Source: Spirochaetae bacterium HGW-Spirochaetae-2 (GTDB taxonomy: Bacteria; Spirochaetota; Spirochaetia; Sphaerochaetales; Sphaerochaetaceae). Taken from it: 64,000 nt of DNA. Numbering within the stretch: the first letter of the stretch is position 1; every line of letters begins with the position of its first letter. The translations under genes and the position numbers were made by a program. Of this stretch, positions 1 through 64,000 are shown in pieces. The stretch covers positions 1-64,000 of the forward strand of contig PGXW01000005.1 in assembly GCA_002839355.1 (NCBI GenBank). Reading direction: 5' to 3'. A model generated the notes under the pieces. The model was not told the origin of the DNA. It saw only the letters and a list, made by a program, of their open reading frames with translations, and searched no databases.

Positions 1-103
1 TCCAAAACAATATGCAAGAATTTGCTCTAGATTAGTTTGTGGGAATTCGACCGAGATTAATTGTAGAATTTCACTCCAGAATAATTCGCGAACCAACAGC
101 ATC

Positions 104-724
104 ATGTTGAACGGAAACAACTATATGGTGTTGCAACCCATGTATCCCCTGTTGATCCAACAGTTTGTCGATGATTACAAACTGATGGACGGTGTTGCAC
201 TCGATATCGGGGTAGGTCCCGGTTGGTTGGGCATGGAACTAGCCAAGATTACTGATATGAAGATTGTATTCTTGGATATCTCCTTGGTTTCCTTGCATGA
301 GGCCAGAAGCAATTTCGAGATGTTGGAAGTCGACAATGCCGCGTCGTTTATTCAAGCGGATGTCCATGATATTCCTTTAGATGACAACTATGCCGATTTC
401 ATTATGAGCAGGGGGTCGATCTGGTTTTGGGAAAAGCCTGAGAAGGGGCTGCAGGAGATTTATCGTATCCTCAAGCCGGGAGGTGTTGCAATTGTTGGGG
501 GAGGATTGGGCAGATACCTTCCCTTGAGTATGAGAAGCAGAATGCAAGTGGTGTTGCAACGTGGACTGGCAAAACGGATGGAGAGTCGACCCGATCTCCA
601 CACGTTTCAGAGCATAGTTGAGAAAGCACACTTGCCTGCATTTGAAATACGTACGGACGGGGACACCGGTACCGGCCGTTGGGTAGAGATACGCAAACCG
701 CAAGGAGAGAAGGAACGATTATGA
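104..724 (+). CDS. class I SAM-dependent methyltransferase
   Basis: Predicted cytoplasmic S-adenosylmethionine-dependent methyltransferase of about 206 residues. The SAM-binding glycine motif LDIGVGPGWLG lies near residues 33-43, the acidic end of strand 2 is in VFLDIS, and a later motif reads LKPGGVAIVGGG, all typical of the class I Rossmann fold. The substrate cannot be told. The stop codon overlaps the start of the following binding-protein gene (ATGA), so it is translated as the first visible member of the transporter operon and may modify the imported ligand or a cofactor. The reading frame is open to the left edge of the window and the ATG has no clear ribosome binding site, so the true start may lie upstream. 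Confidence 0.8.
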   Translation: MLNGNNYMVLQPMYPLLIQQFVDDYKLMDGVALDIGVGPGWLGMELAKITDMKIVFLDISLVSLHEARSNFEMLEVDNAASFIQADVHDIPLDDNYADFIMSRGSIWFWEKPEKGLQEIYRILKPGGVAIVGGGLGRYLPLSMRSRMQVVLQRGLAKRMESRPDLHTFQSIVEKAHLPAFEIRTDGDTGTGRWVEIRKPQGEKERL

Positions 725-1722
725 AGCGAAACAGGATTGATGTGAAAGTATTGGTAATCATGATGGTAGGATTTTTACTATTCGGCTGTGCCACTGTAGC
801 GGCAAAAGGTACACGGGAGCAGGACCAGGGAAGGCAGGTGTCCGATATGCAGGCAACGCAACGGGAAACACCTGTTGGATCGAAGGAAATTGCCGATGAG
901 TTGGGGCGTACGGTACTTGTCCCGGAAAACCCCCAAAGGGTACTGGCATTGACTTCCGCCGCAATGCAAGCCCTCTACAATATTGGAATTTCCCCCGTTG
1001 GGAAGGTCGAGGAGTTCAAGGTCTCCAAGGAGGGCGTTGCATTGCCATCTGTCGGATCAACCGCAAATATAAATATCGAGTCGGTGTATGCCCTGCGTCC
1101 AGATTTTATCATTGCAAGCAGCAGATTCCATGCGGCCCTCGACGAGTCGTTGGGCCAGACTGGAGCACCCGTCTATTATTTCGATCCCGACCGGGTAGGC
1201 GAGATTCCTGTGGTGGAGGTGACCACCTACATCGGAGCATTGTTGGGGAAGGAGGCGATTGCAGAGCAGTATGTACAGTCGGTGTTTGCCCTCGCCGAGG
1301 AATTGCAGGATTCCATCATGCAAGGGACCGGTATCAAAACAGGAATCATGATTCAGGACGGTGATACGATCACTGCTGCCCAAAGTGCCTCCTCGTATGG
1401 TTCGATGCTCGCTCTCCTTGGGATTGGGAATATCGTACCCGACAGTCTTCCTGGAGCCAAGAAGGCTTCGTTCGTACCTTTTGGTGTCGAGACAATCCTG
1501 GAACGGGACCCCGATATACTATTCATTATCGCTTCAAGCAATGATTTTGCAAGCAATAAGGCCTTGTTGGAGAAATTCGAGAATGATGCCCAATGGAAAA
1601 ATTCCACTGCCGTAAGGAATGGTCGCGTGATAATCCTTCCATTCTCGGCCAATCCGAATCGTTCTACCGCCGAAGACATGCTGAGGATTACCGCCGATGC
1701 CATCGCGAAGAAGTTGGACTGA
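721..1722 (+). CDS. periplasmic binding lipoprotein of a FecCD-type ABC importer
   Basis: Solute-binding lipoprotein (333 residues) of the BtuF/FhuD/FepB fold that would deliver a metal chelate or corrinoid-like ligand to the permease. The ATG is preceded by AAGGAGAG and overlaps the stop of the methyltransferase gene; an in-frame ATG 42 bases upstream lies inside that gene and is less likely. Residues 1-22 form a signal peptide ending in a lipobox (LLFGC, Cys23). The core carries ELGRTVLVPENPQRVLAL and LRPDFIIASS, both typical of this family. A stem-loop follows before the permease gene, which suggests the binding protein is made in excess. The ligand is inferred from family only. Confidence 0.88.
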   Translation: MKRNRIDVKVLVIMMVGFLLFGCATVAAKGTREQDQGRQVSDMQATQRETPVGSKEIADELGRTVLVPENPQRVLALTSAAMQALYNIGISPVGKVEEFKVSKEGVALPSVGSTANINIESVYALRPDFIIASSRFHAALDESLGQTGAPVYYFDPDRVGEIPVVEVTTYIGALLGKEAIAEQYVQSVFALAEELQDSIMQGTGIKTGIMIQDGDTITAAQSASSYGSMLALLGIGNIVPDSLPGAKKASFVPFGVETILERDPDILFIIASSNDFASNKALLEKFENDAQWKNSTAVRNGRVIILPFSANPNRSTAEDMLRITADAIAKKLD

Positions 1723-1740
1723 TACGATATGGGTATTCCC

Positions 1741-1804
1741 TACATCCCCCAATGGACTACCACCTGTTGGTGTGGCGGTTGGTTTGTCCTTTGGGGGAGA
1801 TGTA
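1741..1804 (+). promoter_or_regulatory. intercistronic stem-loop between binding protein and permease genes
   Basis: TACATCCCCCAATGGAC (1741-1757) and GTCCTTTGGGGGAGATGTA (1786-1804) are near-perfect inverted repeats, with one mismatch and one two-base bulge. They enclose a 28-base loop that can itself pair (CCACC with GGTG). No poly-T follows, so this is more likely an mRNA 3'-end stabiliser or attenuator that favours the upstream binding-protein cistron than a strong terminator. The 140-base gap holds no convincing gene. Confidence 0.6.
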
Positions 1805-1862
1805 CTTCCTATAGTGGATTGTCACGGGCTTTTCGTCAGGAACGATGTGAAGGAGCCATGGT

Positions 1863-2888
1863 TTGAATTTTCAGGATAGACCTCGGGAGGTTCTGCATGC
1901 CTATCGGTTGACGATGCTCATAACGACAACAGCAGTGTTGGCGGGTGTGGTATGTATCAGTCTCATGGTCGGTACGATCCGGTTTTCATTGGAGGAGGTG
2001 TTTGGATTGTTTCTTGGGAAGGATCAAGAAGGATTGATCCGCCAAATAATCCTGAACATCAGGCTACCACGGATTTTGACAGGATTGTTCGTTGGAATGA
2101 ATCTTGCTGTTTCGGGGGTCCTTTTGCAGGGAATCATACGGAACCCCATGGCCTCGCCCAATATAATTGGAGTGAATGCCGGTGCCGGGCTTGCCGCGGT
2201 GGTCATCATGGCTTTATTCCCGGGACAAATCGGGGCCATACCTCCAGCCTCGTTTGTCGGGGCTTTGGGTGCCACGTTCTTGATTTATGTGCTTGCGAAT
2301 ACTTCGGGTGGGGGAGGGACTGTGTATATTGTCCTTGCAGGGATTGCCATATCCAATCTCATGAATGCGGTAACCTCTGCCCTGATGATGATCCACAGCG
2401 ACATCCTTGAGGTCACATATTCCTGGCTTCTTGGCAGCCTCTCCGGAAGAAGTTGGACGGCAGTATCGTCTGTTTGGCCCTATAGTGCCGGTGCTCTTGC
2501 CGCCGCCTTGGCAATCAGTCCCAAAATGAATCTGTTCGGACTTGGCGATGAGGTTGCGATGAGTGTGGGACTTTCCGTACGATCATACCGTCTGTTCGCG
2601 ATGCTGACTGCAGCTGTGCTTGCCGGTAGTGCGGTAAGTGTGTCGGGGACCATCGGATTCGTCGGTCTTATAGCTCCCCATACGGCAAGACTGTTGATAG
2701 GAAACGATCATCGGTATTCGGTTCCCTTGTCTGCATTGCTTGGGGCAATCCTACTTATCGCTTCGGATACAATAGCCCGAACAATTTTTCAGCCTGTGGA
2801 ACTGTCGGTAGGAATTATCACCTCTATTTTTGGAGCTCCGTTCTTTCTTTTCTTGTTGTACAAGAGACGGAAGGATCTCCGTCGTTGA
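1863..2888 (+). CDS. FecCD-family ABC transporter permease
   Basis: Inner-membrane permease (341 residues) of the BtuC/FecD/FhuB class for iron-siderophore, haem or cobalamin-type ligands. Family motifs are clear: RLPRILTGLFVGMNLAVSG near residues 68-86, RNPMASPNIIGVNAGAG near 93-109, and GTIGFVGLIAPHTARLL near 260-276. About ten hydrophobic segments are visible. The start is a TTG with AAGGAG seven bases upstream; an ATG at 1858 is in another frame and meets a stop at once. The operon's ATPase and GTPase follow. Ligand specificity cannot be read from the sequence. Confidence 0.9.
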   Translation: MNFQDRPREVLHAYRLTMLITTTAVLAGVVCISLMVGTIRFSLEEVFGLFLGKDQEGLIRQIILNIRLPRILTGLFVGMNLAVSGVLLQGIIRNPMASPNIIGVNAGAGLAAVVIMALFPGQIGAIPPASFVGALGATFLIYVLANTSGGGGTVYIVLAGIAISNLMNAVTSALMMIHSDILEVTYSWLLGSLSGRSWTAVSSVWPYSAGALAAALAISPKMNLFGLGDEVAMSVGLSVRSYRLFAMLTAAVLAGSAVSVSGTIGFVGLIAPHTARLLIGNDHRYSVPLSALLGAILLIASDTIARTIFQPVELSVGIITSIFGAPFFLFLLYKRRKDLRR

Positions 2889-2912
2889 TCGAATGGTTCT
2901 GTACAAGGGGAA

Positions 2913-3608
2913 ATGATGCGCATGAAACTGATAACGGTATCCGGGCCTCCGTCATCCGGGAAGACTTCTGTGATTGTTCATTTGATTGCGGATCTGCGCC
3001 ATCGTGCATCGCGTTGCGCCGTGGTAAAGTTCGATTGTTTGGCGACAGATGATGACGCCTTGTATGCATCCCATGGTATCGATGTACGGATCGGGCTTTC
3101 TGGGAATCTATGTCCAGATCATTTCTTCGTAAGTAATATCGATGACTGTTTTGCCTGGGGAAGACGATATGGCTATGATATCCTTTTCAGTGAAAGTGCC
3201 GGTCTTTGCAACAGGTGTTCGCCCCATATCGAGGGGTGTACCGCACTCTGTGTCATTGACAATCTCATGGGGGCTGGCGCACCGCGGAAGATTGGACCGA
3301 TGCTCAAGACCGCTGATATTGTGGTAGTTACCAAAGGCGATGTAGTTTCGCAGGCTGAACGGGAAATCTTTGCCTTCAAGATCAGGCAAGCAAATCCCAG
3401 CTGCCTGATCCTCCACATCAATGGTCTTTCCGGCCAAGGTTCTGCATATCTCTCGGAGGTCCTGTTGCGCACGGGGGATATGCAAACACTGCAGGGAAAG
3501 GAACTGAGGGCAAGTCTGCCTTCCGCCCTATGTTCCTATTGTCTTGGAGAAACACGGATCGGGAAGGAGAAACAGAAAGGAAATGTAAGAAGGATGGAGT
3601 TGGATTGA
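2913..3608 (+). CDS. P-loop GTPase-like protein with CxxC motifs (G3E/HypB/UreG-like)
   Basis: Cytoplasmic nucleotide-binding protein of about 231 residues. It has a Walker A motif GPPSSGKTS (residues 11-19), an ESAG switch motif at 94-97 followed by a Cys pair (C99, C102), and TKGD where metallochaperone GTPases carry the NKxD guanine-binding motif. A second Cys pair (CSYC) lies near the C-terminus. This is the architecture of the SIMIBI/G3E class (HypB, UreG, CobW) with a likely metal-binding site. Such a protein inside an ABC importer operon is unusual; it may load, sense or gate the imported metal. The start could equally be the second ATG. Its stop overlaps the ATPase start. Confidence 0.7.
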   Translation: MMRMKLITVSGPPSSGKTSVIVHLIADLRHRASRCAVVKFDCLATDDDALYASHGIDVRIGLSGNLCPDHFFVSNIDDCFAWGRRYGYDILFSESAGLCNRCSPHIEGCTALCVIDNLMGAGAPRKIGPMLKTADIVVVTKGDVVSQAEREIFAFKIRQANPSCLILHINGLSGQGSAYLSEVLLRTGDMQTLQGKELRASLPSALCSYCLGETRIGKEKQKGNVRRMELD

Positions 3609-4639
3609 TTGAGGACTATAAAACGGATACTTGTACGGTAGAGGAACTCATTGCTTCACATCCCTATGTCCGGGAATTCTTTGCGATGAACAATCTGCCG
3701 ATGGAAAATGGATATCGGACAATAGCGTCGTATTTCGCAACCTTGCCGTATACACTTCTGGAGGACTTGGGTACACAGCCACCTGTGTTGCTTGGGCGTT
3801 TCCATGCGTTCATGCGAGAAATGGCAAACATCAGGGAACGACAAGGTGTGGACATCAAATCGCTTACCATACGGGGAGGGCGGGACAAGCGAGGAAATGT
3901 TGAGGACATCGAACTGAGAATCGGACTTGGGGATCTGGTGAGTATCGTAGGGCCCACGGGTTCGGGAAAGAGCCGGTTGCTGGCCGATATCGAATGGATG
4001 GCTCAACGCGATACGCCCACCGGTCGCCAAATATTGGTAGACGATGAAATTCCTCCTGCGTCATGGCGGTTCTCTTCGGACCATAAGCTGGTGGCACAAC
4101 TTTCTCAGAATATGAATTTTGTAATGGACGTCAGCGTGGCTGAATTCCTTGTGCTGCATGCGCAAAGCAGGATGATCGACCACTATGATCAAAAGATTGC
4201 TGAGATTATCCGTGCTGCCAACGGACTTTCAGGTGAAGCGTTTGAATTGGACGCTCCCCTCACTTCCTTGAGCGGAGGGCAAGCCAGGGCATTGATGGTG
4301 GCCGATACAGCGTTCCTCAGTGTATCTCCCATTGTATTGATCGACGAGATCGAGAATGCAGGCATTAACAGGACAAAGGCGCTGGCACTCTTGTCGGGGC
4401 AGAACAAGATGGTTCTTATCGCTACCCATGATCCGTTGCTTGCGTTGTCGGCACCGAAACGGATAGTTGTCTGCAATGGGGGTATCATGGCTGTCCTCGA
4501 TACCTCGGATGAGGAAAGGCAGTGCTTGCGACAACTTCAAGCGATGGATGATATCCAGACGGTGTATCGCGACACGTTGCGAAGCGGTGATTCTCTTCGG
4601 ATGTGTAGGGATAGAGCGTGTGGAGGATTTCATATTTAG
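3605..4639 (+). CDS. ABC transporter ATPase with an N-terminal DUF1858/ScdA-N-like domain
   Basis: ATPase partner of the FecCD-type permease, 344 residues. I place the start at a TTG preceded by GGAG and overlapping the GTPase stop (TTGA); an in-frame ATG 75 bases upstream lies inside that gene. Residues 10-75 form an unusual N-terminal region (VEELIASHPYVREFF...) that resembles the small helical DUF1858/ScdA-N domain but lacks its cysteines. The ABC domain follows: Walker A GPTGSGKS (116-123), signature LSGGQA (222-227), Walker B PIVLIDEIEN and the H-loop in IATHD. Length and domain order differ from standard FecE/BtuD ATPases of about 260 residues. The tail overlaps the convergent exporter permease gene by four bases. 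Confidence 0.82.
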   Translation: MIEDYKTDTCTVEELIASHPYVREFFAMNNLPMENGYRTIASYFATLPYTLLEDLGTQPPVLLGRFHAFMREMANIRERQGVDIKSLTIRGGRDKRGNVEDIELRIGLGDLVSIVGPTGSGKSRLLADIEWMAQRDTPTGRQILVDDEIPPASWRFSSDHKLVAQLSQNMNFVMDVSVAEFLVLHAQSRMIDHYDQKIAEIIRAANGLSGEAFELDAPLTSLSGGQARALMVADTAFLSVSPIVLIDEIENAGINRTKALALLSGQNKMVLIATHDPLLALSAPKRIVVCNGGIMAVLDTSDEERQCLRQLQAMDDIQTVYRDTLRSGDSLRMCRDRACGGFHI

Positions 4640-5373
4640 TATATCCAGCGCTTCTTTATATTGTGGGTGCTGAGAAAAAAGAGCAGCCCGCTGAATAATA
4701 CAAGGACCAGGAGGTTTGCTGCCACAGGTATGGAGGCCTCCGAGTTGACGGAGAATCTAAGCAGGTCGGACCCATAGGTCAAGGGAAGAATATAGGAGAG
4801 GGGGCGGATTATTGCAGGCAGGTTCCCAATCGGGATGAAAAGGCCACAGAGGAACATCATGGGAAAGCGAAAGAAATTGGAGAATGTCTGGGCTTCGAAC
4901 ACCTCGTTGACCGACACTGCAATGAACAAGCCAAGGAATGTGGAGGTGATGGCAATGAACAATACCGCAAGGCTGAGGATTCCCCAATGGATTCCCGATA
5001 GGTCTATCATGAAGGAGGCAAATAGTACCGGGATGAAAGCATTGATGATCCCGAACACTATGGCTCCAGTAGTCTTTGCCAGCATGAGCAGATTGAGACT
5101 GATTGGAGAGAGAAGCAACCGTTCAAACGAACGGCTCTTGCGTTCGAAAGTTATGGTCACCGAGAGCATCGAGGTTGTTCCGAACAATATGGAAAGAGCC
5201 ATCACGCCGGGAAGGATCGCCCTGATATCCACCGCCTGTTCAGAGCGCAGGTAGAACATCAATGTCCAAGAGACTGGGAAAATGATTCCCCAGCTGATGT
5301 TTGGTGGTTTTAGATAATAATTTCGCATGTCTTTTTTCAATATACCCCAATAGGCGAGTGTATTGTCGATCAT
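4636..5373 (-). CDS. ABC-2 type transporter permease
   Basis: Integral membrane subunit (245 residues) of an ABC exporter, with about six hydrophobic helices and the ABC-2 pattern near the C-terminus (FFRFPMMFLCGLFIPIGNLP). FERKSRSFERLLLSPIS in the first half is the cytoplasmic coupling helix typical of NodJ/DrrB-like proteins. The gene overlaps its ATPase partner by four bases, so the pair is translated together. The exported substrate is unknown; drug, lipid or polysaccharide are all possible for this family. Confidence 0.88.
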   Translation of the reverse strand: MIDNTLAYWGILKKDMRNYYLKPPNISWGIIFPVSWTLMFYLRSEQAVDIRAILPGVMALSILFGTTSMLSVTITFERKSRSFERLLLSPISLNLLMLAKTTGAIVFGIINAFIPVLFASFMIDLSGIHWGILSLAVLFIAITSTFLGLFIAVSVNEVFEAQTFSNFFRFPMMFLCGLFIPIGNLPAIIRPLSYILPLTYGSDLLRFSVNSEASIPVAANLLVLVLFSGLLFFLSTHNIKKRWIY

Positions 5374-6332
5374 TTCCTTCCTTCCTTTTCCTTTTTGAGT
5401 CGAGCCAGTTCGATGCCGGTGATCTTCACAAACACCTCCTCCAATGAGGGACGGACGAGTCTTGCCTCCCGGACCTTGATGTTCCTGGCATCGAAGAAAT
5501 GCATGAACGGCATGAGGTCCATGGGGACCTTGGATCGTAGGCTGATGGTATGGTCAGACTCTGGAGACATCGATACCATTGGGAATGCGTCCAATAATTC
5601 AGATTGCAAGTGTGTGCCGGAGGCTTCCAACCAGAACTGTAGGACATGTTCCTGCTGGGCCTCTGTGAGCAGGGCTTGGACAGTACTCACTTTAACGACA
5701 CTCCCTCCGACGATGAATCCGATTCTGTCACAGAGACGTTCGGCATCCTCGATGTAGTGCGTGGTAAGAAAGATGGTTGTGCCTTGCTCATTCAGCGTTG
5801 CTATCAATTGCCGGATCTGACGTGCACTCTCGACGTCGATTCCCGTGGTCGGTTCATCCAAGAAGAGAATCCTTGGCTCATGGATTATTCCCGCTGCAAT
5901 GGTGAGTTTGCGTTTCATTCCCTTCGAGTAGGCCTTGAATGGTCGGTTTCCGGTATCGTCGAGTGAGAATTGAGCAAGCAGTTCATGTGCCCGTTGTTCC
6001 CTCTTTCTCTTTTTCATGCCATAGAGGGAAGCACAGAAGACGAGATTCTCGAATCCGCCCATATCGTCGTAGAGATTGCTTTCATCAGGCACTATCCCGA
6101 TGATTCCCTGGACTTTCTTGATATTCCTTACCCCATCCAATCCAGCGATGGTGATGGTTCCCTCGGAGGGTCTTGCCAATCCGGTGAGCATGTTGATGGT
6201 GGTTGTCTTTCCAGCCCCGTTCGGACCGAGGAACCCAAAAATCTCACCTTGTTCCACAAAGAAGTCGATTCCCTTGACTGCCTGGAAGTCCCCAAAGTTT
6301 TTTACCAGGTTGCGTGCTTCTATGATATGCAT
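5370..6332 (-). CDS. ABC-2 exporter ATP-binding protein (DrrA/CcmA type)
   Basis: Cytoplasmic ATPase (320 residues) of the exporter. Walker A GPNGAGKTT (residues 38-46), signature YSKGMKRKL (the KG variant usual in DrrA/NatA proteins), Walker B RILFLDEPTTGID and the H-loop TTHY are all present, followed by a C-terminal extension of about 100 residues typical of the DrrA branch. I chose the ATG beginning MHIIEARNLV because GGAGGAG lies just upstream; an in-frame ATG 54 bases earlier has no ribosome binding site. A palindrome at 6517-6534 may control the pair. Confidence 0.9.
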   Translation of the reverse strand: MHIIEARNLVKNFGDFQAVKGIDFFVEQGEIFGFLGPNGAGKTTTINMLTGLARPSEGTITIAGLDGVRNIKKVQGIIGIVPDESNLYDDMGGFENLVFCASLYGMKKRKREQRAHELLAQFSLDDTGNRPFKAYSKGMKRKLTIAAGIIHEPRILFLDEPTTGIDVESARQIRQLIATLNEQGTTIFLTTHYIEDAERLCDRIGFIVGGSVVKVSTVQALLTEAQQEHVLQFWLEASGTHLQSELLDAFPMVSMSPESDHTISLRSKVPMDLMPFMHFFDARNIKVREARLVRPSLEEVFVKITGIELARLKKEKEGRK

Positions 6333-6516
6333 CTTCTGTTCTCCTCCCCTCGGCAACAATGGTACTGTTGTTCCACATGGTTGCAACCCCGCTTGCCCAC
6401 CTGGGTTTGTGCAGCCGTGAGCAGTTCCATATAGATGCGCCTAAGCTTGTTCCGGATACCTTGTTTTATCCGCAAACGTCTTGCAGTTTTCGAGAGGTTT
6501 GTGCAATGTGAATCCA

Positions 6517-6534
6517 TTTAAGTGTTTACTTAAA
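6517..6534. promoter_or_regulatory. candidate TetR-type operator upstream of the ABC-2 exporter
   Basis: Perfect inverted repeat TTTAAGT-GTTT-ACTTAAA, 185 bases upstream of the exporter ATPase start. Palindromes of this size and AT content are typical targets of TetR-family repressors, which often control such exporters. No TetR gene is seen nearby, so the assignment is inferred. Confidence 0.4.
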
Positions 6535-6628
6535 CAAAATCATAATGCCCTGACATCCACTTGTCAAGTTCCAGAAAGGGGAATGTGGATGAGAATGATT
6601 CTTCACGTTCCGTGAGATAAATCTCCAG

Positions 6629-6763
6629 CTACTTCCCCAGCTTTCCCTTGGACAATATCCGCACGACTTGTTCGAGGTCTTCGCGTGTCTTGACGCTGGG
6701 TGGCTGGTAGTTGTACTTGGTCTGCACGACCTTGATGCGGTAGCCGTTCTCCATTGCCTTGAG
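6629..6763 (-). pseudogene. 3'-terminal fragment of a CMP-Kdo synthetase (kdsB) gene
   Basis: The minus strand encodes about 44 residues matching the C-terminus of the intact kdsB paralogue at 16771-17517, including MENGYRIKVVQTKYNYQPPS and KTREDLEQVVRIL, then a different tail (SKGKLGK) and a stop. Homology ends abruptly at 6763 after the LEQLK region; the first 200 or so residues of the gene are missing. The nucleotide match is close, with only a few differences, so this is a recent duplication remnant or the scar of a recombination with the 16.8-kb copy or a lost third copy. Confidence 0.8.
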
Positions 6764-6858
6764 CTGCTCGCCGGCACGGTGTGCGACCCGTCTCTATTTG
6801 CGACAATCGTCACTGATAAGATGATAGCCGGCTTCCTGCAAAATTACACAAGGGCCGG

Positions 6859-7052
6859 TCCAAAGCGACCGACATTCTCAAGACGAACAAGGGAGTCAAA
6901 CTCGCGACCGAGCTGGTCGGCCTCTACGGCACATTCTTCCACCACGAGGGGGAGACCTCGGCGAAGTCGACGACTATTACGCACGGCTCCGTTCTTCATT
7001 TCCGGATCCAAACCGCAAACAACCCTATGTCCTCCGGGGAAAGAAGTACTGA
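6859..7052 (+). pseudogene. frameshifted C-terminal remnant of an unrecognised gene
   Basis: Two adjoining plus-strand reading frames look like parts of one protein: KATDILKTNKGVKLATELVG followed by LYGTFFHHE, then, after a one-base shift near 6949, GDLGEVDDYYARLRSSFPD and a tail ending PYVLRGKKY and TGA. GC-rich codons here contrast with the AT-rich bases just downstream. I do not recognise the family. With the adjacent kdsB fragment it marks 6629-7052 as a degraded block. The rest of the gap from 6333 to 7244 shows no intact gene. Confidence 0.5.
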
Positions 7053-7244
7053 CCCCGCTTCTTGAACCATCATGTTCGAAGCTTACTGGACCGCCCATTG
7101 TTTTTAAATACATAGAAATGGATAATAATGTAACTAAATATACACCTGATAACCTCAATCCCCATCGTAATGTGATTAAGTGATCACAACAAGAAATACA
7201 ACTATATATGGGTTAAAGAATAAATAAATTCCTCAAATTTTTTA

Positions 7245-7273
7245 TAGACAAGTGACATGTTGTGTTTTATTAT
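7245..7273 (+). promoter_or_regulatory. sigma70-type promoter of the sugar operon
   Basis: TAGACA (7245-7250) and TATTAT (7268-7273) are separated by 17 bases, each one mismatch from consensus. Predicted transcription starts near 7280, just upstream of the palindrome at 7285-7305 and the ribosome binding site of the binding-protein gene. Confidence 0.6.
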
Positions 7274-7284
7274 ATCAGTAATTA

Positions 7285-7305
7285 AAATATCAATAACTGA
7301 TATTT
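7285..7305. promoter_or_regulatory. operator palindrome of the sugar operon (probable ROK repressor site)
   Basis: Perfect inverted repeat AAATATCA-ATAAC-TGATATTT immediately downstream of the predicted transcription start. The same core, ATATCA-N5-TGATAT, occurs at the promoter of the ROK regulator gene at the far end of this operon (16402-16418). A second, more widely spaced TATCAGT/ACTGATA pair overlaps the same stretch. This strongly suggests repression by the ROK protein. Confidence 0.7.
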
Positions 7306-7319
7306 AAAAGGAGGAGTTT

Positions 7320-8630
7320 ATGAAACGATTTGTACTCGTTCTCTTGTGCGTCTTAGTGGTCTTTGCCCCATCATTATTTGCACAAGGCCAAAAAGCGGCT
7401 TCCGAACCAGACGGAAGGACCGTCATTACATTCAGATCCTGGAGTCCTGTGGTGGCAACTACCGAGAAGATGATTGCTGCTTTTGAAGCGAAACACCCCA
7501 ACATCAAGATTGATGCAACTATTTTCAACTATCCTGAATATATAGTTGATCTGCAGACAAGAGCCCAGTCCAATACCATGCCTGACATCATCGGTCTAGA
7601 ACCTGGTGCTATGACCCAGCAATACCGGAAATATCTAATGCCGGTTCAGGATGTAGTGATTAAATATTGGGGCGAAAACTGGAAGGACAAGTTCCATCCG
7701 ATTGGATTGGACCAAGCCCGGTTGGGAAATCCAAAAGGTGACGAGAACTTCTATGGATTACCTGTTTTGGTCCAGACGATCAATATGTGGTATACCATTC
7801 CTGTATTGGAGGAGGCCGGACTCGAACCTCCCAAGACGTACGATGATCTGTTGAAGATGCGCGATTATTTTAAGAACAAGGGAATTGCACCGATGATGGT
7901 TGGTGCGATCGATGGTTGGTTGCGTCGTGATATCTATATGCAGATTATTCATAACATTGCTCCGGGATCGATCTATCAAGCCGAAGAAGGTAAAGCCAAG
8001 TTTACCGACGCTCCATTCGTAGAAGCCATGCGGGTGTGGAAGCGATTGTTTGACGACAGGATTATCCAGGATGGAGCTCTTGGACTCAGCGCATACCCAG
8101 GGTCGCAGGAGTTGATTGAGGCTGGTAGAGCTGCGACATTCCCCATGGGTGCATGGTGGATGCAAATGGCAGGCAATCCGAATCCACCACCGCTTTCCCA
8201 AGGGTTGGTGGGCTACGCGCCAATGATTTTCCCCGATGTATCGGGTAACGGGCAATCGAAGGATCTCCTCGGGGGTATCGATGTCATGTTGGGAGTAACG
8301 AAGGCTGCCGTAGGTAAGGAGGAGGCAATCCAGGTCTTTGTGGATTTCATTGCTGGAGATGCTGCCCAAGCGCTAATCAATACGTTCAACGATATTCCTG
8401 CGATCAAAGGCATGGCTCCCGAAGACAAGTACTTCGAGTCAGACAATCAACGGGAAGTATGGCGAATCCTTTCCGAAGAATGGATGCCGAACGTGAAATA
8501 TCCAAGACAGCTCAGAAGTCCTGAAATCATCCAAGCACTCGAAGATGCCTTGGCTGCGGTTGCAAGTGGCCAACTGACACCTGAAGCTGCGATGCAAAAG
8601 GTTCAAGCAGTCTGGAAACCACTATCATAG
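7320..8630 (+). CDS. sugar ABC transporter substrate-binding protein (family 1)
   Basis: Extracellular solute-binding protein (436 residues) for a carbohydrate. Signal peptide residues 1-22 end in SLFA-QG, a signal peptidase I-type site. The mature protein starts with VITFRSWSPV and has family 1 features such as IIGLEPGAMTQQY and NMWYTIPVLEEAGLEPP (the usual YNK-like strand). A perfect AAGGAGG precedes the ATG. Two MalF/MalG-type permeases follow but no dedicated ATPase, so a shared MsiK/UgpC-type ATPase elsewhere is expected. Sugar identity is unknown; the kinase and aldolase downstream imply a sugar, sugar alcohol or sugar acid that is phosphorylated inside the cell. Confidence 0.92.
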   Translation: MKRFVLVLLCVLVVFAPSLFAQGQKAASEPDGRTVITFRSWSPVVATTEKMIAAFEAKHPNIKIDATIFNYPEYIVDLQTRAQSNTMPDIIGLEPGAMTQQYRKYLMPVQDVVIKYWGENWKDKFHPIGLDQARLGNPKGDENFYGLPVLVQTINMWYTIPVLEEAGLEPPKTYDDLLKMRDYFKNKGIAPMMVGAIDGWLRRDIYMQIIHNIAPGSIYQAEEGKAKFTDAPFVEAMRVWKRLFDDRIIQDGALGLSAYPGSQELIEAGRAATFPMGAWWMQMAGNPNPPPLSQGLVGYAPMIFPDVSGNGQSKDLLGGIDVMLGVTKAAVGKEEAIQVFVDFIAGDAAQALINTFNDIPAIKGMAPEDKYFESDNQREVWRILSEEWMPNVKYPRQLRSPEIIQALEDALAAVASGQLTPEAAMQKVQAVWKPLS

Positions 8631-8663
8631 TCTTGCTTTGGCACGCGTTTGCGTTCGAAGTGG

Positions 8664-8690
8664 GGGTGGGGAAAATCTTTTCCCCATCCC
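8664..8690 (+). promoter_or_regulatory. intercistronic stem-loop after the sugar-binding protein gene
   Basis: GGGTGGGGAAAA and TTTTCCCCATCCC face each other across a two-base loop, with a single bulge. No poly-T run follows. It sits between the binding-protein and permease cistrons, where such hairpins commonly stabilise the upstream message or partly terminate transcription. Confidence 0.6.
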
Positions 8691-8772
8691 AAGAATGTGA
8701 CTCGGCAGGCACCATCTGGCAACCTGTATCCTAATCCCTGCATGTGAAACATACAGTCGACAAGGTGGGAAG

Positions 8773-9669
8773 ATGAATAGTCAAAGAACCAATAGAGCTG
8801 TACAACAAGTCGGATTACTTTTTATTGCACCGGCGATGATTCTGTTTGTAGTGTATGTTTTATACCCGATCGGATATATCGTTCTGAACAGCCTGTATGA
8901 ATGGGATGGCATCAATGAAAGGGTCTTTGTCGGAATCCAGAATTACCGGCATATGTTTTTCGAAGATGAAATATTTCTCATCTCATTGCGAAACGTGACT
9001 TATTGGATTTTCCTGACAATATTTCCCCAAATGTTCCTTGGTTTCATATTTGCCTATATCTTGAACCATGATATCGGGGGAAGGAATATTGCACGGGCAA
9101 TCATCTACATGCCAGCAATTATATCTCCTGTTGTAATTGGTATCGTATGGCAACGTATTTTAAATCCATTTGGTGGGCTTCTCGCTGATCTAGGATACAA
9201 GACTGGTCTGACTTTTCTGGCTCAGCCCTATATCTCGGATCATAAAATGGCAATTTTCGCTGTTATCGCGGTAAATGTCTGGCAATGGACCGGTTGGTCA
9301 ATGTTGCTGTATCTGGCAGGTTTACAGTCTATCAATGAAGAAATCTTCGAATCGACACGGATCGAGGGTGTCGGGAAGTGGCAGGAAATCCGATTCATCG
9401 TATGGCCTATGCTCAAGGGGACACACCTGACACTAATCCTATTGGGAGTCATTGGAGCTTTGCAAACTTTCGACTTGGTCTATTCGTTGACGAACGGTGG
9501 GCCGAACAATGCAAGTCAAATGCTTTCCACCTATATATTCCTACGGAGTTTCCGTTTGCAAGGAATGGGTTACGGGTCCGCAATGTCCGTGTTCACGTTG
9601 GTGTTGGCTCTTGTGTTGAGCCTTTTCCAGATTAAAGTGTTAGGCGCGAAATTTCAGGTTGCCGAGTAG
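8773..9669 (+). CDS. sugar ABC transporter permease, MalF type
   Basis: Inner-membrane permease (298 residues) with six predicted helices. The cytoplasmic EAA loop near residues 193-212 reads EEIFESTRIEGVGKWQEIRF, matching the EAA---G coupling motif that docks the ATPase. The N-terminus (LLFIAPAMILFVVYVLYPI) is typical of MalF/UgpA proteins. It pairs with the MalG-type permease 14 bases downstream. Confidence 0.92.
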   Translation: MNSQRTNRAVQQVGLLFIAPAMILFVVYVLYPIGYIVLNSLYEWDGINERVFVGIQNYRHMFFEDEIFLISLRNVTYWIFLTIFPQMFLGFIFAYILNHDIGGRNIARAIIYMPAIISPVVIGIVWQRILNPFGGLLADLGYKTGLTFLAQPYISDHKMAIFAVIAVNVWQWTGWSMLLYLAGLQSINEEIFESTRIEGVGKWQEIRFIVWPMLKGTHLTLILLGVIGALQTFDLVYSLTNGGPNNASQMLSTYIFLRSFRLQGMGYGSAMSVFTLVLALVLSLFQIKVLGAKFQVAE

Positions 9670-9683
9670 GGAAGGGGTCATAC

Positions 9684-10523
9684 ATGCGATTCAATCAAAA
9701 CCAATATCATATCAAGGTGCTGTATATCTGTGCGATTGTCGTTGCGACACTGCTTTGGCTGGTTCCGATAGCCATGATGCTCAGCGTCTCTCTCATGCCT
9801 CCTGATGTACGTTCTCCTTCGTTCGGTGGAATATTCCTGCCCCGATACTCAATGTACAACTACAATTTGATTTTCAACGAAGTGCCGATGTTCCGCTATT
9901 TCCTCAACAGTGTGGCAATAACTGTTCCTTCGGTACTGATGGTCACATTTTTTTCTTCACTTGCCGCATATGCATTCTCTCGGTTGCGTTTCTTTGGAAG
10001 AGATACGTGGTTCCTGTTCCTGTTGTTGACGCTTATGCTGCCAATTCCGACTTTGGTGATTCCATTGTTCCAGATCAGCAAGACATTGCACATGTACAAC
10101 ACGCATTGGGGCTTGATCCTTCCCTATACGGCTTTAGGTATTCCGTTCGCGGTAATCATATTTAAAAGCTATTTCTCCAGTTTTCCCACAGACCTTGAGA
10201 ATGCCGCGAAGATAGATGGGTGTGGTCCTTGGAAAATCTATCGGAAAATCATGTTGCCATTGAGTACACCTTCCATGTCTGTTGTGATCATCTGGCAATC
10301 CATGAAATCCTGGAACGAATTCTTATTGGCGTTGGTTACGATTGATAAGAACAGTGTGAAACCATTGCCTTTGGTTCCGTTGATCTATAGCGGGCAATAC
10401 ATGTCTCGGCCAGGTGCCATGTTTGCTGTGCTTACAGTCATGACTATCCCTGTATTGGCTCTATATATCTTCATGCAAAGGTACTTTATGAGTGGAATGA
10501 CTAGTGGTGCCTTAAAGGGGTGA
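9684..10523 (+). CDS. sugar ABC transporter permease, MalG type
   Basis: Second permease (279 residues), MalG/UgpE branch. About six helices, with the EAA motif near residues 170-189 (TDLENAAKIDGCGPWKIYRK). It starts at an ATG preceded by GGAAGGGG and ends five bases before the kinase gene. Together with the preceding permease it forms the membrane channel. Confidence 0.92.
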   Translation: MRFNQNQYHIKVLYICAIVVATLLWLVPIAMMLSVSLMPPDVRSPSFGGIFLPRYSMYNYNLIFNEVPMFRYFLNSVAITVPSVLMVTFFSSLAAYAFSRLRFFGRDTWFLFLLLTLMLPIPTLVIPLFQISKTLHMYNTHWGLILPYTALGIPFAVIIFKSYFSSFPTDLENAAKIDGCGPWKIYRKIMLPLSTPSMSVVIIWQSMKSWNEFLLALVTIDKNSVKPLPLVPLIYSGQYMSRPGAMFAVLTVMTIPVLALYIFMQRYFMSGMTSGALKG

Positions 10524-10527
10524 GCAG

Positions 10528-12036
10528 ATGAGTATTATGGGATTGGATATCGGCACCAGTGGGTGCAAGGTACTGGCAGTTTCGGAGGAAGGAAAGATAT
10601 TGGCCCGAGCGGGGGCCGAATATCCTGTCGATTCACCTGACCAAGGGCGATTCGAGTTGGATCCAATTGAGGTATGGCACGAACTCAAATCTTGTATCCG
10701 TCAATGCAATGCACTCTGTAAGGATAATCCTGTGACCGCCTTATCCTTTTCGACACAGGGAGAGGCAGTGATTCCCGTGGATGCCATGATGCATCCTCTT
10801 GACAAGAGTCCGGTAAGTGCGGATATACGTGGTCTTGGTTATGTGGCTTCATTACGGTCGATACTGGATGAGCAACAAATTTTTAACCTAACCGGTCAAA
10901 CATTTGATTCTATCCATTCGATATTCAAGATCAAATGGTGGATGGATCATCACAAGCGGGTCAGGGAAAATTGTTGGAAATATTGTTGTTTCGATACATT
11001 CATATTGTTGTGTTTGGGGCTACCTCCAGTTACCGACAGATCGATGGCTGCAAGGATGCTACTGTATGACGTGAAACGGAAGTCCTGGTCATCTACTTTA
11101 CTTGGATTTGCTGGGATAACTGAGAACCAATTGCCAGAGATCATCGATTCTGGGAGTGTTATTGGTATCCTTTCGTGTGATGTAAGTCTTGACTTGGGTT
11201 TCACCGTTCGTCCTAAAGTTGTCTCGGGTGGTCATGATCAGCCATGTTCTGCATTTGGCAATGGTTTGATACGTAAAGGTGCAAGCTATTCGGTAGGTAC
11301 CACAGAATGTATTTCAATAGTACAAAGCAAGGAACAAGCTCCTCACCTGGTGAGGTATCCGACATATCCACATGTGTGCCCAGGGTCCATGGTAACACTC
11401 GTTGGTAGCCAGACGGGCACTCGATTCTTTTCTTGGTTGGGTAGTGTTTTGTTTGCAGGTTACAATGGGGATATCTCATGCAAATTGGAGGATTTCTACA
11501 ATCTGTTGCGTACGGTTCCTTCAGATCTAGAAACTTCAGTGCAAGTGATCCCTCACCTTTCCGGAGGAAGCAATCATTATGATAATCCCCACGCCAAAGC
11601 CCTCGTGTATGGGTTTACCTACAACTCGACACAACAAGAGTTACTCAAGGCGGTGATGGAAGGAATAACTTTCGAGCAATACTTAGGATTCATCAGATTC
11701 AAAGAATTGCATGGTTGTAGCGAGAATGATTGTGGATTGGTCGCCACTGGAGGTGGTGTCCGGTTTAAAAATTGGATATCGATGAAATCTGACATTTTCG
11801 CCTTACCGATCCAATTGATGTCGGTCCATGAAGCAGGTTGTATTGGATCGGCTATGCTAGCAGGATGGGGAACTGGGGTATTCGAATCCCTGGAACAAGC
11901 CGTCCGACAATGTGTGAAAAAAGAAATTATCGTTCGGCCGAATGATGGTTTGGCTCCTTATTACACTAAAAAGGTGAAACAGTATGATTTATTATACCAG
12001 TCAATCAAAGAATTGGCTCAAGAGGAGATAGTATGA
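10528..12036 (+). CDS. FGGY-family carbohydrate kinase
   Basis: Cytoplasmic sugar kinase (502 residues) of the xylulokinase/glycerol kinase family that would phosphorylate the imported sugar. The N-terminal phosphate-1 motif MGLDIGTSGCKVLAV (residues 4-18) is intact; GHDQP near residue 235 and the adenosine-binding ATGGGVRFKNWISMKSDIF near 407-425 complete the FGGY fold. Its stop overlaps the aldolase start by four bases. Which sugar is used cannot be decided; pentulose, tetritol or branched sugars are all found in this family. Confidence 0.88.
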   Translation: MSIMGLDIGTSGCKVLAVSEEGKILARAGAEYPVDSPDQGRFELDPIEVWHELKSCIRQCNALCKDNPVTALSFSTQGEAVIPVDAMMHPLDKSPVSADIRGLGYVASLRSILDEQQIFNLTGQTFDSIHSIFKIKWWMDHHKRVRENCWKYCCFDTFILLCLGLPPVTDRSMAARMLLYDVKRKSWSSTLLGFAGITENQLPEIIDSGSVIGILSCDVSLDLGFTVRPKVVSGGHDQPCSAFGNGLIRKGASYSVGTTECISIVQSKEQAPHLVRYPTYPHVCPGSMVTLVGSQTGTRFFSWLGSVLFAGYNGDISCKLEDFYNLLRTVPSDLETSVQVIPHLSGGSNHYDNPHAKALVYGFTYNSTQQELLKAVMEGITFEQYLGFIRFKELHGCSENDCGLVATGGGVRFKNWISMKSDIFALPIQLMSVHEAGCIGSAMLAGWGTGVFESLEQAVRQCVKKEIIVRPNDGLAPYYTKKVKQYDLLYQSIKELAQEEIV

Positions 12037-12671
12037 AGCAACAGGTATCGGTAGTTCCGTTCGCAATGAAATCCCATGTGCTGTCCGTAGCGAAACAGTT
12101 GATGGAGTTGGGGATTAATCCGCTCACGCAAGGAAATATCAGTGAAAAGGATCCCTCATCTGGACTTATTGTGATTACACCCCATGATTTTTCTTATGCG
12201 GAGATGCAGGAGGAAGATCTGGTGGTCGTTGATACTGATGGCAATGTGGTGGAAGGGACGCGGGAACCATCGGCTGAGACGGCGGTTCATTGTACAGTGT
12301 ATCGGGAACGTCCCCATATTCTAGGGGTTATCCATTCGGAACCGATCTATGCAAATGCATTCGGGATAATCGGAAAATCGATTGAACCGGTATTCGTGAA
12401 CATGGCGATCGATGTTGGAGGGGCTGTTCCGGTCATGCCTTTCGCCGATAGTGGAAACAAGGATTTCGGCTACAAGATGCTCGGAATCATGGGAGATCGG
12501 AATGCGATTATCTGGGCTAACCATGGAATATTGGCTATGGGGAAGACACTCGATAAGGCTTTTCACTGTACGGTCACGGTAGAGCTCGGTGCAAAAATGT
12601 ATCATCTCGCACTCTGTCATGGCGAACCGTATGTCATTCCTGAAAAAAAGATTGCTTCATTGATTGGGTGA
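12033..12671 (+). CDS. class II aldolase/adducin family protein with an HxE metal site
   Basis: Zinc-dependent aldolase or epimerase of 212 residues, expected to cleave or isomerise the phosphosugar made by the kinase. Visible landmarks are TQGNISEKD (residues 32-40), the catalytic-type Glu82 in PSAETAVH with His86, and ANHG near residue 165, which carries a metal-binding His. Unusually, the HTH pair found in L-fuculose-phosphate aldolase is His101-Ser-Glu103, so one histidine ligand is replaced by glutamate; the DNA reads CAT TCG GAA. This may shift metal or substrate preference. The gene overlaps the kinase by four bases. Confidence 0.85.
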   Translation: MKQQVSVVPFAMKSHVLSVAKQLMELGINPLTQGNISEKDPSSGLIVITPHDFSYAEMQEEDLVVVDTDGNVVEGTREPSAETAVHCTVYRERPHILGVIHSEPIYANAFGIIGKSIEPVFVNMAIDVGGAVPVMPFADSGNKDFGYKMLGIMGDRNAIIWANHGILAMGKTLDKAFHCTVTVELGAKMYHLALCHGEPYVIPEKKIASLIG

Positions 12672-12687
12672 AGCGGAAGAGGTTGTA

Positions 12688-14913
12688 ATGAAACGTGGAC
12701 CGTTGGGAATTGAAAACTTCGGTATACAAATGGAATCTGAAGCTACCGATGTACGAGGACTTTCAGACATAGAGCATCTGCAGATACTGTATGCATCGCA
12801 TCTTATACACCAATGTGAGCAAGTCCTAACCGAGTTGCAGAAGAAAGGGTTGTTGTGGGGTGCACTGCATACCAGTTTTGGCATGGAGACTTCAGCATCT
12901 GCGGCACTGCAGGCTTTGGGGAAAAATTCCAGGATTAACTCCACCCATAGGGGGCACCATCATGTGTTGGCCAAAGGGTTGTTCTCCCTTATGGATGAAA
13001 ACTGGAATCCATTGGAACCTGGTTCCGCCAAGGAGTTTGTGCCGGTTGTTGAGTTCTTGAACCAAACAATTGCAGAAATCTTGGGATTGAAGATAGGGTG
13101 TTGCAGTGGTCGTGGGGGCTCGATGCATTTATATGATCCTTCCGTTGGTGTCCATGGAACCAACGGGATCGTGGGAGGTGCAATCCCCTCGGCGGTTGGA
13201 TTGGCTTTTGGAGCGAAACACCAGAAACGTGGGGAAATCATCATGAGTTTCTTTGGTGATGGGGCGTCCAACCAGGGGACTTTCCACGAATCGTGCAATC
13301 TTGCTGCAATCTATAAGCTTCCGATAATATTCTTTTTGGAAAACAATCAGTATGCTGTCGGAACCAAATCTCGTGATGTTTGTTCAGGATATTGTTTGGC
13401 CGCACGTGGGATCTCCTATGGCTTGCACGCGTACCAGGTGTACGCCGATGATCCGATAGCCATCCATATGGTTGTCAGGGAGGCTAGGCAGCACCTGCTT
13501 TCCGGTGGACCACCGGTTTTAATCGAAGCGGTTGGGTATCGTCCGGTCCATCACGACTCACCGTTACCCGGTAGCGCATATGGATATAGGACAAAAGAGG
13601 AAGAAGCGTATTGGGCGGTTAAAAGCGGGTATGAAATATACCCGAAATTACTGATGGATTTCGGGATTGTCAGGCAATCCCAATTGGATGGGATTGATGC
13701 CCATATTGCTTCTTTACTCGATCAAGCGATAACTCCTTTGGTTGGTAAAGAAAAGGATTCCATCGATGTGAAACTTTGGCCAGTGCAGGATGTGGAGACC
13801 CGTTCAGCCTTCTTCTTTGATAATCCAAACGTCGATCCTTTCGATCGTACGGTAAATAATGGTATGAGAAGTAGTGGGAAACAACTTGAGACATGCAATT
13901 ATGTGTCGGATTTGGTTTGGAAATCGCAAGCGATGCGTGAAACATCGTATGTACAAGCTATTGCAAATGTGATCGGTCGATGGTTGGCGAAGGATTCCGA
14001 AGTCTATGTATGGGGTGAGGATGTCGCCAATTTCGGCCAAGGTCCATATGGAGCAACAAAGAACTTGATGCATGCTTTTCCAAACAGAGTGATCAATACT
14101 CCAATTTCGGAATCTGGTTTTGTCGGTATGGCATTGGGTGCCTGCATGATGGGACTCAAGCCTATTGTTGAAATCATGTTTCCCGATTTCTTGCTTGTAG
14201 CAGCGGACCAGTTGTTCAATCAGATAGGCAAAGCACGCTACATGTACGGCGGGGCTGTCGATTTGCCGATGGTTGTGCGAACAAGGATTGCAACAGGAAC
14301 TGGTATGGGTCCACAACATAGCATGGATCCCACTGCATTGTTTTCATTGTTTCCCGGATGGCGCATTATTGCTCCATCAAATCCTGCCGATTATATCGGA
14401 TTGTTCAACACTGCCATGCGAAGCAATGATCCGGTTTTGGTTTTAGAACACCAGCAATTGTATAGAGAGAAGGGTACCGTTCCTGAAAATATGTTGGATT
14501 ATTGTATTCCCTTTGGTTCTGCAAAAGTAGTGTTGGAGGGTAGTGATGTGACATGTGTGGCATATGGTGGAATGGTACAAAAATTGCAAGCTGCCGCGTG
14601 CATTCTGAGTGAAAGTGTCGCTTTGGAAATTATCGACCTCCGTTCCCTGGATGCTCCGAGTATAGATTATGAAACGATTTGTGCCTCTGTCGGCAAGACA
14701 GGTTGGTTGTTGTTTTTTGAGGAGGCTCCCATGAGCCAAAGCATCGGTAAGCAGATTATCTATCATCTGCAGAATGGTACCGATTTGAAATTGAAGGGAA
14801 AGTCCCGGGTGGTGAGTTCCGTGGACGTCCCCATGCCGGTTTCCAGACCTTTGGAGTTCGATTGCATAACGAATGTCGACGATATTGTTCGATATTTCAT
14901 GAATTGGAGATGA
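12688..14913 (+). CDS. fused E1 alpha-beta thiamine diphosphate-dependent dehydrogenase
   Basis: A single 741-residue chain joining the alpha and beta halves of a pyruvate/acetoin/branched-chain-type E1 component. The alpha part has GRGGSMHL and the thiamine diphosphate motif starting GDGASNQGTFHE at residues 190-201 and closing with ENN at 218-220. The beta part begins near residue 417 (TSYVQAIANVIGRWL) and has VWGEDVANFGQGPYG and PISESGFVGMALGACMMG. It should decarboxylate a 2-oxo acid and hand the acyl group to a lipoyl domain, which the next gene supplies. I chose the ATG with AGAGG upstream; an in-frame TTG 24 bases earlier overlaps the aldolase gene. No E2 acyltransferase or E3 gene is adjacent. 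The substrate may come from the aldolase step. Confidence 0.86.
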   Translation: MKRGPLGIENFGIQMESEATDVRGLSDIEHLQILYASHLIHQCEQVLTELQKKGLLWGALHTSFGMETSASAALQALGKNSRINSTHRGHHHVLAKGLFSLMDENWNPLEPGSAKEFVPVVEFLNQTIAEILGLKIGCCSGRGGSMHLYDPSVGVHGTNGIVGGAIPSAVGLAFGAKHQKRGEIIMSFFGDGASNQGTFHESCNLAAIYKLPIIFFLENNQYAVGTKSRDVCSGYCLAARGISYGLHAYQVYADDPIAIHMVVREARQHLLSGGPPVLIEAVGYRPVHHDSPLPGSAYGYRTKEEEAYWAVKSGYEIYPKLLMDFGIVRQSQLDGIDAHIASLLDQAITPLVGKEKDSIDVKLWPVQDVETRSAFFFDNPNVDPFDRTVNNGMRSSGKQLETCNYVSDLVWKSQAMRETSYVQAIANVIGRWLAKDSEVYVWGEDVANFGQGPYGATKNLMHAFPNRVINTPISESGFVGMALGACMMGLKPIVEIMFPDFLLVAADQLFNQIGKARYMYGGAVDLPMVVRTRIATGTGMGPQHSMDPTALFSLFPGWRIIAPSNPADYIGLFNTAMRSNDPVLVLEHQQLYREKGTVPENMLDYCIPFGSAKVVLEGSDVTCVAYGGMVQKLQAAACILSESVALEIIDLRSLDAPSIDYETICASVGKTGWLLFFEEAPMSQSIGKQIIYHLQNGTDLKLKGKSRVVSSVDVPMPVSRPLEFDCITNVDDIVRYFMNWR

Positions 14914-14914
14914 T

Positions 14915-15157
14915 ATGCGTATTCCTATGCCCCAAATCGGTGATTCACAGGACCCATATGAAGTGCTCGAGTGGTGTGCCCATACGGGTGATCTCGTGGA
15001 GGAAGGTATGGTACTTTGTACTGTCGAAGTCGGAAAGGCAACGGTGGATGTCGGTGCTCCTACTTCGGGGAGGTTGCAAACCATTTTCGTGAAAGAAGGG
15101 CAGGAGGTGATGCCGGGAACAGTTCTTTGCGAACTGTCTGCAAATCTGGCTTTCTAG
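14915..15157 (+). CDS. stand-alone lipoyl-domain protein
   Basis: An 80-residue protein that is only a lipoyl/biotinyl domain. The hairpin motif VEVGKATVDV puts the modified lysine at residue 41; the surrounding E-x-x-K-A pattern matches lipoyl rather than biotin domains, which read MKM. The N-terminus (MRIPMPQIGDSQDP) looks like the start of an E2 protein, but there is no subunit-binding or acyltransferase domain. It starts one base after the E1 gene stop. It probably serves as the mobile acceptor for the E1 enzyme, using acyltransferase and lipoamide dehydrogenase from elsewhere, or a different acceptor reaction. Its 3' end overlaps the convergent ROK gene by four bases. Confidence 0.88.
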   Translation: MRIPMPQIGDSQDPYEVLEWCAHTGDLVEEGMVLCTVEVGKATVDVGAPTSGRLQTIFVKEGQEVMPGTVLCELSANLAF

Positions 15158-16374
15158 GTCAATACTTCCATGAGTATTCTGTGCATGACAGTATGTATGA
15201 CACTTATAGCCGCACCATATGACGGATTGGTTGTTTCTTCATCGTAAAATACAATGTCTTTCGGACCGCCGAGCCAAGAGCCTTCTTGCACGTTATGCTT
15301 GAAGGTTTGTTGGAGTTGGGCGTGCCATTGCTCTACAACCCAACCACCGATGTACAACGTGTGTAGATCGAAGATGTTCTCGATGGTAATGGTAGTATTC
15401 ATCAGGAGCTCGAATACAAGCTGGCGTACTTCTTCCGACTGCTCTTCGGAAAGCCGTTTGTGCATTTCCCCAAGATCATCAAGGTCGATGTCGTAGGTTG
15501 TACTAATATGGTGCAGGATTGCTTTCGAAGATAAGAAGGATTCCAAGCATTGTTGCTTTCCGCAGTAACAGGGGAGTCCTGAAATCTTGGTGTAGCCAAG
15601 GATGGGAATGTGTCCGATCTCTCCGGCAAGGCCACGTTCTCCCTTTATATACACACCGTTGTTCATCACAGCCATACCTACACCGTCAGATATGTGAAGG
15701 AACGCGAAGTTCTTGGGGTGGGAATTGTCGGTTCTGATAATCGAATTCGCACGCGCAGTGATGTCGTGTTCGATGAAGACTTGCTTGATAAACGGTAAGG
15801 ATTGTTGGAAAAAATGAAAGTCGACAGATCTGACGGAATGTACTTTGGGCGAGGTGATCCATATCAGGTTGTCCCGATCCAGCGCGCCGGTAAGGGCGAA
15901 TACCAATGTGGTAATCGATTCCTCGGATTTATCCGCGTCTTCAAGCACTTGATAGAAAATATTCCGTACCAATCGATACAGGTTAATATTTGTCAGTTCT
16001 TCTTGGAGGATGTAGGCTTTCTTAAAGAGTATCCTTTTCCCCAAGTCGATGATAGTGCTGTTGATGGATGTGGGCGTGATTTCCAGACCCAGTATCAAGT
16101 GATCGGTGTCGGTAAATTTGTAAATGGTCGTTTTTGGACCCGGCCGGTACAGTTGCCGGTCGGGATCGTTGTCTTCCATAATTATACCGAACCTACTGAG
16201 ATCGTTGATGATATCAGAGCATGAGGCCCAGGAAATCCTGGTGGTATCGTGTATGGTCCGTTTAGTCGTAAGATCATTCCTTATTGCGTTAAGTATGGTA
16301 AGATAGGTGTCGAAGCGCATCTTTTTTCTGGTAACGAGCAATGGCGTATCCTTTTTTTGTTCTGTATCTTTCAA
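15154..16374 (-). CDS. ROK-family (NagC/XylR-like) transcriptional repressor
   Basis: DNA-binding sugar-sensing regulator of 406 residues. The N-terminal 90 residues hold a winged helix (TKRTIHDTTRISWASCSDII...LSRFGII). The rest is a sugar-kinase-like ROK fold with GERGLAGEIGHIPI and the zinc motif CYCGKQQCLES. The start is TTG with GGAAG upstream; an ATG 54 bases inside the gene is a weaker alternative. It is convergent with the sugar operon and shares the ATATCA-N5-TGATAT palindrome with the operon promoter, so it most likely represses both the operon and itself until the sugar or its phosphate binds. Confidence 0.88.
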   Translation of the reverse strand: MKDTEQKKDTPLLVTRKKMRFDTYLTILNAIRNDLTTKRTIHDTTRISWASCSDIINDLSRFGIIMEDNDPDRQLYRPGPKTTIYKFTDTDHLILGLEITPTSINSTIIDLGKRILFKKAYILQEELTNINLYRLVRNIFYQVLEDADKSEESITTLVFALTGALDRDNLIWITSPKVHSVRSVDFHFFQQSLPFIKQVFIEHDITARANSIIRTDNSHPKNFAFLHISDGVGMAVMNNGVYIKGERGLAGEIGHIPILGYTKISGLPCYCGKQQCLESFLSSKAILHHISTTYDIDLDDLGEMHKRLSEEQSEEVRQLVFELLMNTTITIENIFDLHTLYIGGWVVEQWHAQLQQTFKHNVQEGSWLGGPKDIVFYDEETTNPSYGAAISVIHTVMHRILMEVLT

Positions 16375-16400
16375 GGTGTTCTTCCGGTCTTTTAGGATGG

Positions 16401-16454
16401 TATATCATACATTGATATATCGAACATGATATGGCAACTGGCTATACAAGTCAA
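16401..16454 (-). promoter_or_regulatory. promoter and two operator palindromes of the ROK gene
   Basis: On the minus strand TTGACT (16449-16454) and TATCAT (16426-16431) are 17 bases apart, a good sigma70 promoter. TATATCA-TACAT-TGATATA (16401-16419) covers the predicted transcription start, and a variant ATATC-N6-GATAT (16417-16432) covers the -10 box. The first has the same core and spacing as the site at 7285-7305, which indicates autorepression. Confidence 0.68.
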
Positions 16455-16634
16455 TCTTTCCGCTCAATATGGATTGAGGTCACAAAGAGTTTGAAGATTT
16501 TTCAAATCCAATGGAGAAGATCAAATCGTATGAAGTTATTTTTCAAGCAGTGCAGTAGGAAAAGCCTTTCCCCACGCACTTGGTGGCGGGTGGTCGCTTG
16601 AAAAGTGAGTAAGGAAGACGACGATGAATAATTT

Positions 16635-16735
16635 GGTGCCAGGTACCCTGCACTTGGCTCCCTCTTCAGCTTAACCCGAGAGGTCTCGCACCCGTAGACT
16701 CCCCTTTCAAGTAGCCAAAGGCGGTGCCAGGCACC
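16635..16735. repeat. degenerate GTGCCAGGCAC-type repeat element
   Basis: GGTGCCAGGTACC (16635-16647) and GGTGCCAGGCACC (16723-16735) bracket about 75 bases. The right part (GCCAAAGGCGGTGCCAGGCA) is identical to one arm of the 68-bp hairpins at 23584 and 24347, in the opposite orientation. This resembles REP-like palindromic repeats mobilised by a transposase acting elsewhere. The gap from 16455 to 16770 otherwise shows nothing coding. Confidence 0.6.
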
Positions 16736-16770
16736 GTCATCCACAGGAGCCTTTCGCATTCCCAAGGGTA

Positions 16771-17517
16771 TCACCCTTGCGAAGACAATATCCGCATGAC
16801 CTGTTCGAGGTCTTCGCGTGTCTTGACGCTGGGGGGCTGGTAGTTGTACTTGGTCTGCACGACCTTGATGCGGTAGCCGTTCTCCATGGCCTTGAGCTGC
16901 TCGAGCGACTCGGTGAGCGAGAGGGGCGTATTGGGCAACGTGACATACTTGAGCAGGAAATCCTTGCGGAAGCCGAACACGCCGATATGCTCGTGCATGG
17001 CATGGTATTCGCGGTTGCGGGGGTAGGGGATCGGCGCACGGGAGAAGAGCATGGCATTGCCCTCGATATCGACGACGACCTTGACCGCATTGGGATTGTC
17101 GATACGCGACTGGTCGGTAATGCGGTAGCAGCTGGTGGTCATGACCTGCTTCTTGTCGGTGACAAGGGCGATGATCACTTCGTCGATGATCTCGGGAATG
17201 AGCAGCGGTTCGTCGCCCTGGATATTCAGCACATAGTCGCAATGATAGGAGCGGACGACCTCGGCGATACGGTCGCTTCCGGTCATGTGCTCGGCAGAGG
17301 TCATGACGACCTTGCCGCCGAACGCAGTGACCGCATCGAAGACGCGCTGGTCGTCGGTGGCGACCAGCAGGTCGTCCAACAAGGTGGACAGCGAGGCGAT
17401 CTCGTAGACACGCTGCACCATGGGCTTGCCGCAGATATCGCACAACGGTTTGCCGGGCAAGCGGGTCGAGTCGTAGCGGACAGGAATCACGCCCAGGATG
17501 GTTTTCTTCTTAGTCAT
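16771..17517 (-). CDS. kdsB: CMP-Kdo synthetase-like cytidylyltransferase (copy 1)
   Basis: 3-Deoxy-manno-octulosonate cytidylyltransferase family enzyme (248 residues) that would transfer CMP from CTP to a 2-keto sugar acid. The nucleotide-binding start GVIPVRYDSTRLPGKPL varies slightly from the canonical IPARYxSxRLPGKPL; VLNIQGDEPLI and the C-terminal PPSVKTREDLEQV are conserved. It is the last gene of the TRAP operon and overlaps the lyase gene by four bases, with no ribosome binding site of its own. A truncated relative of its 3' end lies at 6629-6763. With a second kdsB in the same operon, the substrate may be Kdo or a related ulosonic acid. Confidence 0.88.
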   Translation of the reverse strand: MTKKKTILGVIPVRYDSTRLPGKPLCDICGKPMVQRVYEIASLSTLLDDLLVATDDQRVFDAVTAFGGKVVMTSAEHMTGSDRIAEVVRSYHCDYVLNIQGDEPLLIPEIIDEVIIALVTDKKQVMTTSCYRITDQSRIDNPNAVKVVVDIEGNAMLFSRAPIPYPRNREYHAMHEHIGVFGFRKDFLLKYVTLPNTPLSLTESLEQLKAMENGYRIKVVQTKYNYQPPSVKTREDLEQVMRILSSQG

Positions 17518-18446
17518 GGTATCTGTGCATTCTCACGGTTTTTCCACGTTTGAGTCAATGCCCACATCTGTTCGATCTCCAGCTGCCGGTTGCGCGTAAA
17601 GGCACCGGGATCCCTGGAGCGCGTGTGGTAGCCGAAACCGAGGCGTTCCAACGTCCCGAGGTAGTACTTCGCGTTGGTCGGGTATATCTGGTTCTCGACA
17701 AGCGATAGACACCCGATAACATCCTGGATCCTCTGGGCCTTCTCCATGTCGGTGTGGAAGGCGCCCATGAGTGCCTGGTACAGTTCGGGGTGGAAGTTTG
17801 CCATGACCCCGGAGAATCCGTGGGCCCCTATGAGCAGGCTCTCCAGGAGCGTGGCGGAATTGGCGTTGAACAGCTTGAACTTTGTTCCTTGCATTGCGAC
17901 AAGTTTCGCCTGCATCTGCTCCACTGAGCAGCTGGTGTCCTTGAGGAACTGGAAATCCCCGATATCCAACAACGAAGTGAGCACCTGGGGTGACAGCAAC
18001 CGCTTATAGGGGTAGGGACACTCGTAGATTCCCAGGGGGAAGCCGGCAATGGAATCGGCCACCTCCTTCGCATTGCGCAGGAACGTCCGGTCATCCTCGT
18101 CTTCGGTGGCGAAGCGGTTGGAGATGAACACATAGGCGTCGATCCCTTCCTGGGCAATAGCGGCCGCCTCACGCTGTTGCGTCAAGATATCGTCGGCGGT
18201 ATGGCCCGAGGCGATCAGGGACAGGCCTTTGGGCTTGTTCTTCACAATGAAGCGCAGCAGCTGAAGCTTCTCCTCGAAGGAGAGGAAGAATATCTCGCTG
18301 GATTGGCACAGGGCGAATATGCCGTCGACCTGGTGGTCGGCATACCACTGCAGCAACCCTTCCACCCCCGCATAGTCGATCCGGTTGTCGTCGGTGAAGG
18401 GGGTGATCATGGTGACATGGATGCCATTGGGGAGTGTCTTGTCCAT
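17514..18446 (-). CDS. DapA/NanA-family lyase or synthase (class I aldolase)
   Basis: Schiff-base aldolase of 310 residues in the dihydrodipicolinate synthase/N-acetylneuraminate lyase superfamily. The catalytic Tyr141 (IYECPYPYKR) and Schiff-base Lys169 (FLKDTS) are present. The carboxylate-binding G-x-T-G-E motif of DapA and NanA is replaced by CQSSE (residues 47-51), a branch whose substrate is not established to my knowledge. Between two cytidylyltransferase genes and a TRAP importer, a role in cleaving or forming a 2-keto-3-deoxy sugar acid is likely. It overlaps the neighbours by one and four bases, so the genes are translationally coupled. Confidence 0.85.
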   Translation of the reverse strand: MDKTLPNGIHVTMITPFTDDNRIDYAGVEGLLQWYADHQVDGIFALCQSSEIFFLSFEEKLQLLRFIVKNKPKGLSLIASGHTADDILTQQREAAAIAQEGIDAYVFISNRFATEDEDDRTFLRNAKEVADSIAGFPLGIYECPYPYKRLLSPQVLTSLLDIGDFQFLKDTSCSVEQMQAKLVAMQGTKFKLFNANSATLLESLLIGAHGFSGVMANFHPELYQALMGAFHTDMEKAQRIQDVIGCLSLVENQIYPTNAKYYLGTLERLGFGYHTRSRDPGAFTRNRQLEIEQMWALTQTWKNRENAQIP

Positions 18447-19189
18447 CAGTGGGCCTCTTGCTGTGCCAGCATGATCCGCTCCACCTGCTCCAGGTCCTCC
18501 TGGGTGTCGACGCTGAGGGCGTTGTAGGGGAAGCGGGTCTTGACGATCTTGATAGCGTACCCATGTTCGAGCACGCGCATCTGTTCCAACGATTCGGTGG
18601 CCGCCAGCGGCGTCTCCTCGAGGGTGATATAGGTCATGAGGAAGTCCTTGGTATAGACGTAGATGCCGATATGCTCGTAGGCGGCGAAGCGCTGGGTGTA
18701 GCGGGGATAGGGGATCAGCGAACGGGAGAAGAGCAGGGCGAAGCCGTGGAGATTCGAGACGACCTTCACGACGTTCGGATTCTGCAAGGCCTGCTCGTCG
18801 TGGATCTCGTGGCAGCCGGTGACCATGACCAGCGACGGGTCGGCCAGCATCGCGGCGACGAACTCGTCGATGATCGCCGGCGTTATCAGCGGTTCGTCAC
18901 CCTGGATGTTCACCACGATGTCGCAATCCATGTGGGCGGCGACCTGGGCTATCCGGTCGCTACCGGTCTTGTGGTCAACCGAGGTGAGGAAGGCCTCTCC
19001 TCCGAAGGCCTCGACCGCCGCGACGATGCGCTGGTCGTCGGTGGCCACCACGACCCTGTCCAATGTCGCAGCCTGCATGGCCTGTTCGTATACATGTTGG
19101 ATCATGGGTTTGCCGCAGATCATCTTCAATGGTTTGCCCGGGAGCCGCGACGAGCCGTAGCGTGCGGGTATGATGCCGATAGTAGCCAT
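18446..19189 (-). CDS. kdsB: CMP-Kdo synthetase (copy 2)
   Basis: Canonical 3-deoxy-manno-octulosonate cytidylyltransferase (247 residues). It carries IIPARYGSSRLPGKPL near the N-terminus, VVNIQGDEPLI mid-protein and EDLEQVERIM at the end. I prefer the ATG beginning MATIGII because GGAG sits nine bases upstream; an ATG three codons earlier abuts the same GGAG directly. It differs from copy 1 over most of its length, so the pair is an old duplication and probably differs in substrate. It ends on the start codon of the lyase gene. Confidence 0.9.
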   Translation of the reverse strand: MATIGIIPARYGSSRLPGKPLKMICGKPMIQHVYEQAMQAATLDRVVVATDDQRIVAAVEAFGGEAFLTSVDHKTGSDRIAQVAAHMDCDIVVNIQGDEPLITPAIIDEFVAAMLADPSLVMVTGCHEIHDEQALQNPNVVKVVSNLHGFALLFSRSLIPYPRYTQRFAAYEHIGIYVYTKDFLMTYITLEETPLAATESLEQMRVLEHGYAIKIVKTRFPYNALSVDTQEDLEQVERIMLAQQEAH

Positions 19190-19204
19190 ATTCCTCATCT
19201 CCTC

Positions 19205-20425
19205 TCAAGTAAAACTGTTGTTGCGGGCCGCTTGCCGGATCGCGTGCATATCCATCGGTTCGATATCGGAGACAATGGACTCGCGCAATGCCTTGCCTGC
19301 GTCGGTCTGCTGCGGGTGGGAGATCATATCCAGCTGTACGCCCAGCATGGTGCAGACCTTGTGGGCCAGGATCGGCCAGATGACCCCGATATCCCCGATC
19401 ACCGGCAGACTCGATTCGAGCCTGCTGAACGCCGACATCTCCATGCGGAAGGGAATCTTCGACATCTTGGTCTTGGGCAGGCCCTCGTCGATCGCCCGCT
19501 GGATATCGCCGCCGTGCTTGTCCATGTCCCACGCCTTCTTCAGGTTCTCGTCGAGATCGAAGCGGACCAGTGTCTTGCCCTGGAGGCTGTAGGTGCGCAG
19601 CCCGTTCCAGTTGGCCCAGATACCGTGCCCGGTATAGGTCTCGAACGGACCGTCGTGGATCTCCTGGGTCAACGCGACCGCCGATTCTATGATCACCTCG
19701 GCCGAGCCGAGCATGTCGGCGATGCGTGCGCTGCGTTCAGCTATGGAGATGCTGTCGCCGATTGCGATACCGACATATCCGCCTCCCACCAGTTGGGGAA
19801 TGCTCACCAGCACGGGCAGGTGTTTCTTCGCTCCTATGCCGAGCATGGTGCGGTGGTCGCAGCCCCAGCCGGCGACCTCCTCGAAGGGTCTGCCGCAACT
19901 GCGTGCGATCTCGAGGACCGAGTTCGCGGCGGTTTCGGTGTACAGGCCCATGGGGTAGGCCATGTTCCCCGCTGCCTTGATGATTACCTGGCCCTCTGCC
20001 GCCTGGCAGATCGCAACGAGGCGTTCGTCGACGATCATCTCCTTGCGCAAGCGTTCCCACCGGTTCTCGTCCATGACGGTCAGTTCGAAGACATCACCGC
20101 GGGGGAGCGATCGGGCCGAAAGCAGGTCGGCGAGTTCGCTCCTGGAGACGACGATGCGCTTGACGCGGTCGAGCACGCCGCCCATCTCGTGGGCCACGAC
20201 AGCCGAACTGGTCGTGACGCCGTCGATGATCCCCTTGTCCATCAGGTGGGCAATCAGGGTGGTGACCCCCTCGTGGATATTCGGACCGCTTCCCGTGGCC
20301 ACCACGACCTTCCCGCCGTGTTCCTTGGTCTCTACGATCGATTTGACCGCCGTGTCGAGGAACTGTAGGGAATCGGGGCCGAGCATGGCGCGGTAGCTCT
20401 CTATATGTCGTTGCATCTCATGCAT
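19205..20425 (-). CDS. unrecognised 406-residue protein of the TRAP/kdsB operon
   Basis: I cannot assign a family with confidence. The protein is soluble and has no signal peptide. A glycine-rich stretch VVVATGSGPNIHEG (residues 40-53) followed by LIAHLMDKGIIDGVTTSSAV looks like a Rossmann or deoxyhypusine-synthase-like NAD-binding core. Other conspicuous motifs are AGNMAYPMGLYTET, GWGCDHRTMLGIGAKKHLP and TGHGIWANWNG. GGAGG precedes the ATG by eight bases. Its place between the TRAP permease and the sugar-acid enzymes suggests the first intracellular step on the imported compound, perhaps an oxidoreductase or isomerase. Function is inference only. Confidence 0.7.
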   Translation of the reverse strand: MHEMQRHIESYRAMLGPDSLQFLDTAVKSIVETKEHGGKVVVATGSGPNIHEGVTTLIAHLMDKGIIDGVTTSSAVVAHEMGGVLDRVKRIVVSRSELADLLSARSLPRGDVFELTVMDENRWERLRKEMIVDERLVAICQAAEGQVIIKAAGNMAYPMGLYTETAANSVLEIARSCGRPFEEVAGWGCDHRTMLGIGAKKHLPVLVSIPQLVGGGYVGIAIGDSISIAERSARIADMLGSAEVIIESAVALTQEIHDGPFETYTGHGIWANWNGLRTYSLQGKTLVRFDLDENLKKAWDMDKHGGDIQRAIDEGLPKTKMSKIPFRMEMSAFSRLESSLPVIGDIGVIWPILAHKVCTMLGVQLDMISHPQQTDAGKALRESIVSDIEPMDMHAIRQAARNNSFT

Positions 20426-20458
20426 GGGTAATGCCTCCTGTATGGCTTGATCTCTATG

Positions 20459-21745
20459 CTATCCCATCATCCGGTGGGGGACGAACAGGACGATATCGGG
20501 AACGAAGGTGATCAGCATGAGCAGTGCCAGCAGCACCACGATCATGGGCAGTATCTCCTTGGTTATCTTCACGAACGGGGTGTTGGAGATGCCGGCGGTG
20601 ATGAACAGCAGGAACCCGAAGGGCGGGGTGGACAGGCCGATCATCATGTTCAGGCAGATCAACACACCGAAGTGGACCATGTCTATGCCCAGCATCCGCA
20701 CGATGGGTATCACCATGGGCAGGAACACGAACTGCAGTACCGCGGTGTCCAAGAACATGCCGAGGATCAGAAACAGGGTGTTTATCCCCAGCAGCAACAG
20801 GTACTTGTTGGTGGTCAGACCCAGCATGAACTGCGAGATCATGGCGGGGATATTCTCCTTGGCCACGATATAGGTGAATACGGCTGCCGCTCCGGTGAGG
20901 ATCGTGATCTGTCCGGCGCCGATGATCGTGTCCTTCAGCGTCAGCAGCAGCGCCTTGAAGCCGAGGACCCGGTAGGCGAACAGGGCGACGATCAGCGCAT
21001 AGAGGGCGGCGACGGCTCCCGCTTCGGTGGGGGTCATGACGCCGGTGTAGATTCCCACCAGCAGGATCACGGGAGTAAGGAGGGCGGGAAAGGCCTTCAT
21101 GGAGAACTTGATGAATTCGACGAATGTGAATGTCTCGCCCCTGGGATAATCGCGTTTGCGCGCTATGTACCAGACGTAGATGCTCAGCACCAGGGCGAGC
21201 AGGATACCGGGCACCATGCCGCCGAGGAACAGGGCACCGACCGAGGTTCCCGAGAGCATGGCGTAGATGACGAAGGGGATGCTTGGGGGGAAGATCGGGC
21301 CGATGGTTGCCGATGCGGCGGTGATCGCGCAGCTGAACGGTTTGTCGTAGCCGTCCTTGACCATCGATTCGATCTCCATCTTGCCGATGCCCGCGGCGTC
21401 CGCGATAGCCGAGCCGGTCATGCCGCTGAAGATCAGCGATACGATCACGTTCACATACGCCAGGGCCCCGCGGCGTCTACCGATGAGGGCTTTGGAGAAG
21501 GTGAACATGGCGTCGGTCACCTTGCCCGAGTTCATCACGTTCGCGGTGAAGATGAACAGCGGTACGGCCATGAGCACATAGCCGGTGTACAGTGTTCCCA
21601 TTGTCTGTCCGACGACCAGTCCGATATCGCCACCGGTGTAGAGCAGGTAGTAGACACCCGCGGCCAGCATGCCGTAGGTGACGGGTATGTTGAGCAGGAA
21701 GGTCAGCACCAGCATGCCGATCGGAATCCACAACGATAGGTCCAT
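20459..21745 (-). CDS. TRAP transporter large permease (DctM/SiaM type)
   Basis: Large membrane subunit (428 residues) of a tripartite ATP-independent periplasmic transporter, which drives solute uptake with a sodium or proton gradient. About twelve hydrophobic helices are seen. The conserved family stretches SGSAIADAAGIG, ITAASATIGPIFPPSIPFV and MIGLSTPPFGFLLF are intact. I place the start at the ATG (MDLSLWIP) that overlaps the last base of the small-permease stop; a longer upstream frame is only a shadow of that gene. Confidence 0.92.
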   Translation of the reverse strand: MDLSLWIPIGMLVLTFLLNIPVTYGMLAAGVYYLLYTGGDIGLVVGQTMGTLYTGYVLMAVPLFIFTANVMNSGKVTDAMFTFSKALIGRRRGALAYVNVIVSLIFSGMTGSAIADAAGIGKMEIESMVKDGYDKPFSCAITAASATIGPIFPPSIPFVIYAMLSGTSVGALFLGGMVPGILLALVLSIYVWYIARKRDYPRGETFTFVEFIKFSMKAFPALLTPVILLVGIYTGVMTPTEAGAVAALYALIVALFAYRVLGFKALLLTLKDTIIGAGQITILTGAAAVFTYIVAKENIPAMISQFMLGLTTNKYLLLLGINTLFLILGMFLDTAVLQFVFLPMVIPIVRMLGIDMVHFGVLICLNMMIGLSTPPFGFLLFITAGISNTPFVKITKEILPMIVVLLALLMLITFVPDIVLFVPHRMMG

Positions 21746-22260
21746 TACCGTACCTCCCCGGTCGTGTCGTGTTCGTGCGAGACAAGTGTCTGTATGGCTC
21801 TCAGGCAGTCGGTGACCATGTAGATGATCGAGAAGGTGACGAATACGATGAATGGGGCATATACGTAGCTGATGGGGACCTTGAGCACCGGGGTGGTCTT
21901 GATTCCCATGAACACGATAAAATCCAGGGCGGGGTAGAACAGGATGGCGAAGGCCACCAGGATGATGCCGTTGCCAGCCAGTTTCATGATCGCCTGGCCC
22001 CGTCGCCCGAAGCGGTCGTAGATGAGGCTGAACGATACGTGTTCGCGCCGCTTGCTCGCCGCGCATGCGCCGAACGCCACGGTCCAGATGAAGCCTATGA
22101 CGGTGTACTCGTAGGTCCATTCGTACTGGTGGTTGAGGAAGTAGCGGGAGAAGATCTGCAGGCAGAAGGCAATGAACATGAACAGGAAGGCGGTGACCGG
22201 CAGGTAGATGCTTATGGTCTCTTCCAGTATATGGATCGCCGTGGCGAGCTTCTTGGACAT
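21745..22260 (-). CDS. TRAP transporter small permease (DctQ type)
   Basis: Small membrane subunit (171 residues) with four predicted helices. The family pattern FSRYFLNHQYEWTYEYTV (about residues 35-52) is clear. GGGGAGGAG lies upstream of the ATG. It is coupled to the large permease by a one-base overlap and separated from the binding-protein gene by 158 bases that contain no other gene. Confidence 0.9.
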   Translation of the reverse strand: MSKKLATAIHILEETISIYLPVTAFLFMFIAFCLQIFSRYFLNHQYEWTYEYTVIGFIWTVAFGACAASKRREHVSFSLIYDRFGRRGQAIMKLAGNGIILVAFAILFYPALDFIVFMGIKTTPVLKVPISYVYAPFIVFVTFSIIYMVTDCLRAIQTLVSHEHDTTGEVR

Positions 22261-22418
22261 AGTGATCTCCTCCCCTTGAACATGTCTTTTCTTGGGCCTA
22301 TCGGACAGATGGACTGCGTTCTCGTCAGCTCAGATATAGGAATATCTTCGCTTCCTCGGTCTTGCCATCCGTCCGATCCGCTCCAAGTCAAGTTCATGTT
22401 CTCATTACGTGCTACTCG

Positions 22419-23444
22419 CTACTCGGCCATTTTCCTGATGCGGTCGAACAGGTCCATGTCCCAATCCTTGATGAAGTTTGTCTGCTGCAGGTAGTAGTCG
22501 TTCACCTGCTTCTTGAATGCTGCCACATCGGGAGTCGCGACGGTCAGGCCCTGCGAGCGGAAGAATGCGACCAGGCTGGCTTCCTTGCCTTTGACGATGT
22601 TGTTGTTGTACTCGATTCCCTCGACGAATGCCTGCTTGACCAGGGGTTGCAATTCGGGTCCGAGCGACTGCCAGAACTTTTCGTTGATCGCCGGCCATAC
22701 GGTACCGATCTGGTGGTTCGTCAGTGCGATCGACTTGGTCACTTCATAGAACTTGCCCTCTTCGGTTGCTGTCAGCGGGTTGTCCTGTCCGTCGACCGTA
22801 CCGGTTGCCAGTGCGGTGTACAGTTCGGAGAACGCCACGGGTGTCGGGTTCGCGCCCAGTGCCTTGCCCAGCATGAGCCATGCTTCGGAGTTCGGCATGC
22901 GCAGTTTCACACCCTTCAGGTCGGCGGGTGTCATGGCTGGTTTCGGGTTCTTCAGGTTGATCGTCCGCGAGCCGATGTAGTACGAGGCCAGGGGCCGTAC
23001 GCCGACTTTCTGTGCCACGCTGTCGAACAGTTCCGTTCCGATTGGGCCGTTGAGCACCTTGTTCATGTGGTCCAGGTCCTTGAAGATGTAGCCTGCGCTG
23101 AACATGCTGGTCGAGGGCATGTACGTTGCCAGCCATGTGCCGTCCGTATAGCACATCGTCGCGTTGCCGCGGATGGTCGCGGGCAGTTCATCGTCCTGGC
23201 TGAACAGCGAGCTGGAGTCGTGGACTTCCAACGTCACCCTACCGCCGGTCAGTTCCTCCAGGCGTGGTTTCACATACTCCACCAATACCTTCGAGTGGGC
23301 TTCCTCGGTTACCGATGCTGTGGTGAATACGATGTTGAATTTCTGCTGCGCGCCACTCGGACTTTCGACTTTCCCTGCTGCGAACAGCAATGTCGGGAAA
23401 ACGAGAAAAGCAACCATACATGCTAGCAAAATGTTCCTTTTCAT
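22419..23444 (-). CDS. TRAP transporter substrate-binding protein (DctP type)
   Basis: Periplasmic binding protein (341 residues) with a signal peptide ending near LLFAAGK. Typical DctP features are LKGVKLRMPNSEAW, which includes the arginine that binds the ligand carboxylate, and GTVDGQDNPL. It should bind an organic or sugar acid and present it to DctQM. AAGGAGATA precedes the ATG beginning MKRNILL; a start 36 bases upstream lacks a ribosome binding site. It is the first gene of a seven-gene operon. Confidence 0.92.
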   Translation of the reverse strand: MKRNILLACMVAFLVFPTLLFAAGKVESPSGAQQKFNIVFTTASVTEEAHSKVLVEYVKPRLEELTGGRVTLEVHDSSSLFSQDDELPATIRGNATMCYTDGTWLATYMPSTSMFSAGYIFKDLDHMNKVLNGPIGTELFDSVAQKVGVRPLASYYIGSRTINLKNPKPAMTPADLKGVKLRMPNSEAWLMLGKALGANPTPVAFSELYTALATGTVDGQDNPLTATEEGKFYEVTKSIALTNHQIGTVWPAINEKFWQSLGPELQPLVKQAFVEGIEYNNNIVKGKEASLVAFFRSQGLTVATPDVAAFKKQVNDYYLQQTNFIKDWDMDLFDRIRKMAE

Positions 23445-23504
23445 ACGGGTATCTCCTTTTTTCGTGCGCTTCGGACACAACTCGCGTGTCCGTCCTACAC
23501 TTCG

Positions 23505-23533
23505 ACGCTACCACCGCCAAGTGCCGCTGTCAA
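23505..23533 (-). promoter_or_regulatory. candidate promoter of the TRAP/sugar-acid operon
   Basis: On the minus strand a perfect TTGACA (23528-23533) is followed after 17 bases by TAGCGT (23505-23510), a weak -10 match. It lies 60 to 90 bases before the binding-protein start. The weak -10 suggests activation or an incorrect call. Confidence 0.4.
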
Positions 23534-23544
23534 CAAAAAAAGAT

Positions 23545-23571
23545 ACTTTTATGAAGATATTTTATAAAAGT
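23545..23571. promoter_or_regulatory. palindromic site upstream of the TRAP operon promoter
   Basis: Perfect inverted repeat ACTTTTAT-N11-ATAAAAGT, just upstream of the candidate -35 box. Position and AT-rich arms suit an activator or repressor site. No regulator gene is adjacent. Confidence 0.4.
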
Positions 23572-23583
23572 CTAGATGCCTAC

Positions 23584-23651
23584 GCCAAGCGGTGCCAGGG
23601 ATGCAACGCTTGAAGGAGCTAGGCTCCTTCATGCCTGGCACCGCCTTTGGC
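23584..23651. repeat. 68-bp hairpin repeat (REP-like), copy 1
   Basis: A long imperfect palindrome: the left arm starts GCCAAGCGGTGCCAGG, the loop is TAG between GAAGGAGC and GCTCCTTC, and the right arm ends CCTGGCACCGCCTTTGGC. It matches the copy at 24347-24414 at 67 of 68 positions, so it is a mobile or actively homogenised element. The surrounding gap 23652-24070 shows no gene. Confidence 0.8.
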
Positions 23652-24070
23652 TGGCTCCCTCTTGAAGTAGTGCTATCATAACTCCCATCTTCCTCCCTCT
23701 TTTTTTACACTTTCCATCACAATTCTTGCCAACTAGTTTGCATATAATGAGTAGCAGCGATTCTCCTTATCGGTACAACGAATGTAACGCATGTGTCATC
23801 TGAGTTGTTATGATAACTGAACTGTTTGCGAGGTAGACAATTGAGTAGATTCAATAGGGTATGTTATGGATTGTTGACCAATAACGGTCTGCAATCGGTC
23901 CAATATGGTTCTTATTGTATTCCCACTTTTTCTGTGGTATGGTTGCTCTTACGAATTGGCTATGTACTGGGAAGGGGTGTCAGGTATGATGGCGATGCAG
24001 CAAGATAAGACATATGGCAGTGAACGTATCGTTGCCAACGACCCCGAAGAGCGAGCTGATTTGTAGAAAG

Positions 24071-24104
24071 AAAGGTGACGGAGCCTAGTGCCCCAGTCAC
24101 CTTT
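24071..24104. terminator. terminator-like hairpin
   Basis: AAAGGTGAC and GTCACCTTT form a perfect nine-base stem around a 16-base loop, with short T-rich tracts on both strands. No gene ends nearby on either strand, so it may be a relic or separate the TRAP operon from the polysaccharide locus. Confidence 0.45.
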
Positions 24105-24346
24105 TGTGTATCGGTAGTGATCTGTTACAGATTCCTGTGTGGCCTTTCGACGTTCCGGCGTGAAAGTGTCCGCAGAGGAGGAACGTACTCCACTTCCTGG
24201 AAATTCTTCAAACGGAATTTCCTTCTGCTTGTGTGTGCCTCCCGAAAAACGACCCTATTTGATGAGTATTCTCTTTTTCAACTTGGCATGCAATTTCGTG
24301 TCGGGTTGTTTTGTCGTATCACCATTGTTCATTTTTTGAACATGGT

Positions 24347-24414
24347 GCCAAACGGTGCCAGGGATGCAACGCTTGAAGGAGCTAGGCTCCTTCATGCCTG
24401 GCACCGCCTTTGGC
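24347..24414. repeat. 68-bp hairpin repeat (REP-like), copy 2
   Basis: Same palindrome as 23584-23651 with one base difference, in the same orientation. It overlaps the upstream end of the open frame of the MarR-like gene, which argues that the real start of that gene is further downstream. Confidence 0.8.
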
Positions 24415-24526
24415 AGGGATTAACCAACCAGTAATCTCGGATGTCTTCTTCGACGCGAACGCCGCTACACACTGTTTAGATCGAAGTCCACTCAAGATAA
24501 TGTTCAAGGCGACAAAATATATAACA

Positions 24527-25078
24527 ATGCCAAATGAATATAGTTCAAGAGAATTACTAGTCCTCAACTACATCGACCAACACGCGGAAGCAACGCAGCG
24601 GGAGCTTTCCCAACACGTTGGTATGTCCCTCGGTGCGATTAATCTTCTCTTGAAGCGTTTTATCAAGAAGGGGTTCGTCAAGGTCGAGCGGCTTCAGCCC
24701 AATTCCGTCAAGTACTTCCTTACTCCTGCTGGCCTCGCCAACAAGATCGAGCGTACCTACGGGTACATGGTCAGGACCTTCACCGAGATCAACCGTCTCA
24801 GAAACAGGGTCGTCACTGTTGCCAATGCTGTTGCCCAGTCCAACAATGCAGATCACTTGTATTTCTTCGGTACGCAGGACGAGTTGCACGAGTTGATCCA
24901 TGATCTTATCAGAACTGATAGGTTTATCGTTCGTGCTACGCTCTGCAGCAGTGTTGCTGTATTGAAGAAGGATAGCCAACAGCTCAACGGGAATCCTGTA
25001 ATCATCTGGAACAAGGATATGGAAGAACGGCTTCGTGAGGCTGGTATTGAATGGGTGAATGTGATGGGGATGGTGTAG
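24527..25078 (+). CDS. MarR-like winged-helix regulator (EPS-associated type)
   Basis: Probable transcription factor of 183 residues heading the polysaccharide locus. The first 80 residues are a winged helix (SSRELLVLNYIDQHAEATQREL, then GMSLGAINLLLKRFIKKGFV) closely like the EPS-associated MarR family. A coiled region follows, then about 90 residues of unknown type (FFGTQDELHELIHDLIRTDR) that may be a sensor domain. The open frame runs back to a TTG inside the hairpin repeat; I prefer the ATG beginning MPNEYSS because that is where family similarity begins, although no good ribosome binding site is visible. Confidence 0.72.
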   Translation: MPNEYSSRELLVLNYIDQHAEATQRELSQHVGMSLGAINLLLKRFIKKGFVKVERLQPNSVKYFLTPAGLANKIERTYGYMVRTFTEINRLRNRVVTVANAVAQSNNADHLYFFGTQDELHELIHDLIRTDRFIVRATLCSSVAVLKKDSQQLNGNPVIIWNKDMEERLREAGIEWVNVMGMV

Positions 25079-25103
25079 GGGAAATGACAAGGGTAATTAA
25101 CGC

Positions 25104-25727
25104 ATGAGAGAGAAAAGGATTTATCTTTCCTCACCGCACATGAGTGATGAAGGGTATGAGATGCAGTATATCAAGGAAGCTTTCGATACCAATTGGATTG
25201 CTCCATTGGGAGCCAATGTCGATGGTTTTGAACGTGAAATGGCTGCCTATATTGGTGTTACCGGTGCGGCAGCGTTGGTCTCTGGAACTTCTGCGTTGCA
25301 TCTTGCGATAAAATTGTGTGGTGTAAAGCCTGGTGATGTTGTCCTCTGCAGTGATTTAACCTTTTCCGCGACGGTGAATCCTGTTTCCTATGAAGGTGGT
25401 GTTCAAGTCTTCATCGACTGTGAGACCGATACCTGGAATATGGATCCGAGAGCATTGGAGATAGCGCTCAAGAAGTATCCCCACGCTAAAGCTGTTATCG
25501 TTGCCCATCTCTATGGAACACCGGCAAAGATGGATGAAATCATCCAATTGTGCTCGGCATACAATGTTCCCATTATTGAGGATGCTGCCGAGAGCTTGGG
25601 TGCAACGTATAAGGGCAAGCAAACAGGGACGTTTGGGAAGTATGCGGCGTTGTCATTAGTTGTTTTGAAGAATGATACGAGCAGGAAATATACTGGAATA
25701 AGGTCTGAGAGGTCGAAAGCTGCATAA
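25104..25727 (+). pseudogene. DegT/DnrJ/EryC1 aminotransferase, 3' half lost
   Basis: N-terminal half of a PLP-dependent sugar aminotransferase of the PglC/WecE type. IYLSSPHMSDEG, AFDTNWIAPLGANVDGFE, GTSALHLAIKL and IIEDAAESLGATYKGKQ are typical. The frame is sound as far as FGKYAALS near 25657, exactly before the segment that should carry the PLP-lysine motif; then come 23 unrelated residues and a stop inside a 157-bp repeat. Half the catalytic domain, including the lysine, is missing, so it cannot be active. A second broken copy starts at 25921. Confidence 0.85.
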
Positions 25728-25873
25728 ATATGCAGGAATCGAGGGATTTTGGGATATGAGGTTGGTTGGGCTGAAGCAGGGTGAGAGAGGGCAAGGATGA
25801 AGTTAGCCACACCAAGATTACAACGCAGAGCTGATTTGGGTGGTAGTGAACTTATGAACATAGGGTGGGAGTG
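25717..25873. repeat. 157-bp direct repeat, left copy
   Basis: It starts with the palindrome CTGCATA-AA-TATGCAG (25720-25735) and ends GAACATAGGGTGGGAGTG. It aligns along its whole length with 27351-27507 at roughly four bases in five. The two copies flank an aminotransferase stub and the nuclease-like gene in the same orientation. A minus-strand frame is open in both copies, but I see no convincing protein. Confidence 0.7.
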
Positions 25874-25920
25874 TTGAGTTCCTGAGGGGGAGCTCTTTTG
25901 TATATACAAGGACAGGGTTC

Positions 25921-26052
25921 ATGAAGAAGAGGATTTATCTCTCATCTCCGACCATGCATGGTTTGGAGATGAAATACATACAAGAAGCGTTTGACACCAA
26001 CTGGGTAGCTCCTCTTGGCAAGAATGTGGATGAGTGGTGTAAAGTACTATAA
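25921..26052 (+). pseudogene. second DegT-family aminotransferase, 5' stub only
   Basis: 43 codons: MKKRIYLSSPTMHGLEMKYI, then QEAFDTNWVAPLGKNVDE matching the start of the gene at 25104, followed by an abrupt change at 26037 and a stop. A ribosome binding site (AAGGACAGG) is still present. The remainder of this aminotransferase was replaced by the AT-rich segment carrying the next gene. Confidence 0.8.
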
Positions 26053-26110
26053 TTTAATAAGTAAGTTGCTTTCTCATATAGCAACTGTGAAAACTTGGAG
26101 TTGTTTGTAG

Positions 26111-27142
26111 ATGGACTATGTTGAGTTGCTTGGCCAATCAAATCCTGAGAATCCAATTAGAAAAGCATTTGAAAATAAGACTGAATATTATTCGGATTTT
26201 CTAAAAACTATTACGGTTCTTCAAAAGTATTTGACTACGGCTCAGATGAATTCTCTTCTTCGACAAAAACTACAGCTTGGCAAGCAAAGTTTTAATGAGA
26301 ATTCTTATTATGAAGCTGCTACAGAAGTCTCTGTAATTGCCAAGTTTGCTTCAATCCCTTTTTCAACATTTTTATATGAGACACCAACAATTGTTGGAAC
26401 GAAAAAGAATCCAGAATGCACGATTGTTTCAGAAGGGGTTACGATTAATGTTGAGGCTAAATGCCCAAACTTAGATAATCTGATTCCATTCTCTAATTCA
26501 GAAAAGACACTTGTTTTTGATACTTATGGAAGACACCCAGATTATGAAGAATTATATCTTGATTTAAAAAGAGCTATTGAGGAACAAAATTCGAATGTCT
26601 CTGTCTTAAAAGAAAAACACAAAGACAACACATTGAAAGATTTCCTTGAAAGTGCTCATAGTAAGTTTCCTGAGGCAATAGATGATAACACTATCAATAT
26701 TCTGGTTGTCTCCCTAGATAACTATTTCACATTCAACAAATGGTTTTCATATCTTTTTGGCTATCAAGGATTATTTCTAGAACTTCCTTTTGCTGATCCA
26801 GCTAATTATTCTCGAGTAGACGCAATAATTTTTTCAAATCTTCAATACAGACACAGGAATAACACATCAATAATGAATTCAGCATGGGATTTCGATGATG
26901 CCTTTACACTATTTTTTTCTAACGGGCATAGGCAACGATTAAAAGATGCAGCTTTTAATTTCACGCTGCAACATATCAAAAATTACACAGAAGAAATGAA
27001 ACAATACAGGGAAAGTATTGAATATAAAGGCTTTCTTGCAGATGTTGATGATATGGAGAATGAATTCTTGATCCCCACTTTTATAAAAGAGCATTTGGAA
27101 AAACAGAAAAATGAATTCTATTGGGATTTTTCGCCCCAATAA
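26111..27142 (+). CDS. unrecognised protein, possible PD-(D/E)XK nuclease
   Basis: A 343-residue AT-rich gene of unlike composition to its neighbours. No signal peptide or membrane segment is visible. Residues 98-120 (KKNPECTIVSEGV, then INVEAKCP) resemble the PD-(D/E)XK core, with Glu102 and Glu115-x-Lys117 as candidate metal ligands. LVVSLDNYFTFNKWF later could be another core strand. It sits between two 157-bp direct repeats and next to two truncated aminotransferases, so it arrived as an insert. A restriction or defence-related role is possible but unproven. Confidence 0.55.
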   Translation: MDYVELLGQSNPENPIRKAFENKTEYYSDFLKTITVLQKYLTTAQMNSLLRQKLQLGKQSFNENSYYEAATEVSVIAKFASIPFSTFLYETPTIVGTKKNPECTIVSEGVTINVEAKCPNLDNLIPFSNSEKTLVFDTYGRHPDYEELYLDLKRAIEEQNSNVSVLKEKHKDNTLKDFLESAHSKFPEAIDDNTINILVVSLDNYFTFNKWFSYLFGYQGLFLELPFADPANYSRVDAIIFSNLQYRHRNNTSIMNSAWDFDDAFTLFFSNGHRQRLKDAAFNFTLQHIKNYTEEMKQYRESIEYKGFLADVDDMENEFLIPTFIKEHLEKQKNEFYWDFSPQ

Positions 27143-27350
27143 AACTGTTGTTATTAGTCTGCAAGAAAGTTAAAGGAATTAATTTCTTGCTCAATGAAAG
27201 AATCCCATCTCAGATATGCAGAAACTACATTGACATGCAGTTTATCATCTTGAAACATCGGACAAATGTGCTAGGCACCCCGTACCTAGCTCCGTGTGTA
27301 TATATTAAACGTTATAAGAAAAATAGATATGTGTTTTCACCTAGTCATGG

Positions 27351-27507
27351 AAGCTGCATAAATATGCAGGAATCGAGGGGTTTTGGGATATAGGGCTGGT
27401 TGAGTTGAAGCTGGATGAAAGAGAGCACGGAAGAGGTTAGTCACACCGAGATTTTGGCGCAGAGCCGGAATAGGTGGTGGGGAACTTATGAACATAGGGT
27501 GGGAGTG
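27351..27507. repeat. 157-bp direct repeat, right copy
   Basis: Right-hand partner of 25717-25873, with the same starting palindrome and the same end. The stretch between the nuclease-like gene and this repeat (27143-27350) holds only a small inverted repeat, GCTAGG-N9-CCTAGC at 27270-27290, which may terminate transcription. Confidence 0.7.
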
Positions 27508-27570
27508 GGGAGTGTACCCTTTACTCATACTACTTGTTCAATCTGAGTTGTTAGTAATCAAGAGGATTTT

Positions 27571-28335
27571 ATGGATCTTGGGATTAAAGATAAGAGTGTG
27601 CTTATTGTAGGTGCAAGCAGAGGAATTGGAAGGGAGATTGCTCTTTCCTTTGCTCGAGAAGGATGTAGAAACCTTATACTCATAGCTCGTACTGAGAAAT
27701 TACTCTTAGAATTGGTCGATGAGTGTAAGTTTATTGGTAATGCAGACTTGGTTGAATCAAGATCTCATGATCTGATGAACGAAGATGCGAATATAGTTGC
27801 AGCCTCCTTGCTTGAATCATATGGCCACTTTGATATTGTAATCCAAAACATTGGGACATCGCTTACACCAAGAGATCCTCTTGCGAAATTTTTTGATTGG
27901 GAATACGCATTGAAATTAAACGCTGGAATTGCAATAGATATGAATAATATTCTTATCCCTCCGATGATTAAAGGTGGATGGGGAAGAGTGATTCATACAT
28001 CATCCATCTCTGCAAAAATGCTGAGGGGTAATCCTTTGTATGCTAGTTCAAAGGCCTTCTTGAACAGTTATGTAATAACTACGGGTAGAGCAATAGCTTC
28101 AACAGGTGTTGTTATGTCTGCGGTAGAGCCTGGCGCAGTTGCATTTCCTGGCAGTTATTGGGATGTAGCCCAAGTAAACGACCTTGAGAAATGTGAAGAT
28201 TTTTTACGCCATCACCAATCAATCGGTAGATTCGGTTCATGCAAAGAAATTGCTGATGTTGTTCTATTTCTTGCATCTAATCTATCCTCATTCATGCCAG
28301 GAGCAATTGTTCCCGTAGATGGCGCAAATATGTAA
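27571..28335 (+). CDS. short-chain dehydrogenase/reductase
   Basis: NAD(P)-dependent oxidoreductase of 254 residues. The cofactor motif GASRGIG lies at residues 14-20, IQNIG replaces the usual NNAG, and the catalytic Ser and YxxxK elements are in HTSSIS and YASSK. It is FabG-like overall but the context argues for a sugar or alcohol substrate. It is the first intact gene after the repeat-flanked insert and is followed closely by the priming transferase and the split transketolase, so it may act with them on a ketose or a branched sugar. Confidence 0.85.
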   Translation: MDLGIKDKSVLIVGASRGIGREIALSFAREGCRNLILIARTEKLLLELVDECKFIGNADLVESRSHDLMNEDANIVAASLLESYGHFDIVIQNIGTSLTPRDPLAKFFDWEYALKLNAGIAIDMNNILIPPMIKGGWGRVIHTSSISAKMLRGNPLYASSKAFLNSYVITTGRAIASTGVVMSAVEPGAVAFPGSYWDVAQVNDLEKCEDFLRHHQSIGRFGSCKEIADVVLFLASNLSSFMPGAIVPVDGANM

Positions 28336-28351
28336 CATCGAAGGAGAAGAT

Positions 28352-29017
28352 GTGAAAAGATTATTTGATGTTATTTGTAGCGCATTAGGGTTAATTGTTT
28401 TATCTCCTCTTCTGTTGATTATTGCGATAATTATAGTTATTACCTCCCCGGGTGGTGTGTTCTTTAGAGGTGTTAGGGTTGGAAAAGAAGGAATTCCTTT
28501 TAAGATTTTCAAGTTTCGATCAATGGTCCCTAATGCTGAGGGTAACGGGAAATGGAATGTTGCAGAACAAGATCCTAGGGTTACTTCTATAGGTAGGATT
28601 CTTAGAAAAACTAAACTTGACGAACTTCCTCAACTTATTAATGTGCTTTTAGGCGACATGAGTTTGGTTGGACCACGGCCTGAGTTGCAGGTATATGTTG
28701 ATATGTATACTGAATGTGAAAAGAAAATTTTAATGAATAGGCCTGGCATTACTGATTGGGCTTCATTAGTGAATATCTCTCAATATGTTGGTTTTTCAAA
28801 CGCGTACGATCCTGATAGATACTATCTAGAGAAAGTAAGGCCGGTGAAACTGAAATTGCAACTTCACTATTATGAGAAACAATCATTTCTGGAAGATATT
28901 AGAATTTTATATTGGACCGTTTGGAAAGTGATTAGTAGATCAGAAAAGTTGCCGAAAGACATTATGAGCGTTTTGGCAGATGCATTCCCTACGGAGAGAG
29001 GCATTATTCATGGATAG
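28352..29017 (+). CDS. undecaprenyl-phosphate sugar phosphotransferase (priming enzyme)
   Basis: Bacterial sugar transferase of the PglC/WcaJ C-terminal domain type (221 residues). It starts polysaccharide repeat-unit synthesis by moving a sugar phosphate to undecaprenyl phosphate at the inner membrane. It has one N-terminal membrane segment, then KIFKFRSMVPNAEG, the RKTKLDELPQL catalytic region and LVGPRPE. I chose the GTG at 28352, which has AAGGAG five bases upstream and gives the canonical KRLFD start; a frame-compatible ATG lies inside the upstream gene. Confidence 0.9.
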   Translation: MKRLFDVICSALGLIVLSPLLLIIAIIIVITSPGGVFFRGVRVGKEGIPFKIFKFRSMVPNAEGNGKWNVAEQDPRVTSIGRILRKTKLDELPQLINVLLGDMSLVGPRPELQVYVDMYTECEKKILMNRPGITDWASLVNISQYVGFSNAYDPDRYYLEKVRPVKLKLQLHYYEKQSFLEDIRILYWTVWKVISRSEKLPKDIMSVLADAFPTERGIIHG

Positions 29018-29870
29018 CAAAAATTTAGCTTGGCTGATTAGACGTCATGGTATTGAGATGACTCATCTTTCTCAAGGTTCTCACATCGGTGCCATCCTTT
29101 CGGTCGCTGATATAATTGCGGTTTTATATGCATCTGTTGCAAATGTTGATTCCGAAAACCCGAAGATGGTGACTAGAGATCGAATAATTTTAAGTAAGGG
29201 ACATGCAGGCGCGGCTATCTATGCAGCCTTGGCGGAAAGAGGCTTCTTTCCTGTTCCGGAACTAAAAACACATTATAAAAACGGGAGCAAGTTGTCTGGT
29301 CATGTCTCTCACAAAGGTGTTCCAGGTGTTGAGTTTTCAACTGGTTCTTTAGGGCATGGTTTATCTGTTGCTTCTGGGATGGCAATGGCTGCAAAATTAG
29401 ATGGAAAACCTCAAACTGTATTCTGTGTATTGGGCGATGGAGAATGTGATGAAGGAGCTGTTTGGGAATGTGCCTTGACTTCTAATCATTTTAAGCTCGA
29501 TAACTTAGTCGCAATTATTGATCATAATAAGATGCAGAGTCTCGATTATTGTGAGAACACAATCAGTCTCGAACCTCTGGCAGAGAAGTGGAAGGCCTTC
29601 GGATGGAATATTATAACTATCGATGGCCATAATCACAGCGAGTTACTCGAATCTCTACAGTATGCAAAGAATAATCGAAATGGAAGACCTACAATCGTAA
29701 TTGCCAATACTATCAAAGGCAAAGGAATATCTTTCATGGAAAATAATATTCTTTGGCACTATAGGTTTCCGCATGAAGGCGAGGAATACGATCAATCATT
29801 GAAAGAATTAAATGTGATAAAACCAGATAATTGTATCGACCCCTATGTGAATCAAGAGGTCCAGATATGA
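29010..29870 (+). CDS. transketolase-like N-terminal subunit (TPP domain)
   Basis: The 286-residue thiamine diphosphate-binding half of a split transketolase. SKGHAGAAIYAALAERGFF, FSTGSLGHGLSVASGMA and the TPP motif GDGECDEGAVWE are present, closing with DHNKMQ. The start is an ATG overlapping the end of the priming-transferase gene, with GAGAGG upstream. The C-terminal half is the next gene. A dedicated transketolase inside a polysaccharide locus is likely to make or transfer a two-carbon unit for an unusual sugar rather than serve central metabolism. Confidence 0.9.
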   Translation: MDSKNLAWLIRRHGIEMTHLSQGSHIGAILSVADIIAVLYASVANVDSENPKMVTRDRIILSKGHAGAAIYAALAERGFFPVPELKTHYKNGSKLSGHVSHKGVPGVEFSTGSLGHGLSVASGMAMAAKLDGKPQTVFCVLGDGECDEGAVWECALTSNHFKLDNLVAIIDHNKMQSLDYCENTISLEPLAEKWKAFGWNIITIDGHNHSELLESLQYAKNNRNGRPTIVIANTIKGKGISFMENNILWHYRFPHEGEEYDQSLKELNVIKPDNCIDPYVNQEVQI

Positions 29871-30802
29871 GAGATACATTTGTAAGGACATTGATAGAAA
29901 TTGCTAAGCAAGATAAAGATGTGTTACTCGTAACTGGAGACCTTGGGTTTGGCGTTCTTAAGCCCTATTGGGAACAACTTCCTGATCAGTTTATCAATAT
30001 TGGTATTGATGAGCAAAATATGACAGGTTTTGCTGCAGGCCTTTCCCTAGAAGGAAAAACGGTATTTACTTACTCAATTGGGAATTTTCCAACCCTTAGA
30101 TGTCTCGAACAAATTCGCAATGATTGTGCCTACCATAATGCCAATGTGAAAATTGTTTGTGTGGGTGGTGGTTTTGCATACGGGGCACTAGGAATGAGCC
30201 ATCACGCCACAGAGGATTTGGGTGTGATGAGAGCTCTTCCAGGAGTCACAATATTTGCTCCAGCTGATTTAGCTGAAGCCGAAGCTTCAACTTGGGCAAT
30301 CTATAAGCAGCCTGGCACTTGCTACCTTAGGCTAGGAAGAGGTGGAGAACCTAGATTGCATCTGAGTCCTCTAAATAAAGAAGACGTACTGAGTGCAATT
30401 AAGTGTAATGACGGAAAAGATGCAGTGATTTTCTCAACTGGTGCAATTGCTGACGAAGTTATTGAAGCGATTAGAGTACTTAATGAAAAAGGTATTAGTA
30501 TTGCACATTATACTTTTCCTAGACTCAAGCCAATTGATGAAAAGACTATACGCGAATGTGCAGAGAAATATGCATATATGTTTACTGTTGAAGAGCATAA
30601 CGTAATTGGGGGATTAGGGAGTGCTGTTGCTGAAATTGTTAGTGCAGTTGAGGTAGATAAGGGTAAATGTAAAGCGGTTGTCAAACGATTGGGGATTAAG
30701 GATGAATATTGTTCGATTGTAGGTAGTCAAAGGTATTTACGTAGTAAGGTAGGAATTGATGCTAAATCAATTTTTGAGGTTATCGTTGGAGTAATGAAGT
30801 GA
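29867..30802 (+). CDS. transketolase-like C-terminal subunit
   Basis: The 311-residue partner of the preceding gene, with the pyrimidine-binding and C-terminal transketolase domains. NIGIDEQNMTGFAAGLSLEG contains the catalytic glutamate that activates thiamine diphosphate; FAYGALGMSHHATEDLGVMR follows. The ATG overlaps the stop of the partner (ATGA), so the two subunits are made in step. Confidence 0.9.
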   Translation: MRDTFVRTLIEIAKQDKDVLLVTGDLGFGVLKPYWEQLPDQFINIGIDEQNMTGFAAGLSLEGKTVFTYSIGNFPTLRCLEQIRNDCAYHNANVKIVCVGGGFAYGALGMSHHATEDLGVMRALPGVTIFAPADLAEAEASTWAIYKQPGTCYLRLGRGGEPRLHLSPLNKEDVLSAIKCNDGKDAVIFSTGAIADEVIEAIRVLNEKGISIAHYTFPRLKPIDEKTIRECAEKYAYMFTVEEHNVIGGLGSAVAEIVSAVEVDKGKCKAVVKRLGIKDEYCSIVGSQRYLRSKVGIDAKSIFEVIVGVMK

Positions 30803-32016
30803 GTTCAATTTTATATGTATGCCCTTCATTTGCTATAGATACCCCAGGTGATTTTATATATGACTTAATCAAAGAGTTCACTGATAATGGACACATATTA
30901 ACCGTTATAATACCGACAGAGAGAAGAAATAATGAAAAAACACATATAGAAATATATTCAGGTTATCGGGTTGTTAAGATTTGGACTCTTAACTATCGAG
31001 GGAAAGTTAGCTTGCTGGAGAAAGGGTTTTCAACCTTGCTCATGGGATATCTTGTAAGAAAAGCACTCAGGAAATTCTGCAAAAAGGATGTGTTTGCTTT
31101 ATCTATTTTTCAGACTTTACCCATAACTTATCGTCCAGCAATCAGGTATTTGAAATCAAAGAAATCTTTTATATATTTGTTACATAAAGATATTTTCCCT
31201 CAGAGTGCTATTGATTTAGGGATTTTCTCATCTCAGTCATTTTCATATCGATTATTTAGACTCATTGAAAAAAGATTATATAGTATTTGTGACATGATTG
31301 GTGTTATGACTGAGAAGAATGCTTCATACATTCTAGAACAAAATCCAGAACTAAATAAATCAAAAGTTGAGGTATGCCCTAACGCTTTGTTGCCTTTTCA
31401 AGAAAATTGTATCAGGAAAATGAAACTAGAGCAAAAAAAAATTAGAGAGAAATATGACATCCCTCATGATAAAGTTGTGTTTGTCTACGGTGGCAATATA
31501 AGTAGAGCACAAGGGATTTCATTTATTGAACAAGTTGTTAAAAATATTGATAGTATTGAAAAAACTTTTTTACTGTTTATTGGTAGTGGTAATGAATTCG
31601 TTAGGCTAAAAAGTATTATTGAGATAAATAACATATCTAATGCTATGATAATTAATTTTTTACCAAAAGCTGAATATGATCAGCTAGTTTCTGCATGTGA
31701 TGTTGGGTTGGTTTTTTTAGATTATCGGTTTACTATCGCAAATATTCCATCTAGGACATTAGCTTACATAAATTTGGGTCTTCCTGTTGTTGCTGCTACT
31801 GATAACTTTACTGATTACCGTGATATTATTGAAGAAAACAAAATAGGCCTGTGGTCTCCCAGTAACGATATTGGTAAATTTCTTTCTAACATTGATTACT
31901 TCTCAAAAAATCCTGAGAGAATTATTGAATATGGAAGTAATGCTAGGGCATATTTACATTCTGCTGCTAATGTAAAGATTCCCTACAATATTATCATCAA
32001 GCATATATCTTTATGA
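30799..32016 (+). CDS. glycosyltransferase family 4
   Basis: Predicted cytoplasmic-face glycosyltransferase of 405 residues, GT-B fold. The N-terminal half starts SSILYVCPSFAIDTPGDFIY; the donor-binding half has VVFVYGGNISRAQGI and the DVGLVFLDYRF region ending in SRTLAYINLGLPVVAA. It starts with a GTG overlapping the transketolase stop. The coding sequence is markedly AT-rich compared with capE downstream, which suggests separate acquisition. Acceptor and donor are unknown. Confidence 0.85.
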   Translation: MSSILYVCPSFAIDTPGDFIYDLIKEFTDNGHILTVIIPTERRNNEKTHIEIYSGYRVVKIWTLNYRGKVSLLEKGFSTLLMGYLVRKALRKFCKKDVFALSIFQTLPITYRPAIRYLKSKKSFIYLLHKDIFPQSAIDLGIFSSQSFSYRLFRLIEKRLYSICDMIGVMTEKNASYILEQNPELNKSKVEVCPNALLPFQENCIRKMKLEQKKIREKYDIPHDKVVFVYGGNISRAQGISFIEQVVKNIDSIEKTFLLFIGSGNEFVRLKSIIEINNISNAMIINFLPKAEYDQLVSACDVGLVFLDYRFTIANIPSRTLAYINLGLPVVAATDNFTDYRDIIEENKIGLWSPSNDIGKFLSNIDYFSKNPERIIEYGSNARAYLHSAANVKIPYNIIIKHISL

Positions 32017-32029
32017 GGAACAAATATTT

Positions 32030-33052
32030 ATGTTTACAAGAGGGGTAATCCTAATCACTGGCGGTACCGGCTCCTTCGGCAATGCCGTGCTCGAACGTTT
32101 CCTGAATACCGATATTGCAGAGATTCGCATCTTCAGCCGTGACGAGAAGAAGCAGGACGACATGCGCCACTTCTACAAGAACGACAAGATCAAGTACTAC
32201 ATCGGCGATGTTCGGGACTACCGCAGCATCCGCGATGCCCTCAATGGCGTGGACTTCGTCTTTAGCGCCGCGGCCCTGAAACAGGTTCCCTCTTGTGAGT
32301 TCTTCCCCATGGAGGCAGTGAAGACCAATGTTGTCGGAACGGACAACGTACTGACCGCCTGCATCAATGCAGGGGTAAAGAAAGTCATCTGCCTCTCCAC
32401 CGACAAGGCCGCCTATCCCATCAACGCCATGGGGACCAGCAAGGCGATGATGGAGAAGGTCTTTGTTGCAAAGTCCCGTACGGTGGCTGAAGACAAGACG
32501 CTCATCTGCGGAACAAGGTACGGCAACGTACTGTGTTCCCGAGGCTCGGTTGTTCCCCTGTTCGTGGAACAGATCAAGGCTGGCAAGCCCCTGACAGTAA
32601 CTGACTCCTCCATGACCCGCTTCATCATGACCTTGGAAGAGGCAGTCGATCTGGTCCTCTATGCCTATGAGCATGCACATACCGGGGACATCTTGGTACA
32701 GAAGGCACCGGCAAGTACTATAGGCGACCTTGCCCAAGCGGTACGGGAGCTCTTCCATGCAGACAACGAGATTAGGACCATCGGTATTCGGCACGGGGAG
32801 AAGATGTATGAGACACTGCTCACCAATGAGGAGTGCGCTCATGCCATAGACCTAGGCAACTTCTACCGCGTACCTGCCGACAACCGTGACTTGAACTATG
32901 ATAAGTACTTCACCGACGGAAACGGCAAGCGTACCACGCTCACCGAGTTCAACTCCGGCAATACGACACTGCTCACCGTGGGGCAGATCAAGGAGAAGCT
33001 GCTCACCCTGAAGTACATCCAGGACGAGTTGAAGGCATGGGAGAACCGCTAG
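32030..33052 (+). CDS. capE: UDP-GlcNAc 4,6-dehydratase/5-epimerase
   Basis: First enzyme of UDP-N-acetyl-L-fucosamine synthesis (340 residues). NAD-binding ITGGTGSFGNAV is near residues 9-20; FSAAALKQVPSCEFFPMEAV and STDKAAYPINAMG are hallmarks of the CapE/FlaA1 branch of extended short-chain dehydrogenases, where the usual YxxxK tyrosine is replaced. Composition is GC-balanced, unlike the AT-rich genes on either side. capF and capG follow directly. Confidence 0.92.
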   Translation: MFTRGVILITGGTGSFGNAVLERFLNTDIAEIRIFSRDEKKQDDMRHFYKNDKIKYYIGDVRDYRSIRDALNGVDFVFSAAALKQVPSCEFFPMEAVKTNVVGTDNVLTACINAGVKKVICLSTDKAAYPINAMGTSKAMMEKVFVAKSRTVAEDKTLICGTRYGNVLCSRGSVVPLFVEQIKAGKPLTVTDSSMTRFIMTLEEAVDLVLYAYEHAHTGDILVQKAPASTIGDLAQAVRELFHADNEIRTIGIRHGEKMYETLLTNEECAHAIDLGNFYRVPADNRDLNYDKYFTDGNGKRTTLTEFNSGNTTLLTVGQIKEKLLTLKYIQDELKAWENR

Positions 33053-33053
33053 C

Positions 33054-34163
33054 ATGAGGATACTGGTAACCGGCTCAAACGGCTTCGTGGGGAAGAACCT
33101 CAGCGCCGAGCTGAGAAGCAAGGGGTACGAGGACCTGTACCTCTACGACCTTGACACCGACCCTGTATTGCTTGACTCCTATACCAAGGATTGTGAGTTC
33201 GTGTTCCATCTGGCCGGGGTGAACCGGCCGAAGGAACAGGAAGAGTTCATGCAGGGCAACTTTGGTTTCACCGATACCTTGCTTACCTCCTTGAAGAAGA
33301 ACAACAATACCTGTCCTGTTCTCATCACCTCCTCCATCCAGGCTGAGCTGGACAACCCATACGGCAGGAGCAAGAAGGCAGGGGAAGACCTGCTCTTCAG
33401 CTATGGAGATGAGACAGGGGCTCTTGTATACGTTTACCGCCTTCCCAATGTGTTCGGCAAGTGGTGCCGGCCCAACTACAACAGTGCGGTTGCCACCTTC
33501 TGCCACAACATCGCAAGGGATTTGCCCATCAAGGTCAATGACCCTGGGGTGGTCATGAACTTGGTCTACATAGATGATGTGCTGGACAGTTTCATGAATG
33601 CTCTGAAAGGGGAAGTGCTCAAGGAAGATGTTTATTGCAAGGTTCCCACGGTTCATACCGTGAAGCTGGGAAGGATTGTGGAGCTCCTTGAGGGATTCAG
33701 GGAGAGCCGAAACAATCTATCAGTACCTAATATGGCTTCCAGTTTTGAGAAGGTGCTCTACAGCACCTACCTGAGTTATCTGCCGGAGGACCGGTTCAGC
33801 TATCCCCTGAAGATGAACAGTGACGACCGTGGGTCCTTCACCGAGATTATCAGGACTGCAGAGCGTGGCCAGTTTTCGGTGAACATCTCGAGGCCCGGCA
33901 TCACCAAGGGGAACCACTGGCACCATACCAAGAACGAGAAATTCTTAGTGGTAAGCGGGAAGGGCCTGATCCAGTTCAGGAAGATTGGGACAGAGAAAGT
34001 AATAGACTACTATGTATCAGGCGAGAAGCTCGAGGTTGTGGACATACCCCCAGGCTATACTCACAACATCAGCAACCTGGGAGATACCGATCTGGTCACA
34101 TTCATGTGGGCCAATGAGCCGTTCAATCCGAACAAGCCGGATACGATATTCGAGAAGGTGTGA
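33054..34163 (+). CDS. capF: UDP-2-acetamido-2,6-dideoxyhexulose reductase
   Basis: Second enzyme of UDP-L-FucNAc synthesis (369 residues). The N-terminal two-thirds is an NADPH-dependent reductase (ILVTGSNGFVGKNL at residues 2-15; PYGRSKKAGED holds the YxxxK). The C-terminal 110 residues form a cupin with the metal-binding GNHWHHTKNEKFLVVSG. This two-domain build is characteristic of CapF. It starts two bases after capE. Confidence 0.93.
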   Translation: MRILVTGSNGFVGKNLSAELRSKGYEDLYLYDLDTDPVLLDSYTKDCEFVFHLAGVNRPKEQEEFMQGNFGFTDTLLTSLKKNNNTCPVLITSSIQAELDNPYGRSKKAGEDLLFSYGDETGALVYVYRLPNVFGKWCRPNYNSAVATFCHNIARDLPIKVNDPGVVMNLVYIDDVLDSFMNALKGEVLKEDVYCKVPTVHTVKLGRIVELLEGFRESRNNLSVPNMASSFEKVLYSTYLSYLPEDRFSYPLKMNSDDRGSFTEIIRTAERGQFSVNISRPGITKGNHWHHTKNEKFLVVSGKGLIQFRKIGTEKVIDYYVSGEKLEVVDIPPGYTHNISNLGDTDLVTFMWANEPFNPNKPDTIFEKV

Positions 34164-34168
34164 ATGTT

Positions 34169-35299
34169 ATGGATAAGATGAAGGTGATGACAATCCTTGG
34201 GACAAGACCCGAGATCATACGGCTCAGTGCAGTCATACAGAAGTGTGACCAGTACTTCAACCACATCCTGGTCCATACGGGACAGAACTGGGACTATACG
34301 CTCAACCAGGTGTTCTTCGAGGATCTGGGGCTGCGTGCCCCTGATTACTATCTGGAGAGTGTGGGTAAGGACCTGGGAGAGACAATGGGCAACATCATTG
34401 CCAAGAGCTATGAGGTCATCCAGAAGGAAAAGCCCGATGCACTGCTCGTATTGGGTGATACCAACAGTGCCTTGTCTGCCATCAGCGCGAAGCGCCTGAA
34501 GGTTCCCATCTTCCATATGGAGGCAGGAAACCGCTGCTGGGACTGGAACGTGAGCGAGATGATCAACCGAAAGATTGTGGACCATATCAGTGACATCAAC
34601 CTTCCGTACACAGAACACTCCAGAAGGTACCTGCTTTCCGAAGGGCTGGACGGCAAGACCATCTTTGTCACAGGCTCCCCGATGAGGGAAGTGCTGAACA
34701 ACCATATGCAGAAGATCCAGGAAAGCGATGTATTAGAGAAGTTGCATCTCAAGAAGAACAACTACATCCTAGTCTCAGCCCACAGGGAAGAGAACATCGA
34801 CAACGAGGAACATTTCCTTTCCCTGATGACTGCCATTAATGACATGGCTGAGACTTACCAGATGCCGGTCATCTACAGCACACACCCCAGGAGTAAGAAG
34901 TTCATTGAGCAGCGGAACTTCCAGTTCCATCCCCTGGTACAGAGTCTCAAGCCATTTGGGTTCCTGGACTACAACAAGCTACAGATGAATGCCTACTGTG
35001 TACTCTCTGACAGTGGAACCCTTAGCGAGGAGTCAGCAATGCTGGGCTTTGCAGGGGTGCTCATCAGGACCAGCACAGAACGGCCAGAGGTGCTGGATAA
35101 GGGAACTGTTGTGGTTGGAGGCATCACCACAAAAGACATCTCCCAGGCCTTGGAGATGGCAGTCTCCATGCGGGACAACCAAGAGAAGACGGAGATGCCG
35201 GACGATTACCATGACACCAATGTATCGGTGAAGGTGGTTAAGCTTATACAGAGTTATGCGAAGATTGTGAATGAGACGGTGTGGAATTGGAGGAAGTAA
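34169..35299 (+). CDS. capG: UDP-N-acetyl-L-fucosamine synthase (2-epimerase)
   Basis: Non-hydrolysing UDP-sugar 2-epimerase (376 residues) that completes UDP-L-FucNAc. GTRPEIIRL, LVHTGQNWDYTLNQVFFEDL and MEAGNRCWDWNVSEMINRK match the CapG/FnlC branch rather than WecB, whose ASN/HVEAGLRT wording differs. I start at the ATG giving MDKMKVMTILG, which fits family N-termini; a GTG nine bases upstream overlaps the capF stop. The three cap genes form one transfer unit. Confidence 0.9.
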   Translation: MDKMKVMTILGTRPEIIRLSAVIQKCDQYFNHILVHTGQNWDYTLNQVFFEDLGLRAPDYYLESVGKDLGETMGNIIAKSYEVIQKEKPDALLVLGDTNSALSAISAKRLKVPIFHMEAGNRCWDWNVSEMINRKIVDHISDINLPYTEHSRRYLLSEGLDGKTIFVTGSPMREVLNNHMQKIQESDVLEKLHLKKNNYILVSAHREENIDNEEHFLSLMTAINDMAETYQMPVIYSTHPRSKKFIEQRNFQFHPLVQSLKPFGFLDYNKLQMNAYCVLSDSGTLSEESAMLGFAGVLIRTSTERPEVLDKGTVVVGGITTKDISQALEMAVSMRDNQEKTEMPDDYHDTNVSVKVVKLIQSYAKIVNETVWNWRK

Positions 35300-35306
35300 T
35301 AGATTT

Positions 35307-36323
35307 ATGTATATTCAAGATAAATTGCTATCTATATGTATAACATCATATAACAGAGTCAATGAATTGAAGAGATGTATTGAGAGCATACGGACCAAAT
35401 ATCCTATAGATATTGAAATTGTGATTAGTGAAGATCATTCTGAGCAAAGGGAAATAATTCGCAGTTTAATTGAGGAATTAAAGAAGGAAACAACAATTGA
35501 ATTGAGATTTTATAGTAATAATGTGAATTTAGGTTATGATATGAACCTCTATCAATTAATTGCTTTAGCTAAAGGGAAATATATTCTTTTTCTTAGTGAT
35601 GATGATTCTTTGGTTGAGAATTCCTTAGATAAATATATTGAAATATTGAAAAGCGATGAATATAATTTAATCTTTACTCCATTTATCGAAGGAACAGTTA
35701 TAAAGAGATACTATAGGTCAGATTTTCCAATTATAAAGGGAGTTGAAAGCATTAATCAGTTCGTTTATGATTCGATTCTATTCTCAGGACTAACCTTTAG
35801 AAGAGAAAATATTGCAAATATTGAAGCTAATAGATTTCTAAATTGTAACTATTTTCAAGTTTATTTATTCATGTACTCAATGTTACTTTATAATTCAAAC
35901 TATTTTAATATTCCAATGATTCAATGTAATGGAGATGGGGAGAATGCATTTGGTAAAGCCACCTCTTCGATTGGAAATGATCTGCTCGCAGATAGAAAAT
36001 CTATTTATTCAAATCTCGAATTTCACAAGGGATTAATTAAAGTAATCGAAATTTTTGAAAAAGATTTTTCTATTGAGATTAAGAAATCCTTTGGAAAAGA
36101 ATACTCTCTCCGGGCATTTTCTGGAATGGCTTTTGCGAGAAAGCAAAGTATCTCAACGTATATTCGATATTGGAAAAAGCTGATCAATTTAGATATCTCT
36201 TTTTCCTCAATCCTTTATCTTTATCATTTTTTACTTCTGATTTTTGGTTATCAAATATCTAGTTTATTGATAAACATACCCAAGAAAATTCTTGTTAATT
36301 ATAGATCAAAGTGTTGTGAGTAA
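35307..36323 (+). CDS. glycosyltransferase family 2
   Basis: GT-A-type glycosyltransferase of about 338 residues. SICITSYNRVNELKRCIESI opens the nucleotide-binding fold and LFLSDDDSLVE carries the DxD metal site near residues 98-100. The C-terminal 70 residues are hydrophobic and may touch the membrane. It is strongly AT-rich. The start is the ATG giving MYIQDKL; a longer frame reads into capG. Donor and linkage are unknown. Confidence 0.85.
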   Translation: MYIQDKLLSICITSYNRVNELKRCIESIRTKYPIDIEIVISEDHSEQREIIRSLIEELKKETTIELRFYSNNVNLGYDMNLYQLIALAKGKYILFLSDDDSLVENSLDKYIEILKSDEYNLIFTPFIEGTVIKRYYRSDFPIIKGVESINQFVYDSILFSGLTFRRENIANIEANRFLNCNYFQVYLFMYSMLLYNSNYFNIPMIQCNGDGENAFGKATSSIGNDLLADRKSIYSNLEFHKGLIKVIEIFEKDFSIEIKKSFGKEYSLRAFSGMAFARKQSISTYIRYWKKLINLDISFSSILYLYHFLLLIFGYQISSLLINIPKKILVNYRSKCCE

Positions 36324-37173
36324 TAATCAATTGGAAAGAAAAATTGCTGCAGGAATTGTACTTTATAATCCGGATATTTCCCGATTGCAGCAGAATGTTG
36401 AAACTATAGTTCCTCAAGTCGAAAAACTATATATTATTGATAATAATTCAAAAAATATTGAACAAGTAGAACACACTCTCAAAGATTATAAGAAAATTAT
36501 ATTTCTTAGGAATTTTGAAAACCTTGGAATCGCTCAAGCCTTGAATCAGATTAGTCTAAAAGCATATCAAGCTGGCTTTGAATGGTTATTAACACTGGAC
36601 CAAGATACTGTTTGTCCTCATGATTTAGTTGCGAGTTATATTCCATATATTGATGATGATTTTGTAGGAATAATATGTCCTCAATTCAAGATTGTAGGAC
36701 AGAAGACAAAGCTAGTAGATAAGGAAACAATACCTTTGGAGACTGTTGAATTATGTATTACTAGTGCGAGTCTTACACGTCTTTTGGTTTGGGATTTTAT
36801 TGAAGGATATAATAATTGGTTGTTTATAGATGGTGTAGATTATGACTATTGTATTAGAGTGCGTAGAGCAGGATATAAAATTCTCCGTGTTAATCATGCT
36901 GTGATTGATCATCAGGTAGGTGATCCTGAGTTAATAAAATTGCCTTTTGGGCTGTCAATAAAGATTTATAATCACTCCGATTTTCGTAATTATTATATAG
37001 TGAGAAATAATATATATTTATTGAAAACGTATTGGAAAGAGCTACATGGTTTTGGGTGGGTATTCAGATTGATATATTTTGAAATTCTTAAAATTCTATT
37101 TGAGAAAAATAAAATAAAAACAATCAAGTCGATTCTTAAAGGTTTAAGAGACGGGTTTTTCAATTTATGTTGA
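36316..37173 (+). CDS. glycosyltransferase family 2, rhamnosyltransferase-like
   Basis: Predicted GT-A transferase of about 285 residues. AAGIVLYNPDISRLQQNVE, LYIIDNNSKN and LLTLDQDTVCP are typical of the RfbN/WbbL-type rhamnosyltransferases, and IDGVDYDYCIRVRRAGYKI is the acceptor-side motif. With dTDP-L-rhamnose genes in the locus, rhamnose is a reasonable donor. No ATG fits; I take a GTG overlapping the previous stop, though TTG codons on either side are possible. Confidence 0.82.
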   Translation: MSNNQLERKIAAGIVLYNPDISRLQQNVETIVPQVEKLYIIDNNSKNIEQVEHTLKDYKKIIFLRNFENLGIAQALNQISLKAYQAGFEWLLTLDQDTVCPHDLVASYIPYIDDDFVGIICPQFKIVGQKTKLVDKETIPLETVELCITSASLTRLLVWDFIEGYNNWLFIDGVDYDYCIRVRRAGYKILRVNHAVIDHQVGDPELIKLPFGLSIKIYNHSDFRNYYIVRNNIYLLKTYWKELHGFGWVFRLIYFEILKILFEKNKIKTIKSILKGLRDGFFNLC

Positions 37174-37313
37174 TTCATTGATTAGAAGCTGGTTTCCTGC
37201 AAATAATCTTTGTATTAAGATGGAAAATGAAATTCTATTTTAGGTTTATGCTATTACCATTAACCTGCCTGCTCGCTATCTCCAGTCAAATAACTAAAAT
37301 TGTAAGGTGATTT

Positions 37314-38444
37314 ATGAAAGGCCTATTTCTTGTTTACTCAAAGATAGATTATAAAAATCCTACAGGAATAGAAAAAAAAATCATATCACAAATCAAAGTT
37401 TTTAATAAATCAGGAATTGAATGTGAACCCTATGTACTTGGAAATAGAAATCTTTCAATATTACAGCGTGTTCTATTTATCCTTCCCTATACGAGAGGAA
37501 GAATCTGTTGGAAGTATGAATCAATATTTAAAGATATTGATTTTATATATTTTCGTAGGGGTGCAACTTTTTGTCAAGAAATGCGAAACTTTTTTAAAGA
37601 AATTAAGCAAAGGAATCCGAACATAAAGATAATTCTTGAGATTCCCAGTTACCCTTATGATAAAGAGATTAATAGTATCGGTACTAAAGCTTTATTATTC
37701 AAAGAGAAATTTAATAGAAAGCATTTGAAAGGATTAATTGATTGTATTGCAGTTGCAAGTCACATAAATTACGATAGAATTTGGGGTGTCAGAGCACTTT
37801 CATTCATTAATGGAATCGATATTGGAGCAATTAAACCTCGAAATATTAATATTAAATCAAGCTGTCTAAATTTACTATGTATTGGAATTTTCTCACCTTG
37901 GCATGGATACGAACGCATTATATATGGATTAAAGGAGTATTATTGTTCAGACCAACAGCATGAGGTGATTTTACATTTTGTTGGCGATGGACCAGAGAAA
38001 TTTCGATATGAAGATTTAGCTAGGAAATTTAATCTTACAGATTATGTTGTATTTCATGGAAAATTAAACCATCGTGCTCTTGATGAGATATATAATTATT
38101 GTGATGTTGCAATAGCTTCTCTTGGCATGTACAAATTGGATATTAACGTTCAAAATTCTTTAAAGACAAGAGAATATTTAGCTAAGGGAATGCCGATTGT
38201 AACGGGATGCCCGATTGACTATACTTTATTACATAACCTTAAGTATATCTATGAAGTGTCAAATGACGATTCGCCTATTAATATCAGTGGAATAGTTGAT
38301 TTTTTCATAAATATAAAATCACAAAAATCTATTTATGAAATATCTGATGAAATTAGAGAGTATGCAAAAAAATATGCTGATATCGAGTTGTCGTTTAAAC
38401 CAGTTATTGAATATCTAAAGGAATCGGATGAATATATTCATTAA
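37314..38444 (+). CDS. glycosyltransferase family 4
   Basis: GT-B-type glycosyltransferase of 376 residues. The donor-binding half shows LLCIGIFSPWHGYERII, LHFVGDGPEKFRYEDLA, VVFHGKLNHRALDEIYNYCD and SLKTREYLAKGMPIVTG, with the family's glutamate in the last stretch. It is very AT-rich. It overlaps the polymerase gene by 17 bases. The 140 bases before it contain no gene. Confidence 0.86.
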   Translation: MKGLFLVYSKIDYKNPTGIEKKIISQIKVFNKSGIECEPYVLGNRNLSILQRVLFILPYTRGRICWKYESIFKDIDFIYFRRGATFCQEMRNFFKEIKQRNPNIKIILEIPSYPYDKEINSIGTKALLFKEKFNRKHLKGLIDCIAVASHINYDRIWGVRALSFINGIDIGAIKPRNINIKSSCLNLLCIGIFSPWHGYERIIYGLKEYYCSDQQHEVILHFVGDGPEKFRYEDLARKFNLTDYVVFHGKLNHRALDEIYNYCDVAIASLGMYKLDINVQNSLKTREYLAKGMPIVTGCPIDYTLLHNLKYIYEVSNDDSPINISGIVDFFINIKSQKSIYEISDEIREYAKKYADIELSFKPVIEYLKESDEYIH

Positions 38445-39642
38445 CTATAATAGTATGATCGGTGCCTCTATTGTTGCATTTTTTTCAATAGCTCCGTTGA
38501 AATATTTTTTTAATAGTTTATTTCCGGATAGGGTTTCGACACTATTAATTGGTTCCATTTGTTACATACCGATGTTAGTAGCCTTTACTCTAAGAAAGAA
38601 AAATATTCCGTTTAGATTTTTGGGATTGTTTGCGTTTGTTTCTATTACATTTTTAATTTCTCTTATTTTACATCCAGAATACTCCGATTATTATTCATCA
38701 CCAATAGGATTTAATGCAGCTGTATTAACATTTTCTTCGTCAATTTTTGGGTATTTATTTGTTGAGATTTCCGATGATTCAGTAGAATTTGGGAAATGTA
38801 TATATATTGCTGCTATTTTAAATTTTATTTTTTATCTTTGGTTAGTTATTGGATTTCTCCCGACTAGGATTTGGATTACAATAGATTCCACTGGGAGGCA
38901 ACATGCCTCTTATTATAGTATGTCTTTTAGCTATGGGATGTTGTTTCCTGTTTTAGTTTTTTTGAAAGAATGGATTGTGAAACGGAACCTTATTGATTTA
39001 ATCGGTGCAATAACTGGGCTTATAAGCATAGTATTATTTGGATCTCGTGGAGCCTTATTATGTTTAATAATTTTTGGTGTACTATATTGGATATTTATCT
39101 TGGGGGTAAAAAGAAAAATTATAATTTTTTTTACGTTACTTATATTTCTTATATTCATTGCATTCATTTGGAAAGATATCTTGGAATATTTGGCGGCTTT
39201 ATTCCCTACATCAAGAACTTTGGAATTGTTATCAGGGGGGCTCCTGTATATTAATGATCGCAACAGTATTTGGATAGAAGCTATCGAGTATATCTTAAAG
39301 AATCCGTTTGGATATGGTCCAATGGCAGATCAGTACTTATTAGGTGAATATTCTCATAATGTTGTAATAGAATTGATGATAACTTTTGGGGTGATTCCTG
39401 GAATAGCGTTGCTTATATTTTTTATGATAAAATCGATGCATATTCTAACAAATCCTATAGAAAAGGAAAATAAACTGATATTTATGATATTCTTTTCTAT
39501 AGTAGTTGGGAAATTATTGTTTTCAAGTTCTTTTTGGTACGAAACATATTTATGGACATGTATAGCACTATTTCATAAATATCGTAAGCGCCATTCAATT
39601 GCCAATATGAAACACCCCTCCTATCGATCTATGATCTTATAA
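38428..39642 (+). CDS. wzy: O-antigen/polysaccharide polymerase (Wzy-like)
   Basis: Membrane protein of 404 residues with about eleven hydrophobic helices and a long external loop, the layout of Wzy polymerases and O-antigen ligases. SHNVVIELMITFGVIPG, preceded by NPFGYGPMADQ, matches the conserved C-terminal loop (GxG...HN) of the Wzy_C/O-antigen ligase family. It would join undecaprenyl-linked repeat units in the periplasm. Sequence conservation in this family is low; a ligase (WaaL) role is the alternative. Confidence 0.8.
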   Translation: MNIFINYNSMIGASIVAFFSIAPLKYFFNSLFPDRVSTLLIGSICYIPMLVAFTLRKKNIPFRFLGLFAFVSITFLISLILHPEYSDYYSSPIGFNAAVLTFSSSIFGYLFVEISDDSVEFGKCIYIAAILNFIFYLWLVIGFLPTRIWITIDSTGRQHASYYSMSFSYGMLFPVLVFLKEWIVKRNLIDLIGAITGLISIVLFGSRGALLCLIIFGVLYWIFILGVKRKIIIFFTLLIFLIFIAFIWKDILEYLAALFPTSRTLELLSGGLLYINDRNSIWIEAIEYILKNPFGYGPMADQYLLGEYSHNVVIELMITFGVIPGIALLIFFMIKSMHILTNPIEKENKLIFMIFFSIVVGKLLFSSSFWYETYLWTCIALFHKYRKRHSIANMKHPSYRSMIL

Positions 39643-39683
39643 AGGGAAGTGACGGTAATAATTGGCTGAACCGGCTTTGTTTT

Positions 39684-39715
39684 ATTAAAGATTTCTCGTT
39701 AGGGTAAATCTTAAT
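39684..39715 (+). terminator. hairpin after the polymerase gene
   Basis: ATTAAAGATTT and AAATCTTAAT pair with one bulge around an 11-base loop, 42 bases after the polymerase stop. There is no long T-tract, so termination may be weak. Confidence 0.4.
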
Positions 39716-39825
39716 AGTCGTACCTAATTTCATCAATGATGAAGACATCGGTTTATTTAATCCGGTCTTAATTGGAGGCTTCTGAACAACCCCTGTTTTC
39801 AGGTTGAAGGTATTTCAGCCTGTTT

Positions 39826-40440
39826 CTACACCAAAACCAAGCGAATATTACTGTAGCCAAACAGCCACAAAAAAGAGACAAAAAGATCCTTTACGATCTT
39901 TTTCAGGTTCATTGCCAGGATAACCATGGCAATGGTGCTTCCACTGGTACTGTCCAGCTTGGCCCTTACCCTATCGAGTGTATATGTACGCTTCGCAACC
40001 CCAAAGACCCCTTCAATCGGAATCCTGTCAATCTCATCCTGTCGTGATTCCCTGAGCAGTGCCCTATACGCTTCCTTGTCCTTGGGAGGCCTTCCAAGCG
40101 GAGGGCCTCCAAGGCGGATGCCAAGCTTCTTGCAGTAGCTGAGATTCTCTCTGGTCCGGTAGATCTTGTCAGCATGGACCGAGACCGGATAATAGCCGAA
40201 TCTTCTCTTGTATTCTCCAATGTGCTCTTTGAGCTTGCCACCTTCATTATATGGTTCCCATTCCAGGGTTTCCAGAAAAGTATAGCCATCTGCCTTCGAC
40301 ACTGATATCTTTGCACCAAACTCCACAGGGGCCGTCACCTTCCCCCTGATGATGGGACGGACATGGGGCTGGGAGATGCTGACAATCCTGTTCTCAATCT
40401 TGTGCTTGCGCTGGGAGAACATCTCCTGTTGCTGGCGATA
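39826..40440 (-). pseudogene. IS5-family transposase, C-terminal fragment
   Basis: The last 200 or so residues of a DDE transposase on the minus strand. VSVHADKIYRTRENL carries the second aspartate and DRIPIEGVFGVAKRTYTLDR the final glutamate of the catalytic triad; the tail ILAMNLKKIVKDLF is typical. The reading frame continues upstream of its first ATG through YRQQQE to about 40440, where it joins an rfbH fragment, so the N-terminal half and one end of the element are gone. No terminal repeats are recognisable. It is not able to move on its own. Confidence 0.8.
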
Positions 40441-40925
40441 TGTCCAGCATCAATGAATGCTCTAAGCACCAATGTGGCTCTGATATGCAAGCCGCTATAG
40501 GCGTTGCTCAGATGGAGAAGTTGCCTCAGTTCATCGAGATGAGAAAGGCCAATTTCAAGGCTTGGTCGGAAGGTTTTGCCAGATTCGAGAAATATTTCAT
40601 CCTGCCGTATGCCACCGAGCATTCAGATCCTTCTTGGTTTGCGTATCCTGTCTCTGTCAGGGAGAATGCTCCATTTACAAGGACCGAACTGACCAACCAT
40701 CTGGCGATGAAAGGAATTGAGACAAGGAATCTGTTTGCAGGCAACATCACCAAGCAGCCTGCATATCTGGATATCGAGAAGCGAGTAGTGGGATCTTTGG
40801 AGAACACTGATTTTGCAATGAACAACACCTTCTTCTTGGGGACTTTCCCGGGTATGAAGTCGGAAATGATACACTACTCGCTTGAAGCAATTGCGGATTT
40901 TCTTAAGGACGTTCTGAATACTTGA
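40441..40925 (+). pseudogene. rfbH/ddhC (CDP-4-keto-6-deoxyglucose 3-dehydrase) C-terminal fragment
   Basis: From about 40480 the protein reads DMQAAIGVAQMEKLPQFIE, ILPYATEHSDPSWFAYPVSV, RNLFAGNITKQPAYLDIE and NNTFFLGTFPG, the C-terminal 145 residues of RfbH, a PLP enzyme for 3,6-dideoxyhexose synthesis. The first two-thirds, including the cofactor site, is absent, and the 5' end abuts the IS5-type fragment. No rfbF or rfbG partners are seen. This is a relic of an earlier sugar pathway in the locus. Confidence 0.85.
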
Positions 40926-41000
40926 AATATGATGTCTATTATTACAAAGACAGAGTATGGCCGAGAATTTTTCTGGAGTATTTGAAGTGAGGAGAATGAT

Positions 41001-41885
41001 ATGAAAGGAATCATCCTAGCCGGCGGAGCTGGTACCCGTCTCTATCCCTTGACCATGGTGACCAGCAAACAGCTGCTTCCCATATATGACAAGCCGATGA
41101 TCTATTATCCCTTGTCCACCCTGATGCTTGCAGGCATCAAGGATATCCTCATTATCTCCACACCCGATGATACCCCTCGCTTTGAGCATCTCCTGGGTGA
41201 CGGTAGCCAGTTCGGCATCAATCTCTCCTACAAGGTCCAACCATCCCCGGATGGGCTTGCCCAGGCTTTCTTGCTGGGAGAAGAATTCATTGGCTCGGAT
41301 ACCTGTGCCATGGTTCTGGGAGACAACATCTTCTACGGCAATGGATTTTCTCCCTTGCTCAGGAAAGCGGTGGCTGACGCGGATTTGGGGAAGGCCACCG
41401 TGTTCGGATACTACGTGCAAGATCCCGAGCGCTTCGGGGTCGTCGAGTTCGATGATTCGGGCAATGTCGTATCTGTTGAGGAGAAGCCGAAGCAACCGAA
41501 GAGCAACTACGCCATCACCGGTCTGTACTTCTATGACCAGCGGGTGGTAGAGCTCGCCAAGCAGGTGAAACCTTCGGTACGGGGGGAGCTTGAGATCACC
41601 GACCTAAACAGGTTGTATCTGGAAGAGGGGGACCTGAAGGTCCAGTTGCTCGGCCGAGGGTTTGCCTGGCTGGACACAGGTACCATGGAAAGCTTGGTTG
41701 ATGCAGCGGATTTCGTGCGCATGATCGAGAAACGGCAGGGCATCAAGATCTCAGCCCCTGAGGAAATTGCCTATAGGAATGAATGGATCAATCGTGAGAA
41801 ACTGTTGGAAAGTGCCTCTCGTTATGGAAAGAGTCCCTACGGGGAACATCTGAAACAGGTTGCGGAAGGCAAGATTCACTATTAG
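41001..41885 (+). CDS. rmlA: glucose-1-phosphate thymidylyltransferase (copy 1)
   Basis: Makes dTDP-glucose from dTTP and glucose-1-phosphate, the first step to dTDP-L-rhamnose (294 residues). [11 protein letters not shown] near the N-terminus, [17 protein letters not shown] and VLGDNIFYG are classical. GAGGAG precedes the ATG. It leads a tight rmlADBC operon of GC-balanced genes. A diverged second copy is at 52305. Confidence 0.96.
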
Positions 41886-41894
41886 GATGGTGTC

Positions 41895-42794
41895 ATGACG
41901 ATTCTTATCACAGGAGCCAAGGGGCAGCTTGGCAATGAGCTTTGCAAGATACTGGGGGAAGGTGCCTCCGAACGGGGGAATCTTCCCCCGTTGTGTGATG
42001 GGTGCACCGTAATTGGTGTCGATGTCGATGAGCTGGACATCACCTCATCCGATGCCGTCGATGCTTTTTTCTCCACCCAGAAACCGAATCTTGTCTTCAA
42101 CTGTGCAGCCATGACCAATGTGGATGGCTGCGAAGGCAACGAAGATGCCGCCTATCTGGTGAATGCCATCGGGCCCAGGAATCTCGCACTTGCCTGCGAG
42201 AGGCATGATGCTCGTTTGTTGCACGTCTCCACTGACTACGTGTTCGCAGGGGATGGTTCGAAGCCCTATGTGGAGACCGATGAGCCAGCACCCAATACTG
42301 CCTATGGGCGGACCAAGCTTGCAGGTGAGCGATTCGTGCTTGATAACTGCAAAGACAGCTGCATCTGCCGCACAGCCTGGCTCTACGGGTATGTGGGAAA
42401 CAACTTCGTGAAGACGATGATCCGTCTTGCCAGGCAAAACGGTTTTCTTACCGTAGTCGATGACCAGGTGGGCAATCCCACCAGCGTCGTCGACTTAGCT
42501 TGGCAAATGGTGCTGCTGGCAGCCTCACAGGAGACCGGTATCTTCCATTGCACCTGCAACGGGGAGGAAGTGAGCTGGAATGCCTTTGCCAAGAGGATTG
42601 TGGCTAAGGCAGGACTTGATGTTGAGGTGAAAGCCTGCACTACGGCTGAGTTCCCCAGACCAGCAAAGAGACCTGCCTATTCGGCATTAGAGAACAAGCA
42701 TCTGAGAGATACCATTGGTGACAGCATGCGTGACTGGGAGGAAGCCCTGGACAGCTTTCTTGAGCATTACCTTGAACAGGAGGATCAGCAATGA
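41895..42794 (+). CDS. rmlD: dTDP-4-dehydrorhamnose reductase
   Basis: Final NADPH-dependent step of dTDP-L-rhamnose synthesis (299 residues). ITGAKGQLGNEL is the cofactor motif; HVSTDYVFAGDG and the YGRTKLAGE tyrosine-lysine pair are conserved, as is TAWLYG. It overlaps rmlB by four bases. Confidence 0.95.
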   Translation: MTILITGAKGQLGNELCKILGEGASERGNLPPLCDGCTVIGVDVDELDITSSDAVDAFFSTQKPNLVFNCAAMTNVDGCEGNEDAAYLVNAIGPRNLALACERHDARLLHVSTDYVFAGDGSKPYVETDEPAPNTAYGRTKLAGERFVLDNCKDSCICRTAWLYGYVGNNFVKTMIRLARQNGFLTVVDDQVGNPTSVVDLAWQMVLLAASQETGIFHCTCNGEEVSWNAFAKRIVAKAGLDVEVKACTTAEFPRPAKRPAYSALENKHLRDTIGDSMRDWEEALDSFLEHYLEQEDQQ

Positions 42795-43852
42795 GCAAGA
42801 CATACCTCGTGACCGGAGGGGCAGGGTTCATCGGTTCAAACTTCATCCACTACCTGCTGGATAAGCATCAGGACATTCTTATCGTCAACGTGGACAAGCT
42901 GACCTATGCGGGCAACCTTGAGAACCTGAAGTCGGTCATGGACGACAGTCGGCACGTATTCGTGCAGGCCGACATCTGTGATTCAGAGGCCATGCAAAGA
43001 CTGTTTCAAGAGTACACCATAGACTATGTGGTTAACTTCGCAGCAGAGAGCCATGTTGATCGCTCCATAACCGATCCCGACGTCTTCGTCAGAACGAACG
43101 TCATGGGGACGCTGAACCTGCTGAACCTTGCCAAGGATGTATGGAAGACAGGGGAAGACTGCTACAGAAATGGGGTGAAGTTCCAGCAGGTCTCCACCGA
43201 CGAGGTGTACGGCTCATTGGGGCCGGAAGGATTCTTCACCGAGACCACCCCTCTTGATCCCCACAGCCCGTACTCGGCAAGCAAGGCCTCGGCTGATTTG
43301 TTGGTGAAGGCGTATGCCGACACCTACAAGCTCCCGGTGACCATCACCCGCTGCTCGAACAACTACGGGCCGTACCAGTTTCCTGAGAAGCTCATCCCGC
43401 TGATGATCAACAACTGCCTGAACAAGAAGAACCTTCCCGTCTATGGGGATGGGATGCAGATCCGTGACTGGTTGTATGTGGAGGACCACTGCAAGGCGAT
43501 AGACCTGGTGCTGGAGAAGGGAAGGCCAGGAGAGGTGTACAATGTGGGAGGCCACAACGAACAGCCCAACATAGCCATCGTGAAGAGCATCATCGCCTAT
43601 GTGTCTAAGAAGGTCGACCCGAGCATTGACGAGAGTCTCACCAAGCATGTGACCGACCGGAAGGGTCATGACAGGCGCTACGGCATAGACCCGGCGAAGA
43701 TACGCGACGAGCTTGGGTGGGAGCCGGAGACTATGTTCGAAGAGGGCATCCGAAAGACGATAGACTGGTATCTTGCGAACAGGGCTTGGATGGAGCATGT
43801 GACCAGCGGTTCCTACCAGAACTACTACCAAGAGATGTACGGAAGCAGATAA
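42791..43852 (+). CDS. rmlB: dTDP-glucose 4,6-dehydratase (copy 1)
   Basis: Second step of the pathway (353 residues), NAD-dependent. VTGGAGFIGSNFIHY, FAAESHVDRSI, STDEVYGSLG and the catalytic SPYSASKASADLL are intact, and SNNYGPYQFPEKLIPLMI is diagnostic for RmlB. It starts inside the end of rmlD (ATGA). Confidence 0.96.
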   Translation: MSKTYLVTGGAGFIGSNFIHYLLDKHQDILIVNVDKLTYAGNLENLKSVMDDSRHVFVQADICDSEAMQRLFQEYTIDYVVNFAAESHVDRSITDPDVFVRTNVMGTLNLLNLAKDVWKTGEDCYRNGVKFQQVSTDEVYGSLGPEGFFTETTPLDPHSPYSASKASADLLVKAYADTYKLPVTITRCSNNYGPYQFPEKLIPLMINNCLNKKNLPVYGDGMQIRDWLYVEDHCKAIDLVLEKGRPGEVYNVGGHNEQPNIAIVKSIIAYVSKKVDPSIDESLTKHVTDRKGHDRRYGIDPAKIRDELGWEPETMFEEGIRKTIDWYLANRAWMEHVTSGSYQNYYQEMYGSR

Positions 43853-43861
43853 GGGAATACA

Positions 43862-44404
43862 ATGGGACAGTTCACATTCACCAAGACCGATATAGAAGGG
43901 GTGCTCATCATCGAACCGAAAGTATTCGGTGATGAACGCGGCTACTTCATGGAAACATACAACAAGGCGGACTTTTACAAGGCCGGCATCACCTGTGAGT
44001 TCGTGCAGGACAACCAGAGCAAGTCCAGAAAGGGAGTACTCAGGGGCCTTCATTTCCAGAAGCAGTTCCCGCAGGCGAAGCTGGTACGGGTGACCAAGGG
44101 CGAGGTGTACGATGTGGCCGTGGACATCCGAAAAGGAAGCCCCACCTACGGCAAGTACGTGGGTGTGGTGCTGACAGCGGATAAGAAGAACCAGCTCTTC
44201 ATCCCCAGGGGCTTCGCCCACGGTTTTCTGGTGCTCTCAGAGGAAGCCGAGTTCGTCTACAAGTGTGACGAGTTCTACCACCCCGAGGATGAGGGAGGCA
44301 TCAGGTGGGAAGATCCAACAATCGGGATAGAGTGGCCGGAGGTTGGGGTGGAATACTGTTTGAGTGAGAAGGATAAGAATACTGAATTTTTAAGGCTGTA
44401 TTAA
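43862..44404 (+). CDS. rmlC: dTDP-4-dehydrorhamnose 3,5-epimerase
   Basis: Cupin epimerase of 180 residues, third step of dTDP-L-rhamnose synthesis. DERGYFMETYNKADF, QSKSRKGVLRGLHFQ (catalytic histidine in the last motif) and PRGFAHGFLVLSEEAEF are conserved. It ends the rml operon; 84 AT-rich bases without a gene lead to the IS30 insertion. Confidence 0.95.
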   Translation: MGQFTFTKTDIEGVLIIEPKVFGDERGYFMETYNKADFYKAGITCEFVQDNQSKSRKGVLRGLHFQKQFPQAKLVRVTKGEVYDVAVDIRKGSPTYGKYVGVVLTADKKNQLFIPRGFAHGFLVLSEEAEFVYKCDEFYHPEDEGGIRWEDPTIGIEWPEVGVEYCLSEKDKNTEFLRLY

Positions 44405-44472
44405 GAAAATCGAAAATATCAAATTATAAAAATACTAACAGTCAAGTAATTTAATAGTCAAGCTAAATTCTG

Positions 44473-44488
44473 CTCGGGAGAAATAAGA
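44473..44488. repeat. 16-bp target-site duplication, left copy (IS30)
   Basis: CTCGGGAGAAATAAGA occurs identically at 45788-45803 on the other side of the IS30 element. It contains the ribosome binding site (GGGAG) of wecC, so the right-hand copy still serves that gene. Confidence 0.8.
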
Positions 44489-45787
44489 CGCGAGTAGTAA
44501 TATGAAGTGTCCCACTAAAAAGAGAGAGAAAGGAGACAAAAAAATATCCCATGGGAATCGTGTTATCATTGGTTTACCACTAAATCAAGATAAACAGGGA
44601 GATACCATGGGACGTAGACAGCTTACACTGGAAAAGCACTGTAGGGGAAGTCATTTCACTTGGGGTGAAAGGCTGAAGCTCCAATATTACTATGCCGGCA
44701 GCAATGGATACAGGAAGGAACGCAGGCCTACAGTGCTGGGCAAGATATTCCAGAAGAGCAGAAAAACTATCAGCAGAGAGCTGAGGAGGGGGATGGTGGA
44801 GCATGTGCTCTCTGAAATCCCATTTTCTCGGATTGAGTACAATGCAGAGCATGCCCAGATCGATGCAGAGGAGAAGATGAAATACAAGGGACCGCTGCCC
44901 AAGTCAGGCAAACATTATACGCTTGTGCAGAAGATATCTGAACTGATCCTGGAGAAACAATACAGCCCCTATGCTGTGCTGATGAAGCTGGACGAAAAAG
45001 GCCTCTGGCCAGAAGGCTTGAGGATCTGTGAGAAGACCTTGTACAACTGGATAGAAGCTGGGGATATCCCTGGGGTAACGATCGAGGACTTGCCGAGAAA
45101 AGGCAAGATGAAGCGCAGGAAAGGCCATGGGGGCAAGAAAAAACATGCCAACGTGGAATTTGCCGCCAGGTCCATAGAGGACCGCCCCAAGGAGGTTCTC
45201 AAGCGTCTGAAGGCTGGTCACTGGGAAGGGGACACGGTGTACAGCTCGAAGAATGGGCAAAGGGAATGCCTGCTGACGCTTGTGGAACGAAAGTCAAGGA
45301 TGGAGCTGATAGTCAAGATACCTGACAGGACGGCAAAGTCGGTGAAGAAGGGTCTCGACTGGATAGAGAAGCAGTTCGGCAGCCGCCTCTTCCGTAAGAT
45401 TTTCCTGTCGATTACGTTCGACAATGGGGTCGAGTTCTCCGATGTCCTGGGCCTTGAGAACTCCGTGCTGACCAGGAGCAGGAGGACTGTGTTATATTTC
45501 GCTCATCCCTACTGTTCCTCGGAACGTGGAACTAACGAGAACCATAATGGAATCATAAGAAGATTCCTTCCCAAGGGTACTGATTTTGCTGATATCAAGG
45601 CTAAGAGCATAAGGAAAATACAGGACTGGATGAATACCTACCCAAGGAAGATTCTCAATGGCTCTACTCCTTTAAGAGTATTCAAAGAAGAATTCGAACT
45701 AGAAGATCTTAGCATCAAGCTATTGGAGGCATGTTAATGAAGAAAACAAAGAATCAATTAAGCGGACATTCTACTTTACAAGAAACC
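44489..45787 (+). mobile_element. IS30-family insertion sequence, about 1.3 kb
   Basis: Bounded by the 16-bp direct repeats. When the two ends are aligned inward from these repeats without gaps, 16 of the first 30 positions match, with shared blocks GTAA, TGTCC and TAA at the same distance, so these are imperfect terminal inverted repeats. The element holds one intact transposase gene. Long target duplications are known in some IS30 members. It sits between rmlC and wecC in the same orientation and appears recently inserted. Confidence 0.85.
44607..45737 (+). CDS. IS30-family transposase
   Basis: Full-length DDE transposase of 376 residues. The N-terminal helix-turn-helix region includes RKTISRELRRG; the catalytic residues are in AGHWEGDTVYSS, TFDNGVEFSD and SSERGTNENHNGIIRRFLPK. 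I start at the ATG after GGGAG (MGRRQLTLEKH); an in-frame ATG 105 bases upstream lies almost at the element end. The frame is unbroken, so the element may be active. Confidence 0.92.
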   Translation: MGRRQLTLEKHCRGSHFTWGERLKLQYYYAGSNGYRKERRPTVLGKIFQKSRKTISRELRRGMVEHVLSEIPFSRIEYNAEHAQIDAEEKMKYKGPLPKSGKHYTLVQKISELILEKQYSPYAVLMKLDEKGLWPEGLRICEKTLYNWIEAGDIPGVTIEDLPRKGKMKRRKGHGGKKKHANVEFAARSIEDRPKEVLKRLKAGHWEGDTVYSSKNGQRECLLTLVERKSRMELIVKIPDRTAKSVKKGLDWIEKQFGSRLFRKIFLSITFDNGVEFSDVLGLENSVLTRSRRTVLYFAHPYCSSERGTNENHNGIIRRFLPKGTDFADIKAKSIRKIQDWMNTYPRKILNGSTPLRVFKEEFELEDLSIKLLEAC

Positions 45788-45803
45788 CTCGGGAGAAATA
45801 AGA
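45788..45803. repeat. 16-bp target-site duplication, right copy (IS30)
   Basis: Identical to 44473-44488. Its last base is the first base of the wecC ATG, and its GGGAG is the wecC ribosome binding site. Confidence 0.8.
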
Positions 45804-47023
45804 TGATAAATGTTATTGGTCTAGGTTACATCGGTTTACCCACTGCCTTAATGCTCTCTACTTATGGAAATGAAGTAGTTGGTACCGATAGTAATGTAAA
45901 CCTAGTGAATGAATTGAATGCAGGAAGAACTACCTTTAAAGAAGAGGGTCTTGATGCATTATTTGAAGAAGCTATTAGTAAGGGAATTATCTTTACTACG
46001 GAGTATCAGAAAACTGATACCTATATTGTTGCAGTCCCTACCCCCTATGACAAACGTAACAAGAAAATCGACCCTGCTTATGTTATAGCAGCAGTTGAAA
46101 ATGTCCTAGAAGTTTGCCCAAAAGGTGCTTGTATTGTTATTGAGTCGACTGTGTCACCAGGGACAATCGATAGATATATTCGTCCCTTAATTGAATCAAA
46201 GAATTTTATTATTGGTGAAGATATCCATCTGGTTCATGCCCCCGAAAGGATAATACCTGGGAATATGGTTTACGAGTTGCTACATAATTCTAGAACCATC
46301 GGAGCTGACAATCATGAAGTAGCAACACAGATCAAGGCTTTGTACTCAACCTTCTGTCAAAGCGAGATAGTTACAACTACCATCAGGACGGCAGAGATGA
46401 CCAAGGTGGTGGAAAACACCTTCCGTGATATCAACATTGCCTATGCCAATGAACTTACAAAGATTTGTAGAAGAGAAGGTATGGATGTGTATGAGATAAT
46501 TCGGATTGCAAATAAACACCCGCGTGTAAACATACTTTCCCCTGGTCCTGGAGTGGGTGGTCATTGCATCTCCGTTGATCCTTGGTTTCTGGTTGGGGAT
46601 TTTCCAGATCTTGCCAATCTTATATGGCAAGCACGGAAGATTAATGACTCTATGCCTGAGTTTGTCTTGGAACGGATTCACCACATCATGAAAGATCAAT
46701 CCATCACAGACGTTGGTAGGGTGGGGTTGTACGGACTCACGTACAAAGAAGATGTTGATGATGTGCGAGAGAGCCCGACGCTTCAATTGCTCGACTGTAT
46801 GACCAGACATCTCTCATCCGGTCTTAAAGTATATGATCCATGGGTCAAACGCGATATTGTAGCAAACCAATATCATGATTTTGATGCTTTCCTCCAAGAT
46901 GTCGATATGGTTGTTATAATGGTATCTCATACAGAATTGAGAGAGAATATGACAAAATTGCAAAATAAGGTAGTTCTTGATACCAGAAAGGTATGTGAGC
47001 TACCCAATACCTATAGGTTGTAG
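45803..47023 (+). CDS. wecC: UDP-N-acetyl-D-mannosamine dehydrogenase
   Basis: NAD-dependent oxidation of UDP-ManNAc to UDP-ManNAcA (406 residues). INVIGLGYIGLPTALML is the cofactor motif, ESTVSPGT and ENTFRDINIAYANEL are conserved, and GVGGHCISVDPWFL contains the catalytic cysteine in the WecC-type wording. The start is the ATG preceded by GGGAG; an upstream in-frame extension is IS30 end sequence. wecB follows two bases later. Confidence 0.92.
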   Translation: MINVIGLGYIGLPTALMLSTYGNEVVGTDSNVNLVNELNAGRTTFKEEGLDALFEEAISKGIIFTTEYQKTDTYIVAVPTPYDKRNKKIDPAYVIAAVENVLEVCPKGACIVIESTVSPGTIDRYIRPLIESKNFIIGEDIHLVHAPERIIPGNMVYELLHNSRTIGADNHEVATQIKALYSTFCQSEIVTTTIRTAEMTKVVENTFRDINIAYANELTKICRREGMDVYEIIRIANKHPRVNILSPGPGVGGHCISVDPWFLVGDFPDLANLIWQARKINDSMPEFVLERIHHIMKDQSITDVGRVGLYGLTYKEDVDDVRESPTLQLLDCMTRHLSSGLKVYDPWVKRDIVANQYHDFDAFLQDVDMVVIMVSHTELRENMTKLQNKVVLDTRKVCELPNTYRL

Positions 47024-47024
47024 A

Positions 47025-48122
47025 ATGAAAACAGTAATGCTTGTATTTGGAACACGTCCTGAGGCAATCAAGATGTGTCCTTTGGTGAACGAGTTAAAGA
47101 AACGAGAGGGAATCAAGACCGTTGTTTGTGTCACTGGACAGCACAGGGAGATGTTAGATCAGGTATTGGAAGCTTTCGCTGTTGTTCCTGATTATGATTT
47201 ATCCATCATGCTTCCCAAGCAGACATTATTTGACATCACTACGAATATCCTAAACAAGATAAAGGAAGTATTGGAAGAGGTTACTCCTGATGTTGTCTTG
47301 GTTCATGGTGATACCTCCACCACCTTTGTGACTGCCCTTGCCTGTTTCTATCTTCAAATTCCTATTGGGCATGTTGAAGCAGGGCTAAGAACACATAATA
47401 TCTTCTCTCCCTATCCAGAGGAGTTCAATAGACAAGCTGTAAGTATTATTTCTAAGTATAATTTTTCTCCCACTGAACTTTCCAAACAGAATCTTCTCAA
47501 AGAAGGTAAAAGTCCAAATTCTATCTATGTAACAGGTAATACTGCAATTGATGCATTGAAAACTACAGTTAGGAAGGACTATTCTCACCCTCAATTGGAT
47601 TGGGCTAAGGGTAGTCGTCTGATTCTCATTACCGCACATCGTAGAGAGAACCTTGGACAACCTATGCATAATATGTTTAAGGCAATCCGTAGGATAATAG
47701 ATGAGCACGACGATGTGAAAGCAATCTATCCTATCCATTTCAATCCTGCAGTACGACAGGCTGCAAATGAAGAGTTAGGTGATTGTGATAGGATTAGGAT
47801 CATCGAACCTCTCGATGTATTGGATTTCCATAACTTTTTAGCAAGGTCCTATATGATTCTAACCGATAGTGGAGGTATCCAGGAAGAAGCACCTTCGCTT
47901 GGTAAGCCTGTATTGGTCATGAGAGATACAACTGAGCGACCAGAAGGGATAGAAGCAGGAACACTAAAGCTTGTGGGAACTACAGAAGAAGTAATTTATG
48001 AGAATTTCAAATTACTCTTGAACGATGAAGAAGCATACAAAGCAATGAGTCAGGCAAGCAACCCGTATGGTGATGGATTTGCATGTAAGAGGATTGCTTC
48101 TATAATACAGAATTCCCTCTAA
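47025..48122 (+). CDS. wecB: UDP-N-acetylglucosamine 2-epimerase (non-hydrolysing)
   Basis: Converts UDP-GlcNAc to UDP-ManNAc for WecC (365 residues). MLVFGTRPEAIKM, VHGDTSTTFVTALACFY, GHVEAGLRTHN and SDSGGIQEEAPSLGKPVLVM are standard. I start at the ATG just after the wecC stop; a longer frame lies inside wecC. Confidence 0.95.
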   Translation: MKTVMLVFGTRPEAIKMCPLVNELKKREGIKTVVCVTGQHREMLDQVLEAFAVVPDYDLSIMLPKQTLFDITTNILNKIKEVLEEVTPDVVLVHGDTSTTFVTALACFYLQIPIGHVEAGLRTHNIFSPYPEEFNRQAVSIISKYNFSPTELSKQNLLKEGKSPNSIYVTGNTAIDALKTTVRKDYSHPQLDWAKGSRLILITAHRRENLGQPMHNMFKAIRRIIDEHDDVKAIYPIHFNPAVRQAANEELGDCDRIRIIEPLDVLDFHNFLARSYMILTDSGGIQEEAPSLGKPVLVMRDTTERPEGIEAGTLKLVGTTEEVIYENFKLLLNDEEAYKAMSQASNPYGDGFACKRIASIIQNSL

Positions 48123-48134
48123 GGATTCGAAGCA

Positions 48135-49334
48135 ATGATGCAGATAAACTTTGTGATTAATTATACTGGATTTGCTGGAGGAACTGGGACCCTATCCATC
48201 CATCTTTCAAAATACCTTCTTGATAAAGGTCACAATGTTTATTTTTTGTACAGAAAAATTGATGATATAGATAACTATAATAAACTAAAGAAGTATGGAG
48301 TAAACTTATTAAAGTTTGAAAAAAATAGTATCACTGACCAATCGTTCATTCACTTTGATTCCAAGTTCTTTTTCATTTCTTATAGTTTTATTCAATATAT
48401 TGAAATGGTTATGCTTACACAGAGTCGTAAGAATATTACTAATTTGCTTTATATTGTTCATCCGAGTAATGGAATTCCAAAAAATAAAATCGGTAGATTA
48501 ATCTATCGATATTTGTTTTCAAGCGTCATCGCAAGAATGAACTCAAACGGCTTGTTACTATTGATGGACAATTATTGTAGACAGAGCTACTGTGAATTAT
48601 ATAGAGGTAAAACTATAGGAACCGATAATGTACTTTTATTACCATATGCGATAAGCGATGCAACATCAATTGTATTCGAAAAAAGTGATGATACTAATAT
48701 TCGGTTACTAACTATCGCTCGTGCAGAATTCCCTTTTAAGGGATATATTTTTGGACTTATTAAACAAATAGTAATTCTTTCTACTGAAAACCCCACAATC
48801 AAGCTCCAAATAATTGCTTCTGGAGAGCAAGAGAGAGATTTGCAAGCAGAGATCGATAAAATACCTACAGATTTTAGAAACTGCGTTGAATTTGTCGGAA
48901 GGGTTCCTTATGAGAAGCTTGCTGATTATTTCAAATCTACAGATTTATACATCGGTATGGGCACAACTGTTCTTGACGCGGCAAATCATGGTATCCCTGC
49001 CTTAGTAGTGAATTCTTATACTTATGAGTCCGAAACATTTGGCTACTTCTCAGATAATCCCACCGAATTAGCTGCAATGAATGGAGACACCGTACATACT
49101 GATGTTTTTATTAGGGAGTTTATTCGCAAATCTCCCAAAGAACGTGAAGCTCTTGGTAAAGCTAGCTATGAAGCTCTTAAGGCTCATTACAGTGATAGGT
49201 TTTTTTTAAAAAAATTGTTTGAAATATTTGAGAAGTCATCAAGCATAGAATTATCCCTTAAAGAAAGAATCGGGATAAAACTTTTATTGGTGTATTATAA
49301 ATTGAGAGGTACACTCAAAGGTTTTATCAAGTGA
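48135..49334 (+). CDS. glycosyltransferase family 4-like
   Basis: GT-B-type glycosyltransferase (399 residues), AT-rich. NYTGFAGGTGTLSIHLSKYL opens the acceptor domain; LLTIARAEFPFKGYIFGL, CVEFVGRVPYEKLADYFKST and GMGTTVLDAANHGIPALV mark the donor domain. It overlaps the ketoisomerase start by four bases. Donor unknown; the neighbours suggest the amino-deoxy sugar or ManNAcA. Confidence 0.82.
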   Translation: MMQINFVINYTGFAGGTGTLSIHLSKYLLDKGHNVYFLYRKIDDIDNYNKLKKYGVNLLKFEKNSITDQSFIHFDSKFFFISYSFIQYIEMVMLTQSRKNITNLLYIVHPSNGIPKNKIGRLIYRYLFSSVIARMNSNGLLLLMDNYCRQSYCELYRGKTIGTDNVLLLPYAISDATSIVFEKSDDTNIRLLTIARAEFPFKGYIFGLIKQIVILSTENPTIKLQIIASGEQERDLQAEIDKIPTDFRNCVEFVGRVPYEKLADYFKSTDLYIGMGTTVLDAANHGIPALVVNSYTYESETFGYFSDNPTELAAMNGDTVHTDVFIREFIRKSPKEREALGKASYEALKAHYSDRFFLKKLFEIFEKSSSIELSLKERIGIKLLLVYYKLRGTLKGFIK

Positions 49335-49747
49335 TTATAAAGTTTATAACACGTGGGCAATCCTCAATCGGGTACCTCGCTTTCTTTGAAGACTCCGATA
49401 TCGGTTTCTCTATCAAGAGAATCTATTATACCTATGAAGTTCCTTTGGGAACGAGACGAGGCTTCCATGCACATAAAGAATTACAGCAGATAGCGTGGTG
49501 TCCTTACGGCGATATTACTTTCATTATTGATGATGGGCACTCAAAGAAAGAAGTGAGGTTAAATAATCCTTCTGAAGGATTGCTAATTCAGCAGGGTATT
49601 TGGCACGAAATGATATGGAATAAAGAGAACTCGGTTCTTTGTGTCGCGGCTTCAGATTATTATGATGAGAATGATTATATCAGAGATTACGATGAATTTA
49701 TCAGATTGGTAAAAGAAGGCTATTGGAATGAACCAGAAGAACATTAA
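49331..49747 (+). CDS. dTDP-6-deoxyhexulose 3,4-ketoisomerase (FdtA/QdtA family)
   Basis: Small cupin enzyme of 138 residues that moves the keto group of dTDP-4-keto-6-deoxyglucose to C3 before transamination. [20 protein letters not shown] carries the cupin histidines and [15 protein letters not shown] the second motif. It begins with a GTG overlapping the glycosyltransferase stop and overlaps the aminotransferase gene by 20 bases. FdtA (galacto) and QdtA (gluco) types cannot be separated by eye. Confidence 0.88.
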
Positions 49748-50828
49748 ATTCAATGTCCTAGACCGCATATACGAAAAATATGCTCAAGAATTCTCAGAAG
49801 CTTCAGGAAGAGTCCTGAAGTCTGCTTGGTATATATTGGGAAACGAAGTTGCTTCGTTTGAAAAAGCATTTTCTCAGTATTGTGGTACAAATAGATGTGT
49901 GGGTTTAAACTCCGGATTGGATGCTTTGGTTCTTGCAATCAGGGCACTAGGTATTGGTGTAGGAGATGAGGTAATTGTCCCCGCTAATACATATATAGCA
50001 ACTGTTCTGGGGATAACAGAGAATGGAGCTACTCCGAGATTTGTGGAACCTGATAAATACTACAATTTGGACCCCTATAAAATCGAAGCAAGTATAACAC
50101 CAAAGACAAAAGCTATTTTACCAGTACATCTTTATGGTCAGGCATGCCAGATGGATAGAATCATGGAAATCGCTGAGAAGCATGGGTTATTCGTTATTGA
50201 AGATTGTGCACAATCACATGCGTCACATTATAACAAGAAAATGACAGGCTCTTTTGGAGATATCGGCTGTTTTAGTTTTTACCCAACAAAGAACTTAGGC
50301 GCTTTTGGGGATGCAGGGGCTATTGTTACAAATAATGATGATTTAGCTGAAAAGGTTTCTATGTTGAGAAATTATGGTAGTAAGGTTAAATATTATAATG
50401 AAATAGAAGGGGTCAATTCTAGACTTGATGAAATTCAGGCTGCATTGTTGTGTGTTAAGCTAACTCACCTAGATGAATTAACAGAAGAAAGGAAAAAGAT
50501 TGCAAATAGATATATCCAGGGAATTAAAAATGATTCCATCATTTTGCCACAGACAGCAGCTGGAGCAGATCATGTCTATCATCTCTTCGTGATTCGTACA
50601 GAAAAGAGAGATGCATTACAGGACTATCTGAAGAATGTGGGAGTCCAAACTCAAATCCATTATCCTGTTCCACCGCATTTGGCAGGATGTTACCAGCATC
50701 TTGGGTATAAAAAAGGTGATTTCCCAATAACAGAACAATTTGCAGCCGAGAGTCTTAGTCTTCCTCTATATAATGGTATGACAGATGAGGAAATCGATTA
50801 TGTCATAGATGCTGTTAATAAGTTCTAA
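49728..50828 (+). CDS. dTDP-3-amino-3,6-dideoxyhexose aminotransferase (DegT family, FdtB/QdtB type)
   Basis: Intact PLP-dependent aminotransferase of 366 residues, acting on the 3-keto sugar made by the ketoisomerase. [44 protein letters not shown] and [17 protein letters not shown] (with the PLP lysine) are complete. It differs from the two truncated family members at 25104 and 25921, which belong to another branch. Confidence 0.9.
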
Positions 50829-50836
50829 TCAATATA

Positions 50837-52264
50837 ATGTCAAAAACTCATAATAGATTTCGTTTACTCATAGAAAACTTCTTTGCCTATGGATTAATAA
50901 ATGTTCTCAATAAGATTATCCCATTATTACTTCTACCGGTAATTACCAGGTTGTTGACCGATCCTGCAGATTTTGGCCGTTTTGATATGTTCAACACCTT
51001 GGTGAGTTTTGGGTCAGCTCTGGCCGGTTTGGGAATGTATGATGCAATGTTTCGGGAGTTTTTTGAAAAAAATGATCCATTATATAAGAAGCAAGTCACA
51101 TCGAGTGCTTTGAGTATTGTTCTCTGTTCTTCCATCATAATTGCATCAATTCTAATTCTTTTCAAAAAGCCTCTTTCAATGCTTGTTTTGGGAGGAGATA
51201 AATATCAGCTGATCGTTGTTTTTGCCGCAGTTGGAGTTATCTTCCATGCTCTTCAATCGATTATTGCCGCTCCCACAAGAATGCAGAATAAGAGAAAAAT
51301 TTATATTTATTCTGGATTGATGAATTCAGGCATCTATTATGCATTTGCAATTATTCTCATCTACTACGGGTATCGTTATTATGGATTAATATATTCGAAT
51401 CTTATATCTATATTTCTTCTGATTCTATTTTTCTATTTGCTCAATAGAGCACATTTTTCTTTACATGATTCAAATAGATCAATTCGTTCAGAGTTGTTGA
51501 GGATAGGAATTCCCCTAGTTCCAACTTTTATTATCTATTGGGTTTTTCATTCAATGGATCGGATAATGATTTCAAATATGCTAGGGATGGATCAGGTTGG
51601 AATTTATTCTATCGGAGCTAGAGTTGCATCAATTAGCCAATTTATATATGCCGCATTTGCTGGTGGGTGGCAATACTTTGCTTTTTCTACCATGAAGGAT
51701 TCAGATCAAGTATCGCTGAATTCGAGAGTCTTCGAGATTTTAGGAATAATCTCAATCCTTACATTGTTTGGGATATCTTTTTTCGACGATTTTATTTTCA
51801 ACACATTATTTACAGGGGAATATACCAAAGGAGTAATAGTCTTCCCATATCTTTTTATCTCACCTCTTTTACTCATGCTTTTCCAAGTTGCCGGTAATCA
51901 ATTTTTAGTAGTAAAAAAAAGCTATATAATTACAGGAAGTTTACTTGTTGGAGCAAGTCTTAATATTCTCTTAAATTTCATACTGATTAAGATCTATGGG
52001 GTCAAAGGGGCCGCGCTCTCTACGTTATTAGGATATTTCATTTCTCTACTTATCATTATGATAGTAACCAAGAAGCAATTGCTTATGGTGTATTCGAAAA
52101 AACTGATACTTTCAGTTGTATTCGCACTGCTATTCCTAGGGTTACAATTTTTCAATTTTGCTACTGTTTCCAGTGTTGCTTCTATTCTATTTGTACTTCT
52201 CATATTGGTTTTATATAGAAAAGACTTAATCCAAATAGTATGGAATATGAGAAGGAAGTCATAA
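50837..52264 (+). CDS. wzx: polysaccharide flippase (Wzx type)
   Basis: Integral membrane protein of 475 residues with about fourteen hydrophobic segments, of the polysaccharide-transport MOP superfamily. [20 protein letters not shown] near the start and [19 protein letters not shown] in the middle are typical. It should flip undecaprenyl-linked repeat units to the periplasm for the polymerase. It is AT-rich and follows the aminotransferase by eight bases. Confidence 0.9.
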
Positions 52265-52304
52265 TTATCTGAGTTCTACTATCAGGTTATTTGGAGGTTG
52301 CCAT

Positions 52305-53183
52305 ATGAAAGGAATAATTCTAGCTGGAGGGAAAGGAACGCGGCTCTATCCCATGACAAAAGCTATCTCAAAACAGTTGCTTCCTATTTATGATAAACCT
52401 CTCATCTATTATCCTTTATCTGTTCTAATGCTAGCAAGTATTAGGGAAATACTAATTATTTCTACCCCAGAGGATACTCCAGTATATGAGAAATTACTTG
52501 GTGATGGATCTCAAATAGGAATTAATATTTCCTATAAGATCCAAGATACCCCTCGAGGACTCGCTGATGCTTTCATCCTTGGAGAAGATTTTATTGGTGA
52601 GGATGATGTTTGTCTGATTCTTGGTGATAATGTGTTTTACGGACAGTCATTAACCATGTCATTAGAACAGGCAAAAAAGAATTTGCCTCAAGCTACCATT
52701 TTTGGGTATCCAGTAAATGATCCCCGTTCGTTTGGAGTCGTTGCATTTGATAATAATCAGCGAGTGATTTCCATCGAGGAAAAGCCGCAACACCCAAAAT
52801 CAAAGTTCGCAGTTCCAGGACTCTATTTCTATGACAATCGCGTTATCGAGATAGCTAAGCAGGTTAAGCCTTCGGCAAGAGGAGAAATAGAGATAACCTC
52901 GGTGAATAATGCATATTTAGAAATGGGCGAGCTCCATGTAGAACTACTTGGACGTGGTATGGCTTGGTTGGATACCGGTAATCCAGAGGGGATGCTTAAA
53001 GCTGCAGAATATGTAGAGGCTGTACAATCCCGACAGGGCTTTTATATCTCTTGTATCGAGGAGATTGCTTGGAGACGTGGATTCATCACTACCGAACAAT
53101 TACGACAAATAGGAGAAGGATTGGAGATGACCGAGTATGGGAAATATATCTTATCACTCGTTGAAGAACTGAATGGTTTGTGA
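52305..53183 (+). CDS. rmlA: glucose-1-phosphate thymidylyltransferase (copy 2)
   Basis: Second dTDP-glucose synthase (292 residues). [20 protein letters not shown] and [11 protein letters not shown] are intact. It is more AT-rich than the copy at 41001 and uses different codons, so it came in with the amino-sugar module. Paired with the second rmlB, it supplies dTDP-4-keto-6-deoxyglucose for the ketoisomerase and aminotransferase. Confidence 0.95.
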
Positions 53184-53190
53184 GGACGCT

Positions 53191-54267
53191 ATGAGTAAAA
53201 AACTAGGACAGACAGATTCTCGTGTTCTTCTGGTTACCGGAGGAGCAGGATTCATCGGAAGCAATTTTATAACCTATATCCTCCAGAAACATCCAGAGGA
53301 TACTATCATCAATCTGGATGTACTCACCTATGCAGGAAATCTGGAGAATTTGAAGGGTGTAGAAGGAGATCCTAGGTACACATTCATAAAAGGTGATATC
53401 AGGGACCGAGATATGGTTAGAGGTCTCTTTAAGACATATCCGATTACCCATGTGGTCAACTTTGCAGCAGAAAGTCATGTGGATCGCAGTATTGTGGATC
53501 CCGACATTTTTCTTACCACCAACATCATAGGCACCGAAGTTCTGCTTGATGAGGCAAAACGAGCCTGGAAAATATATCCAGAAGATAAGTACAGTAAAGA
53601 ATACAAAGAGGGAGTCAGATTTCACCAAGTCTCCACTGATGAAGTCTATGGAGCACTTGGTAAAGAGGGACTGTTTGTAGAGTCCATGCCCTTGTTACCC
53701 AATAGTCCATATTCTGCATCGAAAGCCAGTGCAGACCTGATTGTCCGTTCCTATCAGAAAACATTCGGCTTGCCGGTCACTGTTTCTCGATGCTCAAATA
53801 ATTATGGTGCTTACCAATTTCCAGAGAAGCTTATTCCACTTATGATCAACAACTGCATAAACGACAGGAGCCTTCCCGTTTATGGTGATGGTATGCAGAT
53901 TCGAGATTGGTTGCATGTCATAGACCATTGCTCTGCCATTGATGCCATCTTGGAAAAAGGGGAGACTGGTGATATATACAACATAGGTGGAAACAATGAG
54001 AAAGCCAATATTGAGATTGTAAAGCTCATCATCAAAACACTCGGTAAGTCAGAGGAACTCATCACCTACGTGAAGGATCGTCCTGGACATGATAGACGAT
54101 ATGCCATTGATAACACCAAAATCACATCCCAACTTGGATGGAAGCCGACTTATACCTTTGAACAAGGAATGAAAGAAACCATCCAATGGTACCTAGACAA
54201 CCAGAAGTGGATTGAGCGGGTTGTGAGTGGGGATTATCAGGGGTATTATGAGAGGATGTACTGCTAA
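53191..54267 (+). CDS. rmlB: dTDP-glucose 4,6-dehydratase (copy 2)
   Basis: Second RmlB (358 residues), with VTGGAGFIGSNFITYIL, FAAESHVDRSIVDPDIF, STDEVYGALG and SPYSASKASADLI. I prefer the ATG giving MSKKLGQ with GAGG upstream; an in-frame ATG 18 bases earlier overlaps rmlA. Convergent with the acyltransferase gene 13 bases downstream. Confidence 0.95.
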   Translation: MSKKLGQTDSRVLLVTGGAGFIGSNFITYILQKHPEDTIINLDVLTYAGNLENLKGVEGDPRYTFIKGDIRDRDMVRGLFKTYPITHVVNFAAESHVDRSIVDPDIFLTTNIIGTEVLLDEAKRAWKIYPEDKYSKEYKEGVRFHQVSTDEVYGALGKEGLFVESMPLLPNSPYSASKASADLIVRSYQKTFGLPVTVSRCSNNYGAYQFPEKLIPLMINNCINDRSLPVYGDGMQIRDWLHVIDHCSAIDAILEKGETGDIYNIGGNNEKANIEIVKLIIKTLGKSEELITYVKDRPGHDRRYAIDNTKITSQLGWKPTYTFEQGMKETIQWYLDNQKWIERVVSGDYQGYYERMYC

Positions 54268-54279
54268 AAAGCTAAGTGT

Positions 54280-54966
54280 TTAACCCAAATCAAGGTGTTT
54301 AACAAATTTTGCTGGGATTCCCATTACCAAACAATTTGGTTTAACATCTTTGGTAACAATAGATCCCGCAGCAACAATGCTTCCTTCCCCAATTAGTATC
54401 CTTGGTAAAATATTAGCTCCAGCACCAATCGAAACATTATTACTGATAGTTGGCCCTTTAATTCCTGAATCATCATATCCTTTTCTACCAATATTGTTAT
54501 CATTAGTTGTAGATACTTGGATGCTGATAAATACATCATCGCCAATAATCATATTTCCAGTAATATGTGTATTGTCCATGATTTTGGTACGATTTCCGAT
54601 TGATGTATTATAATTAATAGTTACATAACGGGAAATTATGCAATTGCATCCAATTTTACATTGTTCTCGAATTGATGCTCCATCTCCAATCAGAGTGCCC
54701 TCTCCAATGAGTACATCTGTATAAATTATTGAATGAGTAGAAATTACACAATCATTTCCAATCTCCACTGTTTTATATTCTTCAAGTGGCTTCCTTGCTA
54801 CAGCTTTGGCACCCTTTGGGAGTCGTCCGATAATCGAACCTTCCATTATTTCGACATTGTCTCCGATTATCACTCCTGGATAAATAACAGAAAAGTCTCT
54901 AATTGTTACATTCTTTCCAATTTTTACACCATCATGAATAATTGCATTTTTTGATATTTGTGACAT
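54280..54966 (-). CDS. hexapeptide-repeat sugar N-acyltransferase
   Basis: Left-handed beta-helix acyltransferase of 228 residues built of many I-G-x-x-x-x repeats. The C-terminal ILIGEGSIVAAGSIVTKDV with VMGIPAKFV is typical of trimeric sugar acetyl/acyltransferases such as FdtC/QdtC. It probably acylates the 3-amino group of the dTDP-sugar made by the adjacent genes. It is the only gene of the locus on the minus strand; GGAG precedes its ATG. The divergent fabH gene raises the chance that the acyl group is larger than acetyl, for example 3-hydroxybutyryl. Confidence 0.85.
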   Translation of the reverse strand: MSQISKNAIIHDGVKIGKNVTIRDFSVIYPGVIIGDNVEIMEGSIIGRLPKGAKAVARKPLEEYKTVEIGNDCVISTHSIIYTDVLIGEGTLIGDGASIREQCKIGCNCIISRYVTINYNTSIGNRTKIMDNTHITGNMIIGDDVFISIQVSTTNDNNIGRKGYDDSGIKGPTISNNVSIGAGANILPRILIGEGSIVAAGSIVTKDVKPNCLVMGIPAKFVKHLDLG

Positions 54967-55077
54967 TGTATATACTCCAATCTATTAATGGATTGTACTA
55001 TATCTAGAATAGAATTCCAGTATTGTGTTGAATAATATTGGTACTATTTTTTTGTTATCACATAAAAGGAACCTTAT

Positions 55078-56064
55078 ATGAGAAACATCGGCATAACAGG
55101 AACCGGCTACTATCTTCCCTCGAAAGTGGTAACCAACAAAGAACTTGAGAAAACAATCGACACCACCGATGAGTGGATATTCTCTAAGGTCGGTGTCAAG
55201 GAAAGGCGGATAGCGTCAAATCAGGAAGCAACCAGTGATCTCGCCCTGTATGCTGCCCAGAATGCCATCAGGGATGCAGGTATTCATGCTGAAGATGTTG
55301 ATTTGATTGTTTTGGCGACTTCCAGTCCCGATATGATCCAGCCCCCGACAGCATCTATTGTACAGGGTAAGTTAGGAGCTTACAACGCTGCGGCCTTTGA
55401 TGTTGGGGCTGTTTGTGCAGGCTTTGTGTATGCCATCTCTGTTGGATATTCGATGATGGTTGCCGAGCAATCTTATAAACATGTTCTGGTAGTCGGAGCA
55501 GAGACATACTCACGAATCATGGACTGGCAGGATAGGTCGACTTGCGTATTCTTCGGAGACGGCGCAGGTGCTTGCATTCTTTCGGAAGTCTCTGAGGGTA
55601 AGGGTATTATGACCAAGTACTTGATGACTGAAGGTCAGGGATCTTCGGTCATTCAATTCCTTGCAGGGGGATCCAGATATCCTGCAACCCATGAAACCTT
55701 GGACAAGAACATGCATCGTTTCCAGATGGAAGGGAAGGCTGTGTGGGATTTCGCCACCAGGGTTATGCCGTTTGCGGTTAGAAAGGTAGTCAAGGATGCA
55801 GGTCTATCCATTGAAGACATAGATTGGATTTTTCCTCACCAAGCTAACATAAACATCATCCAGAAGTGCTTCAAGGATCTTGGAGTTCCCATGGAAAAAA
55901 CCTATACCACCATAGCGCAGTATGCCAACACCTCGGGAGCCTCGGTGATTATCACATTAGCAGAGGCTTCGAAAAAAGGTTTATTAAAAAAAGGTGATAA
56001 AATCGTACTGGTAGGTTTCGGTGGAGGGCTTTCCTACGGGGCGATGCTGTTGGAATGGGAATAG
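55078..56064 (+). CDS. 3-oxoacyl-ACP synthase III family protein (FabH-like)
   Basis: Condensing enzyme (328 residues) that joins an acyl-CoA starter to malonyl-ACP or another malonyl thioester. The triad is complete: Cys113 (GAVCAGF), His254 (FPHQANINI) and Asn284 (YANTSGAS). The N-terminus (GITGTGYYLPSKVVTN) is typical. AAAGGAACC lies upstream. It stands at the head of a three-gene set with a FabG and a carboxyltransferase and without fabD, acpP or fabF, so it is unlikely to be the housekeeping fatty-acid gene. Confidence 0.9.
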   Translation: MRNIGITGTGYYLPSKVVTNKELEKTIDTTDEWIFSKVGVKERRIASNQEATSDLALYAAQNAIRDAGIHAEDVDLIVLATSSPDMIQPPTASIVQGKLGAYNAAAFDVGAVCAGFVYAISVGYSMMVAEQSYKHVLVVGAETYSRIMDWQDRSTCVFFGDGAGACILSEVSEGKGIMTKYLMTEGQGSSVIQFLAGGSRYPATHETLDKNMHRFQMEGKAVWDFATRVMPFAVRKVVKDAGLSIEDIDWIFPHQANINIIQKCFKDLGVPMEKTYTTIAQYANTSGASVIITLAEASKKGLLKKGDKIVLVGFGGGLSYGAMLLEWE

Positions 56065-56074
56065 TTGTAATCAA

Positions 56075-56779
56075 ATGAGAAAAATTGCTTTGGTAACAGG
56101 TGGCTCTCGAGGAATCGGGAAAGCCATTGTAGATGTTCTTTCTGAAGAATTCGATGTGTATTACACGTATCGTAGTACGTCTTCTGAAATTGCAAAGTTC
56201 GAGTCAAAATATATTCACCCGTTGAAAGCTGATTCTCATGACTATGAGGCAATTCAAAGGGTCGTTGCTGAAATCTTGCAGCATGGTACAATTTCAATAT
56301 TGATAAATAATGCTGGCATAACAAAAGACAAGACTTGCCGAAATATGACCAAGGAAGAGTGGGATGATGTGATCTCAATCAACCTGAATGCAGCGTTTTA
56401 TTATACCCAAGCATGTTTGCGACCAATGATTGATGGTGGTTGGGGCAGGATAGTAAACATCTCCTCCATCATCGGACTTTCTGGAGGATTTGGGCAATCA
56501 AATTATGCAGCTGCAAAAGCCGGTTTGATCGGATTTTCGAAGTCTCTTGCTTTAGAATTAGCGACAAAGAACATTACTGTCAATGCAATAGCTCCGGGTT
56601 ATATCCAAACCGATATGACAAAGCAGATTCCAGAAGGCATTATGACTTCTTTGCTTGAAAAAATACCGATGCATAGGTTCGGAACCGTAACAGAAGTCGC
56701 CTCTCTTGTTCGTTATCTAGTCTCTAAAGATTCTTCATATATCACAGGTCAGGTATTCAATGTGAGTGGTGGACTATGA
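56075..56779 (+). CDS. 3-oxoacyl-ACP reductase family protein (FabG-like)
   Basis: Short-chain dehydrogenase of 234 residues. Cofactor motif TGGSRGIG (residues 8-15), NNAG near 78-81, and catalytic Ser, Tyr144 and Lys148 (NYAAAKAG); the C-terminal SSYITGQVFNVSGGL is the FabG signature. It would reduce the 3-oxoacyl product of the FabH-like enzyme to a 3-hydroxyacyl group. The ATG (MRKIALV) lies ten bases after fabH. Its stop overlaps the carboxyltransferase start. Confidence 0.9.
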   Translation: MRKIALVTGGSRGIGKAIVDVLSEEFDVYYTYRSTSSEIAKFESKYIHPLKADSHDYEAIQRVVAEILQHGTISILINNAGITKDKTCRNMTKEEWDDVISINLNAAFYYTQACLRPMIDGGWGRIVNISSIIGLSGGFGQSNYAAAKAGLIGFSKSLALELATKNITVNAIAPGYIQTDMTKQIPEGIMTSLLEKIPMHRFGTVTEVASLVRYLVSKDSSYITGQVFNVSGGL

Positions 56780-58272
56780 TGCACTACGATCTAGAAAAGC
56801 AACACTCAAAGGGTAAGCTTCATGCAATAGAGAGGCTTAGCTTGCTTCTTGATGAGGGCTCATTCCAAGAGATTGGTTCAAGAGTTCAACATTCCTGCAG
56901 CCTCTTCGGCATGGATCAAAAGAAACTTCCCTATGACGGTGTCATTACTGGATTTGGAAAGATTCATGGGCGTCCTGTTGCCGTCTACTCCCAGGACTTT
57001 TCAGTAATGGGAGGGACTTTGGGTGAGATGCATGGCAAGAAGATTGCCCGTATTCTCCAGTTGGCTATTGACTGCAAATGTCCTGTTATCGGAATCAACG
57101 ACAGTGGAGGGGCCCGTATTCAAGAAGGGATACACTCTCTTGCTGGCTATGGGGACATCTTTAGACTCAATACTCTCGCTTCAGGATATATACCCCAAAT
57201 ATCAGTGATTGTTGGTCCTTGTGCTGGAGGTGCTGTCTACTCACCAGGTATTACGGACTTTGTCTTCATGGTTGATTCCATCAGTCACATGTTTGTAACC
57301 GGGCCCAATGTAGTGAAAAAGGTCTTATATCAGGACATTGATAAGGAAGCATTAGGTGGTTCATCTATGCATGCCTCAGTCAGTGGGGTGTGCCATTTTA
57401 GGACAACGAACGAAGAATCTTGTTTTGGGAAAGTAAGAAGTCTCCTTTCGTATTTGCCTCAAAGCTGGGATGAGCAGAGTTCTGTAATCAGAAAAATTCA
57501 GCAGGATTCTGAAATCAGAATTGAATCAAGTGCTTTTCTAAAAATTCCCCATAATCCGAAGGTTTCTTATGATGTTCGGGAAGTAGTTAAAGCAGTAGTT
57601 GACGATAAATCCTTTTTGGAAATATCAGAGGATTTTGCAAAGAATTTGGTCATTGGATTTGCTGGTATTGCTGGATCTACCGTTGGTGTTGTTGCCAACC
57701 AGACGAAGGTTCTTGCCGGAGTGTTGGATTGTGATGCCAGTGATAAGGCCAGTAGATTCATCCGTTTCTGTGATGCATTCAACATACCTCTTCTTACATT
57801 CGTAGATGTACCTGGTTTTCTCCCAGGTCTTGAGCAGGAACGAAAGGGCATTATCAGACATGGTGCGAAATTGTTGTTCGCGTATGCTGAGTCCACTGTT
57901 CCCAAGATTACCATCATTCTTCGTAAGGCCTATGGCGGAGCTTATATTGCAATGTGTTCCAAGCACCTTGGATCAGATTTTGTCTATTCCTGGGATACCG
58001 GGGAGATTGCAGTCATGGGAGCTGAAGGGGCGGTAGAGATTCTGTTCAAGAGTGAGTTGCAGAATGCTCCCAATCCAAAAGAGCTGATTGAGAAGCTCGA
58101 AAAGGAATACGCAGATACGTTTGTGAACCCGACCATCGCTGCAGAGAGTGGTATCGTTGATGAAATTATTGAGCCCGATCAGACAAGAAAGGTAATCATC
58201 CAATCCTTGATTCAGCTTCAGAGAAAGGAACAACAGATTCTCAAGAAAAAACATGGGAATATTCCGTTATAG
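56776..58272 (+). CDS. acyl-CoA carboxyltransferase (PccB/MmdA family)
   Basis: Carboxyltransferase of 498 residues with both crotonase-type halves fused, like propionyl-CoA carboxylase beta or methylmalonyl-CoA decarboxylase alpha. GINDSGGARIQEGIHSLAGY in the N-terminal half and VPGFLPGLEQERKGIIRHGA with KAYGGAYIAMCS in the C-terminal half are diagnostic. No biotin carboxylase or biotin carrier gene is adjacent, so it either borrows these subunits to make a malonyl-type extender for the FabH-like enzyme or works as a decarboxylase or transcarboxylase. The gene overlaps fabG by four bases and stops 18 bases before IS21 end sequence. Confidence 0.87.
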   Translation: MMHYDLEKQHSKGKLHAIERLSLLLDEGSFQEIGSRVQHSCSLFGMDQKKLPYDGVITGFGKIHGRPVAVYSQDFSVMGGTLGEMHGKKIARILQLAIDCKCPVIGINDSGGARIQEGIHSLAGYGDIFRLNTLASGYIPQISVIVGPCAGGAVYSPGITDFVFMVDSISHMFVTGPNVVKKVLYQDIDKEALGGSSMHASVSGVCHFRTTNEESCFGKVRSLLSYLPQSWDEQSSVIRKIQQDSEIRIESSAFLKIPHNPKVSYDVREVVKAVVDDKSFLEISEDFAKNLVIGFAGIAGSTVGVVANQTKVLAGVLDCDASDKASRFIRFCDAFNIPLLTFVDVPGFLPGLEQERKGIIRHGAKLLFAYAESTVPKITIILRKAYGGAYIAMCSKHLGSDFVYSWDTGEIAVMGAEGAVEILFKSELQNAPNPKELIEKLEKEYADTFVNPTIAAESGIVDEIIEPDQTRKVIIQSLIQLQRKEQQILKKKHGNIPL

Positions 58273-58289
58273 GATTTTGAAATAGGCAA

Positions 58290-58414
58290 TGTAGACAGCA
58301 TCGCAATTTTCGGCATTTCCAGCATTTGAATTTTCCGGATTGGAAAAGACATGGTTTTCCCGCCTTTTGGAAAAAGGTACTTTTTAAACGTAATTGAATT
58401 TTCGGGGTTGTCGG
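58290..58414. repeat. IS21 end unit, copy 1
   Basis: About 125 bases starting TGTAGACAGCATCGC and ending near GGGGTTGTCGGTTACC, the region beyond the istB stop of the IS21 element. It contains the palindromic CCGGATTGG motif. Compared with the other units this copy has several changes near 58317-58325. Confidence 0.75.
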
Positions 58415-58657
58415 TTACCGGGTAGCCTCGGAAGCTGAGGAAGTGTTTTCATCCTCCTCAGTTCTGGGAGCCTTTTCGTCTATGGACAGCAGGGTCCCAC
58501 GACCGTAGAGGATGTTGATAATCTGCAGTACCTTGAAGTCGTCCCCGATCAAATGGCGTGGCCAATCCTCTAGATGATGATGGGTCGTGACAAAAGTGGC
58601 GCGGATCTTCTTCTTGGTCTTCGGACTGAGATGATCGTCGATCCTGGTCCTGAGCAA
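58415..58657 (-). pseudogene. istB 3' fragment, copy 1
   Basis: Encodes the last 80 residues of IstB (LRTRIDDHLSPKTKKKIRAT through the stop). Homology to the intact istB ends at 58657, exactly where a new IS21 end unit begins. The frame happens to stay open into that unit. Confidence 0.82.
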
Positions 58658-58788
58658 TGTAGACAGCATCGCAATTTTCGGCATTTTGAGCATTCCAATT
58701 TTCCGGATTGGAAAAGACATGGTTTTCCCACCTTTTGAAAAAAGGTACTTTTTAAACGTAACTGAATTTTCGGGGTTGATGATTACCG
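58658..58788. repeat. IS21 end unit, copy 2
   Basis: Starts TGTAGACAGCATCGC and ends with an altered GATGATTACCG. It is followed after one base by the next unit with no istB sequence between them. Confidence 0.75.
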
Positions 58789-58789
58789 A

Positions 58790-58914
58790 TGTAGACAGCA
58801 TCGCAATTTTCGGCATTTTGAGCATTCCAATTTTCCGGATTGGAAAAGACATGGTTTTCCCGCCTTTTGGAAAAAGGTACTTTTTAAACGTAAGTGAATT
58901 TTCGGGGTTGTCGG
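58790..58914. repeat. IS21 end unit, copy 3
   Basis: Same unit as at 58290 and 58658, here leading into the second istB fragment. Confidence 0.75.
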
Positions 58915-59337
58915 TTACCGGGTAGTCTCGGAAGATGAGGAAGTGTTTTCTTCCTCCTCAATTCTGGGAGCCTTCTCGTCGATGGACAGCAGGGTCCCGC
59001 GACCGTAGAGGATATTGATGATCTGCAGCACCTTGAAGTCGTCACCGATCAAATGGCGCGGCCAATCTTCAAGATGATGATGGGTCGTGGCAAAAGTGGC
59101 GCGGATCTTCTTTTTGGTCTTCGGACTGAGATGATCGTCGATCCTGGTTCTGAGCAACACATAGAGGCTGTCAAGCAGATCGGCATCATGGATGTTCATG
59201 CAGGCGAAATCGTCGATGATCAAACACTCCACCTTGGTGAGTATCCGATACAGGGTATTGCTGGAGGGAAGTCTCCCATGGGTTTGCAGCACCTCCATCA
59301 GATGATGGAAATCGATGAAACGCGCCGATTTTCCCTC
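58915..59337 (-). pseudogene. istB 3' fragment, copy 2
   Basis: Encodes the C-terminal 140 or so residues of IstB, from EGKSARFIDFHHLMEVLQTH through the stop, and differs from the intact copy by scattered substitutions. It is cut at 59337 by the fourth end unit. The ATP-binding P-loop is missing, so it is inactive. Confidence 0.82.
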
Positions 59338-59462
59338 TGTAGAGAGCATCGCAATTTTCGGCATTTTGAGCATTCCAATTTTCCGGATTGGAAAAGACAT
59401 GGTTTTCACGCCTTTTGGGAAAAGGTACTTTTTAAACGTAAGTGAATTTTCGGGGTTGTCGG
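59338..59462. repeat. IS21 end unit, copy 4
   Basis: Starts TGTAGAGAGCATCGC (one change from the others) and runs to the stop codon of the intact istB, so this unit is the true right end of the complete IS21 copy. Confidence 0.75.
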
Positions 59463-60275
59463 CTATCGGGGAGCCTCGGAAGCTGAGGAAGTGGTTTCAT
59501 CTTCCTCAATTCTGGGAGCCTTCTCGTCGATGGACAGCAGGGTCCCGCGACCGTAGAGGATGTTGATGATCTGCAGCACCTTGAAGTCATCACCGATCAA
59601 ATGGCGCGGCCAGTCTTCCAAATGATGATGAGTCGTGACAAAAGTGGCGCGGATCTTCTTTTTGGTCTTCGGGCTGAGATGATCGTCGATCCTGGTCCTG
59701 AGCAACACATAGAGGCTGTCAAGCAGATCGGCATCGTGGATGTTCATGCAGGCGAAATCATCGATGATCAAACACTCCACCTTGGTGAGTATCCTGTACA
59801 GGGTGTTGCTGGAGGGAAGTCTCCCATGGGTCTGCAGCACCTCCATCAGATGATGAAAATCGATGAAGCGCGCCAATTTCCCCTCCCTGCACAATCGGTC
59901 GCCCAATCCGACGGCGACCTTCTCCTTACCACAATCGGGAGGACCGTAGAGAACAAGATTCGGTTTTCTGTTCCTGTCGATGAGACAATCGAGCGTCATG
60001 AACGTATCATACACCTCCTTGTCCGTCTTTGACAGACAGGATGCATCAAAATCCGAGAGGGTGGGGTGATCGGGATACCCGGGAAGAAACGCCTCCTCCA
60101 GAAGCTTGTTTACGTTGTCATTTTCCTTGGCGGCAACCGCACCGATGATGGAATCGGCGATCTCTTCCTGCAGCTCAGGATGAGATTCAAAGAGGTTTGC
60201 AAGAATGCCTCCAAGATAGCGATTGTTGAAAGACGCGATATCCTGCAGTACCTGCTTGGTAAACGGGTCACGCAT
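59463..60275 (-). CDS. istB: IS21-family helper ATPase IstB
   Basis: AAA+ transposition helper of 270 residues that works with IstA to choose the target. The P-loop reads GPPDCGKEK (residues 111-119); the Ser/Thr normally after GK is Glu118, an unusual change in a key residue. Walker B is VECLIIDDFACMN. It overlaps istA by eight bases, the usual IS21 arrangement. The C-terminal tail is rich in Glu and Ser. Whether ATP binding is retained is unknown. Confidence 0.88.
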   Translation of the reverse strand: MRDPFTKQVLQDIASFNNRYLGGILANLFESHPELQEEIADSIIGAVAAKENDNVNKLLEEAFLPGYPDHPTLSDFDASCLSKTDKEVYDTFMTLDCLIDRNRKPNLVLYGPPDCGKEKVAVGLGDRLCREGKLARFIDFHHLMEVLQTHGRLPSSNTLYRILTKVECLIIDDFACMNIHDADLLDSLYVLLRTRIDDHLSPKTKKKIRATFVTTHHHLEDWPRHLIGDDFKVLQIINILYGRGTLLSIDEKAPRIEEDETTSSASEAPR

Positions 60276-61509
60276 AGATCAGCTTCCAGTCAACCGAGAT
60301 CTTCTGCGGCAGGTTGCCACCAAGCCATCGGGAAATGTTGGTATGGATCCGCTTGGAGCGTTTTTGTTTGATCTTTCCTGAATGCCTGCTGTGACAATAC
60401 TGATGCCGGACATGAACGGGCAAGTCACGCTTTCCCAGGATGACCAGCTTGCCGTCGAAGTAGCCGAAGATGGTGTCCTCAAGGTCGATTATCTTGCCCT
60501 CGATCCCGGCAAAGCGCATATCGACATTGAATACCCTGCCACGGAAGGCAACGCATCCGTCCTTGGAGACCTTGGCTGTGGTATCCTCAAGATAGGGAAT
60601 CCGGGGGAGTGGATTCAGGTTCTCTGAACCAAGGCGATCGTACGGAATTTCCATGGTGGTCATGTGCTCCTGGTGGTTCACTTCATCACACCATTGTATG
60701 GCCTGCTCATTCAGATCGATCAGCGAGTGACCTGTCTTCTTGGGAAGCATGGGCATGAAGCCTTCTTTAAAATATTTCACGACTCGCTCGACTTTCCCTT
60801 TTTGTTGAGGTCTCCTTATCCTACAAAGAGTTATGTCGAATCCGACATGGTCAGCGAAGGCGGTGAACTCGGGAATCAACATCCGTTCGAGCGAGTTGCC
60901 TCCCTTCGTGGTAAGACAGCGGTTCACGATCTGGGGCATGTTGTCAAAGAGCACTTCCTTGGTGCTGCCACCGTAATACGCGAAGGCGTTCTCGATGCAT
61001 CTGATCAAGGTCATCGTGGTCATCTCGGTTACGAATTCGACATACCGCATCCGTGAGTAGCCGAGGATCATGAAGAACGCATAGATGGGCCGTTCAATAC
61101 CATCGATGGTTGCAGAGAACCCTTTGAACGAAGCCCAGTCAGCCTGGGCTTGCTGGCCGGGGGATGTTTCATACCGGATGGCTGCCATGTCCAGATCGTA
61201 TTTGATTTTTCTCACGGCTTTGGTAACCGTCGACAATGACAGACAGGCACCGAGTCTTATGAGAAGCTGGAATATGGATGTGGCTTGCATATCTCCGCGC
61301 TGGAGTTGTTCCTTGATGAAAGTCTGGTACGGGGTGATCAACAGATTTCCCGGCGTGGAAGTCCTGCGGTAAATATCCCGATCCTCGCACCTGCTGAGCA
61401 CATTCGTGATCGTATCGGGGTGTACGTGGTATTTCTCGGCCAGCGCCTGTTTAGTGAATAGCCCTGTTTCATAGTCGCTACGGATGAGCGGTGCGTCTGA
61501 TGTGATCAA
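60268..61509 (-). CDS. istA: IS21-family transposase IstA
   Basis: DDE transposase of 413 residues. N-terminal helix-turn-helix (TKQALAEKYHVHPDTITNVL), catalytic residues in QADWASFKGF, EVLFDNMPQIV and KGKVERVVKYFKEGF. The start is TTG with AGGAG six bases upstream. The frame is intact. I could not find a left terminal repeat matching the right end upstream of istA, so that end may be lost or too diverged to see by eye. Confidence 0.92.
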   Translation of the reverse strand: MITSDAPLIRSDYETGLFTKQALAEKYHVHPDTITNVLSRCEDRDIYRRTSTPGNLLITPYQTFIKEQLQRGDMQATSIFQLLIRLGACLSLSTVTKAVRKIKYDLDMAAIRYETSPGQQAQADWASFKGFSATIDGIERPIYAFFMILGYSRMRYVEFVTEMTTMTLIRCIENAFAYYGGSTKEVLFDNMPQIVNRCLTTKGGNSLERMLIPEFTAFADHVGFDITLCRIRRPQQKGKVERVVKYFKEGFMPMLPKKTGHSLIDLNEQAIQWCDEVNHQEHMTTMEIPYDRLGSENLNPLPRIPYLEDTTAKVSKDGCVAFRGRVFNVDMRFAGIEGKIIDLEDTIFGYFDGKLVILGKRDLPVHVRHQYCHSRHSGKIKQKRSKRIHTNISRWLGGNLPQKISVDWKLIYA

Positions 61510-61595
61510 GGGTGGCTCCTATTCCAAATCACATTATTGAAAAATATGATTTGTGTAACATATCAAGATTGTTGTTCAGAAGGATTCTGCTGTCA

Positions 61596-62219
61596 ATGGA
61601 TATCGACCCTGAAGCAAAAACAAGTGAAAAAGCCCATACGGATATTCTGGAAAAAGATATCGGGAAGGCTATCACAATATTGCGTAAAAGCTATCAACTT
61701 TCCATTTCAGCTTTCTCCATGAGAACAGGGTATTCCAGGGTCCATATCAGCGAGGTGGAATCAGGCAAGAGAAAAGCAACCGATGAATTGATAAGCGTCA
61801 TACGGAATGTTTTTCATCTTGATTCTAATTGGCCTTTCTCTGAGGAACGGCCCGGTGACCCAGATGGTAACAAACTTCATCGGAAATTCAGTGAACAAGA
61901 AGAACTGAGCAGCATCAAGGCCGTTGCAGAGAGGTTGGTGGACTTGAGAAAGGAACTGCATATCAACCAGAAGGATTTCGCAAAGCTGACAGGAATTTCA
62001 GTGGCTATCATCGAGGATGTTGTGTATGGCCGTAGGAAGTTGACCTTGAGGATGGCTCAGCGAATAGAGGACGCCTGCGGTATCGGTACTGAATGGTTGT
62101 TGCATGGGGATGAGGACGCGAAGTATCTTCCGTGTGGACAAAGAATGACCAGTTTCTTGAAAAAACATCCAGAAGCCAGAAAGCTTGTGTGGGAGATGAT
62201 GGAGGAAAAAGGGTTTTGA
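61596..62219 (+). CDS. double HTH (Cro/C1-type) regulator, copy 1
   Basis: DNA-binding protein of 207 residues with two XRE-type helix-turn-helix domains: ITILRKSYQLSISAFSMRTG with YSRVHISEVESGKR near residues 24-60, and LVDLRKELHINQKDFAKLTG with ISVAIIEDVVYGRRK near 115-150. The C-terminus ends with a conserved EARKLVWEMMEEKGF. The neighbouring gene encodes a paralogue of the same plan. I prefer the ATG giving MDIDPEAK with AAGGA upstream; the frame is open further back. Target genes are unknown. Confidence 0.78.
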   Translation: MDIDPEAKTSEKAHTDILEKDIGKAITILRKSYQLSISAFSMRTGYSRVHISEVESGKRKATDELISVIRNVFHLDSNWPFSEERPGDPDGNKLHRKFSEQEELSSIKAVAERLVDLRKELHINQKDFAKLTGISVAIIEDVVYGRRKLTLRMAQRIEDACGIGTEWLLHGDEDAKYLPCGQRMTSFLKKHPEARKLVWEMMEEKGF

Positions 62220-62345
62220 CACATCTCCTTCCGTTTGAAGATTGGGTGTGTGGGATCAAGGATAGCTCCTTCGTCAGCAGTGGTTTTGAATCAATGCTTT
62301 ACTATTTTGGCGTTTCAAAGTATATTTTTATGGAGATTTAGGCAT

Positions 62346-62945
62346 TTGTCAATCAAAAAGAGGGTTGAAAACAAGGAGATAGAACACTCACCGGACAATA
62401 CGGTCTGCGAGACGATTGTGCTGTTGAGAAACAGGCTTCAGCTTTCTAAAGCCGATTTTGCAAAAAGGATCGGCTACTCTCTCGCCCATTTGCGCAGGGT
62501 TGAAAAGGGAGAGAGCCTTCCGACGATGGAAATGATTGAATCCATCATCAAGGAGTTTCAACTGAATCCTACATGGCCGTTTCTTGATGAGGGAGAGGAC
62601 CTCTTTACAGAAACATCCAGGCTGCAGGCTGATGAGGTTTCATCATCTGCCGGTAGCAGGTTGGTACAATGGCGTAAGGGAAAAGGAATCCAGCAAAAGG
62701 AACTGGCGGCTATAGCGGGAATTTCTCTTCCCAACCTGGTGGAAGTTGAATTCGGACGCAGAAGGATGACGACTCGATTTGCAAAGAAGATCGAGGACGC
62801 ATGCGCTATAAGTGCATCTTGGTTACTGTATGGAGATGAGCAATCGAAGGAGAATCCCTGTGGGGACAAGATGATTGAATTTCTCAGAAAGACACCAGAA
62901 GCCAGAAAGCTTGTGTGGGAGATGATGGAGCGCGAAGACGATTGA
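62346..62945 (+). CDS. double HTH (Cro/C1-type) regulator, copy 2
   Basis: Paralogue of the preceding gene, about 199 residues, again with two XRE domains (IVLLRNRLQLSKADFAKRIG and RLVQWRKGKGIQQKELAAIA) and the same C-terminal EARKLVWEMME. The start is uncertain: a TTG at 62346 follows GGAG, while longer frames begin inside sequence with no similarity to copy 1. Tandem duplication within the pair is clear at the protein level but the DNA has diverged. Confidence 0.72.
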   Translation: MSIKKRVENKEIEHSPDNTVCETIVLLRNRLQLSKADFAKRIGYSLAHLRRVEKGESLPTMEMIESIIKEFQLNPTWPFLDEGEDLFTETSRLQADEVSSSAGSRLVQWRKGKGIQQKELAAIAGISLPNLVEVEFGRRRMTTRFAKKIEDACAISASWLLYGDEQSKENPCGDKMIEFLRKTPEARKLVWEMMEREDD

Positions 62946-63042
62946 CGCGCCTTATTTTTTGGCTTATAATATCAATATTCTGAACAATAAGAATAACAAT
63001 ATTAATAAAAAGAACAATAACAAAAATGGAGGAAATTTGCTT

Positions 63043-63276
63043 ATGGACGACCTGAATTCCTTGTTGAAAACCGCAATCGATGAGACCTCGCATGTACGGG
63101 AAGGGGAGACCTTCCTGGTGAAGGATCTGTTCAAGGGATACGAGTGGAACCGTATTCCCAAGGGGGACCGACTCATGCTGGGCTCGATGTTCCTCAGCTA
63201 TATCGGCACACATAACTGCAAGGTTACCGTTGCCGACAAAGGGGCCTCAGGGCAGCAACGGTATCAGAAGCATTGA
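63043..63276 (+). CDS. small DUF1413-like protein
   Basis: A 77-residue soluble protein. GETFLVKDLFKGYEWNRIPK, then GDRLMLGSMFLSYI and KGASGQQRY resemble the DUF1413 family, whose role is not established. GGAGG lies ten bases before the ATG, and an AT-rich, asparagine-coding stretch (62975-63030) precedes it, which argues against the longer frame. It may be co-transcribed with the double HTH genes. The 188 bases after it show no other gene. Confidence 0.68.
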   Translation: MDDLNSLLKTAIDETSHVREGETFLVKDLFKGYEWNRIPKGDRLMLGSMFLSYIGTHNCKVTVADKGASGQQRYQKH

Positions 63277-63464
63277 TTAGGGGATTACACGTTGGGATGG
63301 TGTGGATCTGGTGATTTGAATCGCGTATCGGATGAATATGTAGTACAATTAGGCAGTATCAAACTGATTGCAAGTGAAGCGTTAGCATGTGGGCCGCATG
63401 AGGCATCCCATAGATTTCGATTTTTGTGGTAGTATTGTAAGAGAGGGAAGGTGAAGACCCTGAT

Positions 63465-64000
63465 ATGATTGAGAAACTTGTTGCTGAGGCTACAGAATGT
63501 GATTTTAATCGCTCATTCGATGCGATGATCACCGACTCACGAAAGGAAGATTACAGCTTCACCTTGCTCAAGGCAACGTACCTTGAAAAGACAGGCAACC
63601 ATTTTGCGTCCTCTGATTACCTATCCTTCGGACTTGCTGATAAGGATGGATTTCTCACCAATGCAGGCAAACTGATGGCTGACCAGTATATCGTACGCAA
63701 TTCGCGAATATTCTGCACCCGTTGGAATGGACTCGACAAAGGTTCCATCTTCGATGATGCTTTGGACGACAAAGAGTATGAAGGCAACCTGATCAGTCTG
63801 CTACGCAACAGCAGTGAGTTCGTGCGAAACAACTCCAAGGTTCGCTTCGTGAAGGAATCCCAGTCTCGTGTGGACAAACCCGATTATGCCGATCGGGCGG
63901 TTACTGAGGCTCTTGTGAACGCATTGATACATCGTGATTACATACTGCTGGGCAGCGAGATCCATATCGACATGTTCGATGATCGGCTTGAGATCCAAAG
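63465..64000 (+). CDS. RecG-like ATP-binding protein (COG2865 type), partial
   Basis: Open to the right edge of the window; 178 residues are visible. LTNAGKLMADQY, then ADRAVTEALVNALIHRDY with HIDMFDDRLEI, match the central GHKL-type ATPase region of COG2865 transcriptional regulator/ATPase proteins. The AlbA-type DNA-binding domain that normally precedes it (about 130 residues) is missing: a stop lies at 63438-63440, eight codons before the ATG. Either a short family member or a gene truncated at its 5' end. Confidence 0.65.
   Translation, partial: MIEKLVAEATECDFNRSFDAMITDSRKEDYSFTLLKATYLEKTGNHFASSDYLSFGLADKDGFLTNAGKLMADQYIVRNSRIFCTRWNGLDKGSIFDDALDDKEYEGNLISLLRNSSEFVRNNSKVRFVKESQSRVDKPDYADRAVTEALVNALIHRDYILLGSEIHIDMFDDRLEIQ

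Follow-up and report, generated by a model that had tools for sequence, protein, structure and literature searches.

The 64,000-nt stretch of DNA analysed here (the window), from Spirochaetae bacterium HGW-Spirochaetae-2, contains an operon in which a fused E1 enzyme is encoded next to a free-standing lipoyl protein. We read it, tentatively and with almost as much confidence as doubt, as a ROK-repressed operon for the catabolism of one sugar, in which the E1 would load the lipoyl carrier and housekeeping E2 and E3 would unload it. If E1 and free carrier do use shared E2 and E3, tethering would be dispensable for the classic multienzyme complex, and two genes would suffice for sugar operons to plug into it; if the E1 uses another acceptor, this would be new chemistry in sugar breakdown. 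Either way, a family of E2-less fused E1s beside aldehyde-oxidising genes is brought to light, of the kind labelled pyruvate or alpha-ketoacid dehydrogenase by automatic annotation.

Gene content and regulation of the locus

Table 1. Genes and predicted regulatory sites of the locus (positions in the window).
Feature	Position	Strand	Basis or remark
Predicted sigma-70-like operon promoter, TAGACA-17-TATTAT	7245..7273	+	consensus match only
Predicted ROK operator ATATCAATAACTGATAT	7287..7303		just 3' of the -10, 5' of the SBP start
CUT1 ABC importer, solute-binding protein (SBP)	7320..8630	+	PF01547 2e-22, PF13416
ABC permease 1	8773..9669	+	PF00528; UgpA-like
ABC permease 2	9684..10523	+	PF00528; GlcU/MalG-like
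FGGY-family sugar kinase	10528..12036	+	PF00370 3e-49, PF02782 5e-16
Class II (FucA/AraD-type) aldolase	12033..12671	+	PF00596 1e-41
Fused E1 alpha-beta ThDP enzyme	12664..14913	+	PF00676, PF02779, PF02780 (E1_dh + Transket_pyr + Transketolase_C)
Free-standing lipoyl-domain protein, 80 aa	14915..15157	+	PF00364 5e-17
ROK-family repressor gene, convergent with the operon	15154..16374	-	PF00480 3e-29
Second predicted ROK operator ATATCATACATTGATAT, ROK gene promoter	16402..16418		ATATCA-N5-TGATAT pattern
Predicted ROK-gene promoter, TTGACT-17-TATCAT	16426..16454	-	10/12, consensus match only

The genes named in an earlier note on this DNA are real: their positions, order and common strand were confirmed (Table 1), the Pfam scores lie far over the cut-offs, and the protein folds are plain from sequence. 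The eight frames are all intact and closely packed, and because the kinase and aldolase genes overlap and a single nucleotide separates the E1 and lipoyl genes, the operon genes look like one translationally coupled unit. The earlier description of an E1 and a lipoyl carrier with no E2 or E3 agrees with our ORF check, in which no ORF for an E2, an E3 or an alpha/beta-hydrolase acyltransferase was found within the 64-kb window. Of the parts of a complete E1-E2-E3 complex, the E1 and the lipoyl domain are present; a cognate E2 and E3 alongside the E1 are not.

The ROK gene, which like its operators was left out of the earlier note, has a stop that overlaps the stop of the lipoyl gene by 4 nt. 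Each predicted operator lies just downstream of a predicted promoter; within 7050-16600 three promoter-like sites score highest (10/12), and of these the operon promoter alone is on the + strand. The pattern ATATCA-N5-TGATAT has 2 sites in the window against 0.01 expected, and the 3.6-Mb genome as a whole contains just these 2, one at the promoter of the operon and one at that of the ROK gene, while the reversed pattern, used as a control, gave 0 sites in the whole-genome scan. As in a ROK regulon, predicted operators of the same consensus are found at the promoter of the ROK gene and at that of its target, and since the pattern occurs only twice genome-wide, the predicted regulon is, by exact operator match, self-contained and restricted to this locus.

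The CUT1 importer comprises a solute-binding protein and two permeases; that its ATPase is absent from the operon had been missed. MalK-type ATPases are encoded elsewhere in the genome (C51 and C4), so the importer too appears built to borrow a part. The solved structures nearest to the solute-binding protein, all weak matches, include xylo- and chitin-oligosaccharide binders, and the comparison named no ligand. The FGGY kinase has both its FGGY_N and FGGY_C domains; it scores 210 bits with the XylB model, under the 380-bit cut-off, and reaches no equivalog cut-off, so its substrate is not assignable, nor is one transferable from relatives, since there are no plasmid matches at 1e-40 and the best match in the phylum is 32%. 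The aldolase carries the motifs PSAET, VIHSEP and ANHG and aligns to L-fuculose-phosphate aldolases; its catalytic Glu is kept, as are two of the three His that we take, from knowledge of FucA, to be zinc ligands, the second being replaced by Glu. No match to it was found at 1e-40 in 101 relatives.

The fused E1, the lipoyl protein and their relatives

The E1 more likely starts at ATG 12688 (741 aa) than at TTG 12664, because the alignment of several related proteins begins at this Met, which is preceded by AGAGG. Its ThDP motif (GDG...NN), catalytic Glu (ISES) and catalytic His (PQHS) are conserved. At 14 positions where 38 relatives show 93% conservation or more it has a different residue; these include Q74M and Y548M, the latter adjoining the catalytic QHS, and for this reason we do not carry over a function from E1 relatives. 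In the lipoyl protein the target lysine is K41 in EVGKATVDV, aligned with the lipoyl-type lysine, and in the PDB the protein is best matched by the lipoyl domains of E2s; no domain for binding E1 or E3 is present in its 80 aa.

The nearest E1 relatives (43-53% identity) occur in 23 other genomes among 395 of the class; they are stand-alone, with neither a lipoyl protein nor an E2 nearby, and often adjoin aldehyde-oxidising enzymes. Phylogenetic analysis placed the window E1 beside a sister group of 15 fused E1s of the class that stand alone (SH-aLRT 97), with the caveat that its end branch is long; several of the sister loci adjoin an aldehyde dehydrogenase with Ldh_2, or an aldehyde:ferredoxin oxidoreductase, and one has a lactate-racemase homologue. 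A single scan of genome contigs with the E1 as query turned up relatives of at most 40% identity and none closer. Among E1 relatives about 40% identical, an E2 lies nearby in 16 of the 17 loci examined. Other E1 branches again show an E1 paired with a free lipoyl protein, beside sugar kinases in pAt15955, Rhizobium indicum and Paeniglutamicibacter, and in Sphingobium RAC03 and Haladaptatus salinisoli, where no acyltransferase is annotated nearby; judged by gene content, this half-complex is a recurrent one in scattered bacteria.

These comparisons bear on the earlier interpretation, a set of genes new to its author for an oxidative decarboxylation dedicated to one aldolase product, which is supported in part. 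The missing E2 is less striking than was supposed there, since the nearest E1s are stand-alone and E1 with free lipoyl recurs on other branches. An E2 in the neighbourhood of relatives, which would have spoken against that interpretation, was found to a degree: in Paeniglutamicibacter, where an E2 core lies detached at a distance of 2.9 kb, and in the E2-bearing loci of the relatives at about 40% identity. The exact gene set was not found elsewhere in the neighbourhoods compared; full-text searching for it gave nothing relevant, and that on D-apiose surfaced no paper on apulose enzymes.

Proposed pathway and alternative readings

An importer energised by a shared MalK-type ATPase would bring the sugar in, the FGGY kinase would phosphorylate it, and cleavage by the aldolase would yield a triose phosphate together with a short fragment. 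This fragment would give rise to a 2-oxo acid or an acyloin, with which the fused E1 would build a ThDP adduct before reductively acylating the lipoyl group on K41; the acyl-carrier would then diffuse to housekeeping E2 and E3, giving acyl-CoA and reoxidising the lipoyl group. We infer lipoylation, contact between E1 and carrier, the borrowing of E2 and E3, binding by the repressor and all substrates; in place of an oxidative decarboxylation of the aldolase product, cleavage of an acyloin or a non-oxidative decarboxylation would fit just as well.

The genome encodes two full E2s and two E3s, beside their own E1s (C67 and C71), and two proteins of the lipoate-ligase/transferase family, so that housekeeping subunits could be borrowed, as the earlier note proposed. 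Borrowing is supported by these genes and those for the ATPases, by the occurrence of E1 with free lipoyl beside sugar kinases and by the OdhA/AceF precedent (below); it is weakened by the want of an E1- or E3-binding domain on the carrier and by the whole-genome scan, which found no exact operator near any E2 or E3 gene. We also considered, and did not adopt, a catalytic-only E2-like protein (266 aa, C53) for the role of the absent E2; although the HDLVDG motif is retained, the protein shares 23% identity with PDH E2, and its gene has unrelated neighbours and no exact operator close by.

Because the loci of its nearest relatives show neither lipoyl protein nor E2, the E1 may not need the carrier. 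It could then work independently of lipoyl groups, as a ThDP lyase or decarboxylase that sets an aldehyde free or joins two fragments, the lipoyl protein being accessory, and although we regard this as rather unlikely, its place as sister to stand-alone E1s agrees with it, as do the neighbours of those E1s, which fit a route from 2-hydroxy acid through 2-oxo acid and aldehyde to acid. E2-free E1-like alpha-KADH2 enzymes, which ligate C2 units onto sugars (PMC12247030), provide a precedent. Against it, aldehyde-oxidising genes are missing from the window operon, and a dedicated lipoyl gene with its attachment lysine intact follows the E1 directly, where the reverse is often true in the sister clade; a lipoyl-free carboligase of the alpha-KADH2 type is disfavoured because the lipoyl gene adjoins that of the E1. 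That E1 and lipoyl protein form a complete unit with a new acceptor, in which another agent than a classical E2 would cleave the acyl-lipoyl or pass it on and a partner that is not an E3 would reoxidise the dihydrolipoyl group, seems improbable: no candidate acceptor gene is found in the operon, and the full E2s and E3s of the genome make one unneeded. Such a unit would nonetheless fit the operator search, which places no E2 or E3 in the regulon, the E1-lipoyl pairs of Sphingobium RAC03 and Haladaptatus salinisoli, and the small alpha/beta hydrolase that follows the lipoyl gene, at the expected place of an E2, in pAt15955 and Rhizobium indicum. We give as little credence to a bolder version: within a new kinase-aldolase sugar pathway, fused E1 and free lipoyl protein would together cleave C-C bonds oxidatively as a two-protein system, in place of the aldehyde-oxidising enzymes seen beside the nearest relatives, and would pass the acyl-lipoyl to a partner that is not a classical E2.

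A decayed or mosaic locus, in which the operon came by transfer, E2 and E3 were lost and the E1-lipoyl step is idle, is very improbable given the intact, tight frames, the conserved catalytic residues of the E1 and the promoter and operator geometry, intact at both ends. It would account for the presence on the left flank of a 120-nt kdsB fragment that matches the right-flank kdsB gene at 97% identity, for the long E1 branch, and for the genus-mates, in which no close relatives of the kinase, aldolase or E1 were found (for the aldolase, none in the 101 relatives either). No empty insertion site was demonstrable; left flank 3530-6650 has only short, weak matches in the two genus-mates.

Comparison with known systems

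Acetoin dehydrogenase (AcoA/AcoB E1, AcoC E2, AcoL E3) resembles the window system in the homology of its E1 alpha and beta subunits, in a THRGH-type motif at the position of YRAHG in human PDH, and in the passing of an activated aldehyde by E1 to a lipoyl group. In the window, by contrast, a single chain makes up the E1, the lipoyl domain stands as a protein of its own, the operon includes kinase and aldolase genes, and an AcoL equivalent and an AcoC-type E2 are absent, the latter from the whole 64 kb. The operons of fused "alpha-ketoacid dehydrogenase subunit alpha/beta" (such as NZ_CP044072, NZ_CP125871 and NC_021295) belong to the related single-chain clade at about 40% identity, but have a full E2 (in the 16 of 17 loci noted above) and often E3 and SDR/VOC genes; none of them has the importer-FGGY kinase-aldolase operon. 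The stand-alone loci of the class (L088-L110) share the lack of an E2 and differ in having no lipoyl protein and in their neighbours, which are aldehyde dehydrogenase, aldehyde:ferredoxin oxidoreductase, Ldh_2, or a GHMP kinase with a nucleotidyltransferase.

Similar in layout are pAt15955 and Rhizobium indicum, whose sugar operons, with an ABC importer and a sugar kinase, encode a free lipoyl protein after a fused E1, although that E1 is of another branch (28% identity), the hydrolase follows and there is no class II aldolase. Paeniglutamicibacter quisquiliarum (NZ_JAHRED010000013) has a fused E1, an 85-aa lipoyl protein and an FGGY kinase in a row, but its E1 is 32% identical, the E2 core is detached, and no class II aldolase was noticed in the locus. 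In C. glutamicum, OdhA draws on the lipoyl groups of AceF, which are thus supplied in trans across complexes (PMC10415282); as proposed for the window, an E1 is served by a lipoyl group outside its own polypeptide, with the difference that OdhA has an E2 core fused to E1 and borrows the lipoyl domains, whereas the window supplies the lipoyl domain and would borrow the E2.

Operon layout and regulation

The earlier note had described a sugar operon that pairs an E1 with a free lipoyl carrier and lacks E2 and E3, and this observation is confirmed: the named genes are all present, and a search of the window for an E2, an E3 and an alpha/beta-hydrolase acyltransferase found none. The kinase and aldolase genes overlap by 4 nt, and 1 nt separates the E1 gene from the lipoyl gene, whose ATG is preceded by GGAG; the lipoyl gene abuts the convergent ROK gene and is therefore the last gene of the operon. 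For the E1, ATG 12688 is the probable start in place of TTG 12664, given that several relatives align from that methionine. No model reached its equivalog cut-off for the FGGY kinase, and the class II aldolase has an unusual Glu in one zinc-ligand position.

Features of the operon locus, and E1 genes paired with free lipoyl proteins in other organisms
Feature	Position	Strand	Content or neighbours
Operon	7320-15157	+	In order: solute-binding protein, two permeases, FGGY kinase, class II aldolase, fused E1 alpha-beta, lipoyl protein
ROK gene	15154-16374	-	Convergent with operon; 4-nt overlap with lipoyl gene end
pAt15955			Alpha/beta hydrolase, lipoyl synthase, xylulokinase
Rhizobium indicum			Alpha/beta hydrolase, sugar kinase
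Sphingobium RAC03			No acyltransferase nearby
Haladaptatus salinisoli			No acyltransferase nearby
Natrialba magadii			Detached E2 core
Paeniglutamicibacter quisquiliarum			FGGY kinase alongside; detached E2 core 2.9 kb off

The palindrome ATATCA-N5-TGATAT is found at 7287-7303 and 16402-16418 (0.01 expected in the window), with no further sites in the rest of the window or the 3.6-Mb assembly, for which the reversed-pattern control gave 0. Directly ahead of each palindrome lies a 10/12 promoter-like site, with the -10 ending at 7273 (+) and 16426 (-), in a scan whose total of promoter-like sites was not above chance. The simplest reading of these sites is a predicted ROK repressor controlling both the operon and its own gene; by exact operator match, its regulon includes no E2 or E3 genes.

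Directly repeated kdsB sequence lies on both sides of the operon, which suggests past recombination or insertion at the locus: a 120-nt fragment of the kdsB 3'-end (6651-6770) lies upstream, 97% identical to 16784-16903 in the intact downstream copy.

The E1 and its relatives

The ThDP motif (GDGASNQG...NN), catalytic glutamate (ISES) and histidine (PQHS) of the window E1 align to solved E1 structures, and its fold and chemistry class, as distinct from its substrate, are secure. Like most relatives, it has HRGHH in place of YRAHG of human PDH. It departs from 14 positions at least 93% conserved in 38 relatives, including Q74M (GQE motif) and Y548M (adjoining QHS), numbered from TTG 12664.

A class-wide search of 395 genomes recovered relatives at 43-53% identity in 23 other genomes; neither genus-mate has this E1. 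The window E1 is sister to 15 of these stand-alone E1s (SH-aLRT 97, on a long branch in a tree made by a quick method). In the next clade, at ~40% identity, found on plasmids and contigs of Pseudomonadota and Actinomycetota, an E2 is nearby in 16 of 17 loci. E1s with free lipoyl proteins (77-86 residues) fall on several branches apart from the window E1, and the lipoyl domain therefore appears, from these pairings, to have separated from E2 more than once. Searches that sampled public genomes, and did not cover them, turned up no second instance of the exact five-gene set.

The 23 relative loci (L088-L110) constitute a fused E1 family with neither E2 nor lipoyl protein nearby, several adjoining aldehyde-oxidising genes; a profile search of the fetched loci found no lipoyl domain or E2 core, a local absence as several contigs are short. 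Near the E1 are aldehyde dehydrogenase (L091), together with Ldh_2 in L089 and L108; aldehyde:ferredoxin oxidoreductase (L090, L094 and L096, where a lactate-racemase homologue is also present); and a GHMP kinase plus a nucleotidyltransferase (L100, L102, L104 and locus L027). In L110 a divergent class II aldolase lies near the E1. Neighbours in L094, L108 and some other loci were assigned by similarity or by eye. Rather than serving as dehydrogenase components, the E1s of this family may act on their own as 2-oxo acid decarboxylases or lyases.

Possible partners of the E1-lipoyl pair

The assembly (reported completeness 99.8%, contamination 3.2%) encodes an AceE-type E1 with E2 and E3 on contig C67, E2 and E3 with another fused E1 (818 aa) on C71, two lipoate-ligase/transferase-family proteins and two MalK-type ATPases. 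Both the importer ATPase and the E2/E3 missing from the operon could therefore be supplied from elsewhere in the genome. The operon appears to be a substrate-specific module plugging into shared parts, its importer using a common ATPase and its E1-lipoyl pair a common E2/E3; Corynebacterium glutamicum OdhA is a precedent for lipoyl in trans between complexes (PMC10415282). The main rival is that the window E1 acts without a lipoyl carrier; the E2-free alpha-KADH2 carboligases do so (PMC12247030), and its sister enzymes may too. Less probably, the pair may feed a new acceptor. Overall, the interpretation in the earlier note is partly supported.

A second partnerless E1, a separate alpha and beta pair without adjoining E2 or E3, is encoded on C52 (7107-9220 of locus L022), and an E2-like protein comprising the catalytic part only, with an HDLVDG motif, lies amid unrelated genes on C53 (4802-5602 of locus L024).

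Other loci in the window

At 16771-19198 (-), a DapA/NanA-family protein (equivalog cut-off not reached) lies between two kdsB-type cytidylyltransferase paralogues, a possible unusual sugar-acid activation locus. A surface-polysaccharide gene cluster (~25-54 kb), read by eye, contains a split transketolase-like pair (28980-30802, from translation) and two dTDP-sugar (RfbA/RfbB-like) gene sets (41001-44404 and 52305-54267); adjoining it are consecutive KAS III-like, short-chain reductase and carboxyltransferase-like ORFs (55078-58272, also by eye).
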